From: Halorubrum sodomense
Lineage (GTDB): Archaea; Halobacteriota; Halobacteria; Halobacteriales; Haloferacaceae
DNA: 64,000 nucleotides
NCBI RefSeq assembly: GCF_900111935.1
Contig: NZ_FOYN01000002.1
Coordinates: forward strand, 372,001 to 436,000
Reading direction: 5' to 3'
The position numbers were made by a program, and so were the translations under genes. Shown piece after piece: positions 1 through 64,000 of the stretch (positions within the stretch are counted from its first letter, which is position 1; the number at the start of each line of letters is the position of its first letter). The notes under the pieces were generated by a model. It saw only the letters and a list, made by a program, of their open reading frames with translations, searched no databases and was not told where the DNA came from.

Positions 1-162
1 CGTCACTTCATGACCGAAGACCTGATCACGGTCAACGCCACGCGGACGGCGCGGGAGGTCGCCCAGGAGCTCATCAGCAACGACATCGAGCAGGTCCCGC
101 TCGTGTCGGGCACGGACCTCGACGGGATCGTCCGCGACGTGGACCTGCTGGAGGGGCTGTAG
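1..162 (+). CDS. CBS-domain protein, C-terminal fragment
   Basis: The open frame runs in from the window edge and ends at TAG 160-162. The 53 visible residues read as the second half of a CBS repeat: MTEDLITV, then a helix (TAREVAQELISN), then QVPLV and DLDGIVRDVDLL. CBS pairs bind adenine nucleotides and act as energy or ligand sensors. The N-terminal part, which would show any attached domain, is outside the window. The stop codon directly abuts the ATG of glyS, so the two genes are probably co-transcribed and translationally coupled. Confidence 0.8.
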   Translation, partial: RHFMTEDLITVNATRTAREVAQELISNDIEQVPLVSGTDLDGIVRDVDLLEGL

Positions 163-1965
163 ATGGCCGCGGACGCGCTCGCCGAACTCGCGAAGCGCCG
201 CGGGTTCTTCTTCGGCTCGAACGGCGCGTACGGCGGCACCGCCGGCTTCTACACGTTCGGGCCCCAGGGCGCCGCCCTCAAGCGGAACGTCGAGGACGCG
301 TGGCGCGACCGGTTCACCATCCGCGAGGGGAACCGCGAGATCGAGGCGCCGACGGTGATGCCCGAGCCCGTCTTCGAGGCCTCCGGTCACTTGGAGGGGT
401 TCGACGACATGCTCGTCGAGTGCCCCGAGTGCGGCGAGTCCCACCGCGCCGACCACCTCGTCGAGGACGCCACCGAGGTCGAGGACGCCGAGGCGCTCCC
501 CGGCGAGGAGGTCGCGGAGCTGATCGCGGACAACGAGATCGCCTGCCCGGCCTGCGGCACGCCGCTCGCCGGCGAGCCGGTCGAGGCGTTCAACCTCATG
601 TTCGCGACCGACATCGGGCCCGGCGACGCCCAGCCCGGCTACCTCCGCCCGGAGACCGCCCAGGGCATCTTCGTCGAGTTCCCGCGGCTGAAGGAGTACG
701 CCCGCGGGAACCTCCCGTTCGGGATCACCCAGATCGGCCCCGCCTACCGCAACGAGATCTCGCCGCGCGGCGGGCTGCTCCGCCTCCGCGAGTTCACGCA
801 GGCCGAGCTGGAGCAGTTCATCGACCCCGAGGCGGACGAGCCGCCCCTCGACCGCGTGCGCGACGTCGAGGTCCGGCTGTACCCCGCGACCGAGCAGGAG
901 GCCGACGACGGCGACTACCTCGAGACGACGGTCGGCGAGGCGGTCGAGTCGGGGGTCATCGGCTCCCCGTGGGTCGGCTACTACCTCGGCGTCGCCCAGG
1001 AGTGGTACGAGCGCGTCGGCGTCGACCTCGACCGGTTCCGGTTCCGCCAGCACCTCGCCGGCGAGCGCGCCCACTACGCGGCCGACTGCTGGGACGCGGA
1101 GAGCGAGGTCGACGGCGACTGGATCGAGATCGCCGGCTTCGCGTACCGCGGCGACTACGACCTCTCGAAGCACGACGAGCACGGCGACGACTCCTTCACG
1201 GTGTTCAAGCGTTACGACGAGCCGAAGACGGTCGAGCGCGCGACCGTCGATCCCGACATGTCCGTCCTCGGGCCCGAGTTCGGCGGCGACGCGGCCGCGG
1301 TCGCGGAGGCGCTCGAGACGCTCGCCGAGCGCGACCCGGACGCCTTCGACGGCGAGACGGTCGCGGTGACGGTGGGCGAGGGCGACGACGCGGCGACCCG
1401 CGAGGTCGACGCCGACGTCGCGAACTTCTCGGTCGAGGAGGTGACCGAGAGCGGCGAGCACATCACGCCCCACGTCGTCGAGCCCTCCTTCGGCGTCGGC
1501 CGGACCGTCCAGACGCTGCTGGCGCACGCGTACAACGAGGACGAGGTCGACGGCGAGGCGCGCACCTACCTCTCCCTGGAGCCCGAGGTCGCGCCGCAGG
1601 ACGCCGCCGTCTTCCCGCTGGTGACGAACGACGACCGCCTCACCGCGCTCGCCGACGAGGTCGCGGCCGACCTGCGCGCGGCGGGCCTCGCGGTCGCGTA
1701 CGACGACTCCGGCTCGATCGGCCGCCGATACCGCCGGCAGGACGAGGTCGGCACCCCGTTCTGCGTCACGGTCGACCGCGACGGCATCGAGGGCGACGGT
1801 CCCGACACGGTCACCCTTCGCGAGCGCGACTCCGCGGCGCAGGTCCGGATCCCGGTCGCGGACTTGGCCGACGAGCTGACCGCGCTGCGCGAGGGCGAGC
1901 CGTTCGCGTCCGTCGCCGACCGGTACGACGCGGTCGACACCGACGTCGAGACCGCGGGGAACTGA
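163..1965 (+). CDS. glyS: Glycyl-tRNA synthetase (class II, archaeal type)
   Basis: This 600-aa cytosolic enzyme charges tRNA-Gly with glycine using ATP. Near residue 1 it has the KRRGFFFGSNGAYGG start typical of the eukaryote/archaeal alpha2 GlyRS. A zinc ribbon formed by CPEC (about 87-90) and CPAC (about 127-130) interrupts the catalytic core. Motif 2 is YRNEISPRGGLLRLREF (about 196) and motif 3 is PSFGVGRTVQTLL (about 441). The anticodon-binding domain occupies the last 110 residues (LEPEVAPQDAAVFPL onward, with SIGRRYRRQDEVGTPFCVTV). Length is normal for the family. The ATG follows the CBS gene stop without a gap, and the kinase gene starts 4 nt after the stop. Confidence 0.97.
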   Translation: MAADALAELAKRRGFFFGSNGAYGGTAGFYTFGPQGAALKRNVEDAWRDRFTIREGNREIEAPTVMPEPVFEASGHLEGFDDMLVECPECGESHRADHLVEDATEVEDAEALPGEEVAELIADNEIACPACGTPLAGEPVEAFNLMFATDIGPGDAQPGYLRPETAQGIFVEFPRLKEYARGNLPFGITQIGPAYRNEISPRGGLLRLREFTQAELEQFIDPEADEPPLDRVRDVEVRLYPATEQEADDGDYLETTVGEAVESGVIGSPWVGYYLGVAQEWYERVGVDLDRFRFRQHLAGERAHYAADCWDAESEVDGDWIEIAGFAYRGDYDLSKHDEHGDDSFTVFKRYDEPKTVERATVDPDMSVLGPEFGGDAAAVAEALETLAERDPDAFDGETVAVTVGEGDDAATREVDADVANFSVEEVTESGEHITPHVVEPSFGVGRTVQTLLAHAYNEDEVDGEARTYLSLEPEVAPQDAAVFPLVTNDDRLTALADEVAADLRAAGLAVAYDDSGSIGRRYRRQDEVGTPFCVTVDRDGIEGDGPDTVTLRERDSAAQVRIPVADLADELTALREGEPFASVADRYDAVDTDVETAGN

Positions 1966-1969
1966 GGGC

Positions 1970-2593
1970 GTGACGCTCCCGGCCGCGGCGTGGCGCGAGC
2001 GCGTAGAGTTCGAGCGGCGGCTGGTCCACGCGAGCGGCACCCTCTACCCGGTCCCGTACCTGCTCGGGTGGATCTCCTGGGAGACGACGGGACGGCTGCT
2101 GGTGGGCAGCGTCGCGGTCGCGGCCGTCCTCGAGGCGCTGCGCCTCTCCGGGTCGGTCGGTCCGCTCGACCCGCTGTACGACGCCCTCGTCCGCGAGTAC
2201 GAGGCCGACGGGATCGCGGGCTACGCGCTGTATCAGGTGGGGATGGCCGCCACCGCGCTCGTCTTCGCGCCGGTGTTCGCCGTGCCCGCGATGTGGATGC
2301 TCTCCGTCGGCGACCCGATAAGCGGCGGCCTCGGGGAGAACGCGGCGACGGAGCCGAAGCGGCTCTCGGTGGTGGCCGCGATGGTGTTCGTCTGCTTCGG
2401 GATCGCGGTCCCGTACGCGATCCCCGAGTTCGGTCCCGACCCCGGCGTGATCGTCGCCTTGGCGGGCGCGGTCCCCGCCGCGATCGCCGACGGGCTCCCG
2501 CCGCTCGTCCGCGGCGTCGCCGTCGACGATAACCTCACCATCCCGCCCGCGGCCGCGTCGGGGATGTTCCTCGCGGCCTCGCTGATCGCGTAG
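1970..2593 (+). CDS. Dolichol/phytol kinase-like integral membrane protein
   Basis: A 207-aa protein beginning with GTG four bases after glyS. It has five to six hydrophobic segments. GDPISGGLGEN near residue 113 corresponds to the GDP-A loop of CTP-dependent polyprenol kinases, and DDNLTIP near the C terminus matches the conserved end motif of the dolichol kinase/phosphatidate cytidylyltransferase family. In haloarchaea such proteins are expected to phosphorylate dolichol or another isoprenoid alcohol for glycosylation or lipid metabolism. The substrate is inferred only from the family. The lysine-rich region after the GDP motif is replaced by ATEPKRLSV, so the protein is somewhat divergent. 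Confidence 0.7.
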   Translation: MTLPAAAWRERVEFERRLVHASGTLYPVPYLLGWISWETTGRLLVGSVAVAAVLEALRLSGSVGPLDPLYDALVREYEADGIAGYALYQVGMAATALVFAPVFAVPAMWMLSVGDPISGGLGENAATEPKRLSVVAAMVFVCFGIAVPYAIPEFGPDPGVIVALAGAVPAAIADGLPPLVRGVAVDDNLTIPPAAASGMFLAASLIA

Positions 2594-2650
2594 GGGCCGA
2601 TCGGACGGACGCGGTCGCGCCGCCGCTCGCCGAACGGGACTGAGAGAAGC

Positions 2651-2734
2651 GCCGAGGCGGAGATTTGAACTCCGGTGTCCGAATGGACAGTAGATTTCGA
2701 ATCTACCGCCTTGGCCAGGCTAGGCTACCTCGGC
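2651..2734 (-). tRNA. tRNA-Ser (anticodon CGA)
   Basis: Reading the minus strand gives an 84-nt cloverleaf. The acceptor stem GCCGAGG pairs with CCTCGGC. The anticodon stem GTAGA/TCTAC carries the loop with CGA. The variable arm is long and paired (TGTCC-ATTC-GGACA), as expected for a class II tRNA. The T arm is CGGAG-TTCAAAT-CTCCG. Anticodon CGA decodes UCG. No intron is seen, and CCA is not encoded. The gene sits in the 275-nt space between the dolichol-kinase-like gene and moxR. Confidence 0.96.
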
Positions 2735-2867
2735 TCGCTTCGACGTTGACCGGTTCCGCTGTTATGCGTTTCGATCGCGTCCGCGACGCGACCGGATCCG
2801 TCGGCCGGCCGCCTCGCGGTCCCGGGTTTCCGGCAACGCTTTTCGGCCCGGCCCCCGTGCGGTCGGT

Positions 2868-3830
2868 ATGGACGTCCCCGAAGCGGCCGACGCCTGCGCC
2901 CGCGTCGTCGACGAGGTCGGCGGCGCGGTCGTGGCCGACCGCGAGTTCCTCGACCGCGTCACGCTCGGCATCCTCGCCCGCGGCCACGTCCTCTTGGAGG
3001 ACGTGCCCGGCACCGGCAAGACGCTCTCGGCGCGCTCGTTCGCGACCGCGCTCGGACTGGAGTTCTCCCGGATCCAGTTCACGCCGGACCTCCTGCCCGC
3101 CGACGTCACGGGCACCAACGTGTTCGACGAGCGCGACGGCTCCTTCTCGTTTTCCCCCGGCCCCATCTTCGCGAACGTCGTCCTCGCCGACGAGATCAAC
3201 CGCGCGCCGCCGAAGACGCAGGCCGCCCTGCTGGAGGCGATGGAGGAGGGCCAGGTGACCGTCGACGGCGAGACTCACGACCTGCCGAGCCCCTTCTACG
3301 TCATCGCGACGCAGAACCCGGTCGAGAGCGAGGGCGCCTTCCCGCTGCCGGAGGCCCAGCTCGACCGGTTCACGATCAAGACCTCCATCGGCTACCCCGA
3401 CGAGGACGGCGAGTTGGAGCTGCTCCGCCGCCGCGCCGGACGCGTCGAGCAGTCCCCGACGGTCGACCGCGTCCTCGACCCCGACGCCGTGGCGGCGCTG
3501 CGGGAGGTGCCCGAGTCGGTCCGGGTCGACGACGACCTGTTGCGCTACGCGGCGGCGCTCGCGCGGGCGACGCGCGAGGACCGCCGCGTCGAGGCCGGCG
3601 TCTCCCCCCGCGGCACCCAGCGCCTCTTCGAGACGGCGCGGGCGGCGGCGGTCATCGCCGGCCGCCAGTTCGTCACGCCCGACGACGTGAAGCGCGTCGC
3701 AGAGCCGACGCTCGCCCACCGGCTCGTGTTGACCCCGGACGCGGCCGTCAACGACGTCGACGAGCGAGACGTGATCGACGACGTGCTCGACCGGATCGCG
3801 GTGCCGACGGTCGAGGCGCCGGAGGCGTAA
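2868..3830 (+). CDS. MoxR-family AAA+ ATPase
   Basis: A 320-aa AAA+ ATPase with Walker A DVPGTGKTLSARSF (about residue 46), Walker B VVLADEINRAPPKTQAALLE (about 104) and the characteristic ATQNPVESEGAFPLPEAQLD sensor 1/arginine-finger region. The C-terminal lid domain ends with helices typical of MoxR/RavA proteins. MoxR ATPases act as chaperone-like factors that help assemble or metallate partner complexes, often with DUF58 and vWA proteins encoded next door. No such partner follows here: the next gene, pyrE, converges. The partner must therefore be elsewhere, and the substrate is unknown. Confidence 0.92.
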   Translation: MDVPEAADACARVVDEVGGAVVADREFLDRVTLGILARGHVLLEDVPGTGKTLSARSFATALGLEFSRIQFTPDLLPADVTGTNVFDERDGSFSFSPGPIFANVVLADEINRAPPKTQAALLEAMEEGQVTVDGETHDLPSPFYVIATQNPVESEGAFPLPEAQLDRFTIKTSIGYPDEDGELELLRRRAGRVEQSPTVDRVLDPDAVAALREVPESVRVDDDLLRYAAALARATREDRRVEAGVSPRGTQRLFETARAAAVIAGRQFVTPDDVKRVAEPTLAHRLVLTPDAAVNDVDERDVIDDVLDRIAVPTVEAPEA

Positions 3831-3868
3831 CTCGGGGAAACCGGTCCGCGCTCCCGGGCTCGTCCGCC

Positions 3869-4417
3869 CTACTCCCCGTCGCGCGCGTCGAGCAGCTCGG
3901 TCGCCGTGAGCAGCGACTCCAACTCGACGCCGTGCTCGGCGAGCAGCTCCGCGGCGCCCTCCTCGCGGTCGACGACGACCAGCACGCGGTCGACGGTCGC
4001 GCCCGCCTCGCGCAGCGCCTCGACCGCGTCGACCGCCGACTGCCCCGTCGTCGCGATGTCTTCGATCACGACGACCTCCTCGCCGTCGTCGAGTCGGCCC
4101 TCGATCCGGTTGCCCGTGCCGTACTCCTTCGCCTGCTTTCGCGCGATGACGTACGGGCGGCCGAGCTCCGCGGCCGTGACGGCCACCAGCGGGACGGCTC
4201 CGAGGGCGACGCCCGCCAGCTTCGCGTCCGCGTCCGCGAGCCGGTCGGTGAACGCCTCGGCGACGAGCGTCAGGGCGTCCGGGTCGGTCTCGAAGCGGTA
4301 TTTGTCGACGTAGTAGTCGCTCGTGCCGCCGTGCGACAGCTCGAACTCGCCGAACCGGACGGCGTCGGCCGCGGTGAGCGCCGCGATCAGCTCGCGTCGT
4401 CGGTCGTCGTCGGTCAT
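3869..4417 (-). CDS. pyrE: Orotate phosphoribosyltransferase
   Basis: This 182-aa enzyme converts orotate and PRPP to OMP in de novo pyrimidine synthesis. The PRPP-binding loop is [20 protein letters not shown]. The substrate region contains [18 protein letters not shown] near the N terminus and [14 protein letters not shown] in the middle. I chose the ATG at 4417 ([14 protein letters not shown]) because a longer frame to 4444 adds only nine atypical residues. It converges with moxR and lies 61 nt downstream of the large histidine kinase on the same strand. Confidence 0.95.
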
Positions 4418-4478
4418 ACGGGGAAACGGGCCGCCGGCGACCATAAACGGGTCGGAACGCGCGGACGCCGCGGGTCGG

Positions 4479-7400
4479 CTACCGCTCTTCCCCGCCGGCG
4501 AGCCCCGACCCGCCTCGCTCCGCCGCCGGGAGGACGAGGGTCACCGTCGCCCCCTCGCCGTCGAGCCCCGAGCCGAACCGTATCTCGCCGCCGTACGCCT
4601 CCACGACCCAGGCGGCGATCCACAGCCCGACGCCGGTGTTGTGCTGTAGCTGCGTCACCTCGCGGGCCCCGGTGATCACCTCCCGAACCGCGGTCGGGAT
4701 CCCCGGGCCGTCGTCTGCGACGCGCACCGCCACGACCCCGGCGTCCGGGTCGCGCTCGGCGGTCACCGCGACGCGCGGAGCGTCGCCGCCGTGTTCGACG
4801 GCGTTCTCCACGAGGCTGTCGACAGCGACGGCGAGGCGGTCGTCGCCGCGCACCGCGATGCCGTCCGGCACGTCGGCGGTGATCCGCGCCTCGGGACTGT
4901 CGGCCGCGTGCCGGGCCGCGACCTCCTCGACGACGGCGCCCACGTCGATCGGCTCGGGATCGGTCACGTACCCCTTCTCGACGACCCGGCGGAGCGTGGT
5001 GGCGCCGTCGGCGACCCCGGCCAGCCGCTTGCCGGTGGCCTCGATCCGGCGGGCGTAGTCGCGGATCCGGTCGTCGTCGGTCCGGTCGGCGATCTCGCCG
5101 GCGAAGCCGAACACGACGTTCAGCTCGTTGCGCAGGTTGTGCCTGAGGATCCGGTTGACGATCCGCACGTACCGCTCGCGGCGCTTCCGGTCGGTGATGT
5201 CGGTGTAGATGCCGAACGCCCGGCGGGCCCCCTCCGTCTCGTAGCTGAACCCGCGGAAGAGGAACTCCCGCGGCCCGTCCACGGTCTGTCGGCGGACTTC
5301 CTCGGTCGCGAAGCCGCGGTCGCGGACCAGCGAATCGAGGTCCGCCGCCGCCGGACCGCCGCGCTCCTCGCGGCTCCCCAGCCGGTCGTCGTGGATGTCT
5401 AGCGCCCCGATCGTCCGACCGCGGAGCGCCGCCTCGTCCGCGCCGAACTGCGACTCGAACGCGGGGTTGACTCCGTCGATGACCGTCTCGTCGTCCGCTA
5501 AGACGACCTCCATCACGGGGTCCGGGATCCGGTCGAACAGCCGCCGGAAGCGGTCGCGCTCGGCGGACAGCTCGGTCCGCGTCCGGCGGAGGTCGGTCGT
5601 GTCCGACAGCGACCCGACGACGCCGGTCCCGTGGTCGGAGAGCCGCGACAGGCGCAACTCGCCGTGTCGCGGTCGGCGGTCGCCGTCGCGGTCGGCGGTC
5701 AGTTCGACCGTCCGGGCCGGCTCCGTCCCCTGGCTCCCCTCAGTCGCCGCGTCCGTGAGCGCCGCGACCGCGTCGACCACCCGCGGCGCGTCGGCGTCGT
5801 CGACGAGCGCGGCGAGTCGCTCTCCGACGACCTCGTCGAGCCCGCCGGCGCCGAACCACGCGACGAACGGCGCGGTGGCGTAGGTGACGGCCCCCTCGCC
5901 GTCGAGCACGCACACCATGTCATCGACGTTCTTGAGCGCGTCCTCGTAGGTGCGGAGCCGGCGACGGCGGTCGGCGGCGTCCATCGCGGCGACCGCGTTC
6001 GTCGCCAGCAGTTCGAGGACGGAGACGTCGCTCTCGTCGAAGGCGTTCGGCTCGACGGCGCCGACGATGAACGCGCCGTGGTCGCCGAGCGGAACCGCCG
6101 CGACGGAGCGCATCCCGTGGTACGACCGCCCGTCGTCGACCGCCGCGAGGTCGTCTTCCACCCGCGGTTCTCCCGCCTCGAACACCCCGCCAGTGAGCCC
6201 CTCGTCGGGGCGGCGCGGCCCGCGGCTGTCCGCGAACCGGTCGCCGAGCCCGTCGCTCGTGGCGACCAGCCGGAGCCGCTCCGTCTCGGGGTCGTACAGC
6301 CGGACGCCGCTGATCTCGTAGCCGAGGACCTCGTCGGCGGCCTCGATCAGCCGGCCCGCGACGGCCTCCCGGTCGTCCTCGCGCTGGATCCGCTCGACGG
6401 TGCCGAGGAGCCGTTCGAGGATCCGCTCGCGGCGCTTCCGCTCCGTGGCGTCGGCGAAGAACACGGAGAGCCCGTCCGGAGAGGGGTACGCGGTCACCTC
6501 GGTCCACAGGTCGAGCGGCTCGTAGCGGTCCTCGAACGAGACCGGCTCCTGCGTCTCCATCGCCCGACGGTAGTTCTCCTCGTACTCCTCGCCGATCGCG
6601 GCCGGGAACTCCTCCCAGATGTCGGTGCCGAGCAGCTCGTCCGGCTCGCGGTCGAGCAGCAATCCCGCCTTCTCGTTGACGTAGGTGAACCGCCAGTCTG
6701 AGTCGAGCGCGAAGAACGCGTCGTCGATCCGTTCGAGCGTCCGTTCGAACCGCTCGATCGCCGCCTCGCGCTCCTCGCGGGCGATCCGTCGCTCGATACC
6801 GCGGCCCAGCCAGTCGGCGAGCAGCTCCACGAACAGCCGCTCGGACTCGTCGAACGGACGGTCGCGGCGCTCCGGGTCGAGGAAACAGAGGCTTCCGAAC
6901 ACCTCGTCGTCGACGACGACGCGCCCGCCGACGTAGCTGCCGAACCCGAACCGCTCGTAGGCCGGGTCGTCGCCCAGCCCCGCGGCCTCGGGGTCCGTGA
7001 ACGCGACCACCTCGTCGCTCCGCACCGTCCGCTGACAGTAGGTCAGTTCGAGCGGGACCGATCGGTCCGCGTCGGGACCGCTCTCGAGGAACGAGTCCAG
7101 CGTCCCCGTCCCGTCGCTGTACTGCCGGATCTCCAGCCGGTCGCCGTCGACGTGCGAGGAGTAGCCGACCGAGAGTCCGAGCCGGTCCCGACCCAGCTCC
7201 AGGAGCTGATCGAGCTTCTCGTCGAGGTCGGTCGCCCGGTCCGAGACGATCCGGATGAACGGTTCGAGGACCGACTCCGCCTCGGCGCCGGCGGCGCGTT
7301 CGCCGGCTCCCGTTCCGTCGGCCGCCGCCCGCGCCGCGAGCCTGTCCGCGAGCGTCTCGCCGTCGGCCGCGAGCCGCCGCCCGGAGACGTACTCGACGCC

Positions 7401-7757
7401 GAGCCGGCTCGCGTCGATGGCGGCGTCGGAGTCGTCGCGGACCGTGTACGCGAGCACGGTCGCGTCCGGGTAGCGGTCGCGGACCGACCCGAGGCGGTCG
7501 AGCGCGACCGCGTCGCCCCCGGCCGCGAGGTCGGCGTCCGCGGCGCCGCCCCCGCTCGGCTCGGCCGCGTCGGGGTCGTCGCGCTCCCGGTCGACGCGCA
7601 GTCGGACGACCACGCGGTCCGGGTCGTCGGCCGCCTCCCGCCCGCTGTCCGCACCGCTCGCGAACTCGCTCGCTCGGCGGACGCGCGTCTCCTCCGGGAG
7701 TTCGCCCCACGCCGCCTCGACCGGCTCACCGACGTGAAGCGTCGACTCAGCGGACAT
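4479..7757 (-). CDS. Multi-sensor histidine kinase (pseudo-receiver, GAF, PAS)
   Basis: A 1092-aa soluble kinase. The first 150 residues look like a receiver-type fold that has lost its phospho-acceptor pattern ([19 protein letters not shown], then GVEYVSG). GAF 1 is about residues 165-335, PAS 1 about 340-445, GAF 2 about 455-600 and PAS 2 about 605-730. PAS 3 is about 745-870 and includes the [11 protein letters not shown] linker. The H-box is [14 protein letters not shown], the N-box [12 protein letters not shown], and the ATP lid is VADDGPGIP with [17 protein letters not shown], so the catalytic domain looks intact. There are no transmembrane segments, so it should sense an internal cue. 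No response regulator is encoded beside it, as is common in haloarchaea. Confidence 0.93.
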
Positions 7758-7956
7758 CCCTGACGGAGGTGGTCCGCGGCGGTCGTCCGCGACGAGGGTA
7801 GTCCGGGGCGGTCATGCCCGTTCCGGTCCGCTCGTCTCGCGCGCTCGGTCGGGCGCCCGGCGGGAGCCCTTCGCACCGTCCGGCTCGGCGCGTCCACAGA
7901 TCATCGATTCACTCATTTCGCGAGGTACGAACGGCCCATTGATAACCGTTCCCTCC

Positions 7957-7978
7957 GGGCTCTCGAAATCGAGAGCCC
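7957..7978. repeat. Perfect 9-bp inverted repeat between divergent genes
   Basis: GGGCTCTCG (7957-7965) and CGAGAGCCC (7970-7978) are separated by AAAT. The element lies in the 290-nt space between the divergently transcribed histidine kinase and gatB, about 70 nt upstream of the gatB ATG. No T-run follows, so it is more likely an operator or a 5' leader hairpin than a terminator. I see no convincing gene in the rest of this spacer. Confidence 0.5.
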
Positions 7979-8047
7979 CGCCGGGCGCCCGCCTCGGCGG
8001 CCGTCGTCCCGACACGATTTAGGCGGCCCGCTCACAACGGACCGGTA

Positions 8048-9535
8048 ATGAGCACGCAGGCCGCGACGGCGGACCGGACGGTCGTGATCGGGCTGGAGGT
8101 CCACGTCCAGCTCGAGACCGACACGAAGATCTTCTGCGGCTGCTCGACGGAGCCCGCCGAGGACGAGGCGCCGAACACGCGCACCTGTCCGACCTGTCTC
8201 GGGCTGCCGGGCGCGCTCCCCGTCCTCAACGAGGGCGCCGTCGAGGCCGCCGTGAAGATCGGGAAGGCGATCGACGCCGACATCCCCGAGACGACCACGT
8301 TCCACCGGAAGAACTACTACTACCCCGACCTCCCGAAGAACTTCCAGCTCACCCAGTACGACGCGCCGATCTGCCAGGCGGGCGAGCTGGAGGTCCGCGT
8401 CGACGGCGACCCCCGAACGATCGGGATCACCCGCGCGCACCTCGAGGAGGACCCCGGGAGCCTCCAGCACGCCGGCGGCTCCATCGAGTCCGCGACCCAC
8501 ACCCTCGTCAACTACAACCGCGCGGGGACCCCCCTCATGGAGATCGTCACGGAGCCGGACTTCCGCTCGCCGGCCGAGACGCGCGCGTTCCTCGCGAAGC
8601 TGGAGGAGGTGCTGGAGTACCTCGGGGTGTTCGACCCCGGCCGCGACGGGAGCCTGCGCGTCGACGCAAACGTCTCCCTCGTCCCCGACGAGCACGTCGC
8701 GGACGACGGGACGATCGACGCCGAGGCGCTCGACGAGGTCAACCGCGCCGAGGTGAAGAACATCTCCAGTCACAAGGGCGCGGAGCAGGCGCTCGCCTAC
8801 GAGGTCACCCGCCAGGAGAACGTCCTCCGGCGCGGCCGCGAGATCGAACAGGAGACCCGCCACTGGGACGAGGACCGCGGCGTCACCGTCGGGATGCGCT
8901 CGAAGGAGGCCGAGAAGGACTACCGCTACTTCCGCGAGGGCGACCTCCCCGCGCTGGAGGTGGCCGACTGGAAGGAGCGGATCGCGATCCCGGAACTCCC
9001 CGACGCCCGCCGCGAGCGCTTCCGCGAGGAGTACGGGCTCGACCGCGAGGCGGCCTCGAAGCTCACCTCCACGAAGGCGGTCGCGGACTTCTTCGAGGAC
9101 GTGGCCGGCGAGTTCGACCCGGACCTCGCCGCGACGTGGGTCGCGGACAACCTGCTCGGCGAGCTCAACTACCGCGAGATGGAGGTGACCGACGTCGAGG
9201 GCCGGCTCGACGAGTTCACGCGGCTGATCGAGCTGGTCGCCGCCGACGAGCTCACGGTGAAGAACGCCGAGGAGGTCGTCCTCCGCGAGATGCTCGACGA
9301 GGGCGACGACCCCGAGACGGTCATCGAGCGCGAGGGGCTGGGGAAAGCCGAGAGCGGCGAGGTCGAGGCCGCCGTCGAGGCCGCCATCGACGAGAACCCC
9401 GACGCCGTGAGCGACTACCGCGACGGCGACGAGGGCGCGATCAACTTCCTCGTCGGCCAGGTGATGCAGGCGACCGGCGGCAGCGCCGACCCCGGACAGG
9501 TGAACGGCCTGCTCCGCGAACAGTTGGACGGCTGA
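8048..9535 (+). CDS. gatB: Aspartyl/glutamyl-tRNA(Asn/Gln) amidotransferase subunit B
   Basis: A 495-aa kinase/tRNA-binding subunit of GatCAB, which amidates Glu-tRNA-Gln or Asp-tRNA-Asn. It has GLEVHVQLETDTKIFCGCS at residues 17-35, the zinc-binding CxC...CPTC pair, FHRKNYYYPDLPKNFQLTQY, and GITRAHLEEDPGS. The tail domain (about 340-495) ends in the YqeY-like helical region NFLVGQVMQATGGSADPGQV. GatA and GatC are not in this window, as is usual in haloarchaea where the genes are dispersed. Length is normal, and the ATG is preceded by the spacer described at 7957. Confidence 0.97.
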   Translation: MSTQAATADRTVVIGLEVHVQLETDTKIFCGCSTEPAEDEAPNTRTCPTCLGLPGALPVLNEGAVEAAVKIGKAIDADIPETTTFHRKNYYYPDLPKNFQLTQYDAPICQAGELEVRVDGDPRTIGITRAHLEEDPGSLQHAGGSIESATHTLVNYNRAGTPLMEIVTEPDFRSPAETRAFLAKLEEVLEYLGVFDPGRDGSLRVDANVSLVPDEHVADDGTIDAEALDEVNRAEVKNISSHKGAEQALAYEVTRQENVLRRGREIEQETRHWDEDRGVTVGMRSKEAEKDYRYFREGDLPALEVADWKERIAIPELPDARRERFREEYGLDREAASKLTSTKAVADFFEDVAGEFDPDLAATWVADNLLGELNYREMEVTDVEGRLDEFTRLIELVAADELTVKNAEEVVLREMLDEGDDPETVIEREGLGKAESGEVEAAVEAAIDENPDAVSDYRDGDEGAINFLVGQVMQATGGSADPGQVNGLLREQLDG

Positions 9536-9567
9536 GCCGCGGCCGCCGCGAACGCGTTCCCGTCTCA

Positions 9568-9885
9568 ATGGCCATCGTCGATACCGTCGTGATCGGCCAC
9601 GCGGTCGCCCTGCTCCTCCTGCTCGCGTGGGCGATCCACGCCCGCGGGAAGGTCGGCCTGATAGCCGGCTACGACGGCGGTCTCCCGCCCGATCGCGAGG
9701 CGGAACTCGCCCGCGACGCGGCGGCGGTCCTCGTCGTCTCTGCGGCCGCGGCCGGTCTGCTCGTCGTCGACGCATGGATCGGCGCGGTCCCTCGACCCGG
9801 GCTGCTGGTGACGGTCGCGATCGGCGCCGCGGTCGCGTGGTTCCTCTGGACGTGGAACGGCCGCGCGGAGCCTCCCGCGGAGTGA
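9568..9885 (+). CDS. Small membrane protein, function unknown
   Basis: A 105-aa protein that starts with ATG 33 nt after gatB (MAIVDTVVIGHAVALLLLL). Three hydrophobic stretches are visible: residues about 6-20, 54-70 and 76-92. A polar loop between the first two contains GLIAGYDGGLPPDREAELAR. The tail is short and charged. I do not recognise a catalytic motif. Its position suggests co-transcription with gatB, and similar short proteins are common in haloarchaea without assigned roles. Confidence 0.65.
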   Translation: MAIVDTVVIGHAVALLLLLAWAIHARGKVGLIAGYDGGLPPDREAELARDAAAVLVVSAAAAGLLVVDAWIGAVPRPGLLVTVAIGAAVAWFLWTWNGRAEPPAE

Positions 9886-9942
9886 CCGTCGGGGAGCCGC
9901 TCGAACCGTGCGATTGACGCCCGCCCGCCCGCTACCGCGCCC

Positions 9943-10176
9943 ATGGACGTGACCGTCGAGGTCGTCGGCGAGGGGACGGAGGAGTACAGCCTCGCCGCCG
10001 ACGCGACGTACGACGACCTGATCCGCGAGGCGGGCTACCACCCGCAGGAGGCGTCGGCGCTGGTCGACGGCTCGCCGGTCCCGGGCGACCGCGTCGTCGA
10101 CGCCGACGAGGTCCGGGTCCTCCGATTGATAAAGGGCGGCGCGACGGACGGCGACGCGACGGACGGCGGCGCGTGA
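9943..10176 (+). CDS. samp2: SAMP2-like ubiquitin-fold modifier with C-terminal extension
   Basis: A 77-aa beta-grasp protein. The first 66 residues align by eye with Haloferax SAMP2: MDVTVEVVGEGTEEY at the start and VRVLRLIKGG at the end of the fold, which contains the diglycine (65-66). SAMP proteins are adenylated by UbaA and act both in protein conjugation and as sulfur carriers for tRNA thiolation. Here the diglycine is followed by 11 extra residues (ATDGDATDGGA) encoded by an imperfect DNA repeat, so it is not C-terminal and would need trimming. The only lysine is K64. Position 58, a chain-linking lysine in my recollection of Haloferax SAMP2, is Arg. It overlaps the next gene by four bases (GTGA). 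Confidence 0.85.
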   Translation: MDVTVEVVGEGTEEYSLAADATYDDLIREAGYHPQEASALVDGSPVPGDRVVDADEVRVLRLIKGGATDGDATDGGA

Positions 10177-10661
10177 CCGAAGAGTACGATCTGCCAGACC
10201 CGCCCGACGACGTGACCGTCGAGCCCGCGATCCCCGACGACCGCCTCGACGTGCTTCGAATTCTCGACGCCGCGATGCTGGAGACCGACGCGGACGCCGT
10301 CGACGACCGGATCGCGGCCGGCGACGCCCTCGTGGCGCGCTCGACGCGGACCGGCGGGGTCGTCGGCGCGCTGGTCGCCGTGCGTCCCGACCCGGACCGG
10401 CTTCACGTCGACGCCGTCGCGGTCAGACGGGCGCGTCGCGGTCGGGGGATCGGCTCCGCGCTCGTCGCGGGCGCGGTCGGTCGCGCCCGGTCGGATCCCG
10501 CGGTCGACGCCGTCACCGCTCGGTTCGACGCCGATCTGCGGGCGTTCTACGAGGGCCTCGGGTTCACGATCCGGCCGGCGGGAGCGGGGAGCGACGCCGC
10601 GGACCAAAGCCCTGATCGCCTCGACGGGACACTGTCGGTGGGCGGCCGCGACTCGGCGTGA
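10173..10661 (+). CDS. GNAT-family N-acetyltransferase
   Basis: A 162-aa protein starting with GTG that overlaps the SAMP2-like gene by four bases. The acetyl-CoA pyrophosphate-binding loop is RRARRGRGIGSALVAGAVGR near residue 90. It is preceded by the beta-strand LHVDAVAV and followed by DLRAFYEGLGFTI, the usual GNAT end motif. The N-terminal region is short. The substrate cannot be read from sequence. Translational coupling to a ubiquitin-like modifier gene is notable, and an acetylation role linked to protein modification is possible but speculative. Confidence 0.88.
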   Translation: MTEEYDLPDPPDDVTVEPAIPDDRLDVLRILDAAMLETDADAVDDRIAAGDALVARSTRTGGVVGALVAVRPDPDRLHVDAVAVRRARRGRGIGSALVAGAVGRARSDPAVDAVTARFDADLRAFYEGLGFTIRPAGAGSDAADQSPDRLDGTLSVGGRDSA

Positions 10662-10702
10662 ACCGATCGCAAGCGGCGCGTCCGACTCGCGGCTGACTGA
10701 CC

Positions 10703-10709
10703 TTTTTTT
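10703..10709 (+). terminator. T7 run, probable transcription terminator
   Basis: Seven consecutive T residues lie 41 nt after the GNAT stop codon, in a region otherwise GC-rich. Archaeal RNA polymerase terminates at such runs without needing a hairpin. The same AT-rich patch could serve as the promoter element of the coiled-coil gene that begins at 10741. Confidence 0.45.
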
Positions 10710-10740
10710 AGTGTGGTATGTGTACACATGGTCCCCACAG

Positions 10741-11247
10741 ATGATGCCCTCAGCGTCCGGTTCCCTCGACTCCGGTAGTCTCGATGTCGAAGCGGTGGAC
10801 TCGATCGACGGTCCCCGGCTCCGACCGACCGCGTCGGCGGGCGCCCGCTCGAACGCCGGCGGCCGTCCCGGCGACCGACGCGTCCGCGACGACGCCCTCG
10901 CGGCCGAACGCGATCTGTCCGCGGCCGAACGCGATCTGTCTGCGGCCGAACGCGACCTGCCGCCCGACCGCGACCTGCCGGCCGAGCGGGTCCGGGCGCT
11001 CACGGACGAGGTGGCCGCGCTCGAAGCGGAGGTCGAGGCGCTCGAACGGGTCGTCGAGTCGAAGGAGCGGCAGCGCCAGCAGGTGATCGACAACTACGAG
11101 TCGATCGTTGCGGCCCGACGGGCGCCCGACCGCTCGTCCGAAACGGACGCCGCCGCGTCGGAGCCGAGCGACGGACGGGGACTCCTCGCCACGGTCGCGT
11201 CCGGCGTCGGACGGGTCGCGGGGTGGCTGCGACCCGACCGCGAGTAG
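10741..11247 (+). CDS. Coiled-coil protein with heptad repeats, unknown function
   Basis: About 168 aa from ATG 10741. An in-frame GTG at 10711 would add ten unusual residues. The N-terminal third is disordered. Residues about 54-80 are tandem seven-residue units of the form AAERDLS, then PPDRDLP. A predicted coiled coil follows (VRALTDEVAALEAEVEALER to QRQQVIDNYE). The C-terminal end is GLLATVASGVGRVAGWLRPD, an amphipathic helix that might touch the membrane. No catalytic motif is present. I do not recognise the family. The composition suggests a scaffold or oligomerising protein. Confidence 0.55.
   Translation: MMPSASGSLDSGSLDVEAVDSIDGPRLRPTASAGARSNAGGRPGDRRVRDDALAAERDLSAAERDLSAAERDLPPDRDLPAERVRALTDEVAALEAEVEALERVVESKERQRQQVIDNYESIVAARRAPDRSSETDAAASEPSDGRGLLATVASGVGRVAGWLRPDRE
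10900..10980 (+). repeat. Tandem 21-nt repeat inside the coiled-coil gene
   Basis: Three near-identical 21-nt units begin at 10900, 10921 and 10942 (each starting GCGGCCGAACGCGA), followed by an 18-nt degenerate fourth unit. Each full unit encodes a heptad, so length variation between strains would extend or shorten the helix in register. Confidence 0.8.
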
Positions 11248-11341
11248 CCGCCCGCCGCCGGCCTCCCGCCGAACCCGACCGCGGAGACGGCCCGCGCCCG
11301 CATTCGACGTTCATTTCCGGGTCGCCCCCGTCCTTACGGGT

Positions 11342-11404
11342 ATGAGCGCTACTTCGCCCTCGATTTCGGCGGTTCCGTGCCCGGCCGCGGTGATCGACTC
11401 ATGA
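11342..11404 (+). CDS. Possible 20-codon leader ORF overlapping rlmE
   Basis: ATG 11342 opens a frame of 20 residues (MSATSPSISAVPCPAAVIDS) that ends at TGA 11402-11404. It shares the ATGA overlap with the rlmE start at 11401. The geometry is that of a translationally coupled short upstream ORF. There is no homology evidence, and chance cannot be excluded. An alternative is that transcription of rlmE starts downstream of this frame. Confidence 0.3.
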   Translation: MSATSPSISAVPCPAAVIDS

Positions 11405-12174
11405 GCGGCAAAGACGACTACTACAACCGGTCCAAACAGCAGGGGTACCGCGCCCGGTCCGCCTACAAGCTGAAACAGGTCGACGAGGAGTCGGACATCC
11501 TCGCCCCCGGCGACACCGTGGTCGACCTCGGCGCCGCCCCCGGCGGCTGGCTCCAGGTCGCCGCCGAGGAGGTGGGCGAGGGCGGCACCGTCGTCGGCGT
11601 CGACCTCCAGCGCATCGACGAGTTCGACGACCACGACGTCGAGACGATCCGCGGGGACATGACCGAGGAGCGCACCCGCCACTACCTGCGGGAAGCGGTC
11701 GGTGAGGACGGCGCGGACGCGGTCCTCTCCGACATGGCGCCCAACATGACCGGGGAGTACAACCTCGACCACGCCCGGTCGGTCCACCTCGCGCGCCAGG
11801 CGCTCGACGCCGCCGACGAGCTGCTCGCGACCGGCGGCGACTTCGTCGTAAAGGTGTTCCAGGGGGAGGACCTCGACGCCTTCCGCGACGACGTAGCGGC
11901 GTCGTTCCAGTACGTTCGGACCGTCTCGCCGCCCGCCTCGCGGGACGCCTCCTCGGAGGTGTACCTCGTCGCGAAGGGGTACACCGAGGCGCCGGTCGCC
12001 GAGGGCGACCGGGTGGAGGTGACGATCGAGGAGTCGGGCGACGAGGGCGACGGCATCGCTTACGTCGACGGCTACACCCTGTTCGTCGACGGCGACGTCG
12101 GTGAGACGCTGACGGTCGAAGTCACCGACGTGAAGCCGCGGTTCGGCTTCGCGGAGCGCGTCGACGGGAACTGA
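11401..12174 (+). CDS. rlmE: 23S rRNA 2'-O-methyltransferase RlmE/FtsJ with TRAM domain
   Basis: A 257-aa SAM-dependent methyltransferase. The N terminus is GKDDYYNRSKQQGYRARSAY, typical of RrmJ/FtsJ. The SAM-binding loop is VVDLGAAPGGWLQVA. The K-D-K-E catalytic set can be placed at YKLK, SDMAPNMTG, FVVKVFQG and SEVYLVA. A TRAM RNA-binding domain occupies the last 65 residues (VAEGDRVEVTIEESGDEGDG onward), an arrangement found in archaeal FtsJ. It should methylate the ribose of a uridine in the 23S rRNA A-loop. I chose ATG 11401. An upstream GTG at 11377 would add eight residues. Confidence 0.95.
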   Translation: MSGKDDYYNRSKQQGYRARSAYKLKQVDEESDILAPGDTVVDLGAAPGGWLQVAAEEVGEGGTVVGVDLQRIDEFDDHDVETIRGDMTEERTRHYLREAVGEDGADAVLSDMAPNMTGEYNLDHARSVHLARQALDAADELLATGGDFVVKVFQGEDLDAFRDDVAASFQYVRTVSPPASRDASSEVYLVAKGYTEAPVAEGDRVEVTIEESGDEGDGIAYVDGYTLFVDGDVGETLTVEVTDVKPRFGFAERVDGN

Positions 12175-12199
12175 GGGGCCCCGCTCGCTCGTTGGCGCG

Positions 12200-13858
12200 T
12201 CACGTCGACGCGTCCCGCTCGACGGTCGCGCCGCGCAGCACGTATCTGACGCCCTCGTCGTAGTCGAGGTCGGGCTCGAGGGCCCATCCTTCCACGCGAC
12301 CGAGCGCGCGGACGTTCGGCAGGGCCATGCCCGCCTCGGCGCTCGGCTCGGCGCTCTCGTACTCGAAGAGGAGCGATCCCCCGTCGTCCCCGGTGAACCG
12401 ACCGTCGTCCGCGACCGCGAACCCGTCGTCGGTCAGCGAGACGGTCACCGCGGTCGCGTCGTTGAACGCGGCGAACTCGAACGCGTTCTTGAACAGCTGC
12501 TTGAGTCGGGTCGGAGCCGCGAGTATCTGCCCATCCCCCTCGACCACCACGTCGACGTCGGCGCCGCTCGCCGTCGCCGCGTCGGTCACGGCCGCCTCGA
12601 ACTCGACGAACGACGGCTCGTCGGTGTCGCGCGCGTACCGGACGAGAGTGTGGAGATCCTCGACGACGCCGCCGATCCGAGCGACTCGGCTGCGCGCCAC
12701 CGCGACCGACTCGGCCGCGGCCGCCTCCTCGCCGCCGTCGAGCCGATCCGCCGCCTCCGCGAGATGGCCGTCGGCGACCGCCACGGAGTTCCGCAGTTCG
12801 TGAGCGATCGCGCCGGCCATGTCTCCCAGCTGCTCCTCGTGGCGATCGAGCTGCTCGCGCTGCCGCTCGATGGCGGTCACGTCCTGGACCAGCAGCGCCC
12901 ACCCGAACTCCGCGCCGCCGACCGCGAGCGGTTCGCTCGTGACGCAGTAGGTCCGGTCGCTGCCGTCGGCGTCGCTGACGTCGATGAGGGTCGGCCGCTC
13001 GTCGCGGTACTCGTCAGCGATGCTCGGAGAGAGCTCCTCGATGCGGTCCGCGTCGTCGGCGAGCGACGGGAACAGCTCGGTCGCGCGCTCGTTGTGGTCG
13101 CGGACTCGCCCGTCGGTGTCGAGGATCAGGACGGCGCCGGCGGTGCGCTCGACGAACGAGCGCGTCGCCGTCTCCTCGACGGCGAGGAACGTGTCCTCGA
13201 CCAGGTAGACGCTCCCGACCGCGAAGACGGCGACGCCGAGCGGCTCGTAACTCAGTTGCGGGAGGACGCTCGGCGCCGCGCGCGCGACCGCGTTCGGCAC
13301 GACGGCGAGTCCGGTCGCCGCGAACACCCCGGCCAGCGTCCACGTGGACCCTTCCGACCGACGGAACAGCCGGTACAGCAGGTAGAAGCCGCCGGCCGAC
13401 AGCGCGTACGCCAGCGCGAACGATCCCCAGTACAGCGCCCCCTCCTCGACGACGAGCCGCCGGGCGGGCTCCGTCCGGAGCGCCGCGTCGAAGTACCGAC
13501 CGTGGACCGGGTTCGTGAGCTTCAGTCCGACCACGGCGACGTAGAGCGCGACGGCGGCCCGCCGATACCGCGTCCGGCGGTGGTAGTCGCGGCCGGCGTA
13601 CGCGGACGCGAAGTAGCACCAGGCGAACGGCGTGGCGAAGCCGACGGTCAGCGCGAGGGTGTAGAGCGCGACCGCGGTCGGCTCCTCGGCGGCGAGCAGG
13701 ACGCCCCCCTGGAGGAACGCCCACACGCCGACGAGGATCAGGAGCGCACGGAGCCCGCGTCTGGCGTCGCCGTTCCGCAGGCGGGACCCGCGGAACGCGG
13801 CCGCGAAACAGGTGCCCCCCGAGAGGGCGAACAGACTGACGACCCACCACAGCACCAT
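12200..13858 (-). CDS. Membrane histidine kinase with N-terminal 7TM and PAS domains
   Basis: About 552 aa from ATG 13858 (MVLWWVVSLFALSGG). An in-frame GTG at 13870 would add four residues. Seven hydrophobic helices fill residues 1-220, as in the 7TM sensor of haloarchaeal kinases. A PAS domain follows (GAVLILDTDGRVRDHNERAT, about 240-350), then the H-box AIAHELRNSVAVADG. The ATPase domain has LKQLFKNAFEFAAFN as N-box and VADDGRFTGDDG as G1. The G2 region reads AGMALPNVRAL in place of GxGLGL, so ATP binding may be weakened. AT-rich DNA at 13861-13975 is its likely promoter region. It converges with rlmE. Confidence 0.88.
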   Translation of the reverse strand: MVLWWVVSLFALSGGTCFAAAFRGSRLRNGDARRGLRALLILVGVWAFLQGGVLLAAEEPTAVALYTLALTVGFATPFAWCYFASAYAGRDYHRRTRYRRAAVALYVAVVGLKLTNPVHGRYFDAALRTEPARRLVVEEGALYWGSFALAYALSAGGFYLLYRLFRRSEGSTWTLAGVFAATGLAVVPNAVARAAPSVLPQLSYEPLGVAVFAVGSVYLVEDTFLAVEETATRSFVERTAGAVLILDTDGRVRDHNERATELFPSLADDADRIEELSPSIADEYRDERPTLIDVSDADGSDRTYCVTSEPLAVGGAEFGWALLVQDVTAIERQREQLDRHEEQLGDMAGAIAHELRNSVAVADGHLAEAADRLDGGEEAAAAESVAVARSRVARIGGVVEDLHTLVRYARDTDEPSFVEFEAAVTDAATASGADVDVVVEGDGQILAAPTRLKQLFKNAFEFAAFNDATAVTVSLTDDGFAVADDGRFTGDDGGSLLFEYESAEPSAEAGMALPNVRALGRVEGWALEPDLDYDEGVRYVLRGATVERDAST

Positions 13859-13996
13859 TGAATGATACACGTGACGAACAGGATCAACTTAATACGGTCG
13901 CATAACCTGGGTACTGATGCCGAATTGATATGTTCTCTTACTTGTAATTAGGAGTATATATCGAGGGCAGTATCGGGAAGGTCGGGACCCGAAGCC

Positions 13997-14497
13997 TCAG
14001 TTCGCCCTGCCGCGCCTGACCCACTCGCGCAGGGTGAACCGGTCGTACGCGGTCTCCGCCGCGACTTCCCACTCGGATTCGTCCCACTCGGGATAGCGCG
14101 TGTCGCCCTCGTAGGCGCCGTCGACGTGGCTGAGGACCATCCCGTCGAGGTGCGGTTGGAAGAGGTCGTATATCCCGCCGCCGCCGAGGACGTACGCCGT
14201 GTCGACGCCGGTTTCGCTCGCGGCCTCACCGGCCAGGTCGATCGCGGTCCCGTCCCCGTTCGCGACCGTCGCGGTCGGGACGCCGACGCTCTCGACGCTC
14301 CGGCTCACGACGATCTGGCGGCTCCCGGGGAGGTCGTCGCGCATCGAGTCGAAGGTGCGACGACCGAGGATCACCGGCGACCCGGCGACGCGCTCGCGGT
14401 ACTGCTTGACGTCCGCCTCGATGTGTGGCCACGGTAGTTCGCCGTCTCTCCCGATCACCCGGTTTTCCGCGAGGGCGGCGATGCTGACGAGTTTCAC
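13997..14497 (-). CDS. folA: Dihydrofolate reductase
   Basis: A 166-aa enzyme that reduces dihydrofolate with NADPH. Recognisable elements are [20 protein letters not shown] at the N terminus (substrate and Met20-loop region), [11 protein letters not shown], the NADPH-binding ALAENRVIG and [20 protein letters not shown], and the terminal DRFTLREW strand. Length is typical for a stand-alone DHFR. It lies 75 nt downstream of the alanine dehydrogenase homologue and about 140 nt upstream of the 7TM kinase. Confidence 0.96.
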
Positions 14498-14572
14498 GGG
14501 CCGGGTACGGGACGGAGGGGCAAAAGCGGCGCGTCGGGCGCGGTCGTCGCGGCCGAGCGAACTCCGCTTCCG

Positions 14573-15631
14573 TCAGCCGTCGAGGCCGAGCAGGTCGAAC
14601 GGGTAGCCGTTGTCCAGTTCGTCGGCGCGCTCGTAGACGACGCGCGCGGCCGCCACGTCCTGGATCGCGAGGCCGGTCGAGTCGAAGACGCTGACGCCGC
14701 GCACGCCGTCGGCGTCCGCGGCCGTCCCCGGCGTGCCGGGGCGGCCCGCGCGACGGCCGACGACGATCTCGCCGATCTCGCCGTAGATGTCGTCGTCGGT
14801 GAGCGTCCCGGCGGCGTAGGGGACGTTGATCTCGCCGGAGTGCGTGCACTGCTCGTGGTCGTCGATGACGACGGTGGCGTCGACGAGGAGGTCGTCCGCG
14901 AGCTCGTGTTTCCCGGCCGCGTCCGCGCCCATCGCGTTGACGTGGGTGTGCTCGCCCACGTCGTCGCGGCCGACGATCGGGGTCTCGACGGGCGTCACCG
15001 TCGAGAGGATATCGCAGTGGCCGGCCTCCGAAACCGAGCCGGCGCGCACGTCGAACCGGTCCTCGAAGGCGTCGACGAAGTCGGCGACGCGCGCCTCGTC
15101 GAGGTCGCTCACGACGACCTCCTCAATGTCGCGCACCGCGGCGATCGCCTCGAGCTGCGTGTACGACTGGACGCCCGCGCCGACGATCCCGAGCGAGGTC
15201 GCGTCCGGGACCGCGAGGTGGTCGGTCGCGACCGCGGCGGCCGCGCCGGTCCGTTTCATCGTCAGCGTCGTGCCGTCGAGAATCGCCAGCGGGAACGCCG
15301 TCTCCGGGTCCGAGTAGATCATCGTCCCCATCACGGTCGGGAGGTCGTGGTCGGCGGGGTTGTCGGTGTGGACGTTCACCCACTTGATCCCGGCGGCGTC
15401 CCACCCCTCGCCGCTCGCCGTCTCCTCCGCGACGTCCTCCTCGCGCACGTCGAGGTAGGCGGGCATCGACCGGAAGTCGCCGTTGTACTCGGGCAGGTCG
15501 ACGTACGACTTCGCCGGCATCTTCGCGTCGCCGCGCTCGTAGGCCGTGAACGCGCCGCGGACCGCGTCGATCACGCGGTCCATCTCGGCGTTCTCGTCGA
15601 CGTCGTCCGCGTTGAGGAGCAGCGTCTTCAT
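14573..15631 (-). CDS. Alanine dehydrogenase / ornithine cyclodeaminase family protein
   Basis: A 352-aa NAD(P)-binding enzyme of the OCD/mu-crystallin family. The N terminus is MKTLLLNADDVDEN. The substrate lysine region is KMPAKSYVDLPEYNGDFRSM, followed by WVNVHTDNP. The Rossmann segment is SLGIVGAGVQSYTQLEAIAA. The C-terminal region DSTGLAIQDVAAA is diagnostic for the family. Archaeal members include NAD-dependent L-alanine dehydrogenase and ornithine cyclodeaminase. Sequence alone does not separate them here. I chose ATG 15631 over an upstream in-frame start at 15655 because the family begins at this point. It follows the glycerate kinase by 20 nt. Confidence 0.88.
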   Translation of the reverse strand: MKTLLLNADDVDENAEMDRVIDAVRGAFTAYERGDAKMPAKSYVDLPEYNGDFRSMPAYLDVREEDVAEETASGEGWDAAGIKWVNVHTDNPADHDLPTVMGTMIYSDPETAFPLAILDGTTLTMKRTGAAAAVATDHLAVPDATSLGIVGAGVQSYTQLEAIAAVRDIEEVVVSDLDEARVADFVDAFEDRFDVRAGSVSEAGHCDILSTVTPVETPIVGRDDVGEHTHVNAMGADAAGKHELADDLLVDATVVIDDHEQCTHSGEINVPYAAGTLTDDDIYGEIGEIVVGRRAGRPGTPGTAADADGVRGVSVFDSTGLAIQDVAAARVVYERADELDNGYPFDLLGLDG

Positions 15632-15651
15632 GTCGCAAAATTCGCCGGCCG

Positions 15652-17103
15652 TCACTTAGTCCCTTCCGAACGGGATTCGCCCGACCCGATCGCGACCGCG
15701 CGAAGGTCGTTGACGTTCGTCCCGGTCGGCCCGGTCCGGAGCAGCGCCTCCGCCTCGTCGAGCGTCGGGTACGCGTCGTGCGCGTCGAGCGCCCTCGCGG
15801 CCGATCCGGGGTCCAGCGACCCGTCGCGACCGCCGTCCACGAGCCGGTCGTCGACCAGCGCGCCCGCGGCGTCCGTGGCGCCGTCGACCCCGTCTGTGTC
15901 GACGCTCGCGACGGCGACTCCCGCACCGTCCGGCCCCGCGGCGTCGAGTTCGACCGCCGCCGACAGCGCGAACTCCTGATTCGGCCCTCCCTCGCCGTGC
16001 TCCTCCCCGAGCGTCACCGTCACCTCGCCGGCCGAGAGGACGAGCGCGGGCGGTTCGACCGGCTCGCCGGCCGCCCGACACTCCTCGGCGACCGCCGCGT
16101 GGGTCTTCGCGGCCTCCCGCGCCTCGCCGCGCACCCGCGAGGAGAGTACGAGCGGGTCGTACCCACGCTCCGCGGCGACCTCGCGGGCCGCGTTCAGGGC
16201 CGTTCGCGCGCTCGCGACGATTCGGACGTCGACGCCGGCGCCGTCGAACGGGGGGTCGCCCGGTCCCGGGGTCTCCGCGAGTTCGCCCGCGGCGCCGCGT
16301 TCGAGCCGGTCGGTCACGGCCGCGGGCGCGTCGATCCCGTACCGGTCGAGGACCGCCAGCGCGTCCGCGTAGGTCGTCGGATCGGCCGAGAGCGGACCGC
16401 TCGCTATCACGGCCGGGTCGTCGCCGGTCACGTCGCTGACCGCGAGTCCGAGCGCGTCGGCCGGCGCGGCCGCCCGGGCGAGGCCGCCGCCCTTCACCGC
16501 CGAGAGGTGTTTCCGGACCGCGTTGATCTCCGAGATGGTCGCGCCGCTCGCCAGCAGCGCCTCGGTCGTCGCGCGGAGGTCGTCGAGACCGATCCCGGTC
16601 GCGGGCGCGGCCAGCAGCGCGCTCCCGCCGCCGGTGATCAGGCCGATCACGAGGTCGGACTCGCCGGCGTCGGCCGCGATCGCGCGGACCCGCCGGGCGC
16701 TCTCGACGCCCCGATCGCTCGGCGTCGGGTGGTCGCCGGGCAGGACCGCGATCCGTTCGGTCTCGACCGGGTCGTCCGTGACGACCGCGCCGTCGTCGAT
16801 CCGGTCGCCGAGCAGGCGCTCGACCGCGGCCGCGAAGTGGCCCGCCGCGTTGCCCGCGCCGCCGACCAGCACGCGGTCGTATTCGTCGAGGTCCCGGGTC
16901 GTCGTCGCGCCGTCGACGCTCGCGACGGACAGCCGGCCGTCGTCGAGCGCGAGCGCGTCCGCGACGACCCTCTGCGGGTGGGCCGCCTCGATTCCGGCGA
17001 CGACGCAGTCGAGCGCGACCCGACGAACCGGGTCCCGCGCGTGTCGCTCGCGGTCGGCCACGGTCACGGAGGAATCGGCGGCGGCGTCTGTCGCGTCGGA
17101 CAT
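15652..17103 (-). CDS. Glycerate 2-kinase (DUF4147/MOFRL family)
   Basis: A 483-aa kinase of the class that phosphorylates D-glycerate to 2-phosphoglycerate, feeding lower glycolysis. The DUF4147 half carries VLVGGAGNAAGHFAAAVERL, GLITGGGSALLAAPATGI, and ISEINAVRKHLSAVKGGGLA. The MOFRL half carries LSAGEVTVTLGEEHGEGGPN and VDTDGVDGATDAAGA. All are standard for the family. Length is slightly above average. It is followed by the alanine dehydrogenase homologue and probably shares its transcript. Confidence 0.93.
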   Translation of the reverse strand: MSDATDAAADSSVTVADRERHARDPVRRVALDCVVAGIEAAHPQRVVADALALDDGRLSVASVDGATTTRDLDEYDRVLVGGAGNAAGHFAAAVERLLGDRIDDGAVVTDDPVETERIAVLPGDHPTPSDRGVESARRVRAIAADAGESDLVIGLITGGGSALLAAPATGIGLDDLRATTEALLASGATISEINAVRKHLSAVKGGGLARAAAPADALGLAVSDVTGDDPAVIASGPLSADPTTYADALAVLDRYGIDAPAAVTDRLERGAAGELAETPGPGDPPFDGAGVDVRIVASARTALNAAREVAAERGYDPLVLSSRVRGEAREAAKTHAAVAEECRAAGEPVEPPALVLSAGEVTVTLGEEHGEGGPNQEFALSAAVELDAAGPDGAGVAVASVDTDGVDGATDAAGALVDDRLVDGGRDGSLDPGSAARALDAHDAYPTLDEAEALLRTGPTGTNVNDLRAVAIGSGESRSEGTK

Positions 17104-17171
17104 CGTCTCTCGGTCGGTATGCGACCCGCCGCGTCAAGAGGGTTCGGTCGGGCCGAAACGCGACGTCGGCC

Positions 17172-18557
17172 TCAGAGGATGACGCCGCGGGTCTGGAGCA
17201 CGTAGTAGGCCGCGAGCAGCGCCGCGATGACGTACTGCCCGGGGTCGACGTCGCGGGCCTCGCCGATCGCGAGCTTGATCAGCGGGTAGGCGACGATCCC
17301 GGCCGCCAGCCCGTCCGCGATGGAGTAGGCGAACGGCATCACGGTGACGGTGAGCCCGGCCGAGACGGCCCACGCCGGGTCGCTCCAGTCGACCTCGACG
17401 AGCCCCTGGAGCATCATCACGCCGACGACGATCAGCGCGATGAAGGAGGCGTACGCCGGAATGGCGGCGACGACGGGGATCAGGACGAGCGACGCGACGA
17501 AGAGGAGCGCGACGACCAGCGCCGTGAGGCCGGTCCGGCCGCCCTCCTCGACGCCGGTCGACGACTCGATATACGTCGTCACCGTGGAGGTACCCAGGAC
17601 CGCGCCCGCGGTCGTCCCCACCGCGTCGGCCATCAGCGGCCTGTCCATGTCGGGGAGGTCGCCGTCGTCGTCGAGGAAGTCACCGAACTGCGAGACGCCG
17701 ATGAGCGTCCCGGCGGTGTCGAAGAAGTCGACGAAGAAGAAGGTGAACACGACCAGGACGAACGTGAGCGGATCGATCTGTCCGAGCCCGTCGACGAACG
17801 CGCCCGCCAGCGGCGTGATGTCGTACTGAGGGGCCGGGAGGGCTCCCGGAGCCGCCGTGACCGTGCCGCGGTCGAAGACGCCGGCGAAGGTGAGCCCCCA
17901 GCCGACGAGGGAGGTCGTCAGGATGCCGAGCACGATCGAGCCCGTGATCCCCCGCGCCCAGAGGCCGAAGGTGAAGGCGAGCCCGAGCACCCCGAGGATC
18001 GCCCACGGGTTCCCGAAGATCCCGCCCAGCGTGACGAGCGTCGCGTCGTCGGGGACGACGATCTGGAGCTCCTGGAAGCCGATGAAGAGGAGGAACAGGC
18101 CGATACCAGCGCCGACAGAGCGCTTCACCGGCTCCGGGAACAGCCGGATGACGTACTCGCGCGCGCCGACGGCGGTCAGGACCATGAACAGGACGCCCTC
18201 GACGAACACCGCGGCCAGCGCCGTCTGCCACGGGACGCCGAGCCCCAGCACGACCGTGTACGCGAAGAAGGCGTTGAGCCCGAGCCCGGGCGCGAGCCCG
18301 AACGGGCGGTTGGCGTACAGCGCCATCACGGCCGTCCCGATCGCAGCCGAGAGGATCGTCGCGATGGCGATCATCTGGAACACCTCGCCCGGCCCGTACC
18401 CCTCTATCTGGATCGCCTCCGAGAGGATCGCGGGGTTCACGACGATGATGTACGACATCGCGAGGAACGTCGTGAGCCCGGCGACCAGTTCGGTGCGGAC
18501 GTCCGACCCGTGCGACTCCACGTCGAACCGCGCGGCCAGCCTGTCTGAAAGACCCAT
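17172..18557 (-). CDS. NCS2-family purine (guanine/hypoxanthine/adenine) permease
   Basis: A 461-aa integral membrane protein with 12 or more hydrophobic helices. Family motifs are TFLAMSYIIVVNPAILSEA near residue 32, the GLAPGLGLNAFFAYTVV segment, FVEGVLFMVLTAVGAREYV, and the late FVDFFDTAGTLIGVSQFGDF. These place it in the AzgA/PbuG branch, which imports purine bases with protons. It lies 127 nt downstream of the HTH-phosphoribosyltransferase gene on the same strand, forming a plausible purine uptake and control unit. Confidence 0.93.
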   Translation of the reverse strand: MGLSDRLAARFDVESHGSDVRTELVAGLTTFLAMSYIIVVNPAILSEAIQIEGYGPGEVFQMIAIATILSAAIGTAVMALYANRPFGLAPGLGLNAFFAYTVVLGLGVPWQTALAAVFVEGVLFMVLTAVGAREYVIRLFPEPVKRSVGAGIGLFLLFIGFQELQIVVPDDATLVTLGGIFGNPWAILGVLGLAFTFGLWARGITGSIVLGILTTSLVGWGLTFAGVFDRGTVTAAPGALPAPQYDITPLAGAFVDGLGQIDPLTFVLVVFTFFFVDFFDTAGTLIGVSQFGDFLDDDGDLPDMDRPLMADAVGTTAGAVLGTSTVTTYIESSTGVEEGGRTGLTALVVALLFVASLVLIPVVAAIPAYASFIALIVVGVMMLQGLVEVDWSDPAWAVSAGLTVTVMPFAYSIADGLAAGIVAYPLIKLAIGEARDVDPGQYVIAALLAAYYVLQTRGVIL

Positions 18558-18684
18558 TGAACGGGTGAGTGTTCCCCGGGATCGACTGATAAGCCTTGCT
18601 GAACGAGCCGGATCACGATCCGTATACGTGGATCGAAATGCCTCCTGAGCGGATTTTTTTCGCGGAGAGTATGCGCGAACGTGG

Positions 18685-19398
18685 CTACTCGAACGTCGTC
18701 AGCGCCCCGACCGGGGCGTCGGTGATCGCTCGCGCGCGGTCCATCCCCTCGTCCCCGACGGCGATGAGCGCGAACACGCCGGTAACGTCGGCGTCGCCCT
18801 GGAGCGCGATGTCCAAGAGGAGCTCCTGGGTCTCGCCCGAGCGGATCAGGTCGTCGACGACGAGGACGGTGTCGCCGGCGTCGACCGCGCTCGCGGGGAG
18901 GTAATAGGTGAGTTCGATGCCGGAGGCGAGCCGCTGGCGCGACTCGATGAACTCCTCGACGGCGGTCTCCTTCGACTTCTTCGCGTACGCCAGGCGGGCG
19001 TCGAAGAAGGAGGCCATCGCCGCTCCCAGCGTGATCCCGTCGGTCGCGGCCGTCAACACCACGTCCGGCGACTCGAACTCGAACGTCTCCGCCGCGACGG
19101 GCGCCACCAGGTCGAGGAACGACTGGTCGAAGACGACCTCGGAGTTGTCGACGTACCCCTCGTCGTCGAACTCGACGCGCGCGACCAGTTCGTCGGCGAG
19201 CGCCTCCCGCCCCACCGACTCGACGACCTCGCTCGCTCGCTCGGTGCCGGGGAGCACGTGGCCGTTCACGTACCGGTTCAGGTCGCCCGCCGGCAGTCCG
19301 GTCACGTCGGACAACTCCTCGTACGTTCGCGTCTCTTTTAACATCCGCAACACGGCGACCGCCTGTAGCTGGAGGGCCGCCTTCTCTGCGCGGTTCAT
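18685..19398 (-). CDS. HTH-phosphoribosyltransferase protein, likely purine regulator or PRTase
   Basis: A 237-aa protein from ATG 19398 (MNRAEKAALQLQAVAVL). The first 65 residues form a helix-turn-helix (RTYEELSDVTGLPAGDLNRY, then VNGHVLPG). The rest is a type I PRTase fold with the PRPP loop VLVVDDLIRSGETQ and a hood region including FFDARLAYAKKS. Bacillus PurR has the same overall plan of HTH plus PRTase, and adjacency to a purine permease supports a purine-linked role. It differs at the N terminus from the GfcR/PyrE-like sugar regulators. Whether it retains transferase activity cannot be decided. Confidence 0.78.
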   Translation of the reverse strand: MNRAEKAALQLQAVAVLRMLKETRTYEELSDVTGLPAGDLNRYVNGHVLPGTERASEVVESVGREALADELVARVEFDDEGYVDNSEVVFDQSFLDLVAPVAAETFEFESPDVVLTAATDGITLGAAMASFFDARLAYAKKSKETAVEEFIESRQRLASGIELTYYLPASAVDAGDTVLVVDDLIRSGETQELLLDIALQGDADVTGVFALIAVGDEGMDRARAITDAPVGALTTFE

Positions 19399-19420
19399 AC
19401 GGATGATCGCGATCGCACAA

Positions 19421-19430
19421 CTATGAATAC
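19421..19430 (-). promoter_or_regulatory. TATA-like box of the HTH-PRTase gene
   Basis: On the minus strand the sequence is GTATTCATAG, ending 22 nt before the ATG at 19398. This spacing fits a leaderless haloarchaeal transcript. It lies just downstream of the 16-bp tandem repeat array at 19459-19522. Confidence 0.5.
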
Positions 19431-19458
19431 GTCGAAGTCGCGTGCGGCGTGAATATCC

Positions 19459-19522
19459 ACGAGCGTGATTTCTCATGAGCGTGGTTTCTCACGAGCGTGA
19501 TTTCTCATGAGCGTGGCCTTTC
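19459..19522. repeat. Four tandem 16-bp repeats upstream of HTH-PRTase gene
   Basis: Units start at 19459, 19475, 19491 and 19507. They alternate between ACGAGCGTGATTTCTC and ATGAGCGTGGTTTCTC, the last being slightly degenerate. The array sits about 30 bp upstream of the TATA-like box of the phosphoribosyltransferase regulator gene. Phased identical sites close to a promoter suggest cooperative binding of a regulator. There are no unique spacers, so this is not CRISPR. Confidence 0.85.
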
Positions 19523-19579
19523 ACGGGGCTGACTCTCCGGGCGACTCCGTCACGGCCGGCGCCCGGTCTGCGCACCGCC

Positions 19580-20035
19580 TCACGCCTCGGGCGCGTCGAA
19601 GAACACCGCCGGCTCGTCGATCGCGATCTCGACGCGGTCGCGGTCGTCGAGGGGGCGCAGGCGAACCGTGAGCGTTCCCGCCGTCTCGGCGGCCGCGCGC
19701 AGCGACGCCAGGTCGTCGCTTCCGAGGTACGTCGGCACGCAGACGGCTACCGCCGCCGCCTCGTCGGTGGCGACCACCAGCCGGTACGCGACCCCGTCCG
19801 CGGCGCCGGCGTACACGTCGACGCCGTCGATCGCGGCGTCGCCGACCGCGTCCAGCGCCGCGTCGAACTCCGACTCGGGCAACAGCACGTCGATCCGGGC
19901 GTCGTCGTCGACGGGATTCACGTCGCCGGGATGCCCCGCGATCGCGGTCCAGCCCCGCTCTCGGTACGCCGCCGCCGTCGACTCCGCGTCGTCCTCGACG
20001 GCTCCCCATCGCGGTCCGGGATCGGTTCCGTTCAC
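19580..20035 (-). CDS. Haloarchaeal hypothetical protein
   Basis: A 151-aa acidic protein with a GTG start (MNGTDPGPRWGAVEDDAEST). It has no transmembrane segment or signal. Recognisable features are only general: RERGWTAIAGHPGDVNPV near residue 26, LLPESEFDAALDAV, and a beta-rich middle with YRLVVATDEAAAVAVCVPTY. I associate this pattern with a haloarchaea-restricted family of unknown role but do not assign a name. It stands alone between the repeat array and the divergent ABC transporter operon. Confidence 0.65.
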   Translation of the reverse strand: MNGTDPGPRWGAVEDDAESTAAAYRERGWTAIAGHPGDVNPVDDDARIDVLLPESEFDAALDAVGDAAIDGVDVYAGAADGVAYRLVVATDEAAAVAVCVPTYLGSDDLASLRAAAETAGTLTVRLRPLDDRDRVEIAIDEPAVFFDAPEA

Positions 20036-20230
20036 GATCCGCGGCTACCGGCCGCACCCGTACATATGCGTCGGTCCCGGTCGGTCCCCGTCGGTTCTCG
20101 TCACGCTCCGATCCCTGCTGGCCGTCGCACCGATCGCGACTCGCTCCTGTCAACGGATCGCTAGCAGACGGGCGCGGTAGGGGCACTCTCTGCCGGTAGG
20201 TTCATAACGCTCTGTCGTTTGAGATCGCCT

Positions 20231-21853
20231 ATGCCTACTGACAGCGATGATCACGTCGACAGGCGGACGGTGCTCAAGTACGCCGGAACGGCCGGTGCGG
20301 TCGGACTCGCGGGCTGTTCCGGCAACGGCGGCGGCGGGTCGGGCGGCGGCGACGGAACGGGCGGCGGGAACAACTCCGACGGCGGCGGGTCGGACGGCGG
20401 CTCCGGCGGCGACACCTTCGAACTCGGCGTCACCATGGGCCAGATGGACTCCGGGCTGGACCCGCAGGACCACGCCGAGACGAACACCGAGATCATCACC
20501 GGGCAGATGTACGAGGGCCTGCTCGACCGCGACAAGGAGGGCGGCATCATCGCCGGCCTCGCCAACGAGTGGGAGCGCACCGACGACGGCAGCGTCCGGT
20601 TCACCCTGCGCGACGGCGTCACGTTCCACAACGGCGACGACCTGACCGCGGAGGACGTCCGGTTCAGCATCCGTCGAATCGTCTTCAACGACGTCGGCAT
20701 CGTCAGTCCGCAGACGAACGACCTCGGCCCGGTCTCGGAGGTCACGACCGGCGACGGGGAGGTGACGGTCTCCTTCGACGGGTACAATCCGATCGCGTTC
20801 CAGCTGTTCGCGACGAACGGCGACGTCATGCAGCAGTCGTGGGTCGAGGAGCACGGCAGCGACTACATCAACCGGAACGCCAACGGAACGGGGCCGTTCC
20901 GTCTCACCGAGTACCAGTCGGGTAACGTGGTCCGCTACGGGCCGAACGAGGACTACTGGGACGGCGCGCCGGCGGTCGACGAGCTCTCCATGAGCGCCTC
21001 CAGCGAGTCGAGCACGCGGGTCAACCAGCTGCTCGCGGAGGAGACCGACATCGTGACGAACGTCCCGCCGAACGAGGTCTCTCGGGTGAACAGCTCCGAC
21101 GTTGCGACGATCAACTCCGTGGCGAGCGCGCGGATCATCTTCCTCCAGATGCGCTACGACGTGGAGCCGTTCTCCAGCCAGCAGTTCCGGCAGGCGATGA
21201 ACCACGCGGTCGACGTCGGGAGCATCATCGAGAACGTGCTCAACGGCTTCGGGAACCTCACCGCGCAGCCGACTCTCGAGGGCCACGTCGGCTACAACCC
21301 CGACATCGAGCCGTACCCGTACGACCCCGCCGAGGCCGAGCGGCTCGTCGAGGAGTCGGGATACGCCGGCGCGGAGATCACGCTTCAGACGCCGATCGGG
21401 CGCTACCTCCGCGACGTCGAGATCGCGCAGGCGGCGGCCAACCAGATCGACTCGCTGTCGAACGTCTCCTGTGAGCTGCAGCAGCGCGAGTTCTCCTCGC
21501 TCGTCCAGGACGTCACGGCGCCGAGCATCGAGGACCGCCCGCACTTCACCCTTCTCGGGTGGGGGAACGCGGAGTTCGACGGCAGCCAGACCCTGACGCC
21601 GTTGCTCTCCTCCGAGGGCGCGCTCACGGTCCTGAAAAACGACGAGCTCGACGGGCTCCTCGAAGAGGCGGAGACGACCCGGGATTCCGACGAGCGAGTC
21701 GACATCCTTCAGGAGGCGAACCAGCTCGCCCACGACCTCGCGCCGTGGGTGTTCATGCACCAGCAGTTCAGCGTCTACGGCGTCTCCAGCGATATCTCTT
21801 GGGAGCCGCGGGCCGACGAGTTCATCGACCCGGACACCGCCACGCAACAGTAA
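20231..21853 (+). CDS. dppA: ABC transporter solute-binding lipoprotein (family 5, DppA/OppA-like)
   Basis: A 540-aa exported binding protein. The N terminus has a Tat motif (DRRTVLKYAG) and a lipobox (GLAGC), followed by a Gly/Ser/Asp-rich linker of about 45 residues that tethers it outside the membrane. The mature domain follows SBP family 5: MYEGLLDRDKEGGIIAGLAN, VRFTLRDGVTFHNGDDLTAE, and NGTGPFRLTEY. The substrate is probably a di- or oligopeptide, though family 5 also carries sugars and nickel. I chose ATG 20231. It heads a five-gene operon (37 nt to dppB). Confidence 0.93.
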   Translation: MPTDSDDHVDRRTVLKYAGTAGAVGLAGCSGNGGGGSGGGDGTGGGNNSDGGGSDGGSGGDTFELGVTMGQMDSGLDPQDHAETNTEIITGQMYEGLLDRDKEGGIIAGLANEWERTDDGSVRFTLRDGVTFHNGDDLTAEDVRFSIRRIVFNDVGIVSPQTNDLGPVSEVTTGDGEVTVSFDGYNPIAFQLFATNGDVMQQSWVEEHGSDYINRNANGTGPFRLTEYQSGNVVRYGPNEDYWDGAPAVDELSMSASSESSTRVNQLLAEETDIVTNVPPNEVSRVNSSDVATINSVASARIIFLQMRYDVEPFSSQQFRQAMNHAVDVGSIIENVLNGFGNLTAQPTLEGHVGYNPDIEPYPYDPAEAERLVEESGYAGAEITLQTPIGRYLRDVEIAQAAANQIDSLSNVSCELQQREFSSLVQDVTAPSIEDRPHFTLLGWGNAEFDGSQTLTPLLSSEGALTVLKNDELDGLLEEAETTRDSDERVDILQEANQLAHDLAPWVFMHQQFSVYGVSSDISWEPRADEFIDPDTATQQ

Positions 21854-21889
21854 CGCGATCCCCACCCTCACCGCTCTACATCCTCAGTA

Positions 21890-22882
21890 ATGTCATTCGG
21901 AAGATTCGCACTCAAAAGAAGCCTCCAAGGGATCGGCGTCGTCTGGGGCGTCGTCACCGTCGTGTTCGCGCTCCGGTTCGTCACGCCCGGCAGCCCGATA
22001 AACGCGGTCGCGCCGCTCGACGCCTCGCAGGAGACGCGACAGGCGATCGCCGCCGAGCTGGGGCTCGACCAGCCGCTGTACGTCCAGTACGGCCAGTACG
22101 TCTTCGACCTCCTTCGCGGCGACATGGGGTTCTCCTACATCCGCGGCCAGGACGTCGCGACGCTCGTGTTCGGTCGCCTCCCCGCGACGGTCGAGCTGGC
22201 GGTCGCCGCCAGCGTCGTCGCCATCGTCCTCGCGATTCCGCTCGGCGTGGTCAGCGCGACCCGCCGCAACGAACCGGTCGACTACGGCGCGACGCTGCTG
22301 TCGCTCGGCGGCATCTCCACCCCGAACTTCTGGCTCGGGATCATGCTCATCCTGGTGTTCGCCGTGCAGTTCAACGTGTTCAACACCAGCGGTCGCGGCG
22401 TCACCGTCGTCGACGTCGCGCAGTCGGTCGTCGGTCCGGCGCCGGTGTTCGGGACGCTTCTCGCCTGGCTCGCGTACATCACGCTGCCCGCTATCGCCCT
22501 CGGCACGTACTTCATGGCGCTCATCACCAGACTGACGCGGTCGGGGATGCTGGACGAACTGAGCAAGGGGTACGTCCAGGCCGCGCGGGCAAAGGGACTC
22601 CCCCGGACGCTGATCCGGTACAAACACGCGCTCCGGAACACGCTGATCCCGGTGATCACCGTTCTCGGCTTACAGCTCGGGACGCTGATCGGCGGCGCCG
22701 TGATCACGGAGGCGGTGTTCTCGTGGCCCGGACTCGGCACGCTCGTCATCGACAGCATCAACACCCGGGACTGGCCGACGCTACAGGGCAGTCTCATCGT
22801 TATCGGGACGAGCTTCGTCCTCGTCAACATCCTCGTCGACGTGGTGTACGCGTATCTCGACCCGGAGGTAATCACCGACTAA
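21890..22882 (+). CDS. dppB: ABC transporter permease, DppB-like
   Basis: A 330-aa permease with six hydrophobic helices. The N-terminal helix FALKRSLQGIGVVWGVVTVV and the TPGSPINAVAPLD-type loop are typical of DppB. The cytosolic coupling (EAA) loop is YVQAARAKGLPRTLIRYKHA, followed by RNTLIPVITVLGLQLGTLIG and WPGLGTLVIDSI. It should form the translocation channel with the next gene product. The dppC ATG begins two bases after its stop. Confidence 0.95.
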   Translation: MSFGRFALKRSLQGIGVVWGVVTVVFALRFVTPGSPINAVAPLDASQETRQAIAAELGLDQPLYVQYGQYVFDLLRGDMGFSYIRGQDVATLVFGRLPATVELAVAASVVAIVLAIPLGVVSATRRNEPVDYGATLLSLGGISTPNFWLGIMLILVFAVQFNVFNTSGRGVTVVDVAQSVVGPAPVFGTLLAWLAYITLPAIALGTYFMALITRLTRSGMLDELSKGYVQAARAKGLPRTLIRYKHALRNTLIPVITVLGLQLGTLIGGAVITEAVFSWPGLGTLVIDSINTRDWPTLQGSLIVIGTSFVLVNILVDVVYAYLDPEVITD

Positions 22883-22883
22883 T

Positions 22884-23903
22884 ATGGTCTCGTCACGTGT
22901 CATTCGAAATCTCAAAAAGGAGTTCAAACGGAGCGGGCTCGCGAAGCTCGGGCTGGCGCTGGTGGTGGTCATCGTGCTGACCGCCGTGTTCGCCCCGTTC
23001 ATCGCGCCCCACAACCCGACCGACCAACAGCTCAACCAGAGCGAGCTGCCGCCGATCGGCTTCTCGCAGACGGAGGAGCGGACCTCCTCGCAGATGGTCG
23101 ACGGCGAGATCCGGACCGTCACCGAGGAGGTCGAGATCACCGCCGACCCCGACCACGTGTTCGGCACCGACGGGCTCGGCCGCGACATGTTCTCGCGGGT
23201 GGTGTACGGCGCTCGGACGTCGCTCGTCGTCGGCGTGCTCGGCACGCTGCTGGCGGCGTCGATCGGCGTTCCGGTCGGCTTGCTCGCCGGCTACCACCGC
23301 GGCCGCGTCGACGACGTGCTGATGCGGATCGCCGACGTCAGCCTCGCGTTCCCCTCGCTCGTGTTGGCGGTCGCGCTGATCGGGCTGTGGGGCCGCGCGG
23401 CGGTGGATATCCCCGACCCGTTCGTCGCCGCCGGGCTCGCGCCGGAGATGCCCGAGACCTTCGTGTTGCCGATAACGGTGGTGATCGTCGTCGGCCTCGT
23501 CAACTGGGTGTGGTTCGCCCGGGTCGCCCGCGGGGAGGCGCTCTCCCTGCGCGGGCAGGAGTACGTGAAGGCGTCGCGCGCGCTGGGCGCCGACAACAAC
23601 ACGATCATCCTCCGGCACATCCTGCCGAACGCGATCACGCCGATCATCGTCCTCGGGACCGTACAGGTGGCGGCGATCATCCTCCTGGAGAGCTCGCTGT
23701 CGTTCCTCGGCTTCTCCGGCACGACGCTCTCGTGGGGCTTCGACATCGCGCAGGGGCGCGACTACGTCTCCTCCGGGCAGTGGTGGATCGCCTCGATCCC
23801 CGGGCTCGCGATCATGCTGTCGGTGATCGGGATCAACCTGCTTGGCGACTGGCTCCGCGACGCGCTCGACCCCGGCATCGAGGGTGAAGGGGGTGCCGCA
23901 TGA
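22884..23903 (+). CDS. dppC: ABC transporter permease, DppC-like
   Basis: A 339-aa permease. The first helix (LGLALVVVIVLTAVFAPFIA) is followed by a loop enlarged to about 60 residues (GFSQTEERTSSQMVDGEIRT region) before the conserved FGTDGLGRDMFSRVVYGART. The coupling loop is YVKASRALGADNNTIILRHI. The protein ends with GDWLRDALDPGIEGEG, typical of DppC. The expanded external loop may contact the haloarchaeal binding lipoprotein. It overlaps dppD by four bases (ATGA). Confidence 0.95.
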   Translation: MVSSRVIRNLKKEFKRSGLAKLGLALVVVIVLTAVFAPFIAPHNPTDQQLNQSELPPIGFSQTEERTSSQMVDGEIRTVTEEVEITADPDHVFGTDGLGRDMFSRVVYGARTSLVVGVLGTLLAASIGVPVGLLAGYHRGRVDDVLMRIADVSLAFPSLVLAVALIGLWGRAAVDIPDPFVAAGLAPEMPETFVLPITVVIVVGLVNWVWFARVARGEALSLRGQEYVKASRALGADNNTIILRHILPNAITPIIVLGTVQVAAIILLESSLSFLGFSGTTLSWGFDIAQGRDYVSSGQWWIASIPGLAIMLSVIGINLLGDWLRDALDPGIEGEGGAA

Positions 23904-25258
23904 GCGACGCCGGGCGGCCGGGCGGCGATCCGGCCGGGAGCGAGTCCTCCGCGGCGACCGACGGCGACGCGGCCGACGGCCTCGGCGCCGCTCCCCCCGG
24001 CGAGGCGACTCCGACCGGGGTTCCTAGTGCCGACGACGTGCTGTCGGTCCGCGACCTCTCGACGCGCTTTTTCACCGAGGAGGGACAGATCAACGCGGTC
24101 GAGTCGGTGTCGTTCGACCTCCGGGAAGACGAGATCCTCGGCGTGGTCGGCGAGTCGGGGTCCGGCAAGTCGGTGACCGCGCTGTCGCTCGTCGACCTCG
24201 TCGAGAGCCCCGGCCGGATCACCGCCGGCGAGGTGTGGTACCGGGACGGCGACCTCGCGGAGGAGTTCAGCGACGCGGAGGCGGTGCGGGTCGACGGCGA
24301 CCACGTCGACCTCCGGACCGTGCCGGCGAACGTCCGGCGGTCGCTTCGCGGCCCCTCCTTCAGCGTCATCTTCCAGGACCCGATGAGCAGCTTCAACCCC
24401 TCGATCACGGTCGGCGAGCAGATCGCCGAGGCGGTCGAGGTCCAGCGCCGGGCGCGGGCGAACCCCCGTTCGACGCGCTCGCGGACCCAGGGGTACGGGC
24501 TCGGGAAGTACCTGCTCGACGGGCTCGTTCCCGGCCGCGACTACACGAGCGAGGAGAGCATGGACCGGGCGGTCGAACTGCTCGGGCAGGTCGGGATCCC
24601 CGACCCGGAGGAGCGCGTCGACGAGTACCCCGGCCAGTTCTCCGGGGGGATGCTCCAGCGCGCGATGATCGCGCAGGCGCTCGCCGGCGAGCCGGACGTG
24701 CTGATCGCCGACGAGCCGACGACCGCCCTCGACGTGACGATCCAGGCGCAGATCCTGAACCTGCTGAAAGAGATTCAGGCGGAGCGCGGGATGAGCGTCG
24801 TCCTCATCACCCACGACCTCGGCGTGATCGCGGAGATGTGCGACCGCGTCTGCGTGATGTACGCGGGCGAGGTCGTCGAGCGCGGCACGCTCGACTCGGT
24901 GTTCGAAGAGACCGTTCACCCGTACACGCGGGGGCTCCTCGGTTCGATCCCCGACGTGGACGACCCGCGGGCGCGGCTCGAGCCGATCGCGGGCAACGTC
25001 CCGAGCCTGGTCGACGCCGAGATGGACGACCGGTGTTACTTCGCGGACCGGTGTCCGAAGGCGATGGACGCCTGCCTCGAGAAGCCGGCCGAGGCGACGG
25101 TCGACGCCGCGGCCGACCACGGCGTCAAGTGCGTCCTCGCGGCCCGCGAGTACGACCCGGCGGACGCGCTCCGGGACGACTACTTCGGCGGGGGCGGCGA
25201 CGCCGCCGGTCCCGACGACGGTGCCGCGGCCGCGACCGACGGAGGTGACGACGAATGA
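23900..25258 (+). CDS. dppD: ABC transporter ATP-binding protein, DppD-like
   Basis: A 452-aa ATPase, longer than bacterial DppD because of a disordered acidic N terminus of about 45 residues and a similar C-terminal tail. Walker A is [16 protein letters not shown], the signature is [17 protein letters not shown] and Walker B is [12 protein letters not shown]. The Q-loop region is [14 protein letters not shown] four-cysteine C-terminal oligopeptide-transporter domain is present ([18 protein letters not shown], then VKC). It overlaps dppF by four bases. Confidence 0.95.
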
Positions 25259-26325
25259 GCGACTCGCTGCTCTCCGTCGAGGGACTGAAGAAGTACTACG
25301 CGGACGACCCGTCGCTCCTCGACCGCCTGCTCGGGGAGGAGTCAGCGAGCGTGAAGGCGGTCGACGGCGTCTCCTTCGACGTGCGCGAGGGCGAGACGCT
25401 GGGGCTCGTCGGCGAGTCCGGCTGCGGGAAGTCGACGACCGGCGAAACGGTGTTGCGGCTCCGGGAGCCGACCGCCGGCGAGATCGCCTTCGACGGTGCG
25501 GACGTTCGCGGGATGGGGTCGCAGGAACTGACGGAGTTCCGGCGGCGCGCGCAGATCGTGTTCCAGGACCCGTTCTCCAGTCTCGACCCGCGGATGACCA
25601 CCGGAGACATCGTCACGGAGGGGCTCCGAATTCACGACATCGCCGACAAGGCCCAGCGCCGCGAGACCGCGCGGGACCTGCTCGAACGCGTCGGCCTCTC
25701 CGCCGACCAGATCGACCGGTACCCCCACGAGTTCTCCGGCGGCCAGCGCCAGCGGATCGGGATCGCCCGAGCGCTCGCCTTAGACCCCGACTTCGTCGTC
25801 CTCGACGAGCCGGTGTCGGCGCTCGACGTGAGCGTTCAGGCGCAGATCCTCAACCTGCTCGAAGACCTGCAAGAGGACTTCGGGCTCACGTTCCTCTTCA
25901 TCGCGCACAACCTCGGCGTGGTCCGGCACGTCTGCGACCGCGTCGCGGTGATGTACTTAGGGGAGATCGTCGAGATCGGCCCGGTCGAGGAGATATTCGA
26001 CGACCCCGCGCACCCGTACACGAGGGCGCTGTTATCGAGCGTCCCGCGGGCGAGTACGGACGCCCGCGACGAGGAGTTCGAGACGCTCCACGGCGACGTG
26101 CCCTCGCCGCGGAACCCGCCCGCGGGCTGTCGGTTCCACACGCGCTGTCCGGAGGCGCGCGCGGCCTGCCGGGAGTCGGCGCCGCCGGGATACGACGTGG
26201 GTGACGGCCGGACCGCCGCCTGCTTCCGCGCGGACGACGGTCACGCGTACTGGGACAGCGATCCGATCGGCCAGAACGAGGCGGCCGAGGGAGCGGCCGA
26301 CACCGGCGAGCCGGCGGACGACTGA
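25255..26325 (+). CDS. dppF: ABC transporter ATP-binding protein, DppF-like
   Basis: A 356-aa ATPase, the second NBD of the transporter. Walker A is [16 protein letters not shown], the Q-loop [14 protein letters not shown], the signature [17 protein letters not shown] and Walker [13 protein letters not shown]. The C-terminal extension has the cysteine pattern [14 protein letters not shown]. It is the last gene of the operon, and the stop is followed by a 170-nt spacer leading to the multicopper oxidase. Confidence 0.95.
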
Positions 26326-26403
26326 GCGCCGGCGTCGCCGCGGTCCCCCCGAGCCGCCGGCCGCGACCGTCGCCGACCGAACGTCTTCGCGACCGCCGAT
26401 TCG

Positions 26404-26431
26404 TTTATATGCTACGCCCCGAACAAGTTCG
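26404..26431 (+). promoter_or_regulatory. Promoter and palindromic operator of the multicopper oxidase gene
   Basis: A TATA-like TTATAT lies at 26404-26409. Eleven bases further, the 12-bp palindrome CGAACAAGTTCG (26420-26431) spans the place where transcription would start. That location fits a repressor site. About 65 nt remain to the ATG at 26496, so the mRNA would have a leader. The cognate regulator is unknown; a metal-responsive one would suit the gene. Confidence 0.45.
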
Positions 26432-26495
26432 TCAGTCGTACCCCGAGGCGAGAAGCCGCGACCGGGTTATGCCGCCGCTTCCCCTCGATTGAGAC

Positions 26496-27650
26496 ATGAC
26501 GCACAGTGACTCCGGTTCCGACGGCGGCTTCGCGCGGCGAACGATCCTTCAGGCGGCTGGGCTCTCGGGCGTCGCCGGGCTGGCGGGCTGTATGAGCCAG
26601 ACGGTCACCACCGCCGCGACCGGTGACGGTGCGGGACCGACGCAGACCGACGACGAGGAGCCCGCACTCCCCGAGACGGGCTCGCCGGAGGTCGTCGACC
26701 TCGACGAGCGCGGCCGTGAGGTGACGCTGCGCACGGTCCACGCCCGCCACGCGGCCCACCCCGGCGGCTCGCTGGGCGGGCCGGTCGAGATGCCGGTGAC
26801 GTGGGCGTTCCAGGCCGACGACGGGACGCCGAGCGTGCCCGGGCCGGTCCTCCGGGCGACCGAGGGTGACGACCTGTCGATCACGCTCGACAACACCGAC
26901 GGGGAGATGCCCCACACGCTCCACTTCCACGGGGTCTCGAAGTCGTGGAAGGACGACGGCGTCCCGTCGACGACGGGACTCACCGTGATGCCCGGCGAGA
27001 CGCACACCTACGAGATCGGCGCGGACGTGCCCGGCACCCACCTCTACCACTGCCACTTCAACACCCCGATGCACATGGACATGGGGATGTACGGGATCCT
27101 CCGTATCGACCCCGAGGGGTACGAGGCGGCCGACGTCGAGCAGTTCATGACGCTGAAGGACTGGGACACGCGGCTCTCCCGGTCGTACGGCGGCGAGGAC
27201 GCCGCCTACGACGTCCAGAACCGGCGGCCGGACGCGTTCACGATCAACGGTCGCGTCGCGCCGTACACGTTCAACCCGGACCACGGCTCGCCGATCGTCG
27301 TCAGCCGGGGGGACACGGTGCGGCTCCACCTGGTCAACGCGGGGTTCATGGCCCACCCGATGCACACGCACAACCACCGGTTCCGCACGGTCGAGAAGGA
27401 CGGCGCCGAGTACCCCGAGGTGTTACAGCTCCCCGAGGACGTGGTGAACGTCGCGCCCGCGGAGCGGTACACCGTCGAGTTCGAGGCGAACGCGGATCCC
27501 GGCATCTACCCGATACACTGTCACAAGGTCGACCACGTCCAGAACGACGGGATCTACCCCGGCGGGATGCTCACCGCCATCGTCTACGAGCAGGCGATGG
27601 GGACGGACGTGTTCGCGGACCTCATGGAGAAGGCGGGCTACGAGCTCTAA
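26496..27650 (+). CDS. Two-domain multicopper oxidase (Tat lipoprotein)
   Basis: A 384-aa exported protein. The N terminus carries a twin-arginine motif (FARRTILQAAG) and a lipobox (GLAGC). There are two cupredoxin domains. Domain 1 has HTLHFHGVSKSW and the type 1 copper pattern HLYHCHFNTPMHMDMGM. Domain 2 has HPMHTHNHRF and YPIHCHKVDHVQNDG. HCH occurs in both, as in laccase-like multicopper oxidases rather than in NirK, which has HCA. Two-domain MCOs trimerise with the trinuclear site between subunits. Likely roles are oxidation of copper, manganese or phenols at the cell surface. The ATG is preceded by the promoter at 26404. Confidence 0.88.
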   Translation: MTHSDSGSDGGFARRTILQAAGLSGVAGLAGCMSQTVTTAATGDGAGPTQTDDEEPALPETGSPEVVDLDERGREVTLRTVHARHAAHPGGSLGGPVEMPVTWAFQADDGTPSVPGPVLRATEGDDLSITLDNTDGEMPHTLHFHGVSKSWKDDGVPSTTGLTVMPGETHTYEIGADVPGTHLYHCHFNTPMHMDMGMYGILRIDPEGYEAADVEQFMTLKDWDTRLSRSYGGEDAAYDVQNRRPDAFTINGRVAPYTFNPDHGSPIVVSRGDTVRLHLVNAGFMAHPMHTHNHRFRTVEKDGAEYPEVLQLPEDVVNVAPAERYTVEFEANADPGIYPIHCHKVDHVQNDGIYPGGMLTAIVYEQAMGTDVFADLMEKAGYEL

Positions 27651-27700
27651 GGTTCGCGTACGGCGGGCCGCGCGGACTGCTCTCTCCTACCGCTCTCCGC

Positions 27701-28543
27701 CTACCGCTCGCGCACGACGACGAACTCCGCGAGGTCGCGGAGGTACTCGATCGCCTCGGTCTCCGGCGGGTCCGCATCGTCGAGCGCGGCCAGCGCCCGC
27801 TCGGACTCCGCCCGGGCGCGCTCGTCGATCTCCTCCGGCGACAGCGACGTGACCTGGAGCACCGAGGGCCGGTCCATCTCGGCGTCCTGTCCCGTCGGCT
27901 TGCCGAGGTCGTCGGCGTCGGCGGTGGCGTCCAACACGTCGTCGCGCATCTGGAAGGCGACGCCGACGCGCTCGGCGTACTCCCCGAACGAGTCGATCGC
28001 GTGGGGGTCGGCGCCGCCCGCGACCGCGCCCAGCTCGGCGGCCGCGCGGAACAGCGCGCCCGTCTTCCGGCGCGCCAGCTCCATGTACTCCGCCTCGGTG
28101 CTCGGACGCGCCGCGAGCTCCGTCGCCTCGCCCTCCCCGAGTTCGACCATCGCCTCGGCGACGGTGCGCATCGCGCGCGGGTCGGCGGAGAACAGCGCGA
28201 ACGCCTCGCCGAGCAGGCCGTCGCTGGCGATGATCGCCGGGCCGTAGCCGAACTCCGCCCACGCGGCGGCGGTGCCCCGGCGGACCTCGGAGCGGTCGAT
28301 GATGTCGTCGATCACGAGCGAGGCGTTGTGGACGAACTCGATGCCGGCCGCGAAGTCGACCGCCTGCTCGGGGTCGCCGTCGAACGCCTCGCAGGCGAGG
28401 ACGGTCACCGCGGGGCGGACCCGCTTGCCGCCGGCGAGGACGACGTGGCCGACCTCCTCGGACAGCTCGTCGGGCTCGACGTCGTCGATGACCGACTCGA
28501 TCCGGTCTTCGACCAGCCCGACCCGACGCTGCAAGTACTCCAT
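27701..28543 (-). CDS. idsA: Geranylgeranyl/farnesyl diphosphate synthase
   Basis: A 280-aa all-helical trans-prenyltransferase that elongates DMAPP with IPP to supply archaeal lipid and carotenoid side chains. The first aspartate-rich motif is DDIIDRSEVRRG (about residue 80), and the second is FQMRDDVLD (about 200). GGKRVRPAV is the IPP-binding site near the N terminus. It is slightly shorter than typical synthases (about 320-350 aa), and haloarchaea carry several paralogues, so product length is uncertain. It converges with the multicopper oxidase and follows npdG on the same strand after 124 nt. Confidence 0.9.
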   Translation of the reverse strand: MEYLQRRVGLVEDRIESVIDDVEPDELSEEVGHVVLAGGKRVRPAVTVLACEAFDGDPEQAVDFAAGIEFVHNASLVIDDIIDRSEVRRGTAAAWAEFGYGPAIIASDGLLGEAFALFSADPRAMRTVAEAMVELGEGEATELAARPSTEAEYMELARRKTGALFRAAAELGAVAGGADPHAIDSFGEYAERVGVAFQMRDDVLDATADADDLGKPTGQDAEMDRPSVLQVTSLSPEEIDERARAESERALAALDDADPPETEAIEYLRDLAEFVVVRER

Positions 28544-28667
28544 CTACCGTTCGGAGGGTCCCGGCGCGCAAAGGCCTAACGGAACCGCCGTCCGGCGCGG
28601 TCGACCACCGGTCCGCCGGGGTCCGGTCGCCCGATATTCGGCGGCGGTCGCTCCCGTCGCACCCGGG

Positions 28668-29336
28668 CTACCGGAACCGCACGCCCAGATCGTGGAGGCC
28701 GTCGTTGTTCGAGGCGACGTTGATGAGGAGCGGCGTGAGCCCCTCGATCTCGGTCGCGTTGGCGATCCCGCCGGCGTCGAGGGCGCGCAGCCCCTCGATC
28801 CCCTCCGCGACGTCCGCGACGGTCCGTTTCGCGTCCTCGTCGTCACCGATGACGAGCGTGTCGACGCCCAGCTCGGCGTCGAGGTTCGCGAGCCGCGCGG
28901 CCGCGAGGTTGTGGAACGCGCCGACGACGGCGACGCCCTCGGGCGCCGCGTCCGCGACGATCTTCGTCACCGAGCCCGCGCCGGGCTTGTGATAGTGGAA
29001 CCCCTCCTCGTCGCGTTTCATCCCCGTGGCGGGCGAGACGAGTACGTCGCCGTCGTCCAGCGACGCCGCCACCGCCTCCACGGTGTCGCCGACGTGGTAC
29101 GGCGGGACCGCGAGGACGACGACCCGCGCGTCGGCGGCGACCGCGGCGTTCTCGCCGCCGGTAACCGCGGCGTCGAGCCCGCGGCTCTCCAGCTCCGTCG
29201 TGTACTCTTCGGCCTTGGTCTCGGCTTTCTCGGCCTCTCGTGACCCGACCGCGACCCGGTGGGGCGTGTCCGCCGCCAGCCGCAGCGCGAGTCCCTCGCC
29301 GATGTCGCCGGTGCCGCCCAAGATGGCGATTTTCAT
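28668..29336 (-). CDS. npdG: F420H2:NADP+ oxidoreductase
   Basis: A 222-aa enzyme transferring hydride between coenzyme F420 and NADP. The dinucleotide-binding N terminus is MKIAILGGTGDIGEGLALRL, with the basic VGSREAEKAE after strand two selecting NADP. The middle carries VVLAVPPYHVGDTV, and the C-terminal half carries VVGAFHNLAAARLAN and DTLVIGDDEDAKRTV, as in archaeal Fno. Length is normal. It is divergent from the MazG-like gene across a 113-nt spacer. Confidence 0.92.
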   Translation of the reverse strand: MKIAILGGTGDIGEGLALRLAADTPHRVAVGSREAEKAETKAEEYTTELESRGLDAAVTGGENAAVAADARVVVLAVPPYHVGDTVEAVAASLDDGDVLVSPATGMKRDEEGFHYHKPGAGSVTKIVADAAPEGVAVVGAFHNLAAARLANLDAELGVDTLVIGDDEDAKRTVADVAEGIEGLRALDAGGIANATEIEGLTPLLINVASNNDGLHDLGVRFR

Positions 29337-29449
29337 ACGATCTGTGGGGCCGCTCGCGGCTTATGGGTTGCGCGACCGGCCGTCCTCGCCACGACCGAAG
29401 GCGACCGGACAGCGGGGGACTCTTGACCGATCGCGCGGAGGCGACTTCT

Positions 29450-29707
29450 ATGGACGATCAGGACCGCGTCGCCGCGTTCATCGATGAGTACGGACTGAAG
29501 ACCGACCTCGCGTACCACGCTCTCGACTTAGAGAGCGAGGTCGGCGAGATCGCGAAGGAAGTGACAACCTCGACCGACTACGGACGCAACCCCAACGCCG
29601 CCTCGATCGCGACCGACGAGATCGGGGACGCGCTGTTCGCGCTGCTCGCGCTGGCGAAGTATGAGGCGCGGATCGAGTCGACCGGCGATGCCGGCTCGGG
29701 GCAATAG
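29450..29707 (+). CDS. MazG-like nucleotide pyrophosphohydrolase
   Basis: An 85-aa single-domain MazG-type protein. The metal-binding ExxE...ExxD arrangement is visible as LESEVGEIAKEV near residue 28 and DEIGDALFALLALA near residue 58. Such proteins hydrolyse non-canonical or alarmone nucleoside triphosphates to monophosphates. It starts with ATG 29450 and ends with a short unstructured tail. The family is short, so the length is normal. The zinc-ribbon gene follows after 84 nt on the same strand. Confidence 0.85.
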   Translation: MDDQDRVAAFIDEYGLKTDLAYHALDLESEVGEIAKEVTTSTDYGRNPNAASIATDEIGDALFALLALAKYEARIESTGDAGSGQ

Positions 29708-29791
29708 CGTCCTGGGCGACGAGGCCGGCTCGAGGCGGCAGCGACGCTCCGGGGGTGTCGGTTCAAGTGCGTCGGCCACCTACCCGACCCC

Positions 29792-29962
29792 ATGGCCGAG
29801 ACTCCGTCGCTCGCACTCCGCTACATCGTCTGCGACGCCTGCGAGACGGTGTTCGCGCAGCCCGACGAAACCGACGAGCCGGCCGCCTGCGGCCGGTGTG
29901 GCGCCCGGCGGGTCCGCGAGCTTCGGAGCGTCCGCGGGCCGGACGCCTACTTCTCCCCCTGA
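29792..29962 (+). CDS. Small zinc-ribbon protein (56 aa)
   Basis: ATG 29792 to TGA 29960-29962 encodes 56 residues with two CxxC pairs (VCDAC at 13-17 and ACGRC at 32-36), a classic rubredoxin-like zinc knuckle. The sequence begins MAETPSLALRYIVCDAC and ends GPDAYFSP. The spacing of the cysteine pairs and a basic stretch after the second (GARRVRELRSVRG) support a real zinc-binding microprotein. Its role is unknown. Haloarchaeal genomes carry many proteins of this type. It lies downstream of the MazG-like gene. Confidence 0.7.
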   Translation: MAETPSLALRYIVCDACETVFAQPDETDEPAACGRCGARRVRELRSVRGPDAYFSP

Positions 29963-29995
29963 CCCCGGCCTGCGGGGCGGGACGCCGCCGTCGAC

Positions 29996-31687
29996 TTACC
30001 GCAGGTCATCCATCTCCAGCTCTCCGGCCGCGATCGCCCGCAACTCCTCGTCGGAGAGACGGTCGATCACGAACTGCGGCATCCCCTCCGGCAGCCCGGC
30101 CGGCACCGACCGCCCGCCGTCCGTGCGAGACGCCGCGGAAGGCCCGCCGCCGTCTGCGGTCAACCGGCGAACGGCCCGCTCGAGGGTCTCGACCGCCGCC
30201 GACTGCCGCTCGCTCTCTTCGGCCAACCCTGTCATTCGCTCGCTGATCCGGTTCGACTGCTCGACCACCCCGTCGACCGTCGCGGCGATCTCTTCGGCCG
30301 CGGCGGCCTGCTCGTCGGTCACGTCCGAGACCTCGTCGATCCCGTTCGCCGTCTCCGTCACCGCCTCGGCGATGGCAGTGAGGCTCTCGGTCGCGTCGTC
30401 GACGCGCTCGCTCCCCTCGTCGACCCGGACAGTCGTCTCCGAGAGGCTCTCGACGGTCTCATCGGTGTCGGTGCGGATGCCCTCGACCATCGCTTCGATG
30501 TCGCTCGCGTGGCCCTGCGACTCCTCCGCCAGCGACTTTATTTCGTCCGCGACGACGCCGAAGCCGGCGCCGGCGTCCCCAGCGCGCGCCGCCTCGATCG
30601 AGGCGTTCAGCGCGAGGAGGTTCGTCTGGTCGGCGATGCCGTTGATCGCGTCGACGAACTCGTCAATCTCCTCGACCCGGTCTTGAAGCGTCTCGACGTC
30701 CTCCGCCACCTCGTCGACCGCGGCACCGATGTCGTCCATGGCCGCCGCGGCGTCGTCGGCCGCGTCTGCCCCGTCCTCCGCGAGCGTCTCCGCCCGACCG
30801 CTGGTCCGCTCGACCTCGTCGGCGGTCGACGCAACCTCCTCGACCGTCGCCGAGAGGTTCGCCACCTCCGAGGAGACCTCGGCGACCCGCCGCGACTGGT
30901 CCTCGGCCGCGTCGCCGACCTCGGCGGCGCTGTCGGCGACGTCGCTCGCCGACTCGCGCAGGTCGGCGATCGGCTCTTCGACCTCCTCTTCCACGTCCGC
31001 CATCAGCCGCTCGTTCTGCTCGATCGCCGCCGAGAGTTTCTCGCTGTACGAGTGGATGTACGTGTCCGTGACGACCTGCATGTCGAGGTTAACGATCCGG
31101 AGGATAGAGAGCAGGTCCTCGATCGCGTCGTCGACCTCCTCCTCGACCGCCGCCGCGGTCGCGTCGTCGACCGTCTCACCGGCGGCGTCGGGGGCCAGCC
31201 GGTCGGTGAGCGAGTCCGCGAGGCGGTCGCCGACGATCGGCAGGATGAGGTCGTAGTACACGCCGTACTGGCCGAGGTAGTGTTTCATCGGCATCTCCAG
31301 CACGTCGTGGATCTTCCCGATCCGCGCCCGGTCCTCGAAGTACTCCTCGCCGTACTCGCCCCCGGCGAGCGTCACGAGGTACGCCGACTGCGTCCGCTTG
31401 AGCTGTTCGATACCCTTCTCGGACCGACCGATCACGTCGACCGTCTGCTGGTGGCCGGTGAGGTTCTCGTAGAAGTCGTCCGCTACTTGGTCGGCGTTCT
31501 CCGCGAATGCGTCCTCGTACCGGCTCAGGCGCCGCTCGTCCTCCGCGTCGAAGCCGACGAACTCTTTTCGCCACGCGATCTCGTCGGCGTCGAGCCCGAT
31601 CTCGTCGACAAGTTCCGACGCGTCGAGCCCCTCGTTCAGGCCGCCCCGGCCGAAGTCGTCCCGGCCGTACTCTCCGGATGTAGCCAT
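29996..31687 (-). CDS. hemAT: HemAT-type globin-coupled aerotaxis transducer
   Basis: A 563-aa soluble chemotaxis transducer. Residues about 35-190 form a sensor globin. The proximal haem ligand is H127 in RIGKIHDVLEMP, with YLVTLAGGEYGEEYF just before. The C-terminal half is an MCP signalling coiled coil whose tip is IADQTNLLALNASIEAARAG, followed by GFGVVADEIKSLAEES. No transmembrane segment is present, as expected for HemAT. It should sense O2 and signal through CheA/CheW. A TATA-like box upstream supports a leaderless start at 31687. Confidence 0.94.
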   Translation of the reverse strand: MATSGEYGRDDFGRGGLNEGLDASELVDEIGLDADEIAWRKEFVGFDAEDERRLSRYEDAFAENADQVADDFYENLTGHQQTVDVIGRSEKGIEQLKRTQSAYLVTLAGGEYGEEYFEDRARIGKIHDVLEMPMKHYLGQYGVYYDLILPIVGDRLADSLTDRLAPDAAGETVDDATAAAVEEEVDDAIEDLLSILRIVNLDMQVVTDTYIHSYSEKLSAAIEQNERLMADVEEEVEEPIADLRESASDVADSAAEVGDAAEDQSRRVAEVSSEVANLSATVEEVASTADEVERTSGRAETLAEDGADAADDAAAAMDDIGAAVDEVAEDVETLQDRVEEIDEFVDAINGIADQTNLLALNASIEAARAGDAGAGFGVVADEIKSLAEESQGHASDIEAMVEGIRTDTDETVESLSETTVRVDEGSERVDDATESLTAIAEAVTETANGIDEVSDVTDEQAAAAEEIAATVDGVVEQSNRISERMTGLAEESERQSAAVETLERAVRRLTADGGGPSAASRTDGGRSVPAGLPEGMPQFVIDRLSDEELRAIAAGELEMDDLR

Positions 31688-31708
31688 ACCGAAGCTTCTC
31701 TGCTTGGG

Positions 31709-31717
31709 TTATATAAA
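31709..31717 (-). promoter_or_regulatory. TATA box of hemAT
   Basis: Minus-strand TTTATATAA ends 21 nt before the ATG at 31687, the spacing typical of leaderless haloarchaeal genes. It is the only AT-rich patch in the 117-nt spacer. Confidence 0.65.
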
Positions 31718-31804
31718 TGGTGACCCGTGCTTCTCACCGGCGATACCGGGGATCAGCGGGGCGGCTCGGGGACGGACGATCGGGAACGCGGCGTCGGCGA
31801 TCGC

Positions 31805-33901
31805 CTAGTCGTCCCCGGTCGCCCCGCTTCCCTCGCCCGCCTCGGCGGCGGGCTCGACCGCGACGGCCGAGTGCTTGAACTCGGGGATCTTCGCCTCGGG
31901 GTCGAGCGCGTCGCCGGTCAGCGCGTTCGCGAGCGGCTCCGGGTAGTGGAACGTACAGAACGTCACGCCCTCGCGGACCGCCGGCGTGACCTCGGCCGCG
32001 ACCTCGACGGTCCCGCGCTCGTTCGAGACGGTCACGCGGTCGCCGTCCTCGATGCCGCGCTCCGCGGCGTCGCTCGGGTGGACCTGGAGGGCGTCCTCGC
32101 CGCGCATCGCCACGAGCCGATCGGAGCGCCGGCTGAGCGCGCCGCTGTTGAAGTGCTGGAGCACGCGGCCGGTCGTGAGGACCAGCTCGTCCGGGTCGAG
32201 GTCGTCCGCGGGCGGGACCGGGTCGACGACCGCGAGGGGCGCGGTGCGCTCGCCGGTCGCGAACGTCTCCGCGTGTAACACCTCCGTGCCGCGCCCCGCG
32301 TCGGCGTCGAACGGCCACCGCTGGTAGCCGTCACCGATCCCCGCGTAGCTCATCCCCTCGTATATCGGCGCGACGCGGGTCAGCTCCTCGAACGCAGCCT
32401 CGGGGCGGTCGTAGTCGAACGCCTCCGGGCGGTCGGTCAGCCGCCGGCCGAGGGCGGTCAGGATATCGAAGTCGCGGCGGGCGTTCCCCGGCAGGTCGGC
32501 GTTCGGCCGCATCCGCAGCACGCGCCGGTCGGTGTTCGTCACCGTGCCGCACTTCTCGGCCCACGCGCTCCCGGGGAGGACCACGTCCGCGTGCGCCGCC
32601 GTCCGCGTCTCGAACAGGTCGATCACGACGCAGTAATCGAGGTCGTCGAACGCCGACGCGACCGCGGTCGCGTTCGGCTCGGTGACCGCCGGGTTCTCGC
32701 CGAAAACGACTGCCGCGCGCACGTCGTCACCGAAGCGGTGGGTCGCCTCGACCTCGGTGAGTCCGGGCTCCGCCGGCGGCTCGACGCCCCACTCGGCGGC
32801 GACGCGCTCCCGGGCGTCCGGGTCGGTCACGGGCTCGTAGCCGGGGAGCACGCTCGGGAGCCCGCCCACGTCGCTCGCGCCCTGGACGTTGTTCTGGCCG
32901 CGCAGGGGGTTCACGCCGGTCCCGGGGCGGCCGACGTTGCCGGTCAGGAGCGCGAGGTTGAGGAGGGCGTGGACGTTGTCGGTGCCGCAGCGGTGCTGGC
33001 TCGTCCCCATCCCCGTCACGATCGCGGCGCGGTCGGCCTCGCCGTACGCCCGCGCCGCCTCCCTGATCGCCTCGGGCTCGACGCCGGCCGCCTCGGCGTT
33101 CGCGGCGACGTCCACGTCGACGAGGCGTTCGCGCAGCCGGTCGAACCCGGTCGTGCGCTCGTCGAGGAACGCCTCGTCGACGAGGCCCTCCTCGACGAGC
33201 GTCGCGGCGACCGCGTTCAGCAACTCGATGTCCGTGCCGGGCCGCAGCGGGAGGTGGACGTCGGCCGCCTCGGTCGTGTCGTTCGCGCGCGGGTCGACGT
33301 GGACCAGCGTCGCGCCGTCGCGGACCGCCGGGAGGATGTACGACCGGAACGCGACGGGGTGTTGCTCGGCCGGGTTGGCGCCGTTGACGAGGATACAGTC
33401 CGCCTCCCCCAGGTCGTCGAGGGTGTTCGTCATCGCGCCCGCGCCGAGCCGCTCGCTCATCGCCGCGACCGTCGAGGCGTGACAGAGCCGCGCGCAGTTG
33501 TCCACGTTGTTCGTCCCGAGGACCCGCGCGAGCTTCTGGAGGACGTAGTTCTCCTCGTTCGTGCAGTTCGAGGAGGCGAAGAACTGGACCGCGTCCGGCC
33601 CGTGCTCGTCGACCACCTCGCCGATCCCCTCGACCGCGCGGTCGAGCGCCGCCTCCCACGGCGCCGTGACGAAGCGCCCGTCGTGACGCACCAGCGGCTC
33701 CGTCAGGCGGTCGTCGCTGTCGACCACGTCGAACGCGGCCGCCCCCTTCGGGCATATCTCGCCCCGCTCGTTCACCGGTCCCTCGACGCCGGTCGCGCTC
33801 CCGCGGCCGGCGTACTCGACGCTGCAGCCGACGCCGCAGAACGGGCAGACGGTGGGGTTCGACTCGAAGCGCCGCTCGGTCGTCTCGCTCGGGTCGGTCA
33901 T
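31805..33901 (-). CDS. fdhF: Formate dehydrogenase alpha-type molybdoenzyme
   Basis: A 698-aa molybdopterin oxidoreductase. An N-terminal 4Fe-4S site is formed by CPFCGVGC and GEICPKG. The molybdenum ligand is a cysteine at residue 140 in DNCARLCHAST, the position held by selenocysteine in E. coli FDH-H, so this is a Cys-type formate dehydrogenase rather than a nitrate reductase. Later motifs are GANPAEQHPVAFRSYI, GVNPLRGQNNVQGASD and the C-terminal molydopterin domain LTTGRVLQHFNSGALSRRSD. No beta or gamma subunit is adjacent, so the electron acceptor is unknown. There is no Tat signal, so it is cytoplasmic. Confidence 0.88.
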   Translation of the reverse strand: MTDPSETTERRFESNPTVCPFCGVGCSVEYAGRGSATGVEGPVNERGEICPKGAAAFDVVDSDDRLTEPLVRHDGRFVTAPWEAALDRAVEGIGEVVDEHGPDAVQFFASSNCTNEENYVLQKLARVLGTNNVDNCARLCHASTVAAMSERLGAGAMTNTLDDLGEADCILVNGANPAEQHPVAFRSYILPAVRDGATLVHVDPRANDTTEAADVHLPLRPGTDIELLNAVAATLVEEGLVDEAFLDERTTGFDRLRERLVDVDVAANAEAAGVEPEAIREAARAYGEADRAAIVTGMGTSQHRCGTDNVHALLNLALLTGNVGRPGTGVNPLRGQNNVQGASDVGGLPSVLPGYEPVTDPDARERVAAEWGVEPPAEPGLTEVEATHRFGDDVRAAVVFGENPAVTEPNATAVASAFDDLDYCVVIDLFETRTAAHADVVLPGSAWAEKCGTVTNTDRRVLRMRPNADLPGNARRDFDILTALGRRLTDRPEAFDYDRPEAAFEELTRVAPIYEGMSYAGIGDGYQRWPFDADAGRGTEVLHAETFATGERTAPLAVVDPVPPADDLDPDELVLTTGRVLQHFNSGALSRRSDRLVAMRGEDALQVHPSDAAERGIEDGDRVTVSNERGTVEVAAEVTPAVREGVTFCTFHYPEPLANALTGDALDPEAKIPEFKHSAVAVEPAAEAGEGSGATGDD

Positions 33902-33986
33902 CGGCTTCGGGTAGGAGCTCTAGGCCCCTCCGAACCACACCGGCGTAGCGTGGCCTTTTATCACGCGGTCGGCCGACCGCGGCGGC

Positions 33987-34970
33987 TCACCCCGTCACGG
34001 CGTCCCCGCCGACCGGCGCCACGTGGCGGCCGAGCGACAGGGCGCCGGCGGTCACGAGGCAGGCGGTGAACGCGATCGTGCCGAGCTTCCCGCCGAAGCC
34101 GACGAAGTACGGCGTCGCACCGACGAAGACGGCGCCGGCGACGCCGCCGGCCAGCAACATCGGCCCGGGGCCCGGGATCCGCTCCGGCGTGGCCATCCCG
34201 GCGAACGACGCGCAGAAGGCGACCGCCGCGACCGCGTCGCCGGCGGCGAACAGCGGCGGGCAGACGACGCCGGCGACGAGCCCGACGACCGCGCTCCCGA
34301 CGACCGGGCCGTGGTCGAGCCTGACGGAGAGGAGGTACGTGACGACCGCGGCGAGGCCCGCCGCGGCGACCAGTCCCGCCGCGACCGTCGGCTCCGGGAC
34401 CGACCCCGTTCCGGGGGCGAGCCCGCCGAACGCGGCCACCGACAGGCACCCGACGAACGCCGTCGTGCCGAGCTTCCCGCCGAACCCGTTGAACGCGCGC
34501 TTCGCGAGCACGAAGACGGCGGCGGCGGCGACCGCCGCGGCGGCCACGGCGCCGAGGTCGGCCCCGGCCGCCGGGGTCGCCATCCCGACGAACGAGCCGC
34601 AGTACGCGGGCGCGCCGTACGTCTCCGTCAGGAGGTGCGCGCAGAGCCCGACGAGCGCGGACGCCACGACCGGCCCGGTGCCGACCGTCACGGAGAGGGC
34701 GTACGTGACCGGCGCCGCAACGGCCACGGCGGCCGCGTTGCCGAGGTCGGTCCGCGTGACGCGGAAGCCGTCGGTCCGCAGCGCGTCTCGGGTCTCCTTC
34801 GCGGCGACGTATCCGAGGCTCACCGCGACGACGGCGAGGACGACCGCTCCGATCAGCGGGTCCGGCCCGGCGTGGACTCCAACCGCGAGGCCGGCCGTCG
34901 CCGCGACGCTCATTCCGGCCCCGGCACCGGCCAGGGCGAACGCTCCGAGGGCGTGGATCGCTCGGTTCAC
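33987..34970 (-). CDS. Multi-TM membrane protein with internal duplication
   Basis: A 327-aa protein with about ten hydrophobic helices and a GTG start. Two halves repeat: GPVVASALVGLCAHLL, YCGSFVGMATP and FGGKLGTTAFVGC in the first match GPVVGSAVVGLVAGVV, FCASFAGMATP and FGGKLGTIAFTAC in the second. The FGGKLGT and SFxGMATP pairs are likely pore- or ligand-lining. I do not recognise the family. It is divergent from the NarO/DmsR-like regulator with a 123-nt shared spacer, so it is a candidate target of that regulator. Confidence 0.7.
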   Translation of the reverse strand: MNRAIHALGAFALAGAGAGMSVAATAGLAVGVHAGPDPLIGAVVLAVVAVSLGYVAAKETRDALRTDGFRVTRTDLGNAAAVAVAAPVTYALSVTVGTGPVVASALVGLCAHLLTETYGAPAYCGSFVGMATPAAGADLGAVAAAAVAAAAVFVLAKRAFNGFGGKLGTTAFVGCLSVAAFGGLAPGTGSVPEPTVAAGLVAAAGLAAVVTYLLSVRLDHGPVVGSAVVGLVAGVVCPPLFAAGDAVAAVAFCASFAGMATPERIPGPGPMLLAGGVAGAVFVGATPYFVGFGGKLGTIAFTACLVTAGALSLGRHVAPVGGDAVTG

Positions 34971-35093
34971 GGCCCCGACTCGGTGCGGCTGCCCGATACA
35001 GGCCGACCCTCAGTACTGCGGGCCTTCTCGGGGGCCGAACGTCCCGCTCGTTGGGGATCAGGCCTTTGTGTCCGTCGCACGAACCGGCGTTCG

Positions 35094-35783
35094 ATGGGAA
35101 CCGACGGGAAGTCCCCCGGCGACCCCGCGACGCCCGACGGCGTCCGGGCGGGGATCGCGATCCACGGGACGGGGAACTGCCCGCTCGTCGACGCGTCGAC
35201 AGCCCACGACGGCCCGATTACTGGCATCAACTGGACGCACGCGGGCGACACGCACACCGAGGAGTTCCGCGTCCGCCACCCGGACGCGGTCGACACCGCG
35301 GAGGGCATCCCGGACCCCGAGTCGGTGGTCGACCTCGGCGACGAGCGGGTGTACCGGTACGACCGCCCGCGCGACGGGGGGTGCGCCTGTCGGGTCATCG
35401 AGGAGCTCGACTGTCCGATCGCGGACGCGCGCGCCGAGGACGGCGTCCTCCTCTTGACGCTCCATCTCCCCGAACTCGAACGCCTGCGCGACGTCGTCTC
35501 TGCGCTCGACGGGAGCGCGGAGCGCGTCGAAGTCCGCTACCTCGTCGAGGGCACGGCGCGCGACGACGGGGCGTCGGACCGGACCCTCGTCGACCGCGGC
35601 CGGCTCACCGACCGCCAGCGCGAGGTGTTGCGGACCGCCTACCGGATGGGGTACTTCGAGCGCCCCCGCGACGCCAACGCGCGCGCGGTCGCCGACGCGC
35701 TCGACATCTCCCCGTCGACGTTCGCCGAACACCTCGCGACGGCACAGCGGAAGCTCCTCAAAGAGACGCTGGCCGAGAACTGA
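35094..35783 (+). CDS. Bacterio-opsin-activator-type regulator, NarO/DmsR-like
   Basis: A 229-aa DNA-binding protein from ATG 35094. The C-terminal HTH is LTDRQREVLRTAYRMGYFER, then ARAVADALDISPSTFAEHL. Cysteines C29, C97, C99 and C107 give a C-Xn-C-X-C-X7-C arrangement, which I recall as that of NarO and DmsR, the regulators of denitrification and DMSO respiration. It may therefore sense oxygen or redox state through an Fe-S cluster. Formate dehydrogenase and HemAT lie within 5 kb, giving an oxygen-related neighbourhood. The regulon is unproven. Confidence 0.82.
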   Translation: MGTDGKSPGDPATPDGVRAGIAIHGTGNCPLVDASTAHDGPITGINWTHAGDTHTEEFRVRHPDAVDTAEGIPDPESVVDLGDERVYRYDRPRDGGCACRVIEELDCPIADARAEDGVLLLTLHLPELERLRDVVSALDGSAERVEVRYLVEGTARDDGASDRTLVDRGRLTDRQREVLRTAYRMGYFERPRDANARAVADALDISPSTFAEHLATAQRKLLKETLAEN

Positions 35784-35796
35784 CGGCGCTCTCGCC

Positions 35797-36285
35797 TCAG
35801 GCGGCGTGCTCGTCGATCGCGGATTCGAGCGTCGCGCGGTCCTGCGCGCCGACGAACCGGTCGACCGCCTCGCCGCCCGCGTACAGGACGAGCGTCGGGA
35901 TGCTGCGCGCGCCGAGCTGCTGAGCGACCGCCTGGTTCGCGTCGACGTCGACCTTCGCGACCGCCGCGTCGGTCTCGGCCGCGAGCGCCTCGATCGCCGG
36001 CTCCATCATCTGACACGGGCCGCACCAGTCGGCGTAGCAGTCCACGAGGACCACGTCGTGGTCGTCGACCGTCCGCTGGAACTCCTCCGTTCCGTTCACG
36101 TGAACCGGCTCGCTCGGAGTCCCCGCCCCACCGTCGTTGCCGGCGTCGGTTCCGGCGGCCCCGTCGAGCGTGTCGCCCTCGTCGAGACGCGCTTCGAGCT
36201 CCCGGCGCTTCCGTTCGCGGATGCGTTCGCGCTCGGTCCTCGCGTCGTCGCCCGTCGGTTCGTCCGCGTCGGCTGCGTCGCTCAT
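35797..36285 (-). CDS. trxA: Thioredoxin with charged N-terminal extension
   Basis: A 162-aa protein with the redox motif YADWCGPCQMMEP near residue 90. The thioredoxin fold follows (VAKVDVDANQAVAQQLGAR, then SIPTLVLYAGGEAVDRFVGA). About 55 residues before the fold are acidic and helical (RTERERIRERKRRELEARLD), unlike a minimal thioredoxin of about 105 aa. No signal peptide is visible, so it is cytosolic. I chose ATG 36285, downstream of the TATA box at 36310. It converges with the NarO-like regulator. Confidence 0.92.
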   Translation of the reverse strand: MSDAADADEPTGDDARTERERIRERKRRELEARLDEGDTLDGAAGTDAGNDGGAGTPSEPVHVNGTEEFQRTVDDHDVVLVDCYADWCGPCQMMEPAIEALAAETDAAVAKVDVDANQAVAQQLGARSIPTLVLYAGGEAVDRFVGAQDRATLESAIDEHAA

Positions 36286-36309
36286 GCGACAGTATTGGGT
36301 GCTTGGAAC

Positions 36310-36318
36310 AATATACTT
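36310..36318 (-). promoter_or_regulatory. TATA box of thioredoxin gene
   Basis: Minus-strand AAGTATATT ends 24 nt before the ATG at 36285. The spacing is consistent with a leaderless transcript and supports the chosen start. Confidence 0.6.
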
Positions 36319-36343
36319 TCCGCCGCCGGATCCGCCTCTCGCC

Positions 36344-37969
36344 TCACTCCGTCGATCCGAGGAGGCCGTCGAGCCCGGCGGCGGCCAGATCCACGTTGTC
36401 CGCGACGAGGTCGGCCGCGCGTTCGTACGGGGACCGGTCGGTCGCCGCGCCATCCGGGCGCGTCCGACCCCCGCTCGCGAAGACCCGCTCGACGAAGGCG
36501 TCGCGCACGACCGCCGTCTCGAAGAGCCCGTGGAGGTAGGTCCCGAGGACGCGGTCGGTGGCGACGCTCTCGGCGCCGAGGGGCTCTGTCGTTAAGTCGC
36601 CGCTCGCGGCGTCATCGAGGAGCCGCGTCCGCCCCGCGTGGATCTCGTAGCCGGTCGCGCGCCCCTCGGCGCCCGCGATCGGCCCGACGCCGTCGACGGC
36701 GCACGTCACGCGCTCGACGCGCTTCTCCGCCGAGAACTCGGTCTCGACCGGGAGGAGCCCGACCCCCGGAACCGTCTCGCGGTCGCCGACGCCCTCGACG
36801 TCGGCGTCGACGAGCCGCTCGCCGAGGATCTGATACCCGCCGCAGACGCCGACGATCGGGCCGTCGAAGGCGCGCAGCGCCGCGTCGAACCCCGCCTCGC
36901 GGAGCGCGAGCAGGTCGTCGACGGTGTTCTTCGAGCCGGGGAGGACGACCGCGTCGACGCCGTCGAGCGCGGCGTCGAGCGGCAGGTAGGCGACGCGGAC
37001 CCCCGGCTCGCGCGCCAGCGGCTCCAGGTCGGTGAAGTTGGAGATGCGCGGGAGCCGCGGAACGCCGATCCGGACGGCCGCCTCCTCGGAGACGCCGTCG
37101 TCGGCGCCGAGGACGCCGGCGTCGCGGCCGGTCCCTCCGTCACCCCGGTCGCCGTCTCCCGTCGCCGCCTCCGGCAGCGAGAGGCTGTCCTCCGCCGGGA
37201 GCCCCGGGTCGTCGTGCGGGACGACGCCGACGATCGGCACGCCGGTCCGCTCCTCGATCTCCTCGATGCCGGGTTCGAGGAGGGTCGGGTCGCCCCGGAA
37301 CTTCGTGATCACGGCGCCGCGGACGCGCTCGCGGAGGTCGTCGGGGAGCAGTTCGAGGGTCCCGTAGAGGCTCGCGAACGCGCCGCCGCGCTCGATGTCG
37401 ACCGCGATCAGGACCGCCGCGTCCGCGAACCGGGCGCACTCGACGTTCGCGAGGTCGCGGTCGCGGAGGTTGATCTCGGCGATGCTCCCCGCGCCCTCCG
37501 CGACGACGGCGTCGTGGTCGGCCGCGAGGCGCTCGTGGGCCGCGACCGCGGCGGCGCGGGCGTCGTCCCAGTGCTCGTCGTAGTACGCCGACGCCGGGGC
37601 GTTCGCGACCGCCTCGCCGTCGACGATCACTTGGCTCTCGCCGCCGCCGCGGGGCTTGAGCAGGACGGGGTTCATGTCGGTCGTCGCCGGGACCTCGGCC
37701 GCCCGCGCCTGGACGCGCTGGGAGACGCCGATCTCGCCCCACTCGCCGTCAGGCGCGAGCGCGACCCGGGCGTTGTTGCTCATGTTCTGGGCCTTGTACG
37801 GCGCGACGGAGACGCCCCGCCGCGCGAGCAGTCGGCAGAGCCCGGCCGCCAGCGTGCTCTTGCCGACGTGGCTCGCCGTGCCCGCGATCAGGACGGTGTC
37901 GGCGTCGCGGTCCGCCGCTTCGGTCTCGTCGGCGCCGCCGTCGGCCGCCGTCGCGTCGGCGTCGCTCAC
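36344..37969 (-). CDS. cbiP: Cobyric acid synthase
   Basis: A 541-aa enzyme that amidates adenosyl-cobyrinic acid a,c-diamide at four positions (CobQ/CbiP). The N-terminal dethiobiotin-synthetase-like ATPase has [19 protein letters not shown] and [12 protein letters not shown]. The C-terminal class I amidotransferase has [12 protein letters not shown] as nucleophile site and YLHGLFET as the histidine site. Start is GTG 37969. An extended linker of about 40 residues (GDGDRGDGG) precedes the synthetase end. It is the last gene of the cob operon (19 nt after cobA). Confidence 0.95.
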
Positions 37970-37988
37970 GCGAACCCGGCCTCCATCC

Positions 37989-38729
37989 TCAGTACTCCGT
38001 GCCCCGCCGAGCGCGCTGCCCGTCGTCGAACGGGTGCGCGACCTTGCGGACGTTCGTGATCAGGTCGGCGACGCCGTCGAGGTACTCCGGTTCGGCGTGG
38101 CTCCCGGTGAGGACGAGTTCGAGGTCGTCCGGCTTCGACTCGACGAGACGGACCACGTCGTCGGGGTCGACGAGCCCGCGGTCGGCCGCGTACAGCAGCT
38201 CGTCGAAGATCAGCATGTGGACGCCGTCCTCGGGCTCGCCGTCGAGCGGGAGCGGGTCGGTCAGGTCCGCGTCGGCCGCGCCCGCGACGAGCGCCTCCGC
38301 GCGCTCGAAGGCGGCCGTCGCCTTCGCCTCGTGTTCGTCGTCCGCCGACCCGTCGAGCAGGCCGTGCCAGCCGTAGTGGCCGGCGTTCTCGTAGGAGAAC
38401 CCCGGCACGGCCGCGATCGCGTTGTACTCGCCGCGAACGCCCTCGACGCTGTCCGCGCCGCCCTTCATGAACTGGAGCATGTGGACGCGGTAGCCGTGGC
38501 CCGCTGCCCGGAAGCCCATCCCCATCGCCGCCGTGGTCTTCCCCTTGCCGTCCCCCCACCAGACCTGGACCAGCCCGAACTCCTCGGGCGCCGCCGGCTC
38601 GATCGGCCGCGGCTCGGGCGCCGCGCCGCCGCCCGGGGTTCGGGCGGCTGAGTCGCCGTCCGTCGGCGCCCGGTCGTCGTCGCTCGGTGCCTCGTCCGTG
38701 TCGTCCGTGTCGTCGTGGGTCGTTGTCAT
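37989..38729 (-). CDS. cobA: Cob(I)alamin adenosyltransferase (CobA/CobO family)
   Basis: A 246-aa protein that attaches the adenosyl group to cobalt(I). Walker A is [20 protein letters not shown] after a disordered acidic N terminus of about 48 residues. Further motifs are [22 protein letters not shown] and [20 protein letters not shown], typical of CobA. Start is ATG 38729, overlapping the cbiZ stop by four bases. Adenosylation is needed before cobyric acid amidation, consistent with the operon. Confidence 0.95.
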
Positions 38730-39466
38730 GGGTCGAAAACCTCCGCCCGCTCGTCGGTGACGACGCCGTGTTCGGCGTCCGCCGCCGACCCGGGCACGTC
38801 GCCGTCCGGGTACCGCGACCGCAGGCTCGCGCGGACCGCGTCCCGGACGCAGGCGCGGGCCGCCCCGCCGACCGCCGTGGCGCTGCCCGAGAACTCGGCG
38901 GGCTCGCCTGTCGGGTCGTCGCCGACGACGACCGCGTCGCTCGTCGTTCCCGGGACCCCGGCCGCCGCGAGCAGCGTCGCCGCCTTCGCCTCGGCCGCGA
39001 CCGCGACGAGGTTCGCCGCGGCCCCGGGCGCCAGCCGCCGCGTCGTCCCGAGGATCAGGTTGACCGTTCCGGGTTCCGGCGGGGTCTCGGTGTCGCCCGT
39101 CGGCTCGCGGGACTCGGCCGCGGCCGCCGGTTCCGTCGGCAGCATCGCGGGGTTCGAGAGCCCGACGGTCGCGTACGCGACGACCGGTCCGAGCCGCGCG
39201 CCCCGGGCGTGGTCCATCGAGACGCCCGTGAACAGGGTCGGCGGCGCGTCGCGGTCGGCGTCCGTGCGTTCTTTCGCTCCGAACTCCGCTCGCGCCAGCC
39301 GCTCGTCGCGGTAGATCGCGAGGTCTGTCCGGTCGAACCCCGCCGGGACGGTCACGTTGTACGCGGCCGCCGCCCGCGACCGCCCGCCGTCCCACCCCGT
39401 CGAGAGCCAGCGCGTCCCCGGTCGCCGGAGCCGGAGGACGCCCTCGCGAACTGTCGCCTCAAACAT
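38726..39466 (-). CDS. cbiZ: Adenosylcobinamide amidohydrolase
   Basis: A 246-aa enzyme that cleaves the aminopropanol side chain from adenosylcobinamide to recover cobyric acid, the archaeal salvage route. Recognisable are RWLSTGWDGGRSRAAAAYNV near the start, LFTGVSMDHA, YATVGLSNPA, VNLILGTTRRLAPGAAANLV and FSGSATAVGGAARACVRDAV. Start is ATG 39466, overlapping cobD by eight bases. It contains a low-complexity stretch around EPTGDTETPPEPG. Confidence 0.93.
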   Translation of the reverse strand: MFEATVREGVLRLRRPGTRWLSTGWDGGRSRAAAAYNVTVPAGFDRTDLAIYRDERLARAEFGAKERTDADRDAPPTLFTGVSMDHARGARLGPVVAYATVGLSNPAMLPTEPAAAAESREPTGDTETPPEPGTVNLILGTTRRLAPGAAANLVAVAAEAKAATLLAAAGVPGTTSDAVVVGDDPTGEPAEFSGSATAVGGAARACVRDAVRASLRSRYPDGDVPGSAADAEHGVVTDERAEVFDP

Positions 39467-40526
39467 CGCTCTCCACCCCTCCGTCACCGTCCGACCCGCC
39501 CTCCCCGGCCCCGCCACCGCCGACGCCGAGCGCCGCGAGGAGGCGGTCGTTCTCTGCCGGGCGGCGCACCGCGACCCGGACGTGCGCGTCGAGGCCGCGG
39601 AAGGACCGCGCGTCGCGGACGGCGACGCCCCGCTCGCGGGCCCGCTCGATCACGCGGTCGACGTCGCGGTCGCCGACGTCGAGGAGGAGGAACGGCGCCT
39701 CGGAGGGGGCCACGTCGTACCGCTCGGCGAGGGCGTCGCGCAGCCGCTCGCGCTCCCGCCGCACGCGCTCGCGGGTCTCGCGGACGAACTCGTCCTGTCG
39801 GAGGCAGAACTCGCCGGTCGCGAGCGCCGGGGCGCTCAGGTTCCACGTCCGGCGGGCGCCCCGTAGCGCCGCGCCGAGGTCGCCCGTCGCGACAGCGAAG
39901 CCGGTCCGGATCCCGGGGAGGCCGAACAGCTTGGTGAGCGCCCGCGCGACGACGACGCCGTCGCTCCCCGCGAGCGACGCGCGCTCGGTGAACCCGAGGA
40001 ACGCCTCGTCGACGAGGAGGACGGCCCCGGCCGCGCGACAGCGTTCCGCGAACGCGAGGAGCGCGTCGCGGTCGTAGGCGGTTCCGGTCGGGTTGTTCGG
40101 CGTACAGACGACCGCGAGCGCGTGGCCGCTCGGGTCGGCGTCGAGGACGCGTTCGGCGTCGACGAACGCCGGCTCGCCCCCCCGGAGCCGGACCTCGCGG
40201 GCGTACTCCCCGAAGCTCGGCGCCGGGAGCAGCGCGGTGTCCCCCTCGTCGACCGCGAGCGCGACCGCGGCCCGGATCGCCGCCAGCCCGCCCGGCGTCG
40301 GCACGACCTGCTCCGGGTCGCAGTCGACGTAGTCGGCCGCGGCCCGCCGGAACGCCTCGGGCGGCTCCGGCGGATACGTCCGCGCCGCCTCGAAGGCCGC
40401 GCGGTACGCGCGCTCGACCCCCTCGGGGACCTCGGGGTTCGCGTTCGCGCTGAAGTCCAGCAGGTCGGGGTCGTCGCTGCTCCCGTGCGGCTCGCGGCCG
40501 AGCGCCGCCGCGCGCTCGCGGTTCAC
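39459..40526 (-). CDS. cobD: PLP-dependent threonine-phosphate decarboxylase-like protein
   Basis: A 355-aa PLP enzyme of the histidinol-phosphate aminotransferase fold. The motifs are LDFSANANPEVPEGVERA at the N terminus, VCTPNNPTGTAYDR, VDEAFLGFTE, and the PLP lysine in ARALTKLFGLPGIRTGF. In this operon it should make (R)-1-amino-2-propanol O-2-phosphate from L-threonine phosphate for the cobinamide side chain. Start is GTG 40526, overlapping cobY by four bases. Sequence alone cannot exclude an aminotransferase, but the context favours CobD. Confidence 0.88.
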   Translation of the reverse strand: MNRERAAALGREPHGSSDDPDLLDFSANANPEVPEGVERAYRAAFEAARTYPPEPPEAFRRAAADYVDCDPEQVVPTPGGLAAIRAAVALAVDEGDTALLPAPSFGEYAREVRLRGGEPAFVDAERVLDADPSGHALAVVCTPNNPTGTAYDRDALLAFAERCRAAGAVLLVDEAFLGFTERASLAGSDGVVVARALTKLFGLPGIRTGFAVATGDLGAALRGARRTWNLSAPALATGEFCLRQDEFVRETRERVRRERERLRDALAERYDVAPSEAPFLLLDVGDRDVDRVIERARERGVAVRDARSFRGLDAHVRVAVRRPAENDRLLAALGVGGGGAGEGGSDGDGGVESDV

Positions 40527-41242
40527 GGCGCGTCACCCCCACCGGACGCCGCGCCAGCGTCGCCCGCGTCGAGCCAGTCGACCCCGCCGCTCGGGAGCGC
40601 GGGCGCGTCCGGGTCGCCGGCGAGGATCCGTTCGGCGAGCCGGCGGTCTCCCGGGCGGTTGACGTTGACGGCGAGGCGGGCGTCGCGGGTCGCGCGGACG
40701 GCCTCGTCGCCCGCGCCGTCGAGCGCGCCGACGACGTTGACGCCGGCGGGGACGCGATCGGCGGGCGTTTCCTCGTACCGGGTCGCGGCGTCGGCGCTCG
40801 CGCCCAGCTCCCGCTTGCGCGCCGCGAGCACGCGGACCGACAGCGCGTCGGCGGCCGCCGCGGCGTGGGCGTCGAGGACCGCGTCGACGGTCGCCCCGTC
40901 GAGCAGCGGGAGGTCGACCGCGAGGGCGAGCGTCGGCGCCGTCGGTCCCTCGGCCAGCGCCGCTTGAAGATCCGCGACGTACCCGTCGCCCGGCGTGTCG
41001 ACGACGGCGAGTTCGAGCGGCTCCGGTTCCGGCTCGGTCCCGCCACCGTTCTGGCGCTCGACCAGTCGTTCTCGCGTTCGCGGGGTGTGCGGCGAGACGG
41101 CCGCGTACGCGGTCTCGACGCGGCTCGCGGCGAGGGCGTCGAGCGCGCGGTCGACCATCGGCCGCCCGGCGACCGCCGCGAGCGGTTTCTCGCCGTCGCC
41201 GAGTCGCGTCCCCCGGCCGCCGCACATCACGAGAGCGTCCAC
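40523..41242 (-). CDS. cobY: NTP:adenosylcobinamide-phosphate nucleotidyltransferase
   Basis: A 239-aa archaeal CobY that transfers GMP to adenosylcobinamide phosphate, replacing bacterial CobU. The N terminus is ALVMCGGRGTRLGDGEKPL, typical of nucleotidyltransferases, followed by LAAVAGRPMVDRALDAL and LALAVDLPLLDG. I chose GTG 41242, which overlaps the cobS end by 16 bases. An ATG five codons in is an alternative. The overlap suggests translational coupling. Confidence 0.92.
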   Translation of the reverse strand: MDALVMCGGRGTRLGDGEKPLAAVAGRPMVDRALDALAASRVETAYAAVSPHTPRTRERLVERQNGGGTEPEPEPLELAVVDTPGDGYVADLQAALAEGPTAPTLALAVDLPLLDGATVDAVLDAHAAAAADALSVRVLAARKRELGASADAATRYEETPADRVPAGVNVVGALDGAGDEAVRATRDARLAVNVNRPGDRRLAERILAGDPDAPALPSGGVDWLDAGDAGAASGGGDAP

Positions 41243-42039
41243 GCGATCACCCCCGCGTGGAGCCCGACGACGCGGGCCACCTCGTTCGTCGCGCCGAGGA
41301 CGTCGCCGCTGACCCCGCCGAGGCGCGCGTTCGCCCAGGCGTACGCGACCCCGGCGACGGCGAGCGCGGCGGCGAGGGTCGCGGCCGGGGAGACGGCGGT
41401 CCCGAACGCGCCGCCGCCCGCGAGGAGGGCCGACGCGCCGAACAGCGCGGCGGGGGCCGTCGCGAGCGCGACGCCGCCGAGCGCGCGCGGGCCGGACTCC
41501 CCGGTCAGCGCGGATCCGAGCCCCTCGTGGGGGGCCTCCCCGACGCAGACGAGCGTCGCCGTCGCGGCCTTCGCGCCCACCTCGGCGGCGACCACGAGGG
41601 CGACGGCGTCGACGAGCGAGAGACGGGCGAGGTCGACGGTCACCGTCCCCGCGGCCGCGACGGCGAAGACCGTCAACGCGAGCGCGAGCGTCCCCCCGAC
41701 GCCGAGCGCGGAGTCCTTCATGACCTCGCGTCGCCGGTCGGCGTCGCCGTGGACGACCGCGGCGTCCCCGAGGTCCGCGACGCCGTCGAGGTGCGTGATC
41801 CCGGTGACGAGGTAGATCCACGCGGGGAACGCCGCCGCGAACGTGGGAGTGGGCACCCGGACCGGTCCCAGCGCCGCCGCGACGACCGGGAGCGCGATCA
41901 GGCCGCCGAGCGCGTAGGCGACCGCCGGCATCGCCGCGGGCGCGCGGCGGAACGCCTCCCAGTCGCCCTCGCCGCCGCCGACGGGGACCCGCGAGCAGAA
42001 CCCGAGCGCCCCGCGAAGCGCCGCGACCGCGCGGCTCAC
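41227..42039 (-). CDS. cobS: Adenosylcobinamide-GDP ribazoletransferase
   Basis: A 270-aa integral membrane enzyme joining alpha-ribazole to adenosylcobinamide-GDP. Motifs are LGFCSRVPVGGG, TGITHLDGVADLGDAAVVHG with the acidic pair, and ALGVGGTLALALTVFA. About six to seven hydrophobic helices are seen. I chose GTG 42039, which gives a four-base GTGA overlap with the cbiB stop; GTG 42045 is possible. The C terminus overlaps cobY. Confidence 0.93.
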   Translation of the reverse strand: MSRAVAALRGALGFCSRVPVGGGEGDWEAFRRAPAAMPAVAYALGGLIALPVVAAALGPVRVPTPTFAAAFPAWIYLVTGITHLDGVADLGDAAVVHGDADRRREVMKDSALGVGGTLALALTVFAVAAAGTVTVDLARLSLVDAVALVVAAEVGAKAATATLVCVGEAPHEGLGSALTGESGPRALGGVALATAPAALFGASALLAGGGAFGTAVSPAATLAAALAVAGVAYAWANARLGGVSGDVLGATNEVARVVGLHAGVIAWTLS

Positions 42040-43055
42040 GACCACGCGACCACCCCCGTGAGCGCGAGGAGCCACCCCGTCGCGGCCGCGACCGCGACGC
42101 CGCCGGCGGCGCCGACGAGCCGCACGGCGTCGCGGGCGGCAGCGGGCGTCGGCGGCTCCGACCCCCCGGCGAGGACGTACGCGCCCGGCTTCTCCAAGCG
42201 GACGCCGACCGCGACCGCGGCGGTCGCCATCGGCCATCCCGAGTTCGGGGAGGCGGGCTCGCGGGCCAGCGACCGCGCGCGCCGCAGGCTCCCGGGCGAC
42301 CGGGCGGCGACGGCGAGACAGCACGCCGCGGCCCGCGCCGGGAGGAACATGGCGGCGTCGTCGAGGCGGGCGCTCGCCCGGCCGACCGGCTTCGACCGGT
42401 AGCCCAGCATCGAGTCGAGCGTGTTCACGGCCTTCGCCCACGCCGCGGCGGCGACCCCCGCGGCCAGCGCGCCCGCCGCGGTCGCCGGGAGGCCGCCGGC
42501 CGCCCCGAGCGCGACGGCGCCGGTCGCGCCGGCGACGAACCAGCCGAGCGGCGCGACGAACCCGTCCGCGAGGTTCTCGGCCGCGCTCTCGACCGCGGCG
42601 CTCCGGAGGTCGCCCGGCGAGAGGGCGGCGGGGTCGCGCCCGACGAGCGCCCGGACGGACTCGCGGGCCGCGTCCGGGTCCCCCTCGCTCTCCGCGACGA
42701 CCTCGCCCGTCACGTCGCACAGCATCCGGAGGCTTGCGGCCGAGAAGCAGACGGCGGCCGCGACCGCGACGGCGAGGACCGGAACGCCGCCGGTCTGCGG
42801 CCCGTACTCGGCGGCGAGCGCGACGCTCCCGCCGCAGACCCCGGCCGCGGCGAGCGGGAGCGCGACCGCGACCGCGACGCCGACGAGCCCCGGACGGGCC
42901 CACTCCCGGTCGAACGGCGCGACGACGCGCCCGAACAGCGCGACCGGGTGGATCCGCCGTGGCGGCTCCGCGAACGCGAGGTCCAGCGCGACCGCGAGGA
43001 GAAGCGGGGCGAGGAGCGTGACGGCCGGGGCCGGGAGGAAGCCGGCCCCCGTCAC
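42036..43055 (-). CDS. cbiB: Adenosylcobinamide-phosphate synthase (CbiB/CobD type)
   Basis: A 339-aa membrane protein that attaches aminopropanol phosphate to adenosylcobyric acid. Motifs are LDLAFAEPPRRIHPVALFGR near the N terminus, SAAVESAAENLADGFVAPLG, AVNTLDSMLGYRSKP and EPASPNSGWPMATAAVAVGV. Several transmembrane helices are visible. Start is GTG 43055, in GTGA overlap with the cbiA stop. Confidence 0.94.
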   Translation of the reverse strand: MTGAGFLPAPAVTLLAPLLLAVALDLAFAEPPRRIHPVALFGRVVAPFDREWARPGLVGVAVAVALPLAAAGVCGGSVALAAEYGPQTGGVPVLAVAVAAAVCFSAASLRMLCDVTGEVVAESEGDPDAARESVRALVGRDPAALSPGDLRSAAVESAAENLADGFVAPLGWFVAGATGAVALGAAGGLPATAAGALAAGVAAAAWAKAVNTLDSMLGYRSKPVGRASARLDDAAMFLPARAAACCLAVAARSPGSLRRARSLAREPASPNSGWPMATAAVAVGVRLEKPGAYVLAGGSEPPTPAAARDAVRLVGAAGGVAVAAATGWLLALTGVVAWS

Positions 43056-44389
43056 CCTTTCACCTCGTCGAGGAACGCGTCGAACGCCCCGCTCGCGGCG
43101 TGGAGGTGACAGTACGTGCCGAGGGTGCGGTGCTCGACGAGTCCCTCGCGATCGCCGTCGATCCCGGTCCCGCGCTCCACGTCGAACGCGAACCGGGCGT
43201 CGGGGGCGACGTCGGCCGCGGAGTAGTGGAACTCGTGACCGCGGAGCCGCTCCCCGGCGCTCGCCGTGAGCGCGTCCCGCCGCGCCCGCAGTTCGACGTG
43301 GTCGAGCGCCTGATATCGTTCGCGCCGCTCGACGCTCGCGGGGAGGACGCCCGCCATCTCGTGCGTCTCGCCGTCGACCGTCGTCAGCGTCTCGGCGAGC
43401 GCCATCAGCCCGCCGCACTCGCCGAGGACGGGGGTGCCCTCGGCCGCGGCGTCCGCGATCGACCCGAGCGCGGGCCCCTCGGCGAGCGCCGCGGCGTGGA
43501 GCTCCGGGTAGCCGCCGGGGAGGTAGACGCCGTCGCAGGGCGGGAGGTCGTCGCCGGCCGCGGGCGCGAACGGGACGACGGTCGCGCGCTCGGCGAGCCG
43601 CTCGCGGGTCGCCGGGTAGACGAACCGGAACGCGGCGTCGTCCGCGACCGCGATCCGCGGAGGTTCGTCGCCGGCACCGGAGCCGTCGCCCTCGCCGGTC
43701 TTCCCGGCGGCCGGGTCGTCCGTCGGCGGCGTCGGCTCCCGAGCCATGTCGAGCAGCCGGTCCGTCCGGAGCGTCTCGGCGGCGGCGTCGAGCGCCGCCT
43801 CGTCGAGCGGCGTCTCCTCGCCCATCCGGAGTCCGAGATGCCGGTCGGGGATCTCCAGGTCCTCGCGGGGCGGGACCCGGCCGCAGTAGGCGAGCTCGTC
43901 GGGGAGCGCCTCGCGGATCCCGTCGGCGTGGCGGCCGCCGTGCGCCCGCTGGGCGATCACCCCGGCCACGTCGACCTCGTGCGGCGTGCGGTCGGCGTAC
44001 GCCGCGAACCCCAGCGCGGTCGCCGCGACGCTCTCCATCCCGGCGCTCGCGTCGACGACGAGGACGACGGGCAGGTCGAGCGCGGCGGCGACGCCGGCCG
44101 TGCTCGCCGCGTCGCCGTCGTACAGCCCCATCATCCCCTCGATCACGCAGACGTCGCCGTCGCCGCGGGCGTAGTTCCGCCGGAGCCCGCCCTCACCCTG
44201 AAGCCACGGGTCGAGCGTCCGCGACGGTCGATCCGCGACCCGAACGTGGTGACTCGGGTCGATGAAGTCCGGGCCCGCCTTCGCCGGTTGGACGGTCCGC
44301 CCCGCCGCCTCGAACGCGCGCAGCGCCGCGAGCGTCGCCACGGTCTTGCCGACGCCGGAGGCCGTGCCGGCGAGGACGAGTCCCCTCAC
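43052..44389 (-). CDS. cbiA: Cobyrinic acid a,c-diamide synthase
   Basis: A 445-aa glutamine-dependent amidotransferase. The ATPase domain starts VLAGTASGVGKTVATLAALR, followed by AKAGPDFIDPSHHVRV and VIEGMMGLYDG. The glutaminase has VYLPGGYPELHAAAL and the nucleophile in VLGECGGLMALAETL. Start is GTG 44389, overlapping the cobT-like stop by four bases. It acts upstream of cbiP in the same operon. Confidence 0.95.
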   Translation of the reverse strand: MRGLVLAGTASGVGKTVATLAALRAFEAAGRTVQPAKAGPDFIDPSHHVRVADRPSRTLDPWLQGEGGLRRNYARGDGDVCVIEGMMGLYDGDAASTAGVAAALDLPVVLVVDASAGMESVAATALGFAAYADRTPHEVDVAGVIAQRAHGGRHADGIREALPDELAYCGRVPPREDLEIPDRHLGLRMGEETPLDEAALDAAAETLRTDRLLDMAREPTPPTDDPAAGKTGEGDGSGAGDEPPRIAVADDAAFRFVYPATRERLAERATVVPFAPAAGDDLPPCDGVYLPGGYPELHAAALAEGPALGSIADAAAEGTPVLGECGGLMALAETLTTVDGETHEMAGVLPASVERRERYQALDHVELRARRDALTASAGERLRGHEFHYSAADVAPDARFAFDVERGTGIDGDREGLVEHRTLGTYCHLHAASGAFDAFLDEVKG

Positions 44390-45492
44390 CGCGGACCGCC
44401 CCCGTTCGACGGGGCCGAACCGCGGGGTTCCGCGTCGCCGCTCCCGTCGCCCGGCGCGCGCTCCGCGAGCAGGCGGTCGGTCACGGCGGCGATCCGGTCG
44501 CGGACGGCGGCGTCGGCGACGCCGGCGCGCTCCGCGAGCGCGAGCGCGCCGCCCATGCCGACGCCCTCCTTCGCCTCGCCGCGGGCGTACGCCGCCATCG
44601 CGGGGTGGTCGCCCTCGGCGAACCCGGGGTCGGCCGCCGCGAGCGTCAGGTCGAGGTCGGCGGCGAGCGCGGGCAGGTCGGCGGTCGGGTCGTCGGCGAC
44701 CAGCGACGTGGTCGCCAGCGGGAGCGGGCGGTCGACGCCGGCGTGTCGGGCGAGCGCCGCCGCGGCCGCGAGCTGCGTGCCGCCCGCGAGGGTGACGCCG
44801 ATCCCGGTCTCCGCGCAGCCGACGATCAGGCCGGCGACCGCGGCGAGGACCGGGTCCCCGGCCAGCCGGACCGCCTCGATCGGCTCGCCGGCCGCGCCGC
44901 CCGGGTCGACGCCGCTCGCGTCCAGCCCCTCGGCGACGACGCGCCGCTTGCGCTCGATCGGGTTCGCCGGCAGCGACGAGGAGACCGCGGCGCGCTCGCC
45001 GAGCGCGGTCAGCGCGCCGAGCGCGGTCGTCGTCCCGCCGGGGATCGTCTCCGCGACGAGCAGTTCGGCGGCCGATCCGTCGCCGCCCTCGCCGGCCCCG
45101 GCGAGTTCGGGGGCCGACGCCCGGGCGCGCTCGAAGACGGTCGCCGCCTCCGGAACCGGTTCCGGGTCGCGGACGTCGCCGCCCGGTGCGGCGCCGACGT
45201 CCCGGACCGTCGCCGCGGTGGGCGCTCCGAGTCCGGCGTCGAGGAACTCGACGGGGAGCGACTCGGGGCCGAGCAGTTCGCGGACCGCGCGGGTGACGAC
45301 CGCGGGCGTCGGACAGCCGTTCGGGCTCACCGGCACGGGGGAGTCCGGCGCGGGGCGCCCCGCCTCGACGATTTCGAGGTCGGCGCTCGGCGTGTGGACG
45401 CGCAGCTCCGGGTCGGCGCCCGCGGCGCTGATCCCGTCGATCGCGGCCGTCTCGGTCGTTCCGGCGACGACGACGAGCCTCACGTCGCCCAT
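44386..45492 (-). CDS. cobT: CobT-like nicotinate-nucleotide phosphoribosyltransferase homologue (UPF0284)
   Basis: A 368-aa protein. The family is the archaeal CobT-like UPF0284/TIGR00303 group. Motifs are LVVVAGTTETAAIDGISAAG at the N terminus, EFLDAGLGAPTAA, LVAETIPGGTTTALGAL and VGCAETGIGVTLAGGTQLAA. It is expected to activate the lower-ligand base to alpha-ribazole phosphate, but activity in archaea is inferred from family and operon. It is the first gene of the operon. The promoter and palindrome at 45554-45580 lie about 60-90 nt upstream of its ATG. Confidence 0.85.
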   Translation of the reverse strand: MGDVRLVVVAGTTETAAIDGISAAGADPELRVHTPSADLEIVEAGRPAPDSPVPVSPNGCPTPAVVTRAVRELLGPESLPVEFLDAGLGAPTAATVRDVGAAPGGDVRDPEPVPEAATVFERARASAPELAGAGEGGDGSAAELLVAETIPGGTTTALGALTALGERAAVSSSLPANPIERKRRVVAEGLDASGVDPGGAAGEPIEAVRLAGDPVLAAVAGLIVGCAETGIGVTLAGGTQLAAAAALARHAGVDRPLPLATTSLVADDPTADLPALAADLDLTLAAADPGFAEGDHPAMAAYARGEAKEGVGMGGALALAERAGVADAAVRDRIAAVTDRLLAERAPGDGSGDAEPRGSAPSNGGGPR

Positions 45493-46064
45493 CCGGAACC
45501 CCCTCCGTCGAGCCCGCGGCGTCCCGACGCGTCGTCGATGTGTACCACTAGCGGTTCATCGATACAAGTGAACTTTAATCGATCGACGCGGGGCGGTCTC
45601 AGAGCGTGCGGGCCGCGGCGCGGTCGGCGACCGCGGCGTGTGCCTCTGTCCGCTCGGCGCGGGGGTCGACCGCCCCGGGGGAACGGCTCGGCGGTCGACC
45701 GGAACGCCACGACGCGGACGCGCGCTCGGCCGGAACGCCGGCGGTCGCGACCGTCCGCGCCCACGGATCCGTCGCGGTCCCCGCAACATAAGCCGAGCGC
45801 GCGTTTGCGAACGGCCCGTCCGACCGCGCGACCCCGGAAGAGACCGCCCGTCCGTCCGCCTCCGCTCTCCGCGTGCCACATCTCCGCACGCGACCCGCGG
45901 AGCGAAGCGGTTAAGGGCGGACCGCGGGTATTCTCGCTAACTCGCTGGTGCGGACACAGCGGGCACTCGCCGCCGGGACCGCGGTCGGATCGGCCGCCGC
46001 GCGCCCCGGGACGAGACGATATGTGGCCCCTCGCGGCTGAATCGCAACCGTCCGCGGACACACA
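45493..46064. other. 572-nt spacer between cob operon and rpl15e
   Basis: This divergent spacer holds the cob promoter and palindrome (45554-45580). A TTAAGG patch at about 45911 may be part of the rpl15e promoter. The middle is GC-rich with no codon-usage or similarity support for a gene. A minus-strand frame at 45599-45889 exists but looks spurious. I find no cobalamin riboswitch core. Confidence 0.5.
45554..45580 (-). promoter_or_regulatory. TATA box and inverted repeat upstream of cob operon
   Basis: Minus-strand GATTAAAG (45573-45580) is a TATA-like element. Directly downstream is the inverted repeat GTTCA-N10-TGAAC (45554-45573), over the expected transcription start region. The location would suit a repressor. 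A leader of about 50 nt would remain before cobT. Confidence 0.5.
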
Positions 46065-46655
46065 ATGGCACGAAGCTTCTACTCGCACATCAAGGAGGCG
46101 TGGCGGTCCCCCAAGGAGGGGAAACTGGCGGAGCTGCAGTGGCAGCGCAAACAGGAGTGGCGCGATCAGGGCGCGATCGAGCGCATCGAGCGCCCCACCC
46201 GGCTGGACAAGGCCCGCGAACTGGGCTACAAGGCCAAACAGGGCGTCATCGTCGCCCGCGTGAGCGTCCGGAAGGGCGGCTCGCGCAAGCAGCGCTTCAA
46301 GGCGGGCCGCCGCTCGAAACGCCAGGGCGTCAACCGCGTCTCGCGGCGCAAGTCGATCCAGCGCATCGCCGAGGAGCGCGCCTCGCGGAAGTACCGCAAC
46401 CTCCGCGTGCTCAACTCCTACTGGGTCGGTGAGGACGGCTCCCAGAAGTGGCACGAGGTTATCCTCGTTGACCCCGCCCACCCCGCGATCGAGAACGACG
46501 ACGACCTGAACTGGATCTGCTCCGACGACCACAAGGGCCGCGCGTACCGCGGGCTCACCTCCGCCGGCACCAAGGGCCGCGGCCAGCGCAAGCGCGGCAA
46601 GGGCACCGAGAAGACGCGCCCGAGCGTCACCTCGAACGACCGGCAGGGCAAGTAA
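46065..46655 (+). CDS. rpl15e: 50S ribosomal protein L15e
   Basis: A 196-aa basic ribosomal protein of the archaeal/eukaryotic L15e family. It begins MARSFYSHIKEAWRSPKEGK and contains RPTRLDKARELGYKAKQGV, the basic KGGSRKQRFKAGRRSKRQGV and RVLNSYWVGEDGSQKW, then WICSDDHKGRAYRGLTSAG. It binds 23S rRNA in the large subunit. Length matches the family, and it stands alone between the cob operon and the tubulin/Hsp70 cluster. Confidence 0.98.
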   Translation: MARSFYSHIKEAWRSPKEGKLAELQWQRKQEWRDQGAIERIERPTRLDKARELGYKAKQGVIVARVSVRKGGSRKQRFKAGRRSKRQGVNRVSRRKSIQRIAEERASRKYRNLRVLNSYWVGEDGSQKWHEVILVDPAHPAIENDDDLNWICSDDHKGRAYRGLTSAGTKGRGQRKRGKGTEKTRPSVTSNDRQGK

Positions 46656-46760
46656 CGCCCTCGGTTTCGCTTCGACGCCCTCCCGTTCCGTTCCGACCGC
46701 CGTTATCGGCGAGCGGAATCGCCGGGCAACGCTTATTCGGAGCGATTCCCATGTCGCCGT

Positions 46761-48989
46761 ATGGTTCGACGAAGCCGCCGGGATCTGCTTCGCGACGCGG
46801 CCGCGCTCGCGACGGTCGGCGGCGGCGCGGTCGGATCGTCCACCGGCGCTCCGTCTCGATCGCGGCTCGAGCCGCCCGAAACGGGCGTCGCCCAGATCGA
46901 CCTCGGCTCGGGCGCGTCGCCGACGGCGTGGACGTCCCGCGGCGGTGGCCCGCACAACGCGGGCGTCGGCTCCGCGGAGTACATCGTCCCCGACTCCGTC
47001 GACGTCGAGTGGCATCATCAGGACCTCCGGACGTACGACCCGGGGCACACCCTCGCGGCCGCCGGTCGCGTGGTGTTCACCGGTCGTCGGCGGCTCGTCG
47101 CGGTGGAGGACCCGAACGGCGACGTCGCGTGGAACCGGCTGCTCTCATCGCCGCCGGTCGCCGCGCCCGCCATCGCGGGCGACCACGTCCTCGTCCCGCA
47201 CGCCGATCGGGTGGCCGCCCACCGGCTGGGCGACGGCGAGCGCGCGCGGTCGATCGAGCTGTCGGCGACGCCCGGCGACCTCGTCGGGGTCGGTGACGCC
47301 GCGATCACGCGGCTCGCGAACGGCGACGTCGTCCGGGTCGACGTCGCGGGAGGGGCCGCCGAGACGGTCGGCTCCGGCGACGGCGAGGCCGAGGGACGCG
47401 TCGCGGTCGACGGGTCGCGGATCGTCGTCGCCACCGACACCGGCCACGTGCGGAGCTGGGGGGGCGACGGCGGCGACGACTGGGAGAACTTCGTCGAGGA
47501 ACGCGTCCGGGTCGCGCCGATAATCGCGGGGGACTACGCCGTCGTCGCCACGACCGTCGGGTCGCTCGTCGCGATCGATCTGGACACCGGCGAGGAGGCG
47601 TGGCGTCACGAGGGCGCTGAGGGGTACTCGGTCCCGCCGGCGCACCTCAACGGGTACATCGTGGCGGCCGACGACCGGTCGAACGTGTTCGGAATCGTCG
47701 CCGGATCGGGCGACGAGCTCTGGTCGAGCACGCTGGACCACTTCGTCTTCTCCGGGCCGAGCCTCGCCGGCAACGCGGCCGTCTTCCTCGACCGCGACGG
47801 AACCGTCCACGCCTACGACTACCAGAGCGGTTCCGAGCAGTGGACCGTCGACACCCCGACCGGGACGCCGGTGAGCGAGATCGTCGTCGGCGCCGCGTCG
47901 CTCGTCGTCCACGGCGACGGGGGCGTCGCCGGGCTCTACGACCCGGCGTCGGTGTCGGCCCGCGAGAGCGTCGCCGCGCTCCAGCGCGCACTCGTCGACG
48001 GCCGGCGCACCTCGCGGCCCGCCGATATCGTCTCCGCGTACCGTGAGGCGGCTTCGGCCTTCGTCGACCGGTCGTACGACGCGGCCGAGCGGCTCGCCGA
48101 CGACGCCCGCGGGACGCTGGAAGAGACGCGGCAGGTGCGCGCCACGGCGCAAGCGCGTATCGAGGAGCTTTCGGCCGAAGTTGCCGCGACGGAAGCGTTC
48201 GATCCGACCGAGAGCGCCGACCGCCTCGCGGCCGCGGAGGACGCGTACGCCGAGGGGGACTACGAGTCGGCGGCGTCGCTGGCGGCGGCGGGGCTCGACG
48301 CGCTCGAACGACGGCGCGCGACCCGGGAGGCCGCGGCCGCGCGGGTCGAGGAGCTGTCGGCCGCGCTGGCGGACAACGCGTCCCTCGTCACTCCCGACGC
48401 CGAGGCGCGTCTCGCGGAGGCCGAGCGGGCGTTCGACCGCGAGGCGTTCGAGGACGCCGAGTCCGCGGCGACCGAGGGGCTCGACGCGCTCAACGCGACC
48501 GTCGAGGCCGCCGCGGAGGCCGACGAGGCGCTCGCGGCGCTGAGCGACGCCATCGACTCGACCCCCGAGAGCGTCCCGGTCGAGGACGTTCGGAGCGCCC
48601 GCGACGAGGCCCGGAGCGCGTACGACGCCGGCGACTACGAGGCGGCGACCGATCTGGCGACGGGGGCGGTGGCCCGACTGCGCGCCCGGCGCGAGGCGGC
48701 GAGACGCGCCCGCGAGGCCATCGACGCGGCGGCCGGCGTGAGCCGCCACGCCGCGGCCGACGTGGTCGCCGAGGTCTACGGGTACGGCGATCAGCTGTCG
48801 TCCGCGCGGGCGGCGTACGACGAGGCCGACTTCGAGCGCGCCCGCGCCGCGGCGGTCGAGGCGCGCCGGACGTACTGGGGGGCGCGGGCCACCGTCGACG
48901 GCACCATCGGCGCCGGGCTGATAACCGGCACGCTGTACATCCGCTACCCGGAGAAGTTCGCGGGGATCGCCGGTAAATTCTCGCGCTGA
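46761..48989 (+). CDS. Tat-exported beta-propeller protein with helical repeats
   Basis: A 742-aa protein. The N terminus has a twin-arginine pattern (RRSRRDLLRDAAALAT) without a lipobox. Residues about 50-400 are a PQQ/pyrrolo-quinoline-like propeller, with repeats such as VAIDLDTGEEAWRHEG and YDYQSGSEQWTVDTPTG. Residues about 400-700 are alpha-helical repeats of the form AYxxGDYExA (DAYAEGDYESAASLAAAGL, SAYDAGDYEAATDLATGAV). A weak hydrophobic segment near the C terminus (TIGAGLITGTLYIRYP) might anchor it. The family is unassigned. It starts the tubulin/Hsp70 cluster, with a TATA-like CTTATTC 22 nt upstream. Confidence 0.72.
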   Translation: MVRRSRRDLLRDAAALATVGGGAVGSSTGAPSRSRLEPPETGVAQIDLGSGASPTAWTSRGGGPHNAGVGSAEYIVPDSVDVEWHHQDLRTYDPGHTLAAAGRVVFTGRRRLVAVEDPNGDVAWNRLLSSPPVAAPAIAGDHVLVPHADRVAAHRLGDGERARSIELSATPGDLVGVGDAAITRLANGDVVRVDVAGGAAETVGSGDGEAEGRVAVDGSRIVVATDTGHVRSWGGDGGDDWENFVEERVRVAPIIAGDYAVVATTVGSLVAIDLDTGEEAWRHEGAEGYSVPPAHLNGYIVAADDRSNVFGIVAGSGDELWSSTLDHFVFSGPSLAGNAAVFLDRDGTVHAYDYQSGSEQWTVDTPTGTPVSEIVVGAASLVVHGDGGVAGLYDPASVSARESVAALQRALVDGRRTSRPADIVSAYREAASAFVDRSYDAAERLADDARGTLEETRQVRATAQARIEELSAEVAATEAFDPTESADRLAAAEDAYAEGDYESAASLAAAGLDALERRRATREAAAARVEELSAALADNASLVTPDAEARLAEAERAFDREAFEDAESAATEGLDALNATVEAAAEADEALAALSDAIDSTPESVPVEDVRSARDEARSAYDAGDYEAATDLATGAVARLRARREAARRAREAIDAAAGVSRHAAADVVAEVYGYGDQLSSARAAYDEADFERARAAAVEARRTYWGARATVDGTIGAGLITGTLYIRYPEKFAGIAGKFSR

Positions 48990-49097
48990 AGGGCGCAACG
49001 CGCTGGTGACGCGGTTCCTACCGGGCGACTGAAACGAACGCCACCCGGCGCGTCGCAGATCCGGGGGCGGTCGCCCGAATCTCGTCGGTGCCCAACC

Positions 49098-49104
49098 TAT
49101 ATAT
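49098..49104 (+). promoter_or_regulatory. TATA box of the tubulin-like gene
   Basis: TATATAT lies 23 nt before ATG 49128, inside a 138-nt spacer. The spacing fits leaderless transcription, so the tubulin-like gene and the next gene probably form a transcription unit separate from the beta-propeller gene. Confidence 0.7.
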
Positions 49105-49127
49105 CGCGCTACACACATCACTCGTCC

Positions 49128-52100
49128 ATGCGATACGAGACCCCAGATCAGATCGTCGGTATCGGGGGTGGCGGCAAGGAGCTCGTCTACAAGCTCTTCG
49201 CGCCGACCGCCCTCGACGTCGACACGCCCGCCGATCTCACCGATGACGACCTCCGCACGTGGCTTATCGACGAGGTACTCGAGCCGAAGGGGCTCAGCGC
49301 CAACCGGCACCAACAGATTCGCATGGACGCGTTCGTCGTCGACACGGACACGGACGAGGCGAACGTCGACCGCCCCCGGGTCGACCGGATCAACGAGCTG
49401 CTGGCGGAACGCGAGGACGACCATCCCGACCCGGTCCGCGGTCCCTCTCTCTCCTACGTGAACCTCGTCGAGGACGCGACGACGAAGGCGCGACACCTCC
49501 TCAGCGAGAACAAGGTCCGGCGGGTCAGCGAGCAGACGGGCATCTCCTGCTGGTGGCTCGACGACGAGATGATCGACCCGTACGACGACTTCGGCGGCGG
49601 CGTGTTCCGCCGCCGCGCGCTCAGCAAGGCGCTGTACGGCATGGCGCAGATCGGGACCGCCGATCCGCTCGAAGGGGTCCGCAACTCGGTGTCCAGCACC
49701 AGCGACGTCGCGATGGTTGTCGGGCTCGGCGGCGGCACGGGCGCCGGAACGTTCCTCGATATCGCGAAGACGCTCAAGCGCGACCACGGCTTCCCGGACG
49801 TGACGCTGTTCGCGGTGCTGCCGCACGAAGACGAGGACGACGACCGCGGCGCGAACGCCTACGCCGCGCTCTCCGAGCTGGAGTACCTCTCGTTGACCGA
49901 TCAGAACCTCTTCGAGAGCATCGTCCTCATCCCGCAGCTGTCGGACGCCGACGAGGGCGACTTCGACGAGGCGATCATCCGCTCGATACTCAGCTACTAC
50001 ACCCTTCAGGGGAACGCGCGGAACGAGCTCAGCGTCAAGGGCTCCGGCGGGCCGCCGTCGTTCGCGCCGTTCACCGTCGCGGCTCCGCAGGTGCTCCAGT
50101 ACGAGGGCGGCGTGATCAAGCAGGCGAAGGCGCGGTTAGAGGAGTTCTACGGCAACAGGGAAGAGCTGCTCTCGACCGAGTCGGAGCTCCACGACGAGTT
50201 CGAGTCGTTCCTCGAAACGTACCACGGAGACGGACCGGGGACGGACGTGTACGGCGAGTACAACGGTCGCGGAACGGACTCGCGGTACGGCCTCACTGAG
50301 GAAGAGGTGACCTCGCTCAGCAACCGCATCGACGCCTTAGAAGAACTCGTCAGCCTCCGCGTCCTGCCGAGCATCGGCTGTACGGTCACCGACGAGCTCC
50401 GCGAGGACATCCGAGCCGCCAAGGAGTACGCGGTCGACGCCGCCGACATCGACCCGGACGAGGTCTCCGAGAGCCGTCGAAAGCGGGCGATCGTCAACGG
50501 GTTCCCCGAACAGACCGGCACGGTCGTCACGCCGAACACCGGCGAGGACAAGCCCGAGGACACCCGGCTACTGGCGCTCTACGAGAAGGAGATCGACGCG
50601 ATCGAGCGCCGTCGGGACCTCCTGTGTGCGAAGAACATGCTGAGCGAGCTCGATTCGGTGTCGTTCGACGCCGGCGACGCCACGACCGCCGCCGCGGTCG
50701 CCACGACCACCGACGTCGCCGGCGCGCTCGGCAACGCGCTCAGCGAGGACACTAAGCTGAGCCGGGACACCGGCCTCGAAGGCGACCTCGACGAGCTCGA
50801 CGGCGAGCGCAAGCGCCTCGAGACGCAGCTCCACGACCTCGACGAGCTCGCGGACGCGCTCGAGGCCGAACGCGACGCGCAGCTCGACGAGTGGGTGACC
50901 GCGGTGAGCGACGACGCGGAGACGCTCGCGAACCTCTCGGAGTACGAGACCGAGATCCGGGAGCTGCTCGGCGACCTCGAGACGGCGCTCGACGGCGCCG
51001 CGGGGGTCGCACAGGGTGCGACGTCGACCGACGACATCCCCGCGGAACCCCGCGTCGAGTTCTCGGAGACGCAGTTCGAGCGACTCAACGAGCTCCTGGA
51101 GTCCTGCGGGCTCGCGCCGCTCCGCGGCTCGGCGGTCCGCGACGAGGTCGCGTACCTCTGGCAGGCGAAACGCGAGTTCCTCCGCGACTCGGAGGGCGGG
51201 CTGCTCAGTCGCGGTCCCGACACCGAGGAGCTCCAGCGGAACCACGCGGAGCAGTACCGCGGCGCGCAGCGCAGCGACCTCGACATGGCGTTCATCCCCG
51301 AGTGGGACGAGCGTCCGGAGACGTCCGGGCGCCTTCGAACGACGGAGATCGACCGCCGACTGGATGCCCTCGACGACCTCGACCCGGTCGACGAGATCGC
51401 CGCGTCGGTCCCGTCGTTCCTCGCGGACCGCGAGGTCGACCCCGGCGCGCTGCTCGCCGAGGCCACCCGCGCGTCGCTCGACGATCCCGACCGACTGTCC
51501 GGGTTCGAGATCCCTCGGGCGGACGTCGACGAGCCGGCGATCGCCGACGCCTTCGACGGGGGCGACGTCGAGGCGGCGCTGGAGTCGCTCGTCGCTCCCG
51601 GCGGCGCGGTGTTCGAGACGTTCCACGCGGCGTACCTCGGTGACCTCGAACGCGAGCGCGAGGAGGGGGCCGCTCGCCTACGGGCGGTCGAACGCGAGAT
51701 CGAGTGGGTGACGGCGGCGACGGACCTCCTCGAACGCGGAAGCGGGTTCGCCGGACTGGCCGAGGACGTCATGGACCCCTCGTCGATCTCCGAGGTCGAC
51801 GGCGACGAGCGGGACGAGGGGATGTACGTCACCCGCGCGTCCCCCGACGACCCCGGCGAGCTGCTCAGCAGCGACAACATCGGCGAGACGAACTTCTGGG
51901 CCCGCGACGACAGCACGCTACAGTCCTCGTTACGGTCGTTCACCGAGCGGATCGAGAACCACCTGCTGCCGCTCCGGAACCCGCTCCTCGCCGTTCCCGA
52001 GGAGAATCCGGCGCGCGACGAGTACGACGAGTACCGCGCCGCGATCTCGCTGATGAGCCGCGCGATCGACCAGAACACCAGCTACGGGACCGGAGCGAAA

Positions 52101-52565
52101 CACGCGTTCGACGCCGTCGACGCCATGCTCGGGGACACGCTCGGACAGGTGGACCCGATATACTGGAACCGCGCCCGCTTCGGCGGCGCCTGGGACCTCA
52201 CGCTCACGGTGTTCCTCGGCGGGGTGATGCTTGACAACGTCGACGTGTTCGAGCAGAGCGGGAAGGGGCTGAAAGACAAGTACGAGGCGGAGCTCGGCGG
52301 CGAGCCCGGACGCCACATGATCAACCGACACGCCCACGGAATCGACGGACTGGACGCCGGTCGCGTCGACGGTCACCGGCTGATCGACGACGGGAACGAC
52401 GGCGCGTACCTCTACCGCGCCGCGCTGTTGAACCTCGACGTCGGCGTCGACGACAGGCTCCTCGTGTTGAACAACCTCGGCGATCCGGACGCGCTCAGAG
52501 ACGAACTGCTCGACCGGTACGAGTTCGTCGGGTTCGAGAGCACGCAGGACCTGGGCAACTCGTAA
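49128..52565 (+). CDS. Large tubulin-like GTPase (Tubulin_2-type)
   Basis: A 1145-aa protein. The N-terminal Gly-rich loop is IVGIGGGGKELVYKLF, and the tubulin/FtsZ signature GGGTGAG is at residues 201-207 (VVGLGGGTGAGTFLDIAKTL). Further tubulin-like blocks are LFAVLPHEDEDDDRGANAYA and FTVAAPQVLQYEGG. About 700 additional residues follow: a coiled coil around 540-590 (LDELDGERKRLETQLHDLDE) and a long helical region. FtsZ and CetZ are about 350-400 aa, so this belongs to the separate tubulin-like family that I know as PF13809. The next gene starts six bases after its stop. Confidence 0.85.
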   Translation: MRYETPDQIVGIGGGGKELVYKLFAPTALDVDTPADLTDDDLRTWLIDEVLEPKGLSANRHQQIRMDAFVVDTDTDEANVDRPRVDRINELLAEREDDHPDPVRGPSLSYVNLVEDATTKARHLLSENKVRRVSEQTGISCWWLDDEMIDPYDDFGGGVFRRRALSKALYGMAQIGTADPLEGVRNSVSSTSDVAMVVGLGGGTGAGTFLDIAKTLKRDHGFPDVTLFAVLPHEDEDDDRGANAYAALSELEYLSLTDQNLFESIVLIPQLSDADEGDFDEAIIRSILSYYTLQGNARNELSVKGSGGPPSFAPFTVAAPQVLQYEGGVIKQAKARLEEFYGNREELLSTESELHDEFESFLETYHGDGPGTDVYGEYNGRGTDSRYGLTEEEVTSLSNRIDALEELVSLRVLPSIGCTVTDELREDIRAAKEYAVDAADIDPDEVSESRRKRAIVNGFPEQTGTVVTPNTGEDKPEDTRLLALYEKEIDAIERRRDLLCAKNMLSELDSVSFDAGDATTAAAVATTTDVAGALGNALSEDTKLSRDTGLEGDLDELDGERKRLETQLHDLDELADALEAERDAQLDEWVTAVSDDAETLANLSEYETEIRELLGDLETALDGAAGVAQGATSTDDIPAEPRVEFSETQFERLNELLESCGLAPLRGSAVRDEVAYLWQAKREFLRDSEGGLLSRGPDTEELQRNHAEQYRGAQRSDLDMAFIPEWDERPETSGRLRTTEIDRRLDALDDLDPVDEIAASVPSFLADREVDPGALLAEATRASLDDPDRLSGFEIPRADVDEPAIADAFDGGDVEAALESLVAPGGAVFETFHAAYLGDLEREREEGAARLRAVEREIEWVTAATDLLERGSGFAGLAEDVMDPSSISEVDGDERDEGMYVTRASPDDPGELLSSDNIGETNFWARDDSTLQSSLRSFTERIENHLLPLRNPLLAVPEENPARDEYDEYRAAISLMSRAIDQNTSYGTGAKHAFDAVDAMLGDTLGQVDPIYWNRARFGGAWDLTLTVFLGGVMLDNVDVFEQSGKGLKDKYEAELGGEPGRHMINRHAHGIDGLDAGRVDGHRLIDDGNDGAYLYRAALLNLDVGVDDRLLVLNNLGDPDALRDELLDRYEFVGFESTQDLGNS

Positions 52566-52571
52566 CGACGG

Positions 52572-53990
52572 ATGAATCTCGAAAACGTCCGGATCGGCAA
52601 CCGGAAGCTGTCGGACGTCCTGCTGCTCGTCGGGTCGACGGTCGCGGTCGTCGCGACGGTAACGCCGCTCACGGACATGCTCGTCCGCGCGTGGACGGCC
52701 GAGGGGGTCGGTCGCACCGTGGTCCGGTTCGTCGTCGGCGCGACGCCGCTGACCCTCGAAAGCGCGGTCGTGTTCCCGCTGGGGATCGGCGCCGGACTGC
52801 TCGCGGTGTTCGCGCTCGACCGAACCAAGTTCGTTCAGGCGCTGTTGCTCGCCGCCGCCGCCGGTCCCCTGTTGGCGACGGTGTGGTACAACGGACTGTG
52901 GTTCGGCGGCCGGATCGACTGGGTCGCGAACGCGCCGTGGGGAGCTGCGGGGCTCCTCGTCGGTGCCCTGATCGGAGCCGCGGACAAGGCGGTCGCCGCC
53001 CTCACCGGGCACGACGCGCTCGGCGTCGGCCGCCGCGAGTTTCCGCTGGCGGCCGGCGCGCTGTTCGCGGCCGCCGTCGGGTTCGCGGTCGTCGGCTTCC
53101 TCGACGCGACGCTCTCCGGGACCCCCTCGGCCGCGACCGCCGTCGTCGACCTCGCGGTCTCGGTCGCGTTCGTCGGCTTCGTCGGCTTCCTCATCCAGTA
53201 CCGCGACCGGCGCGACGTCGCGGTGTTGAGCCCGAACCGGAGCGCCGAGACCCTCGTCGTCTGCGGCCTGTTCGCTCACGTCGACGACCGGTACCGGACG
53301 GTCGTCTCCGCGGGAGAGGCCGAGCTGAATCGGCTCTCGTCGAACCTCGCGGCGGGCCGAACGGTGCCGGCCGCGACCGACGAGATCGCGTTCAACGTTC
53401 ACGCCGGGGGGTGGTTCGACAACTGGACCTCGGTCTCGACGTCGGGATACGCGAACCGCCACCTCCTCGACGAACAGGTGGCCCGGGCGGCGGAGTCGAC
53501 CGACGGCGGCCGCGGATCGCTGCTCGCGCACCGGGTTCGGCGCGCCGTCACCCGCGAAACGCCGCTGACGTTCGTCGACCGGCTGCTCACCTTCGACGTG
53601 GTGTTGCTCGCGGTCCCCCTCGACCGAGAGCCGATACGGCGCGCGTTCGACCCCGCGGTCGACGACGACGACGTCGGGGCGGCGGCGTTCCTCGATCGGT
53701 ACCGGCGGTTCGTCGAGGCGACGCGCGGGCGAGACCCGACGGTCGTCGTCGTCGCGACCGGCGGCGAGACCGCGCTGACGTACTTCGAGTCCGTGTACGG
53801 CGGGACGACGATCGACAGCCCCGAACTCAGGACCGAGGTCGCACATCGGCTCGGACTGCTCTGCTCGGGGCTCGGCGAGGACGCGCCGTTCCCGGAGACG
53901 CCGGTCGTCGTCTCACGGAGCGAGGCCACGGCCGTCGATGACGGGTTGGCGGGCGCCGACCGGCTGTGGCGCGCCGTCCGCGACGCCTGA
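52572..53990 (+). CDS. Six-TM protein with degenerate GTPase-like cytosolic domain
   Basis: A 472-aa protein. Six hydrophobic helices occupy residues about 10-215 (e.g. LSDVLLLVGSTVAVVATVTP and AVSVAFVGFVGFLIQY). The cytosolic C-terminal 250 residues recall a P-loop GTPase without the P-loop lysine: ETLVVCGLFAHVDDRYRT in place of GxxxxGKS, GRTVPAATDEIAFNV like a switch I region, then FDVVLLAVPLD and VVVVATGGETA at the place of TKxD. This fold call is an inference by eye. Six bases separate it from the tubulin-like gene, so co-expression is near certain. Confidence 0.6.
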   Translation: MNLENVRIGNRKLSDVLLLVGSTVAVVATVTPLTDMLVRAWTAEGVGRTVVRFVVGATPLTLESAVVFPLGIGAGLLAVFALDRTKFVQALLLAAAAGPLLATVWYNGLWFGGRIDWVANAPWGAAGLLVGALIGAADKAVAALTGHDALGVGRREFPLAAGALFAAAVGFAVVGFLDATLSGTPSAATAVVDLAVSVAFVGFVGFLIQYRDRRDVAVLSPNRSAETLVVCGLFAHVDDRYRTVVSAGEAELNRLSSNLAAGRTVPAATDEIAFNVHAGGWFDNWTSVSTSGYANRHLLDEQVARAAESTDGGRGSLLAHRVRRAVTRETPLTFVDRLLTFDVVLLAVPLDREPIRRAFDPAVDDDDVGAAAFLDRYRRFVEATRGRDPTVVVVATGGETALTYFESVYGGTTIDSPELRTEVAHRLGLLCSGLGEDAPFPETPVVVSRSEATAVDDGLAGADRLWRAVRDA

Positions 53991-54012
53991 GCCGGTTCGC
54001 GGTGCCCGACGT

Positions 54013-56001
54013 TCACGCCGCCGCGAAGAACGCGACGGCGGCGAGGACCAGCGCGCCGCCCGCCCCGGCGACGGCCAGGTAGCCTATCGTTCCGAACGCG
54101 GCCGGGGCTGCGAACGACGCCATCAGCGCGACGACGCCGACGAGCAACAGCGGCTTCGCCGCCTCGGGGCCGACGTCGCCCAGCGTCCCCCCTTCCGTTC
54201 CTCCCGTTCGGTCCGGTTCCTCCGCCCCGCCGCCGGTCGGATCGCGGATCTTGAACTTCGTCTCCTCCGACTCCAGCGTTCGGCCGTCGTCCTCGACGGT
54301 CGCGACCGCGGTGTAGAGGCCTCCCTCGTCGTGACCGTACGACCACGTCCCGCCCTCAGCCGTGCCGATCTCGCCCGTTTCGAGAATCTCGACGCTCGCT
54401 CCGTCGACCCGCTCCCCGTCCGCGTCGACGACGGTGAACTCGATGGTCTCGTCGACGGCGATCCGGTCCGTGCTCCGCTCGATCCGGACCGCGGCCTCGG
54501 CGCCCGGGTCCGGGGCGAACGCCCCACCGGACGTCTCGCCGCGAAATCCGTCGGTCGCCGCCTCGGTGCTCCCGTCCGACTCGGCGGCGCTCGTCGCCTC
54601 TCCGCTCCCGCTCCGCCCCCCGTCGTCCCCCGCTTCGGCGGCCGCGTCCCGCTCGCCGCCCGCCGTTCCGTCGTCCCCGTCGGCGTGCTCCCGCACCCTG
54701 ACGGTCGTCGCGGCAGTCCCCGTCGACTCGCCGTGGCCGTCGCGGACGGTCGCCGCGAGCTTCACCTCCCCGGGCGTCGACAGGGTGACTCGGCCGGTGC
54801 CGTCGTCGAGGAAGTACTCGTCGCCGGTGTCCGTCTCCAGCGTGACGTTCGGCACCGGGTTCTCGTCCCCGTCGACGGCGACAACCGAAACGACCTCCCC
54901 GGGATCGACCACCGTCCGGTCGAGCACCAACGAGAGCTCGGTCGGCGCCGGCGCTACTTCGATCGAGACGCTCGCGGCGTGGTACGAGCGGTCTCCGTCC
55001 GTTTTCCGAGCGGTCACGGTCTCTTCGCCGGTCTCCGCCGGTGTCAGGTGACACTCGCCGCGCGTGTCGGTCGTCGCTTCGTCGCCGGCGCCGGACACGG
55101 TCGCTCCCGGTACCGGGTCGCCGTCGGCCGTCACGGCGAACCCGACCGAATCACCGACGGTCGGAGACCGGGTCGCCGCGTCGATCGAGAGCCCGACCGG
55201 CTCTCGCGACGGCGGTTCGACCTCGACGGTCGTTGTCGCCTCGCGGTACCGGTACGCGTCCGTCCGCGACTTCCGCGCGGTGAGGTCCACCGTTCCGGGC
55301 TCGTCGAACGAGACCCGGGTTCGACCGGTCGGTGCCTCGTACCGGCCTCCCCGCGAGGTCTCGACCGTCACGTCCTCGATCCGATCGCCCTCCTCGTCGG
55401 TGACGGTGGCCATCGTCGAGTCGTCGGTCGAGAGCGTCTCGGCGTCGAGATCGAGCGATAGGTCGACGTCGATCCGGTCGACCTCCACCGCGGCGCTGTC
55501 GCTCACGTACGTCCGGTCGCCGTCCGAGCGGTCGACCGTCACCGCGTACGTGCCCGCCGCGTCGAACTCGACGGACGCCTCGCCGCGGCTGTCCGTCGTT
55601 TTCGGGTCGATCCGGGGTGCGCTCACGTCGACGTCGGGGACCGGTTCGCCGGCGCCGTCGGTCGCGCGCACCGTCACGGGATCGAAGACGGTCGTCGACG
55701 TCGGCTCCACCGCTGCGCTCAGGCGGACCACGTCCGGGTCCGTCGAGCCGGACCCGGTACCGCTTTCGCGGTCGCCTGACGGGTGTTCCGCGGTCTCCGA
55801 CTCGATGGCGTCGACGGCATCCTGAATGCGGTACAGCCGCTTTCTCGCCCACTCCTTCTCGTCTTCCGGGTACTTGTCGGGCTGGTACTTGGCCCGGGCC
55901 TTCATGCTCGCCCGTTTGATCTCGCGGTCGCTCATCTCCGGCGAGACGCCCAGCCGGTCGTAGGGGTTGTCCGCCATCGGCTCGAAGTCGAACGAGACCA
56001 T
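54013..56001 (-). CDS. J-domain protein with Ig-like repeats and C-terminal TM hairpin
   Basis: A 662-aa protein. The J domain is at residues about 11-68 (NPYDRLGVSPEMSDREIKRA), but the HPD triad reads Q40-P41-D42 in ARAKYQPDKYP. Residues about 95-450 carry about four Ig-like/Big_1-type modules (VGLSIDAATRSPTVGDSVGF and SLVLDRTVVDPGEVVSVVAV). An acidic linker and a fifth module follow, and the C terminus has two helices (LLLVGVVALMASFAAPA, YLAVAGAGGALVLAAVAFF). There is no signal peptide, so the J and Ig parts should face the cytoplasm. It is divergent from the Hsp70 gene. ATG 55977 is an alternative start. Confidence 0.8.
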   Translation of the reverse strand: MVSFDFEPMADNPYDRLGVSPEMSDREIKRASMKARAKYQPDKYPEDEKEWARKRLYRIQDAVDAIESETAEHPSGDRESGTGSGSTDPDVVRLSAAVEPTSTTVFDPVTVRATDGAGEPVPDVDVSAPRIDPKTTDSRGEASVEFDAAGTYAVTVDRSDGDRTYVSDSAAVEVDRIDVDLSLDLDAETLSTDDSTMATVTDEEGDRIEDVTVETSRGGRYEAPTGRTRVSFDEPGTVDLTARKSRTDAYRYREATTTVEVEPPSREPVGLSIDAATRSPTVGDSVGFAVTADGDPVPGATVSGAGDEATTDTRGECHLTPAETGEETVTARKTDGDRSYHAASVSIEVAPAPTELSLVLDRTVVDPGEVVSVVAVDGDENPVPNVTLETDTGDEYFLDDGTGRVTLSTPGEVKLAATVRDGHGESTGTAATTVRVREHADGDDGTAGGERDAAAEAGDDGGRSGSGEATSAAESDGSTEAATDGFRGETSGGAFAPDPGAEAAVRIERSTDRIAVDETIEFTVVDADGERVDGASVEILETGEIGTAEGGTWSYGHDEGGLYTAVATVEDDGRTLESEETKFKIRDPTGGGAEEPDRTGGTEGGTLGDVGPEAAKPLLLVGVVALMASFAAPAAFGTIGYLAVAGAGGALVLAAVAFFAAA

Positions 56002-56208
56002 GCTGTTGTCAGGTGTGTGTCGCGCGGCGAGTTCCCGTCTCTCTCCCGCCGCGTCGACGCTCGTCAGACGTGTGTTCCTCCGCCGATAAGAAACTATCTT
56101 CCTCGCGCCGCGACCCCGGTCACCGATCGAGGAAATCCCGACGGGGGACCGCGGACGCTCCCCGCACGATTCGCGTTCCGTCCACTGAAACGAACTGTCC
56201 GACCCCCA

Positions 56209-56217
56209 TACATTAAT
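56209..56217 (+). promoter_or_regulatory. TATA-like element of the Hsp70 gene
   Basis: TACATTAAT lies about 30 nt before ATG 56248 within the 246-nt spacer shared with the divergent J-domain gene, compatible with a leaderless start. Confidence 0.45.
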
Positions 56218-56247
56218 GATGCTTCACCCGGATCGATTGACTGGTAT

Positions 56248-57849
56248 ATGACTTCGATCGGCATTGACTTGGGGACGACGAACAGCGCCGCTTCGACGCT
56301 CATCGGCGATCGCGAGGAGATCTTAGACATCGAGGGCGACCGGACCATCCGCTCCGTCGTCTCCTTCGAGCCGGGAGACGACGAGGTCATCGTCGGCAAC
56401 ATGGCCGCAGACCTGATGGAGCGCCATCCGGACCTCACGGTCTCGTCGATCAAGCGACACATGGTCGACGACGACCACACGGTCACGATCGACGACGACA
56501 GCTACGAGATGACGGAGTACGCGCCCGAGGAGATCTCCGCGCTCATTCTGAAGAAGGTCTTGGCGGGCGCCGAGGGCTCGCTCGGCGAGGCGCCCGACGG
56601 CGCGGTTATCACCGTCCCTGCCGACTTCCCCGAGAACGCGCGCGCCGCGACCCGGCGCGCCGGCGAACTCGCGGGCGTCAACGTCCTCAGACTCCTCCCG
56701 GAACCGAGCGCGGCCTGCGTCGCCTACGGGCTGCGCGACCGCGACGAGGACATCGAGCGGGTCGCGGTCTACGACCTCGGTGGCGGCACTTTCGACATCA
56801 GTCTCGTCGACGTCTCTCACGAGGACGGGTTCTACGACGTCGTCGCCACCGAGGGCGAACAGGAGCTCGGGGGCGACGACTTCGACGAGGCGCTCGCTCA
56901 GTGGATCGCCGAACAGATCGAAGACGAGACGGGCGTCGATGTCACCGACGACAGAGGGGCGTTCCTCCAGCTGAAGGGGAAAGCCAAGGACATCAAAGAG
57001 CAGCTTTCCTCCCGGAACACCGCGACGTTCCGTGACTCCGGGACGATCTCGGGCGAGAACGTCGACATCGAGATCTCCCGCGAGCAGTTCGAGGAGATCA
57101 CGGCCGACCTCGTCGAGCGGACCGTCGAGTTCAGCGAGACGGCCCTCGAAAGCCAGGACATGTCGCCGGACGACGTCGACACCGTCCTGCTCGTCGGCGG
57201 GTCGACGAAGATCCCCGCGGTTAAGGAGGCCGTCGAGGAGTTCTTCGGACAGACGCCCTCCCAGGAGGTGAACCCCGACGAGGCGGTCGCCATCGGCGCC
57301 GGCGTGTTCGCCGACTCCATCGACCCGAAGAAGGCGCTCGAGGGAGACGACGACGACGAGGACCGTGGCGGTCTCCCCTCGGACGTGCGCGTTAGCAACG
57401 TCGTCCCCGACGACCTCGGGATCGAACTCGCTTCTGGGAAGATCGATACCATCATCGAGAGCAACTCGAACCTCCCGACGATGGAGCGCAAAGAGCGGGA
57501 GTACACCACGGTCGAGGACAACCAGACGCGGGCGCTCATCAAGCTGTATCAGGGCGAAGGTGACACGGTCGACGACGGCGACCTCGAACTCAAAACCGAG
57601 TTCGTCTTAGAGAACATCCGCGAGGCGCCGAAAAACGAGCCGGAGATCACGGTTCAGGTCAAGCTCGACGAGGACGGCGTGTTGAGCGCACACGCTTGGG
57701 ACGAGTCGGTCGTCGATGGTGACCTGATCGACCCCGACGACGCCGACGAGGTCGCTGACGGCGAAGCGCACATCGACATGAACCCGTCCGGCGAGTCTGA
57801 AAAGCTGAGCGTGGAGGAGATACGCGCGCTGCTGCCCAGGATCGCCTAA
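56248..57849 (+). CDS. Lidless Hsp70/DnaK-like chaperone
   Basis: A 533-aa Hsp70, about 100 residues shorter than standard DnaK. The nucleotide-binding domain is intact: SIGIDLGTTNSAASTLIGD, VITVPADFPENARAATRRAG, LLPEPSAACVAYGL, VAVYDLGGGTFDISLVDV, and VLLVGGSTKIPAVKEAVEEF. The substrate-binding beta domain is present (DDLGIELASGKIDTIIESNS). The helical lid is missing: the protein ends SGESEKLSVEEIRALLPRIA. It sits between J-domain and GrpE-like genes and is distinct from the housekeeping dnaK, which haloarchaea carry with grpE and dnaJ elsewhere. Confidence 0.9.
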   Translation: MTSIGIDLGTTNSAASTLIGDREEILDIEGDRTIRSVVSFEPGDDEVIVGNMAADLMERHPDLTVSSIKRHMVDDDHTVTIDDDSYEMTEYAPEEISALILKKVLAGAEGSLGEAPDGAVITVPADFPENARAATRRAGELAGVNVLRLLPEPSAACVAYGLRDRDEDIERVAVYDLGGGTFDISLVDVSHEDGFYDVVATEGEQELGGDDFDEALAQWIAEQIEDETGVDVTDDRGAFLQLKGKAKDIKEQLSSRNTATFRDSGTISGENVDIEISREQFEEITADLVERTVEFSETALESQDMSPDDVDTVLLVGGSTKIPAVKEAVEEFFGQTPSQEVNPDEAVAIGAGVFADSIDPKKALEGDDDDEDRGGLPSDVRVSNVVPDDLGIELASGKIDTIIESNSNLPTMERKEREYTTVEDNQTRALIKLYQGEGDTVDDGDLELKTEFVLENIREAPKNEPEITVQVKLDEDGVLSAHAWDESVVDGDLIDPDDADEVADGEAHIDMNPSGESEKLSVEEIRALLPRIA

Positions 57850-57858
57850 ATCGGCCGC

Positions 57859-59517
57859 TCACCCGTCTCTTTCGGCCGCACCCGCCTCGTCGTTCCCGTT
57901 TCGCTCGTCGTCGCCCTCCGATTCCGATCGCGTTTCGCTCCGCGTACTCTCGCGGTCGGCGGCGGCTCGATCGGCTTCGACCTCGCTTCGGGCGGACGCC
58001 GCTTCGGTTTCCCGGTCCTCCGGCTTCGCGTCGTCGCTCGCCTCGTCGGTTCCGGCACGTTCGCCGCTCTCCTCGCTCGCCTCGTCGGTTCCGATACGCT
58101 CGTCATTCCCGTCGCTCGTCTCGTCGGGCTCGGTCGCCGCCTCGTCCTCGGGTTCAGACGCGTCGCCGGGCGCCGTTCCGCTCCCGTCGCTGATGACGAC
58201 GTTCGCCTTCTCGCGCACCTCGCCTTCGATTCGGAATCCGGGCTGTTGGGTGCTGACGACCGTCCCCTCCGGACGGTGGTCCTCGGCCCGCGTCACGGCG
58301 CGGTGCGCGTCCCTGTCGAACGACTCGCCCTCGTCCGGCTCGATCAGGCTGACGCCCTGCGCCCGGAGTACGTCGTGAAGGTCATCTAAGGCGTATTCCG
58401 CTGCCTCTTGGACGGCGTCGGGATCGTCGTGGGAGACGGCGCCGACGAGATCCGAGCGCACCTCCGAGATGACGGGACCGACGAGCGACTCATGGCCGTA
58501 GGTCTGTAGCTCGTCGATCTGATCCTCCTTCCGGTCCATCAGCGAGTTCAGCTGCGAGACCTCCTGTTCGTAGTCGGCCTCCAGCTCTTCCACCCGCTCG
58601 TCGAGGGCGGCGACCCGCTCTTCGAGTTCCGCGATGTACGCCTTGCGACGGCGGAACACCTCTTGGCTCAGGCTGGTGATGCGCTCCACGTCGTCCATCG
58701 AGTCCGGATCGATTCGGCGCACCTTCCGCTCCAGCCGGTCGGGGTCGTGCCGGCTCGGATTGATCTCCTCGTGGCGCTCGCCGACGACGTCGTCCGCCGC
58801 GGCCGCCGCCCAGGCCTCCAGCCGCTCGGCGGAGAGTATCGTTCCGAGCTGCCACTCGCCGTCGTCTCCGTCGCCCGCGTCGCTCGACCCGCCCGTGTCG
58901 GTCGCGTCCGTCGCGTCCGTCGCGCCGTCGGCGGTGTCGGCGTCCGTCGCGCCGTCGGCGGTGTCGGCGTCCGTCGCGTCTCCGTCCGGTCCCGACTCGG
59001 CGGTGCCAGCGACGGTCGTCTCGGCAACGTTCCGTTCGGAGCCGTCGGCGTCGCTCCCTCCGCCGATGCCGTCCCGATCGTCGCTCTCGACGGATCCGTC
59101 GTCCGCTGTCTCTCTGTCGTCGCCCGCTCCTCCGGACTCGGGTCCGTCGGCCGACTCGTCGGCGTGAGTCTCGTCGGAATCGGGATCTCCGTCGGCAGCG
59201 GACTCGCCGGCGTCTCCGGTTTCGTTTTCGGTAGCGGACTCGCCGGCGTCTTCCGCTTCGGTCTCGTCATCGACGTCCCCCGACGCCGCCGTCGCCACCG
59301 TCTCGTTCGGTCCTGACCCGTCCGGCTTCTCGGCGTCGACCGCGTCCGGCGTCGACTCCGCCGCGTCGGTCGCACTCCGTCCCGCTCCGCTGTTACCGGC
59401 TCGTTCGTCGTCGCTGTTCGGCGCCGATGTCCCCCCGCTTTCTCCGCTCGTCTCGTCACCGTTCTCTCCGGTCATGACGAGGCGGACGAGTCGGGTGATG
59501 TACGTTCGGATTCCCAT
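57859..59517 (-). CDS. GrpE-like nucleotide exchange factor with long acidic arms
   Basis: A 552-aa protein. Residues about 280-340 are a coiled coil (ELEERVAALDERVEELEADY) and about 342-441 a GrpE core: HESLVGPVISEVRSDLVGAV, LHDVLRAQGVSLIEPDEGES, FDRDAHRAVTRAEDHRPEGT and QQPGFRIEGEVREKANVVIS. The N-terminal 215 and C-terminal 110 residues are acidic low-complexity with tandem repeats (DADTADGAT, TDEASEE). Normal GrpE is about 200 aa. It converges with the Hsp70 gene, ending 10 nt after it. ATG 59475 is an alternative start (MTGENGDETS). Confidence 0.8.
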   Translation of the reverse strand: MGIRTYITRLVRLVMTGENGDETSGESGGTSAPNSDDERAGNSGAGRSATDAAESTPDAVDAEKPDGSGPNETVATAASGDVDDETEAEDAGESATENETGDAGESAADGDPDSDETHADESADGPESGGAGDDRETADDGSVESDDRDGIGGGSDADGSERNVAETTVAGTAESGPDGDATDADTADGATDADTADGATDATDATDTGGSSDAGDGDDGEWQLGTILSAERLEAWAAAAADDVVGERHEEINPSRHDPDRLERKVRRIDPDSMDDVERITSLSQEVFRRRKAYIAELEERVAALDERVEELEADYEQEVSQLNSLMDRKEDQIDELQTYGHESLVGPVISEVRSDLVGAVSHDDPDAVQEAAEYALDDLHDVLRAQGVSLIEPDEGESFDRDAHRAVTRAEDHRPEGTVVSTQQPGFRIEGEVREKANVVISDGSGTAPGDASEPEDEAATEPDETSDGNDERIGTDEASEESGERAGTDEASDDAKPEDRETEAASARSEVEADRAAADRESTRSETRSESEGDDERNGNDEAGAAERDG

Positions 59518-59648
59518 CTGTCGTGTGTACGGATTCCTGTCTCCATCGTCCCGTGTCGTGCGCTATGTGGAGGCACTATGTCATAAATCCCCCACGACGT
59601 CCGGATCTCGGTGCGCGGTCGACGGCGTCCGGCACAAGAGCAAAGATA

Positions 59649-59677
59649 CCACGTCACGTACCGACGGTACTACGTGG
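59649..59677. promoter_or_regulatory. 29-bp imperfect palindrome before the single-TM protein gene
   Basis: CCACGT (59649-59654) pairs with ACGTGG (59672-59677), and GTACCG (59658-59663) pairs with CGGTAC (59665-59670) around a central A. It lies 10 nt upstream of the GTG 59688 and in the 170-nt divergent spacer with the GrpE-like gene. It could be an operator or an RNA hairpin near the start codon. Confidence 0.6.
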
Positions 59678-59687
59678 CGATCCACCG

Positions 59688-61130
59688 GTGACCGCGAGCA
59701 ACCCCATTCCCCTCGACGCGTTCGCAACCGAACTCGAGTCGCTCGACAGCGACGGGCTTGCGTCGCTCGTCGGGGAGGCGTACGCGGCGACCGCCGACGC
59801 CGTCGCCGTCGACCCGCCGCGAGTCACGGTAACGGAGGGCGGGAGCCGGACCGAACTGCTCGTCGTCGCCGATCCCGGCGAGAGAGTGCGTGGCGACGCG
59901 GTTGACGCCGTCGACGCGGTCGACGCCGTCGTCGTCGCGAGCGCATCGCTGCTCGACGCCGGGCTCTCCGAGACCGACGCCGAGATCGTTTCGCCGGCGG
60001 ACCTTCGACAGCGGCTCCTGTACGCCGTGTCGCCCGCGGAGGCGAACGCGATCGCAGACCGAATTCTCGGCGTCCCAGTTCGGTCCTCGACGTACGACGC
60101 CGCGGCCGATCACGACTCCGGCGCGTCGGACGACGAAGGCGACGGAATGGCGGGCGTCGCCGGCGACGAGTCGGGTGACGGCGCGGCCGATGACGGCGAC
60201 GGAACGGCGGCCGATGACGGCGACGGAACGGCGGTCGATGACGGCGACGCGGCGACGGGCGCAGTCGCGTCGGGCGCGGCAGGGGGTGTCGTCGCTTCGG
60301 GTTCTCCGCCCGCCGACCGAACCGACGTCGGTTCGGCGGCGGAAGCGCGGACTCACGACCGATCGAGCCGGTCTACCGCCGAGGACGATCCGAGCGGCGG
60401 GGCGACGGCGACCGAATCCACCGCCGACGCGCTGACCGAGCGAACGGATCGGCGGACCGTCGTCGCGGTCGTCGCCGCCGCCGCGCTCCTCGTCGCGGCG
60501 GCAGGGGTCGGGTTCGCCGCCGGCACCGCCGGTATCGGCGGTCCGGGCGGCGTCGCCGGCGTCGGGGACGACGGCACGACCGAACGGTCGCCGGGGGACT
60601 CGGACCCGACCGGACCGACGGACGGCAGCGCCGGCGGCAGCGAGGGGTCGACCGCGGGCGGCGACGCCACGAACCCCGTCGCGGTCGCGGACGGCGACCC
60701 GACCGGCGAAGCCGCCAGGAACACGGCGCTTTCCCCGACCTGCGACCGCTCCGCCCTTCAGGTCGTTCAGATCCAGATGAACGCGCTCCGCTACAACGAC
60801 AACGCGACGAACGACGGTATCCGGACCGTGCGAGCGTTCGCCTCGCCGGAGAACAAGGATATCGTCGGCGCAATCGGTCAGTACGTCGAGCTGTTCGAGA
60901 CGCCGCGGTACGCGCCGATGCTCACGTACGACGCCGTACAGTACTCCGCTCCGGAAATCGCCGACGGAACCGCCGAAATCGAGGTCGTCACGCGGGAGAA
61001 CGGCAGCGTCACCGGCCGATACGAGTTCCGGCTCGTGCGGGTGCCCGGCGGGACTGAGAACACCGATAGCTCGCTCGGTGACGTCGACGACTGTTGGATG
61101 ACCGACGCCGTGGCGGCGTCGGCGGAGTGA
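59688..61130 (+). CDS. Single-TM protein with external DUF4864-like domain
   Basis: A 480-aa protein with a GTG start. Residues 1-150 form a cytosolic alpha/beta domain (ELLVVADPGERVRGD, EIVSPADLRQRLLYAVSPAE) of unknown function. An acidic repetitive linker follows. One transmembrane helix is at about residues 265-285 (RTVVAVVAAAALLVAAAGVG). The C-terminal part (ALQVVQIQMNALRYNDNATN to DDCWMTDAV) resembles DUF4864 domains. It would sit outside the cell. The location in the Hsp70 cluster is the main clue to function. Confidence 0.65.
   Translation: MTASNPIPLDAFATELESLDSDGLASLVGEAYAATADAVAVDPPRVTVTEGGSRTELLVVADPGERVRGDAVDAVDAVDAVVVASASLLDAGLSETDAEIVSPADLRQRLLYAVSPAEANAIADRILGVPVRSSTYDAAADHDSGASDDEGDGMAGVAGDESGDGAADDGDGTAADDGDGTAVDDGDAATGAVASGAAGGVVASGSPPADRTDVGSAAEARTHDRSSRSTAEDDPSGGATATESTADALTERTDRRTVVAVVAAAALLVAAAGVGFAAGTAGIGGPGGVAGVGDDGTTERSPGDSDPTGPTDGSAGGSEGSTAGGDATNPVAVADGDPTGEAARNTALSPTCDRSALQVVQIQMNALRYNDNATNDGIRTVRAFASPENKDIVGAIGQYVELFETPRYAPMLTYDAVQYSAPEIADGTAEIEVVTRENGSVTGRYEFRLVRVPGGTENTDSSLGDVDDCWMTDAVAASAE
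60189..60254 (+). repeat. Tandem 24-nt repeat in the linker of the single-TM gene
   Basis: Units starting at 60189, 60213 and 60237 (GATGACGGCGACGGAACGGC pattern, the last partial) encode a DDGDGTA-type acidic linker. Copy number is likely to vary between strains. Confidence 0.75.
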
Positions 61131-61212
61131 GACGGCGGCGCTCGGTTCCCTCGACGCGCCCACGCGACCGCCTCGCCGTACTCTTTTGTCACCCCGCTCG
61201 CATACGACAGAT

Positions 61213-62877
61213 ATGACATCCGGCCCAGCGATCGAGCTCATTCCCCCGAACATCTCCAGCGACACCGGCATCGAACGCTCGGGCGACGGGGCGGTCGACG
61301 ACGACCCGATCCCCCTCCTCGGGAAGTCCACCGGCGGCGGGTCATCGCTCGTCACGACCGACGACTATCCGTACGTCACCGTCCACGCCAACGTCGACAC
61401 GCCGGGACCGGGGGTGGAGCGGTTCGGTAAGAACAGCTTCGCCGTTCGGGAGGACGGCGAGCCGACCGACCTCGAACGCGTGACGTTCCTCGGCGACGAG
61501 CTCGATCTCGTCTTCGTCTTCGACGACACGGGGAGCATGTCCGACGAGATCGAGGGCGCGAAGGAGGGAGTCAGGTTCCTCACCGAGGAGATAGACGCTC
61601 GGGAGATGGACGCGCGCTACTCGCTCGTGACGTTCAAAAACGATCCCACGGTCCGGACCGCGTTCACTCGCGACGCGGAGACCGTCACCTCGCACGTCGA
61701 CGACCTGTACGCCAGCGGCGGCGGCGAGATCCCCGAAGGGAACTTCGACGCGATCGAACGCGCGCTCGACCTCGACTACCGGCCGGACGCCCAGCGCGTG
61801 ATGGTCGACATCACCGACGCCCCCTCCCACTTCGACGGAGACGGCAGCGACGTCTCCGACTACACCTTCGACGACGTGGCCGAGGACCTCCGTGCGTCCG
61901 GGGTGACGTTCGTCTCCGTCGCGCCGGACGTCGAGGACCGCCGGTCGAGCGCGAAGTCGCTGACCTCCGCGGTCGGCGGATTCTGGACGGACATCTCCGA
62001 GACGCGCATGGGCCGAACGGACAACTTCGAGTCGGTGCTCAGGCGGATCACGGACCTCCTCACCTCGACGTACGAGATCGAGTTCCACACCTGTACGCCG
62101 CCGGGTACCGCCCGCGAACTCGAGGTCGAGTTCGACGGGGACCGCGGGACCGACGCCGCGACGGCGACGCTGTCGGTGCCGGAGCGGTTCGACCTGCCGC
62201 CCGAGTGCGCCGAGTCCGACCCCGAGCCGGTCGACTCGCGGGAGACCGCCCTGTTCCTCGACGTCGACCGCAACGCCCTCCCAGCGGGCGAGACGGTGAC
62301 GGTCACGGTGCGGTCCGCGGACAACGACTTCGTGGTGGGCGCGGCCGTCGAGGCGGCCGACGAGCGCGCGGAGACGAACCGCGCCGGGCGGGCGGAGCTC
62401 GAACTCTCCGACCCCGGTCCGCAGACGATCACCGCGACCGCGCCCGACGGCGACGCGACAGAGACGATCACGGTCGACATCGAGGCGCCGTCGGACGGCC
62501 CGGCGAGCGACATCGAACCGTCGCCTGGCGGCATCGAGACGTCTCCAGAGGGCCTCGAAACCGCTCCCGGCGGTATCGAGACGTCCCCCGGCGGTACCGA
62601 GGGAACCGACGACGGGGGAAGCGACACGGAGGGGGCGCTCGTCGTCGAGCCGAGCCGGTGGCGCACCGACGTCGGCGAGGAGGTGACGTTCACCGTTCGG
62701 AACCTCGACGGCGATCTGCTAGCCGACGCGACGGTGGAGGCGGCCGGCGAGACGAAGGCGACGAACCGCGCCGGGAACTGCTCGTTCGCCTTCGAGGAAC
62801 CGGGGACGGTGACCGTCACTGCGACGCGAGACGACATGGACCCCGACGCCATCGACATCGACATCGAGACGGCGTGA
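61213..62877 (+). CDS. vWA-domain protein with two Ig-like modules
   Basis: A 554-aa protein. The von Willebrand A domain is at residues about 95-295. The MIDAS loop is D104-D-T-G-S108 in VFVFDDTGSMSDEI, with VMVDITDAPSHFDGDG supplying a later metal ligand. Two Ig-like modules (LFLDVDRNALPAGETVTVTV and EPSRWRTDVGEEVTFTVRNL) flank a repeat linker at about residues 435-463. No signal peptide or transmembrane helix is seen, so it should be cytoplasmic. The Ig-like modules are the same type as in the J-domain protein of the cluster. Confidence 0.85.
   Translation: MTSGPAIELIPPNISSDTGIERSGDGAVDDDPIPLLGKSTGGGSSLVTTDDYPYVTVHANVDTPGPGVERFGKNSFAVREDGEPTDLERVTFLGDELDLVFVFDDTGSMSDEIEGAKEGVRFLTEEIDAREMDARYSLVTFKNDPTVRTAFTRDAETVTSHVDDLYASGGGEIPEGNFDAIERALDLDYRPDAQRVMVDITDAPSHFDGDGSDVSDYTFDDVAEDLRASGVTFVSVAPDVEDRRSSAKSLTSAVGGFWTDISETRMGRTDNFESVLRRITDLLTSTYEIEFHTCTPPGTARELEVEFDGDRGTDAATATLSVPERFDLPPECAESDPEPVDSRETALFLDVDRNALPAGETVTVTVRSADNDFVVGAAVEAADERAETNRAGRAELELSDPGPQTITATAPDGDATETITVDIEAPSDGPASDIEPSPGGIETSPEGLETAPGGIETSPGGTEGTDDGGSDTEGALVVEPSRWRTDVGEEVTFTVRNLDGDLLADATVEAAGETKATNRAGNCSFAFEEPGTVTVTATRDDMDPDAIDIDIETA
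62515..62598 (+). repeat. Four tandem 21-nt units in the vWA protein linker
   Basis: Each unit encodes seven residues (EPSPGGI, ETSPEGL, ETAPGGI, ETSPGGT). It connects the two Ig-like modules and looks like a flexible Pro/Gly spacer. The codons differ between copies, so the repeat is selected at protein level or old. Confidence 0.75.
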
Positions 62878-62933
62878 TCGCGGTCGGTCAACGGCCTCCG
62901 GTCGACACCGGAACCGCCGGCGGTGCCCGTCGC

Positions 62934-64000
62934 TCAGTCGCCGCGCCGTGCGACTGCGACGCCGCCGGCGGCGAGTAGTCCGACGAGGAGGACCTGTCCG
63001 AGCACCACCGTCGCGAACACGGCCGCTCCCGGCTCGGCGGTGAACGCGTACGCGACGCCGACAGCCGCGGCGGCCGCCACGGCGCCGACCGCCACGCCGC
63101 CGGCGATACCGGTCGCCAGCCACTCCCGCCGTCGTCGAGTGTCCGCCGCGGGGTCGACGACGTCGATCCCCTCGGTGACGTGTTCGAAGACGACCTCGAG
63201 GTACTGGTCGGCCGGTTCGTCCGCGACGAGCCCCGCCGCGTCGATCCCGTCGGCTTCGTACCACTCGTTCAGCCGGTCGCGGAGGAACTCGTCGTCGACC
63301 TCGTCGATCAGCTCCCCGGCCGCCTCGATCGACTCCCGCATCGAGCTGAGCTGCCCGGCGCTTTTCGGATCGAGGCTGTCCGGGCCGCCTCCGGCCAGGT
63401 ACGCAAGGGGTTTGAACGCGTCGCGGACCCCACCGACCCTCGAGACGGCCGCCGCCGCTCCGACGGCGGCGATCCCGCCGACGACGGCGAGGAGCCCCCA
63501 CAGCGGGACGAAGAGCGGCTGTACCGGGGTCAACGCGTCTATTGCGACTCCCGGGAGGGCCCGGACGGTGACCGGTTCGGTGAGCGCGGCGACGAACGCG
63601 CCGCCGAGCCCCGACCACGCGAGGTAGCCGAGCGCGGCGAGAGACAGCACCGCAGCCGTCGCGGCCACGACCAGCGCCTTCGAGGTCCGCTCGAGCCGGT
63701 ACGGCGGTGCGGGCCGCAGCGTCGGCGCCCGCTCGGAGGCCTCGGAGACGGCGGTCGCGAGCGACTCCTGCCACCGTCTCGGGAACACCTCGCCGTCGAC
63801 CGAGCGCTCCCGTACCTCGCGGAACTCCCGCTTGGCGGCGGCGGCGCTGTCGGCCAGCCGGGCGAACGCGATCCGGTCGCCGGTCTGCGCGCGCGGCTCC
63901 ACGTCGGTGTAGTTGAGGGAGCTCGGCATCACGACCACGTCGACGCCGTCGAGGAAATCCGCCCGACCGCTTCCGGAGATGGCGACGGTCCCGTCGAATC
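62934..64000 (-). CDS. Four-TM membrane protein, truncated by the window edge
   Basis: About 355 residues are visible. The frame is open to 64000, so the N terminus is missing. The part before the membrane (FDGTVAISGSGRADFLDGVD, then VVVMPSSLNYTDVEPRAQTG) is an unidentified alpha/beta domain. Helices are near VVAATAAVLSLAALGYLAWS, FVPLWGLLAVVGGIAAVGAA, GIAGGVAVGAVAAAAAVGVA and VVLGQVLLVGLLAAGGVAV. A 115-residue soluble helical segment separates helices two and three. It converges with the vWA gene and is likely part of the same cluster. Confidence 0.6.
   Translation of the reverse strand, partial: FDGTVAISGSGRADFLDGVDVVVMPSSLNYTDVEPRAQTGDRIAFARLADSAAAAKREFREVRERSVDGEVFPRRWQESLATAVSEASERAPTLRPAPPYRLERTSKALVVAATAAVLSLAALGYLAWSGLGGAFVAALTEPVTVRALPGVAIDALTPVQPLFVPLWGLLAVVGGIAAVGAAAAVSRVGGVRDAFKPLAYLAGGGPDSLDPKSAGQLSSMRESIEAAGELIDEVDDEFLRDRLNEWYEADGIDAAGLVADEPADQYLEVVFEHVTEGIDVVDPAADTRRRREWLATGIAGGVAVGAVAAAAAVGVAYAFTAEPGAAVFATVVLGQVLLVGLLAAGGVAVARRGD

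Follow-up and report, generated by a model that had tools for sequence, protein, structure and literature searches.

A divergent FtsZl1 tubulin of Halorubrum sodomense with a predicted split fold, encoded beside a putative membrane pseudo-GTPase and an Hsp70 gene set

FtsZl1 proteins, known since 2010, are reportedly the most divergent of the tubulins, and whether they polymerise has stayed in question for want of a recognizable second tubulin domain. The founding member, Huta_2051 of Halorhabdus utahensis, was described in 2010 as a protein of 1051 residues made up of an N-terminal FtsZ-like domain with the T4 loop, a coiled coil and a helical end, and neither T6-H7 nor the C-terminal tubulin domain was found to have a counterpart in it; the same study set the family apart from the division FtsZ, noted that its operons also contain genes for vWA, GTPase and membrane proteins, and already proposed for it a role at the membrane (PMC2875224). 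The nearest system to the cluster reported here is that of the bacterial DO-GTPase/GAP1 GTPase-centric conflict systems (eLife 2020, PMC7159879), which share with it double GTPases with a DxxGE Walker B motif and TM helices, tubulin, vWA and HSP70/GrpE proteins, and DnaJ fused to beta-sandwich repeats. The tubulin and HSP70 themes of these bacterial systems were described as non-overlapping (PMC7159879), whereas they occur together in the archaeal cluster.

We analyzed a 64,000-nucleotide stretch of H. sodomense DNA, called the window, in which a forward-strand gene at 49128..52565 encodes, from an ATG start, a protein of 1145 residues; the initial annotation had rightly put it at three times the size of FtsZ. 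The protein has the layout and length class of Huta_2051 and is a member of the already known FtsZl1/Tubulin_2 family (PF13809), kept in Halobacteria. The comparison with PF13809 that had been suggested gave 39.4 bits (E 5.7e-10) over residues 185–257, above the curated cut-off of 27 bits; PF00091 scored 22.8, below its own cut-off, and the division FtsZ equivalog TIGR00065 reached 14.7 bits against a cut-off of 295.2. The GGGTGAG motif at residues 201–207 (49728..49748), from which a tubulin/FtsZ nucleotide signature had been read, is indeed present as the T4 loop, and a T1-like loop extends from G13 to K17 (49164–49178). In an alignment with 20 relatives, the columns of G13, G16, G202, G203, G205 and G207 are invariant, while residue 206, where Ser or Thr is usual, is Ser in 19 of the 20 and Ala here. 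These features support an intact T1/T4 signature of the tubulin-superfamily fold. TubZ is likewise a tubulin-superfamily GTPase, and some FtsZl1 genes are plasmid-borne; the FtsZl1 protein differs from it by its size and its coiled-coil insertion, and the window copy adjoins core genes such as that of ribosomal protein L15e.

No closely related solved structure was found for the 1145-residue protein, the best being OdinTubulin (E 0.13). We describe its fold from an AlphaFold2 model built on 20 sequences, of moderate confidence (mean pLDDT 70, below 50 at T4 residues 204–206). The predicted structure has a tubulin fold: the best 50 VIA rows are all CetZ, FtsZ or tubulin (Z 16.7–19.0), and the best 50 Foldseek rows are all FtsZ, tubulin or TubZ. 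The best structural matches are CetZ of Methanosaeta (3zid_B, Z 19.0, r.m.s. deviation 3.8, 303 of 342 residues, model span 2..1062) and of Haloferax (4b46, Z 18.9), with 302–303 residues aligned at Z ~19 but only 11–15% identity, and the inserted coiled coil is absent from CetZ. The model thus aligns across nearly the whole CetZ/FtsZ fold, at odds with the earlier view that the protein is unlike FtsZ or CetZ. The first half of the fold (residues 1–326, 49128..50105) comprises strands 8–12, 67–72, 107–112, 193–199, 224–231, 264–269 and 315–325 and helix 276–292. It is followed by a helical, coiled-coil region (residues ~336–884, 50133..51779), the long helices of the model covering residues 327–366, 550–630 and 838–881. 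The extended coiled coil and mostly helical remainder typical of FtsZl1 are present, as judged from these model helices rather than from a coiled-coil program. Strands return after residue ~895, so the coiled coil is an insertion and not a tail; of the claim that a coiled-coil and helical stretch of about 700 residues follows the GTPase motif, the helices stand in the prediction and the tail does not.

The second half of the fold (residues ~885–1135, 51780..52532), which the 2010 study did not see, is here predicted behind the coiled coil. Its strands 970–977, 1011–1016 and 1023–1033, together with strand 315–325 and the helix after it, would give the FtsZ order beta-alpha-beta-alpha-beta-beta; this is our own reading of the element order, as VIA reports the first and last aligned residues only and the strand-by-strand match is not tool-derived. 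Two natural paralogs of 560 residues (L048 and L053) hold only profile positions 6–324 and 833–1059. Their junction maps to residues 335 and 885 of the longer protein, with the ~550 residues between missing. The coiled coil thus appears to interrupt a complete tubulin fold. Profile comparison of the C-terminal half with FtsZ/CetZ gave 0.1%, with no sequence-level link, and the split fold therefore rests on the model and the short paralogs.

The T7 region, from helix 276–292 to strand 315–325, reads LQGNARNELSVKGSGGPPSFAPF. When this loop was inspected, as had been advised, the NxDFAD motif with its catalytic aspartate was not found: the alignment has no conserved acid, and KGSGG stands at the site where type-A relatives have DPFAD. 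The T7 acid is required for GTP hydrolysis by FtsZ. Since it is not conserved here, GTP turnover and dynamics of the 1145-residue protein are doubtful.

The next gene (52572..53990, forward strand) does begin six bases further on and does encode about six hydrophobic helices, as first annotated. These TM helices lie within residues 1–208 and are followed by a GTPase-fold domain (residues 210–472), whose model matches YcjX (Z 12.7), Tsr1 (12.2) and small GTPases (~11). Alignment shows that its paralogs retain the P-loop, DYxGE and TKxD, where this protein has LSPNRSAET for the P-loop, TSGYANRHL for Walker B and ATGGE for TKxD. It therefore looks like a pseudo-GTPase, in which the predicted fold is kept and all catalytic motifs are gone. 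The initial annotation knew it as a six-TM protein and lacked this degenerate GTPase. A live paralog is encoded in the same cluster just beyond the window; its TKxD motif reads TFAD, which leaves its nucleotide preference unsure.

The coupling of tubulin and membrane protein proposed from this one locus proves to be a strong link: a membrane GTPase directly follows 49 of 54 archaeal FtsZl1 genes, mostly across short gaps, with 37 classed as live and 12 as dead by P-loop pattern. The dead-partner proteins fall on one side of a branch with 100% support, and at almost every one of their loci there is a live paralog as well; at L122 the second GTPase also lacks the P-loop pattern, and this locus may therefore have no live GTPase. 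Profile-profile comparison relates the live GTPase to planctomycete DO-GTPase2 across the P-loop, DxxGE and TKxD (96.0% probability, E 4e-9), compared with 12.8–17.2% for two control GTPase families. The membrane GTPases of three genomes (G000, G022, G242) did not match PF19993 (DO-GTPase) at E 1e-3, so this kinship comes from the profile-profile comparison only. The A3 profile did not find the archaeal membrane GTPase in the Tubulin_2-bearing bacterial genomes G403–G406. Unlike in the bacterial conflict systems, the GTPase pair here includes a dead member, which adjoins the tubulin. To our knowledge, CetZ has no membrane GTPase partner.

Further downstream lies a reverse-strand gene for a DnaJ-like protein (54013..56001; PF00226, 28.1 bits; PF13620; PF13115), which combines Ig, carboxypeptidase-regulatory-like and YtkA-like beta domains with two TM helices at the C-terminus. 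Its HPD motif reads QPD, and the histidine is missing in 5 of 5 homologs (QPD, NPD or LPD). It is followed by an accessory Hsp70 of 537 residues with a short C-terminus (56236..57849, forward; PF00012, 395 bits), which shares 50% identity with its counterparts in two other FtsZl1 loci, and by a GrpE whose N-terminus carries a long acidic extension (57859..59517, reverse; PF01025, 66 bits), kept in loci L119, L033 and L185. A vWA protein with Ig-like C-terminal repeats (61186..62877, forward; PF25106, 63.5 bits), in which no TM helix or signal peptide was seen, is 38% identical over 594 residues to that of L119. With this gene, the 52572 partner and the live paralog, the vWA and GTPase neighborhood of FtsZl1 is reproduced. 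Neither the dead membrane GTPase nor the Hsp70/GrpE/DnaJ set figures in the main text of the 2010 paper (PMC2875224). The initial annotation of the cluster included neither the Hsp70/GrpE/DnaJ-like/vWA set nor the live paralog. The window ends within a reverse-strand gene (62934..64000, running to ~65849) and holds the C-terminal part, with TM hairpins, of its product, a "third" protein whose family, in most FtsZl1 loci, is encoded downstream of the live GTPase. This protein was considered as GAP1 and ruled out (0.1% against the GAP1 profile; PF20013 absent).

That chaperones, vWA and tubulin adjoin by chance is highly improbable: gene orientations in the window are mixed, but the genome has only two Hsp70 genes, one of them a separate canonical DnaK, and Hsp70 and GrpE recur with vWA and/or DnaJ-like genes in four loci (the window, L119, L033 and L185) at 26–50% identity despite rearrangement. 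Hsp70 is present at only five of the FtsZl1 loci examined. Our preferred reading, to which we give a probability of about one half, is a membrane-tethered scaffold that binds GTP, probably polymerizes, and relies on the live GTPase as its switch and on its own Hsp70 for remodeling, with an accessory stress or conflict role. Family, fold, dead partner, live paralog and conserved cluster are computed, and from them we infer polymerization, recruitment, switching, chaperone control and role. Residues 1–335, the GTP-binding half, and 885–1135 would form one tubulin body, from which the helical arm of ~550 residues would project; this body would bind guanine nucleotide through T1/T4 and probably stack into protofilaments. 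The 52572 anchor would hold it at the membrane. As every catalytic motif of the anchor is lost, it could not switch, and the switch would be supplied by the live paralog, the two perhaps pairing as dead and live subunits. Loading, removal or remodeling of the assembly may fall to the vWA protein and to the dedicated Hsp70, GrpE and membrane-bound DnaJ-like protein. Its function is most likely that of an inducible, accessory response to stress or conflict, located at the cell membrane; cell division is disfavored because FtsZ-like and CetZ-like genes are encoded elsewhere in the genome. It is a more tentative proposal that a split archaeal tubulin with its ~550-residue arm in the second domain forms membrane filaments, with a pseudo-GTPase anchor, a live-paralog switch and Hsp70/GrpE/J-like disassembly, and equally tentative that a tubulin-chaperone machine of that kind has not been described as a unit before.

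The same part types (a DO-GTPase relative, two paralogs, tubulin, vWA and HSP70/GrpE/DnaJ with beta domains) and an accessory, partly plasmid-borne distribution would also suit an NTP-dependent conflict system, in which membrane sensing triggers tubulin/Hsp70 assembly against an invader or the own cell. We consider this rather doubtful: none of the 9 genomes tested has the defining partner GAP1 (PF20013), the third protein does not qualify as GAP1, PADLOC gave no match of the cluster to known defense families, and no effector enzyme was seen. Membrane proteins in nearly all loci and extracellular Ig-like and PQQ partners fit the constitutive membrane-remodeling or vesicle cytoskeleton proposed for FtsZl1 (PMC2875224), whose filaments would shape the envelope while GTPases and beta-sandwich proteins link it to the S-layer. 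The family is patchy, however, occurring in ~46 of 391 genomes (~12% of Halobacteria genomes) and in 8 of 34 congeners, with plasmid copies, which argues against a basic envelope function, and the Hsp70 set is left without explanation; this reading is therefore unlikely. The loss of T7 together with a dead partner, D[PV]FA[DN] being found in 26 of 36 live-partner FtsZl1 proteins and in 0 of 11 dead-partner ones, could mean that the latter (type B) are non-polymerizing, GTP-binding scaffolds that do not cycle, acting as static tethers or signaling platforms. T1 and T4 are nevertheless retained in most type-B proteins, and hydrolysis is not itself required for tubulins to polymerize, which makes such a static role improbable.

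Beyond the known family, the locus adds the predicted split fold, the pseudo-GTPase partner, the conserved pair and the Hsp70/GrpE/vWA/DnaJ-like cluster. A second domain behind the coiled coil makes polymerization of FtsZl1 directly testable, and the natural 560-residue variants suggest cut points for a compact construct. The constant pairing with live or dead membrane GTPases and the private Hsp70 set offer concrete pull-down partners, and the cluster connects a tubulin with a chaperone cycle in culturable, genetically tractable archaea.

At the edges of the cluster, membership is uncertain for a protein with one strong TM helix (59523..61130, forward), which has no counterpart in the other FtsZl1 loci compared. 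Upstream of the tubulin gene, a PQQ beta-propeller protein with a Tat-like N-terminus and a C-terminal TM helix (46761..48989, forward; PF13360, 90 bits) likely belongs to the cluster, if less firmly than the genes above, as roughly a dozen other FtsZl1 loci have PQQ proteins nearby.

The open reading frame at 49128–52565 (plus strand) is genuine: its translation of 1145 residues carries GGGTGAG at residues 201–207, and the next gene begins six bases past its stop codon, as the initial annotation had described. The protein scores 39.4 bits against Pfam Tubulin_2 (PF13809, cut-off 27), the family with which comparison had been suggested, and lies below the cut-offs for the general Tubulin family and for TIGR00065 FtsZ. 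Five further tubulin-superfamily genes in the H. sodomense genome exceed the PF00091 cut-off; by sequence, two resemble FtsZ1/FtsZ2 and others CetZ, so the window protein is not the division FtsZ. It is almost certainly a member of the FtsZl1 family, founded on a 1051-residue haloarchaeal protein of identical layout by Makarova and Koonin in 2010, who suggested a machine for membrane remodelling that includes vWA, GTPase and membrane proteins, could identify neither T6-H7 nor the C-terminal tubulin domain, and were undecided on filament formation (PMC2875224). Our literature search found no experimental or structural study of FtsZl1, and the solved structures include no close relative of the window tubulin.

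The AlphaFold2 model, built with 20 relatives as input (mean pLDDT 70), matches a tubulin fold, as had been anticipated: the best 50 Foldseek rows are all FtsZ, tubulin or TubZ, with a probability of about 1, and VIA aligns 303 of the 342 residues of CetZ 3zid_B over model range 2..1062 (Z 19.0), followed by CetZ1 4b46 (Z 18.9), FtsZ (about 18) and tubulin (about 17). The supposed dissimilarity to FtsZ and CetZ is thus contradicted. A FtsZ chain of ~300 residues has 270 aligned, with the match ending at model residue 1033, for which the N-terminal part alone would hardly suffice. The model comprises a strand (315–325), a long helix, the coiled coil, a strand (970–977), a helix (991–1004) and two strands (1011–1016 and 1023–1033), which we read as the FtsZ order S7-H9-S8-H10-S9-S10, an order that would place the coiled coil as an insertion in the second domain. 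Sequence profiles alone give no connection of the C-terminal half to FtsZ or CetZ. Column conservation in the long proteins fits a split into two halves, with 31% of columns conserved at 80% or more in 193–326, 16% in 960–1060 and 1–5% between 327 and 950.

Short natural paralogs bear on the same point. Two intact ones, from Halorubrum rubrum (L048:9992-11680, 562 residues) and H. aquaticum (L053:5165-6847, 560 residues), match FtsZl1 profile positions 6–324 (E about 1e-105) and then directly 833–1059 (E 1e-35 and 3e-41); a further paralog of ~560 residues lies at L027:8155-9843. The 510 missing positions correspond to approximately residues 336–884 of the window protein, so nature joins both tubulin halves and drops the arm, that is, the inserted helical region. 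The coiled coil noticed initially is present in the model, but it appears to be followed by a second tubulin half and to constitute an insertion in the fold; we give this split fold a probability of about 0.85. In the short paralogs the T4 loop is broken (GGATSG), and dN/dS is 0.50 for L048 against L053, indicating weak constraint; possibly they act alongside the long proteins as caps or regulators.

T1 and T4 are retained in the window tubulin. The catalytic T7 aspartate of FtsZ is located in the loop equivalent to that before strand 315–325. This loop carries D-P-F-A-D or a close form, which we equate with T7, in 26 of 36 relatives whose partner GTPase has the P-loop pattern (live) and in 0 of 11 whose partner lacks it (dead), and on inspection reads KGSGG in the window tubulin. 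Because it clusters in the tree, the trait reflects few events.

The adjoining membrane protein (52572–53990) matches no Pfam family. Its relatives are membrane-anchored P-loop GTPases with GPxxSGKS, DYAGE and TKxD, replaced here by LSPNRSAET, TSGYANRHL and ATGGE, while its model retains a GTPase domain at 210–472, with structural matches to YcjX (Z 12.7), Tsr1 (12.2), a GTPase-like protein devoid of activity, and Ras-like proteins (about 11). It is very probably a pseudo-GTPase. A member of this membrane GTPase family lies directly 3′ of 49 of the 54 long archaeal FtsZl1 genes, in most cases overlapping or only a few bases away; 37 of these partners are live and 12 dead. The dead-partner tubulins lie to one side of a branch with full support, which makes the dead state an old trait of that branch, and 10 of the 11 other dead-partner loci also have a live paralog, found in H. 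sodomense just beyond the window (about 65857–67659). A third protein normally comes next after the live GTPase; in H. sodomense it extends from 62934 to about 65849 (minus strand) and has TM hairpins in its C-terminal part. In Halorubrum alkaliphilum, the FtsZl1-GTPase-third operon is followed by a gene (L026:2421-4679) whose product matches kinases weakly and has a TM helix as well as carboxypeptidase-regulatory-like repeats. Directly upstream of the window tubulin lies a PQQ β-propeller protein with a Tat-like start (46761–48989); about a dozen FtsZl1 loci have PQQ proteins.

The stretch that separates the tubulin pair from the live GTPase in H. sodomense carries DnaJ-like, Hsp70, GrpE and vWA genes, the DnaJ-like protein having β-sandwich repeats and two TM helices; canonical DnaK is encoded separately. 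The set recurs in locus L119 and, without vWA within the stretch examined, in L033 (identities: Hsp70 50%, vWA 38%, others 26–35%). A Haloplanus rubicundus plasmid encodes vWA, Hsp70, GrpE, FtsZl1, dead and live GTPases and a PQQ-annotated protein whose start resembles the third protein, and a Halorubrum sp. BOL3-1 plasmid has Hsp70 and vWA near a live-partner FtsZl1 copy. The chaperones thus very likely belong to the FtsZl1 cluster. Each of the five DnaJ-like proteins has QPD, NPD or LPD in place of HPD and, without this histidine, may not stimulate Hsp70 as usual. A small conserved protein of about 130 residues with the motif PYPHNFxV, not seen in the window, adjoins chaperone/vWA genes at L119:532-909 and L185:10997-11398.

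Paired DO-GTPases, tubulin, vWA and HSP70/GrpE/DnaJ with β-sandwich repeats are also common to the bacterial GTPase-centric systems, whose tubulin and HSP70 themes are termed non-overlapping and for which Methanosarcina and Cuniculiplasma are the archaea named (PMC7159879). Unlike in those systems, both themes share one locus here. In profile comparisons the live GTPases match bacterial DO-GTPase2 with 96.0% probability (E 4e-9), versus only 17.2% and 12.8% for two control GTPase families. The second component that defines those systems, GAP1, did not turn up in the nine genomes searched, nor does the third protein match it by profile, and the locus is therefore not classed as a member; it works with parts of the same kind. 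The tubulin body would bind GTP through T1 and T4 and probably stack, with the arm projecting from it; polymerization seems somewhat the likelier outcome. The dead GTPase may hold the tubulin at the membrane, the live paralog may act as a switch, and Hsp70, GrpE, the J-like protein and vWA could load or remodel the tubulin, in either a conflict/stress response or membrane remodelling.

FtsZl1 is an accessory gene with a patchy distribution. Among 59 relatives searched, a clear homolog is present in 8 of 34 congeners; across the class Halobacteria, 46 of 391 genomes (about 12%) give a strong match (E below 1e-50). Members occur on plasmids of Haloplanus, Halorubrum, a Natrialbaceae archaeon and the methanogen Methanohalobium. 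A BOL3-1 plasmid (117 kb contig) bears two very different FtsZl1 genes, L029 and L028, the latter without a GTPase neighbour. An FtsZl1 gene whose product resembles the archaeal proteins is at L051:876-3734, on a contig that bears the label candidate division WOR-3 bacterium.

What the first reader, a model, noticed from the sequence alone, without database searches (positions are those of the whole stretch)
54013..56001. J-domain protein with QPD instead of HPD
Codon CAG at 55884-55882 puts Gln at residue 40, giving Q-P-D. The HPD histidine is essential for Hsp70 ATPase stimulation in characterised J proteins. Either this partner Hsp70 accepts QPD, or the J domain is now a docking module. The protein is tail-anchored by two C-terminal helices.
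Basis: partly seen in the sequence, partly recalled or inferred. Interest (0 to 1): 0.7.

Follow-up and report, generated by a model that had tools for sequence, protein, structure and literature searches.

The report
Haloarchaeal J protein lacking HPD histidine
A salt-loving archaeon carries a membrane-anchored chaperone helper in which the supposedly indispensable histidine is replaced, the same histidine is missing in its whole small family, and the neighbouring Hsp70 is altered at the matching contact, so it may hold its Hsp70 in place without switching it on.

Summary
In detail: the J protein at 54013-56001 (-) reads Q-P-D at residues 40-42. It is not a local error. The nine family J domains found, in six gene clusters of one halobacterial family, read N-P-D (7), Q-P-D (1, this one) and L-P-D (1); proline and aspartate are always kept. 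All J domains outside this cluster type that I read carry HPD. The neighbouring Hsp70s match contact by contact: they keep the partners of the D and the P (DnaK R167 and P419, 6 of 6), but the interdomain linker, which the histidine touches in DnaJ-DnaK, is eroded in 6 of 6. Hsp70s paired with HPD J proteins keep it. Where the J motif decays further, or no J is found, R167 is mostly E, D or A (one exception). Reading: a J domain that docks without firing, held at the membrane by two C-terminal helices; inferred, not shown. The cluster (tubulin-like protein, dead GTPase-like membrane protein, vWA, Hsp70, GrpE, J fused to Ig-like repeats) resembles the bacterial DO-GTPase/GAP1-N2 systems of Kaur et al. 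2020; membership is not established. A new variant of a known kind (type IV J proteins).

The parts
54013..56001 (-). J protein, 662 aa: J domain, four to five Ig-like domains, C-terminal hairpin of two hydrophobic helices
55786..55968 (-). J domain (residues 12-72)
   Evidence: PF00226 match 12-66; helices 13-17, 25-38, 46-72 in the model
55876..55884 (-). Q40-P41-D42 in place of HPD
54694..55731 (-). four Ig-like domains (residues 91-436)
   Evidence: model with high pLDDT; PF13620 match over its cut-off
54247..54447 (-). fifth Ig-like domain (residues 519-585; YtkA-like match)
   Evidence: PF13115 match over its cut-off; low-confidence part of the model
54019..54156 (-). C-terminal hydrophobic helix pair (residues 616-661), predicted membrane anchor
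   Evidence: hydropathy; model helices at low pLDDT
56248..57849 (+). lidless Hsp70, 533 aa; keeps R167, P419 and T199 equivalents; linker VLLLD reads VRVSN; Q378 reads F
   Evidence: PF00012 E 6.9e-118
57859..59517 (-). GrpE-like protein, 552 aa, with long acidic flanks
   Evidence: PF01025 E 4e-18, residues 292-443
49128..52565 (+). large tubulin-like protein, 1145 aa
   Evidence: PF13809 E 5.7e-10
52572..53990 (+). membrane pseudo-GTPase, 472 aa, directly after the tubulin gene; intact relatives have GPxxSGKS, DYAGE and TKxD, this copy none of them
61213..62877 (+). vWA protein with Ig-like repeats
   Evidence: PF25106, PF00092 and PF13620
59688..61130 (+). membrane protein of unknown role, 480 aa
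   Evidence: weak PF16156 match only; one hydrophobic stretch seen by eye in the translation
62934..64000 (-). C-terminal part of a protein of roughly 970 aa with C-terminal hydrophobic helices that continues past the window; lies downstream of an intact GTPase gene outside the window (position of GAP1)
46761..48989 (+). PQQ-type beta-propeller protein, 742 aa; possible cluster member
   Evidence: PF13360 E 1.9e-25; a propeller gene also lies in the Haloplanus plasmid cluster

Best explanation
This is a dedicated, membrane-anchored J-like adaptor that docks its own lidless Hsp70 without triggering it in the usual way. SHOWN from sequence: the family has lost the HPD histidine (N, Q or L) but always keeps P and D. 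The paired Hsp70s keep the residues those two touch in DnaK, keep the ATPase residues, have lost the lid, and have an eroded interdomain linker, the element the histidine touches. INFERRED: P and D still place the J domain on the Hsp70 interface, while the missing histidine and altered linker uncouple docking from ATP hydrolysis. The J protein would then hold an ATP-state Hsp70 at the membrane beside the Ig-like array, the tubulin-like protein and the GTPase components, with the local GrpE setting the nucleotide cycle. Release or hydrolysis would be triggered by another event, such as ligand binding to the Ig-like repeats.
For: (1) Of nine family J domains in six clusters, the motif is NPD in 7, QPD in 1 and LPD in 1; P and D are kept in 9 of 9 (sequences). 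(2) In six of six partner Hsp70s, R167, P419 and T199 are kept; Q378 is kept in five of six (F here); the V/I-x-L-x-D linker is kept in none; D393 is kept in two of six. (3) Hsp70s paired with HPD J proteins keep the linker: four aligned (L110, L158, L146, L159) and a fifth read by eye (L160). E. coli HscC, whose partners read HPE, has VILTD and R. (4) Contacts known for DnaJ-DnaK: H33 to the L391 backbone, P34 to P419, D35 to R167 and Q378 (PMC8215388, passages). In simulations H33A keeps binding but blocks the stimulating state, while D35A displaces the loop (PMC13012618, passages). (5) Where the motif is further decayed (S-D-D or D-G-D, L075/L109), R167 is E, P419 is E or K and the linker is gone; where no J domain was found beside the Hsp70 (L108, L169), R167 is E or D. 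(6) J and Hsp70 genes are neighbours in all six clusters.
Against: No binding or ATPase datum exists. The six Hsp70s form one clade (100/99 support), so loss of His with linker erosion may be a single event. Asn and Gln amides could still hydrogen-bond the L391 backbone, so stimulation is not excluded. Two other docking contacts are also lost in the window pair (K26 to M; K48 to Y with D477 to K), which argues against a DnaJ-like pose. One Hsp70 (Halocatena, L167) keeps R although no J gene is annotated in its 19 kb. Linker alignment in gappy, Gly-rich stretches is uncertain.
Confidence: 0.45

Rival explanations
1. Compensated stimulation: Asn or Gln makes the hydrogen bond to the linker backbone that His normally makes, and the re-tuned linker of the dedicated Hsp70 lets this pair fire normally.
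For: Eight of nine replacements are the amides N or Q, which can donate a hydrogen bond (the chemistry is recalled). The linker changed together with the motif. ATPase residues are kept. HPE is tolerated by a diverged Hsp70, HscC (PMC13254874; DjlB/C HPE seen).
Against: QPD abolishes stimulation where tested (PMC13254874). One family member is LPD, which cannot donate that bond. Most of the conserved linker, whose mutation abrogates activation in DnaK (PMC8215388), is missing. HscC itself keeps the linker.
Confidence: 0.27
2. Pseudo-J inhibitor: the protein binds the housekeeping DnaK or the cluster Hsp70 and blocks canonical J proteins, as Pam16 does to Pam18.
For: The own genome has five HPD J proteins and a canonical DnaK. 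Some clusters have two J proteins.
Against: Where two family J proteins occur, neither is HPD, so there is no active partner of the Pam18 kind. Helix II contacts used for DnaK binding are lost (Y25S, K26M).
Confidence: 0.1
3. Relaxed selection: the J domain is a fossil and the Ig-like repeats and anchor are the working part.
For: The more decayed lineage L075/L109 and the no-J clusters show that the J contact can be lost. Q is found in one genome only.
Against: P and D are invariant in 9 of 9, as are several other positions (A1 columns K43 and R47, i.e. K49 and R53 here). The partner residues R167 and P419 are kept. The decayed lineage itself still has dN/dS about 0.14 over the J protein.
Confidence: 0.12
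4. Sequencing error or a strain-specific mutation of an HPD protein.
For: CAG differs from CAC (His) by one base; no second genome with this exact protein was found.
Against: All family relatives also lack His; the Hsp70 interface has changed accordingly.
Confidence: 0.02

Closest known systems
Type IV (HPD-less) J-domain proteins, e.g. Pam16/Tim16, DnaJB13
   Different: Here only His is lost, P and D are kept, the gene sits beside its own altered Hsp70, and the host is an archaeon. The examples in the passages read are eukaryotic: DKE/DKS in Pam16, HPL in DnaJB13.
E. coli DjlB/DjlC with HscC
   Same: Tail-anchored J proteins with an altered motif (HPE) and a dedicated, diverged Hsp70 encoded nearby (PMC8215388, passages; sequences).
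   Different: HscC keeps an intact linker (VILTD) and DjlB/C keep H and P; the neighbouring genes are not tubulin or vWA genes.
GAP1-N2 type DO-GTPase systems (Kaur et al. 2020, PMC7159879)
   Same: Tubulin-like protein with long helical part, vWA proteins, membrane GTPases, Hsp70 with GrpE, and DnaJ fused to beta-sandwich repeats (section 29 read whole).
   Different: Ig-like rather than FNIII repeats; no Pfam match to GAP1; DO-GTPase match absent in this genome and weak in relatives; lidless Hsp70 and non-HPD J. 'HPD' does not occur in that text.
Accessory lidless Hsp70 with HPD membrane J protein in Haloarcula hispanica pHH126
   Same: Adjacent lidless Hsp70 and J gene, N170P and PEPxAAC signature.
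   Different: HPD and linker intact; no Ig-like repeats seen.

Membership tests
J-domain superfamily | J fold with helices II and III and loop | tested here: met
   PF00226 over its cut-off; model
J-domain superfamily | HPD motif in the II/III loop | tested here: not met
   QPD
J-domain superfamily | stimulates Hsp70 ATPase | not testable with these tools
   no biochemistry available
Type IV (HPD-less) J proteins | clear J domain with replaced HPD | tested here: met
   the definition is from PMC13254874, which speaks of non-conservative replacement
Hsp70 | NBD with ATPase residues (K70, T199, D201) | tested here: met
   PF00012
Hsp70 | conserved hydrophobic interdomain linker ending in D | tested here: not met
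   VRVSN for VLLLD
Hsp70 | SBD-alpha lid | tested here: not met
   533 aa, match ends at profile position 487 of 599; alignment
GAP1-N2 DO-GTPase system | DO-GTPase of the TRAFAC clade | tested here: inconclusive
   PF19993: 0 matches in the own genome; 5 of the 20 aligned members of the pseudo-GTPase family match PF19993 weakly, best E 0.0017, and 1 of 20 matches PF19975; an intact P-loop protein with DYAGE lies just outside the window and has no Pfam match
GAP1-N2 DO-GTPase system | GAP1 protein | tested here: not met
   no Pfam match for the candidate in the right place; it could be too diverged for the models
GAP1-N2 DO-GTPase system | tubulin or Hsp70/GrpE theme with vWA and repeat-DnaJ fusion | tested here: met
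   repeats are Ig-like, not shown to be FNIII
PADLOC defence systems | match to a defence model | tested here: not met
   0 matches for 9 cluster proteins

The most novel reading that the evidence does not exclude
A conserved, co-evolved 'dock without fire' J-Hsp70 pair: the J domain keeps the docking residues P and D, drops the trigger His, and its Hsp70 gives up lid and linker. Hsp70 is thereby turned from a folding machine into a membrane-held ATP switch inside an archaeal tubulin/GTPase/vWA system. The halobacterial series HPD, xPD, xxD, no J is a natural stepwise dismantling of the J-Hsp70 contact.
Probability: 0.35. Interest if true: 0.75.

Novelty: new variant of a known kind. Interest (0 to 1): 0.5.

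Why it matters
A 2026 review calls it of special interest, and unknown, whether J proteins with replaced HPD compete with functional J domains or recruit Hsp70 without stimulating it (PMC13254874, passages). Here is a small natural family in which His alone is lost while P, D and their Hsp70 contacts are kept, and each cluster has its own Hsp70 gene. That makes the question testable with one purified pair, with HPD and more decayed pairs from close relatives as natural controls. It also links archaea to bacterial tubulin/Hsp70/GTPase systems proposed to act in conflict.

Tried and rejected
Sequencing error or local mutation: rejected, as the family lacks His. A claim that Q40 is conserved: rejected; Asn is the family state and Q is seen once. 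My first idea (notebook) that the decayed L075/L109 J domains have no motif at all: corrected, since in the alignment to DnaJ they read S-D-D or D-G-D, so D35 is kept and H and P are lost, while R167 is E.

Viral contigs: no relative. The structure of the pseudo-GTPase from a two-row alignment was useless (mean pLDDT 34). The fold search of the J protein returned complement, macroglobulin and other Ig-like chains by long poor alignments (rmsd mostly near 38) and adds only that the repeats are beta-sandwiches. Codon rates between L101 and L107 J proteins are high (49% identity) and were not used.

Full report
OBSERVATION. The - strand ORF 54013-56001 encodes 662 aa. Codon 40 is CAG at 55884-55882 and the motif is Q-P-D. 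PF00226 is matched just over its cut-off (28.1 against 27.8 bits; 32.8 bits in the genome scan). The own genome (3.03 Mb, 9 contigs) has six PF00226 matches, and the other five read HPD. The window's genus is probably Halorubrum: genome G141, given as same genus, has a contig of 117,216 bases, the length of the plasmid NZ_CP034691 of Halorubrum sp. BOL3-1, and both hold the same tubulin match at 4827.

ANATOMY. An AlphaFold2 model from three sequences gives J helices at 13-17, 25-38 and 46-72 with QPD in the II/III loop, four Ig-like domains at 91-436 (most blocks above pLDDT 80, the fourth lower), a long disordered stretch, a weaker fifth Ig-like domain at 519-585, and two C-terminal helices at 616-630 and 638-661 (the last parts at low pLDDT; mean 67, pTM 0.34). 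Hydropathy supports the two C-terminal segments. I saw no obvious signal peptide by eye, so the Ig-like array is probably cytoplasmic (inference).

FAMILY. A protein search of 148 genomes of the same family and a profile search of 391 genomes of the class agree. In one search, seven places in five genomes score 110-119 bits; the next best scores 52 bits and is HPD (G023). A sixth genome, G069, was seen only; its contig matches the MAG record JAHENP010000050.1, Haloferacaceae archaeon. A phylum draw of 392 genomes at a stricter limit (1e-13) gave only the own genome. The six clusters hold nine family J proteins: window Q; G088 N and L; G069 N and N; G035 N and N; G054 N; G009 N. P and D are kept in 9 of 9. 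Four are tail-anchored (window, L069a, L088a, L161) and five are not. More distant Ig-repeat relatives in G089 and G143 (L109, L075) have four J domains reading S-D-D (3) or D-G-D (1), plus a second, more decayed repeat reading YPD. Adjacent lidless Hsp70-J pairs that read HPD occur in G023 and G045 (one genus) and in three near-identical Haloarcula-type loci (L146, L159, L160).

COUPLING WITH THE NEIGHBOURING HSP70. A DNA pattern for the PEPxAAC signature hit 9 of 391 class genomes: five of the xPD genomes and four of the HPD genomes just named. I aligned the Hsp70s to E. coli DnaK. The known contacts are H33 to the backbone of linker residue L391, P34 to P419, and D35 to R167 and Q378 (PMC8215388, passages; also PMC13012618). 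In the six xPD partners R167, P419 and T199 are kept 6 of 6 and Q378 5 of 6 (F in the window). The linker is eroded 6 of 6: VRVSN in the window, and Gly-rich with I-L/F-x in the rest; D393 is kept in 2 of 6. In the HPD partners the linker is V/I/P-x-L-L/I-D (four aligned; the fifth, L160, read). In L075/L109 the first Hsp70 has R167E, P419E or K and no alignable linker; a second copy has R167A and T199W. In two plasmid clusters with Hsp70 but no J domain found (L108 of G141, of which I read 1-19900 and 95000-117216; L169 of Haloplanus rubicundus pCBA1112-01, eight proteins searched) R167 is E and D and Cys2His2-like fingers sit at the linker. Against the pattern: the Hsp70 of Halocatena marina (L167) keeps R with no J gene annotated in 19 kb (I ran no J profile there). 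E. coli HscC, partner of the HPE proteins DjlB/DjlC, keeps VILTD, R and P. The six xPD Hsp70s are one clade (100/99) with the window copy branching first, so these are few independent events.

OTHER CONTACTS. Of the DnaJ residues named in PMC13012618 (Y25, K26, H33, D35, F47), the window J keeps only D35: Y25S, K26M, H33Q, F47L. K26 is lost in 9 of 9 xPD proteins and kept as K or R in the HPD ones aligned; Y25 is lost in the xPD proteins and also in L110/L158. K48 is Y or H in the nine, and in the window Hsp70 the residue aligned with D477 is K. Docking, if it occurs, must therefore rest on a partly new surface.

MECHANISM. Simulations report that H33A leaves J-domain binding unchanged but prevents the stimulating state, whereas D35A displaces the loop (PMC13012618, passages). 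A family that loses H but keeps P, D, R167 and P419 is what one expects of a J domain selected to dock and not to trigger. Steps shown: sequence conservation and loss. Steps inferred: binding, lack of stimulation, membrane recruitment, and signalling to the rest of the cluster. An adapted but still firing pair remains possible, since 8 of 9 replacements are N or Q.

SETTING. The genes around are a large tubulin-like protein, a membrane protein directly after it, vWA, GrpE-like and Hsp70. The membrane protein belongs to a family whose members follow the tubulin gene in other halobacterial loci; I aligned 20 of 34 hits. A motif search found GxxxxGKS with DYAGE in 12 of 20 and neither in 8 of 20, the window copy among the 8. 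An intact GTPase-like membrane protein (GASRSGKT, DYAGE) lies just outside the window on the same contig at L007:3855-5600, followed by a protein of about 970 aa whose end is at window position 62934. This layout resembles the DO-GTPase/GAP1-N2 systems of Kaur et al. 2020, including 'DnaJ fused to FNIII repeats' with Hsp70 and GrpE (PMC7159879, section 29 whole; passages), which that paper says are present in a few archaea. Pfam support is weak or absent, so I claim likeness, not membership.

LITERATURE. QPD is stated to abolish stimulation and HPE to be the only tolerated change; the role of replaced motifs is called open (PMC13254874, passages). Passages of PMC7289447 support the R167/D393/D481 network. 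Full-text searches combining J-domain, HPD, QPD, haloarchaea and related terms listed no paper that I could recognise as describing this family; I read listings and the papers named, not all papers listed.

VERDICT. Observation confirmed, interpretation partly supported, new variant of HPD-less J proteins with a matched Hsp70. Interest 0.5: few independent events and no biochemistry, but an unusually clean natural test.

Noticed in passing
window 52572-53990: Membrane protein after the tubulin gene is a pseudo-GTPase: relatives in other halobacterial tubulin loci have P-loop, DYAGE and TKxD motifs, this copy has none.
   Followed up: partly
L007:3855-5600 (G000:C8:437854-439599), outside the window: Intact GTPase-like membrane protein (GASRSGKT, DYAGE) in the same cluster, possible partner of the pseudo-GTPase.
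   Followed up: partly
L169:1994-3742 and L108:15501-17204: Hsp70s on haloarchaeal plasmids with Cys2His2-like zinc fingers in place of the interdomain linker and no J domain found nearby.
   Followed up: partly
L109:5081-7315 and L075:5415-7670: Second Hsp70 copy with T199W and G10R and a long C-terminal extension: probably a dead pseudo-Hsp70.
   Followed up: no
window 56248-57849 (Hsp70 C-terminus) and relatives: By eye, the lidless Hsp70s of both HPD and xPD clusters end in a short motif L-P-x-[ILV] close to the last residue, a possible docking tail (sequences).
   Followed up: no
window 61213-62877: The vWA protein carries Ig-like repeats matching the same Pfam family (PF13620) as those of the J protein.
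   Followed up: no
L168:8992-13656 (Methanohalobium evestigatum pMETEV01): Tubulin-like gene directly followed by a relative of the GTPase-like protein on a methanogen plasmid, so the module is not confined to Halobacteria.
   Followed up: no
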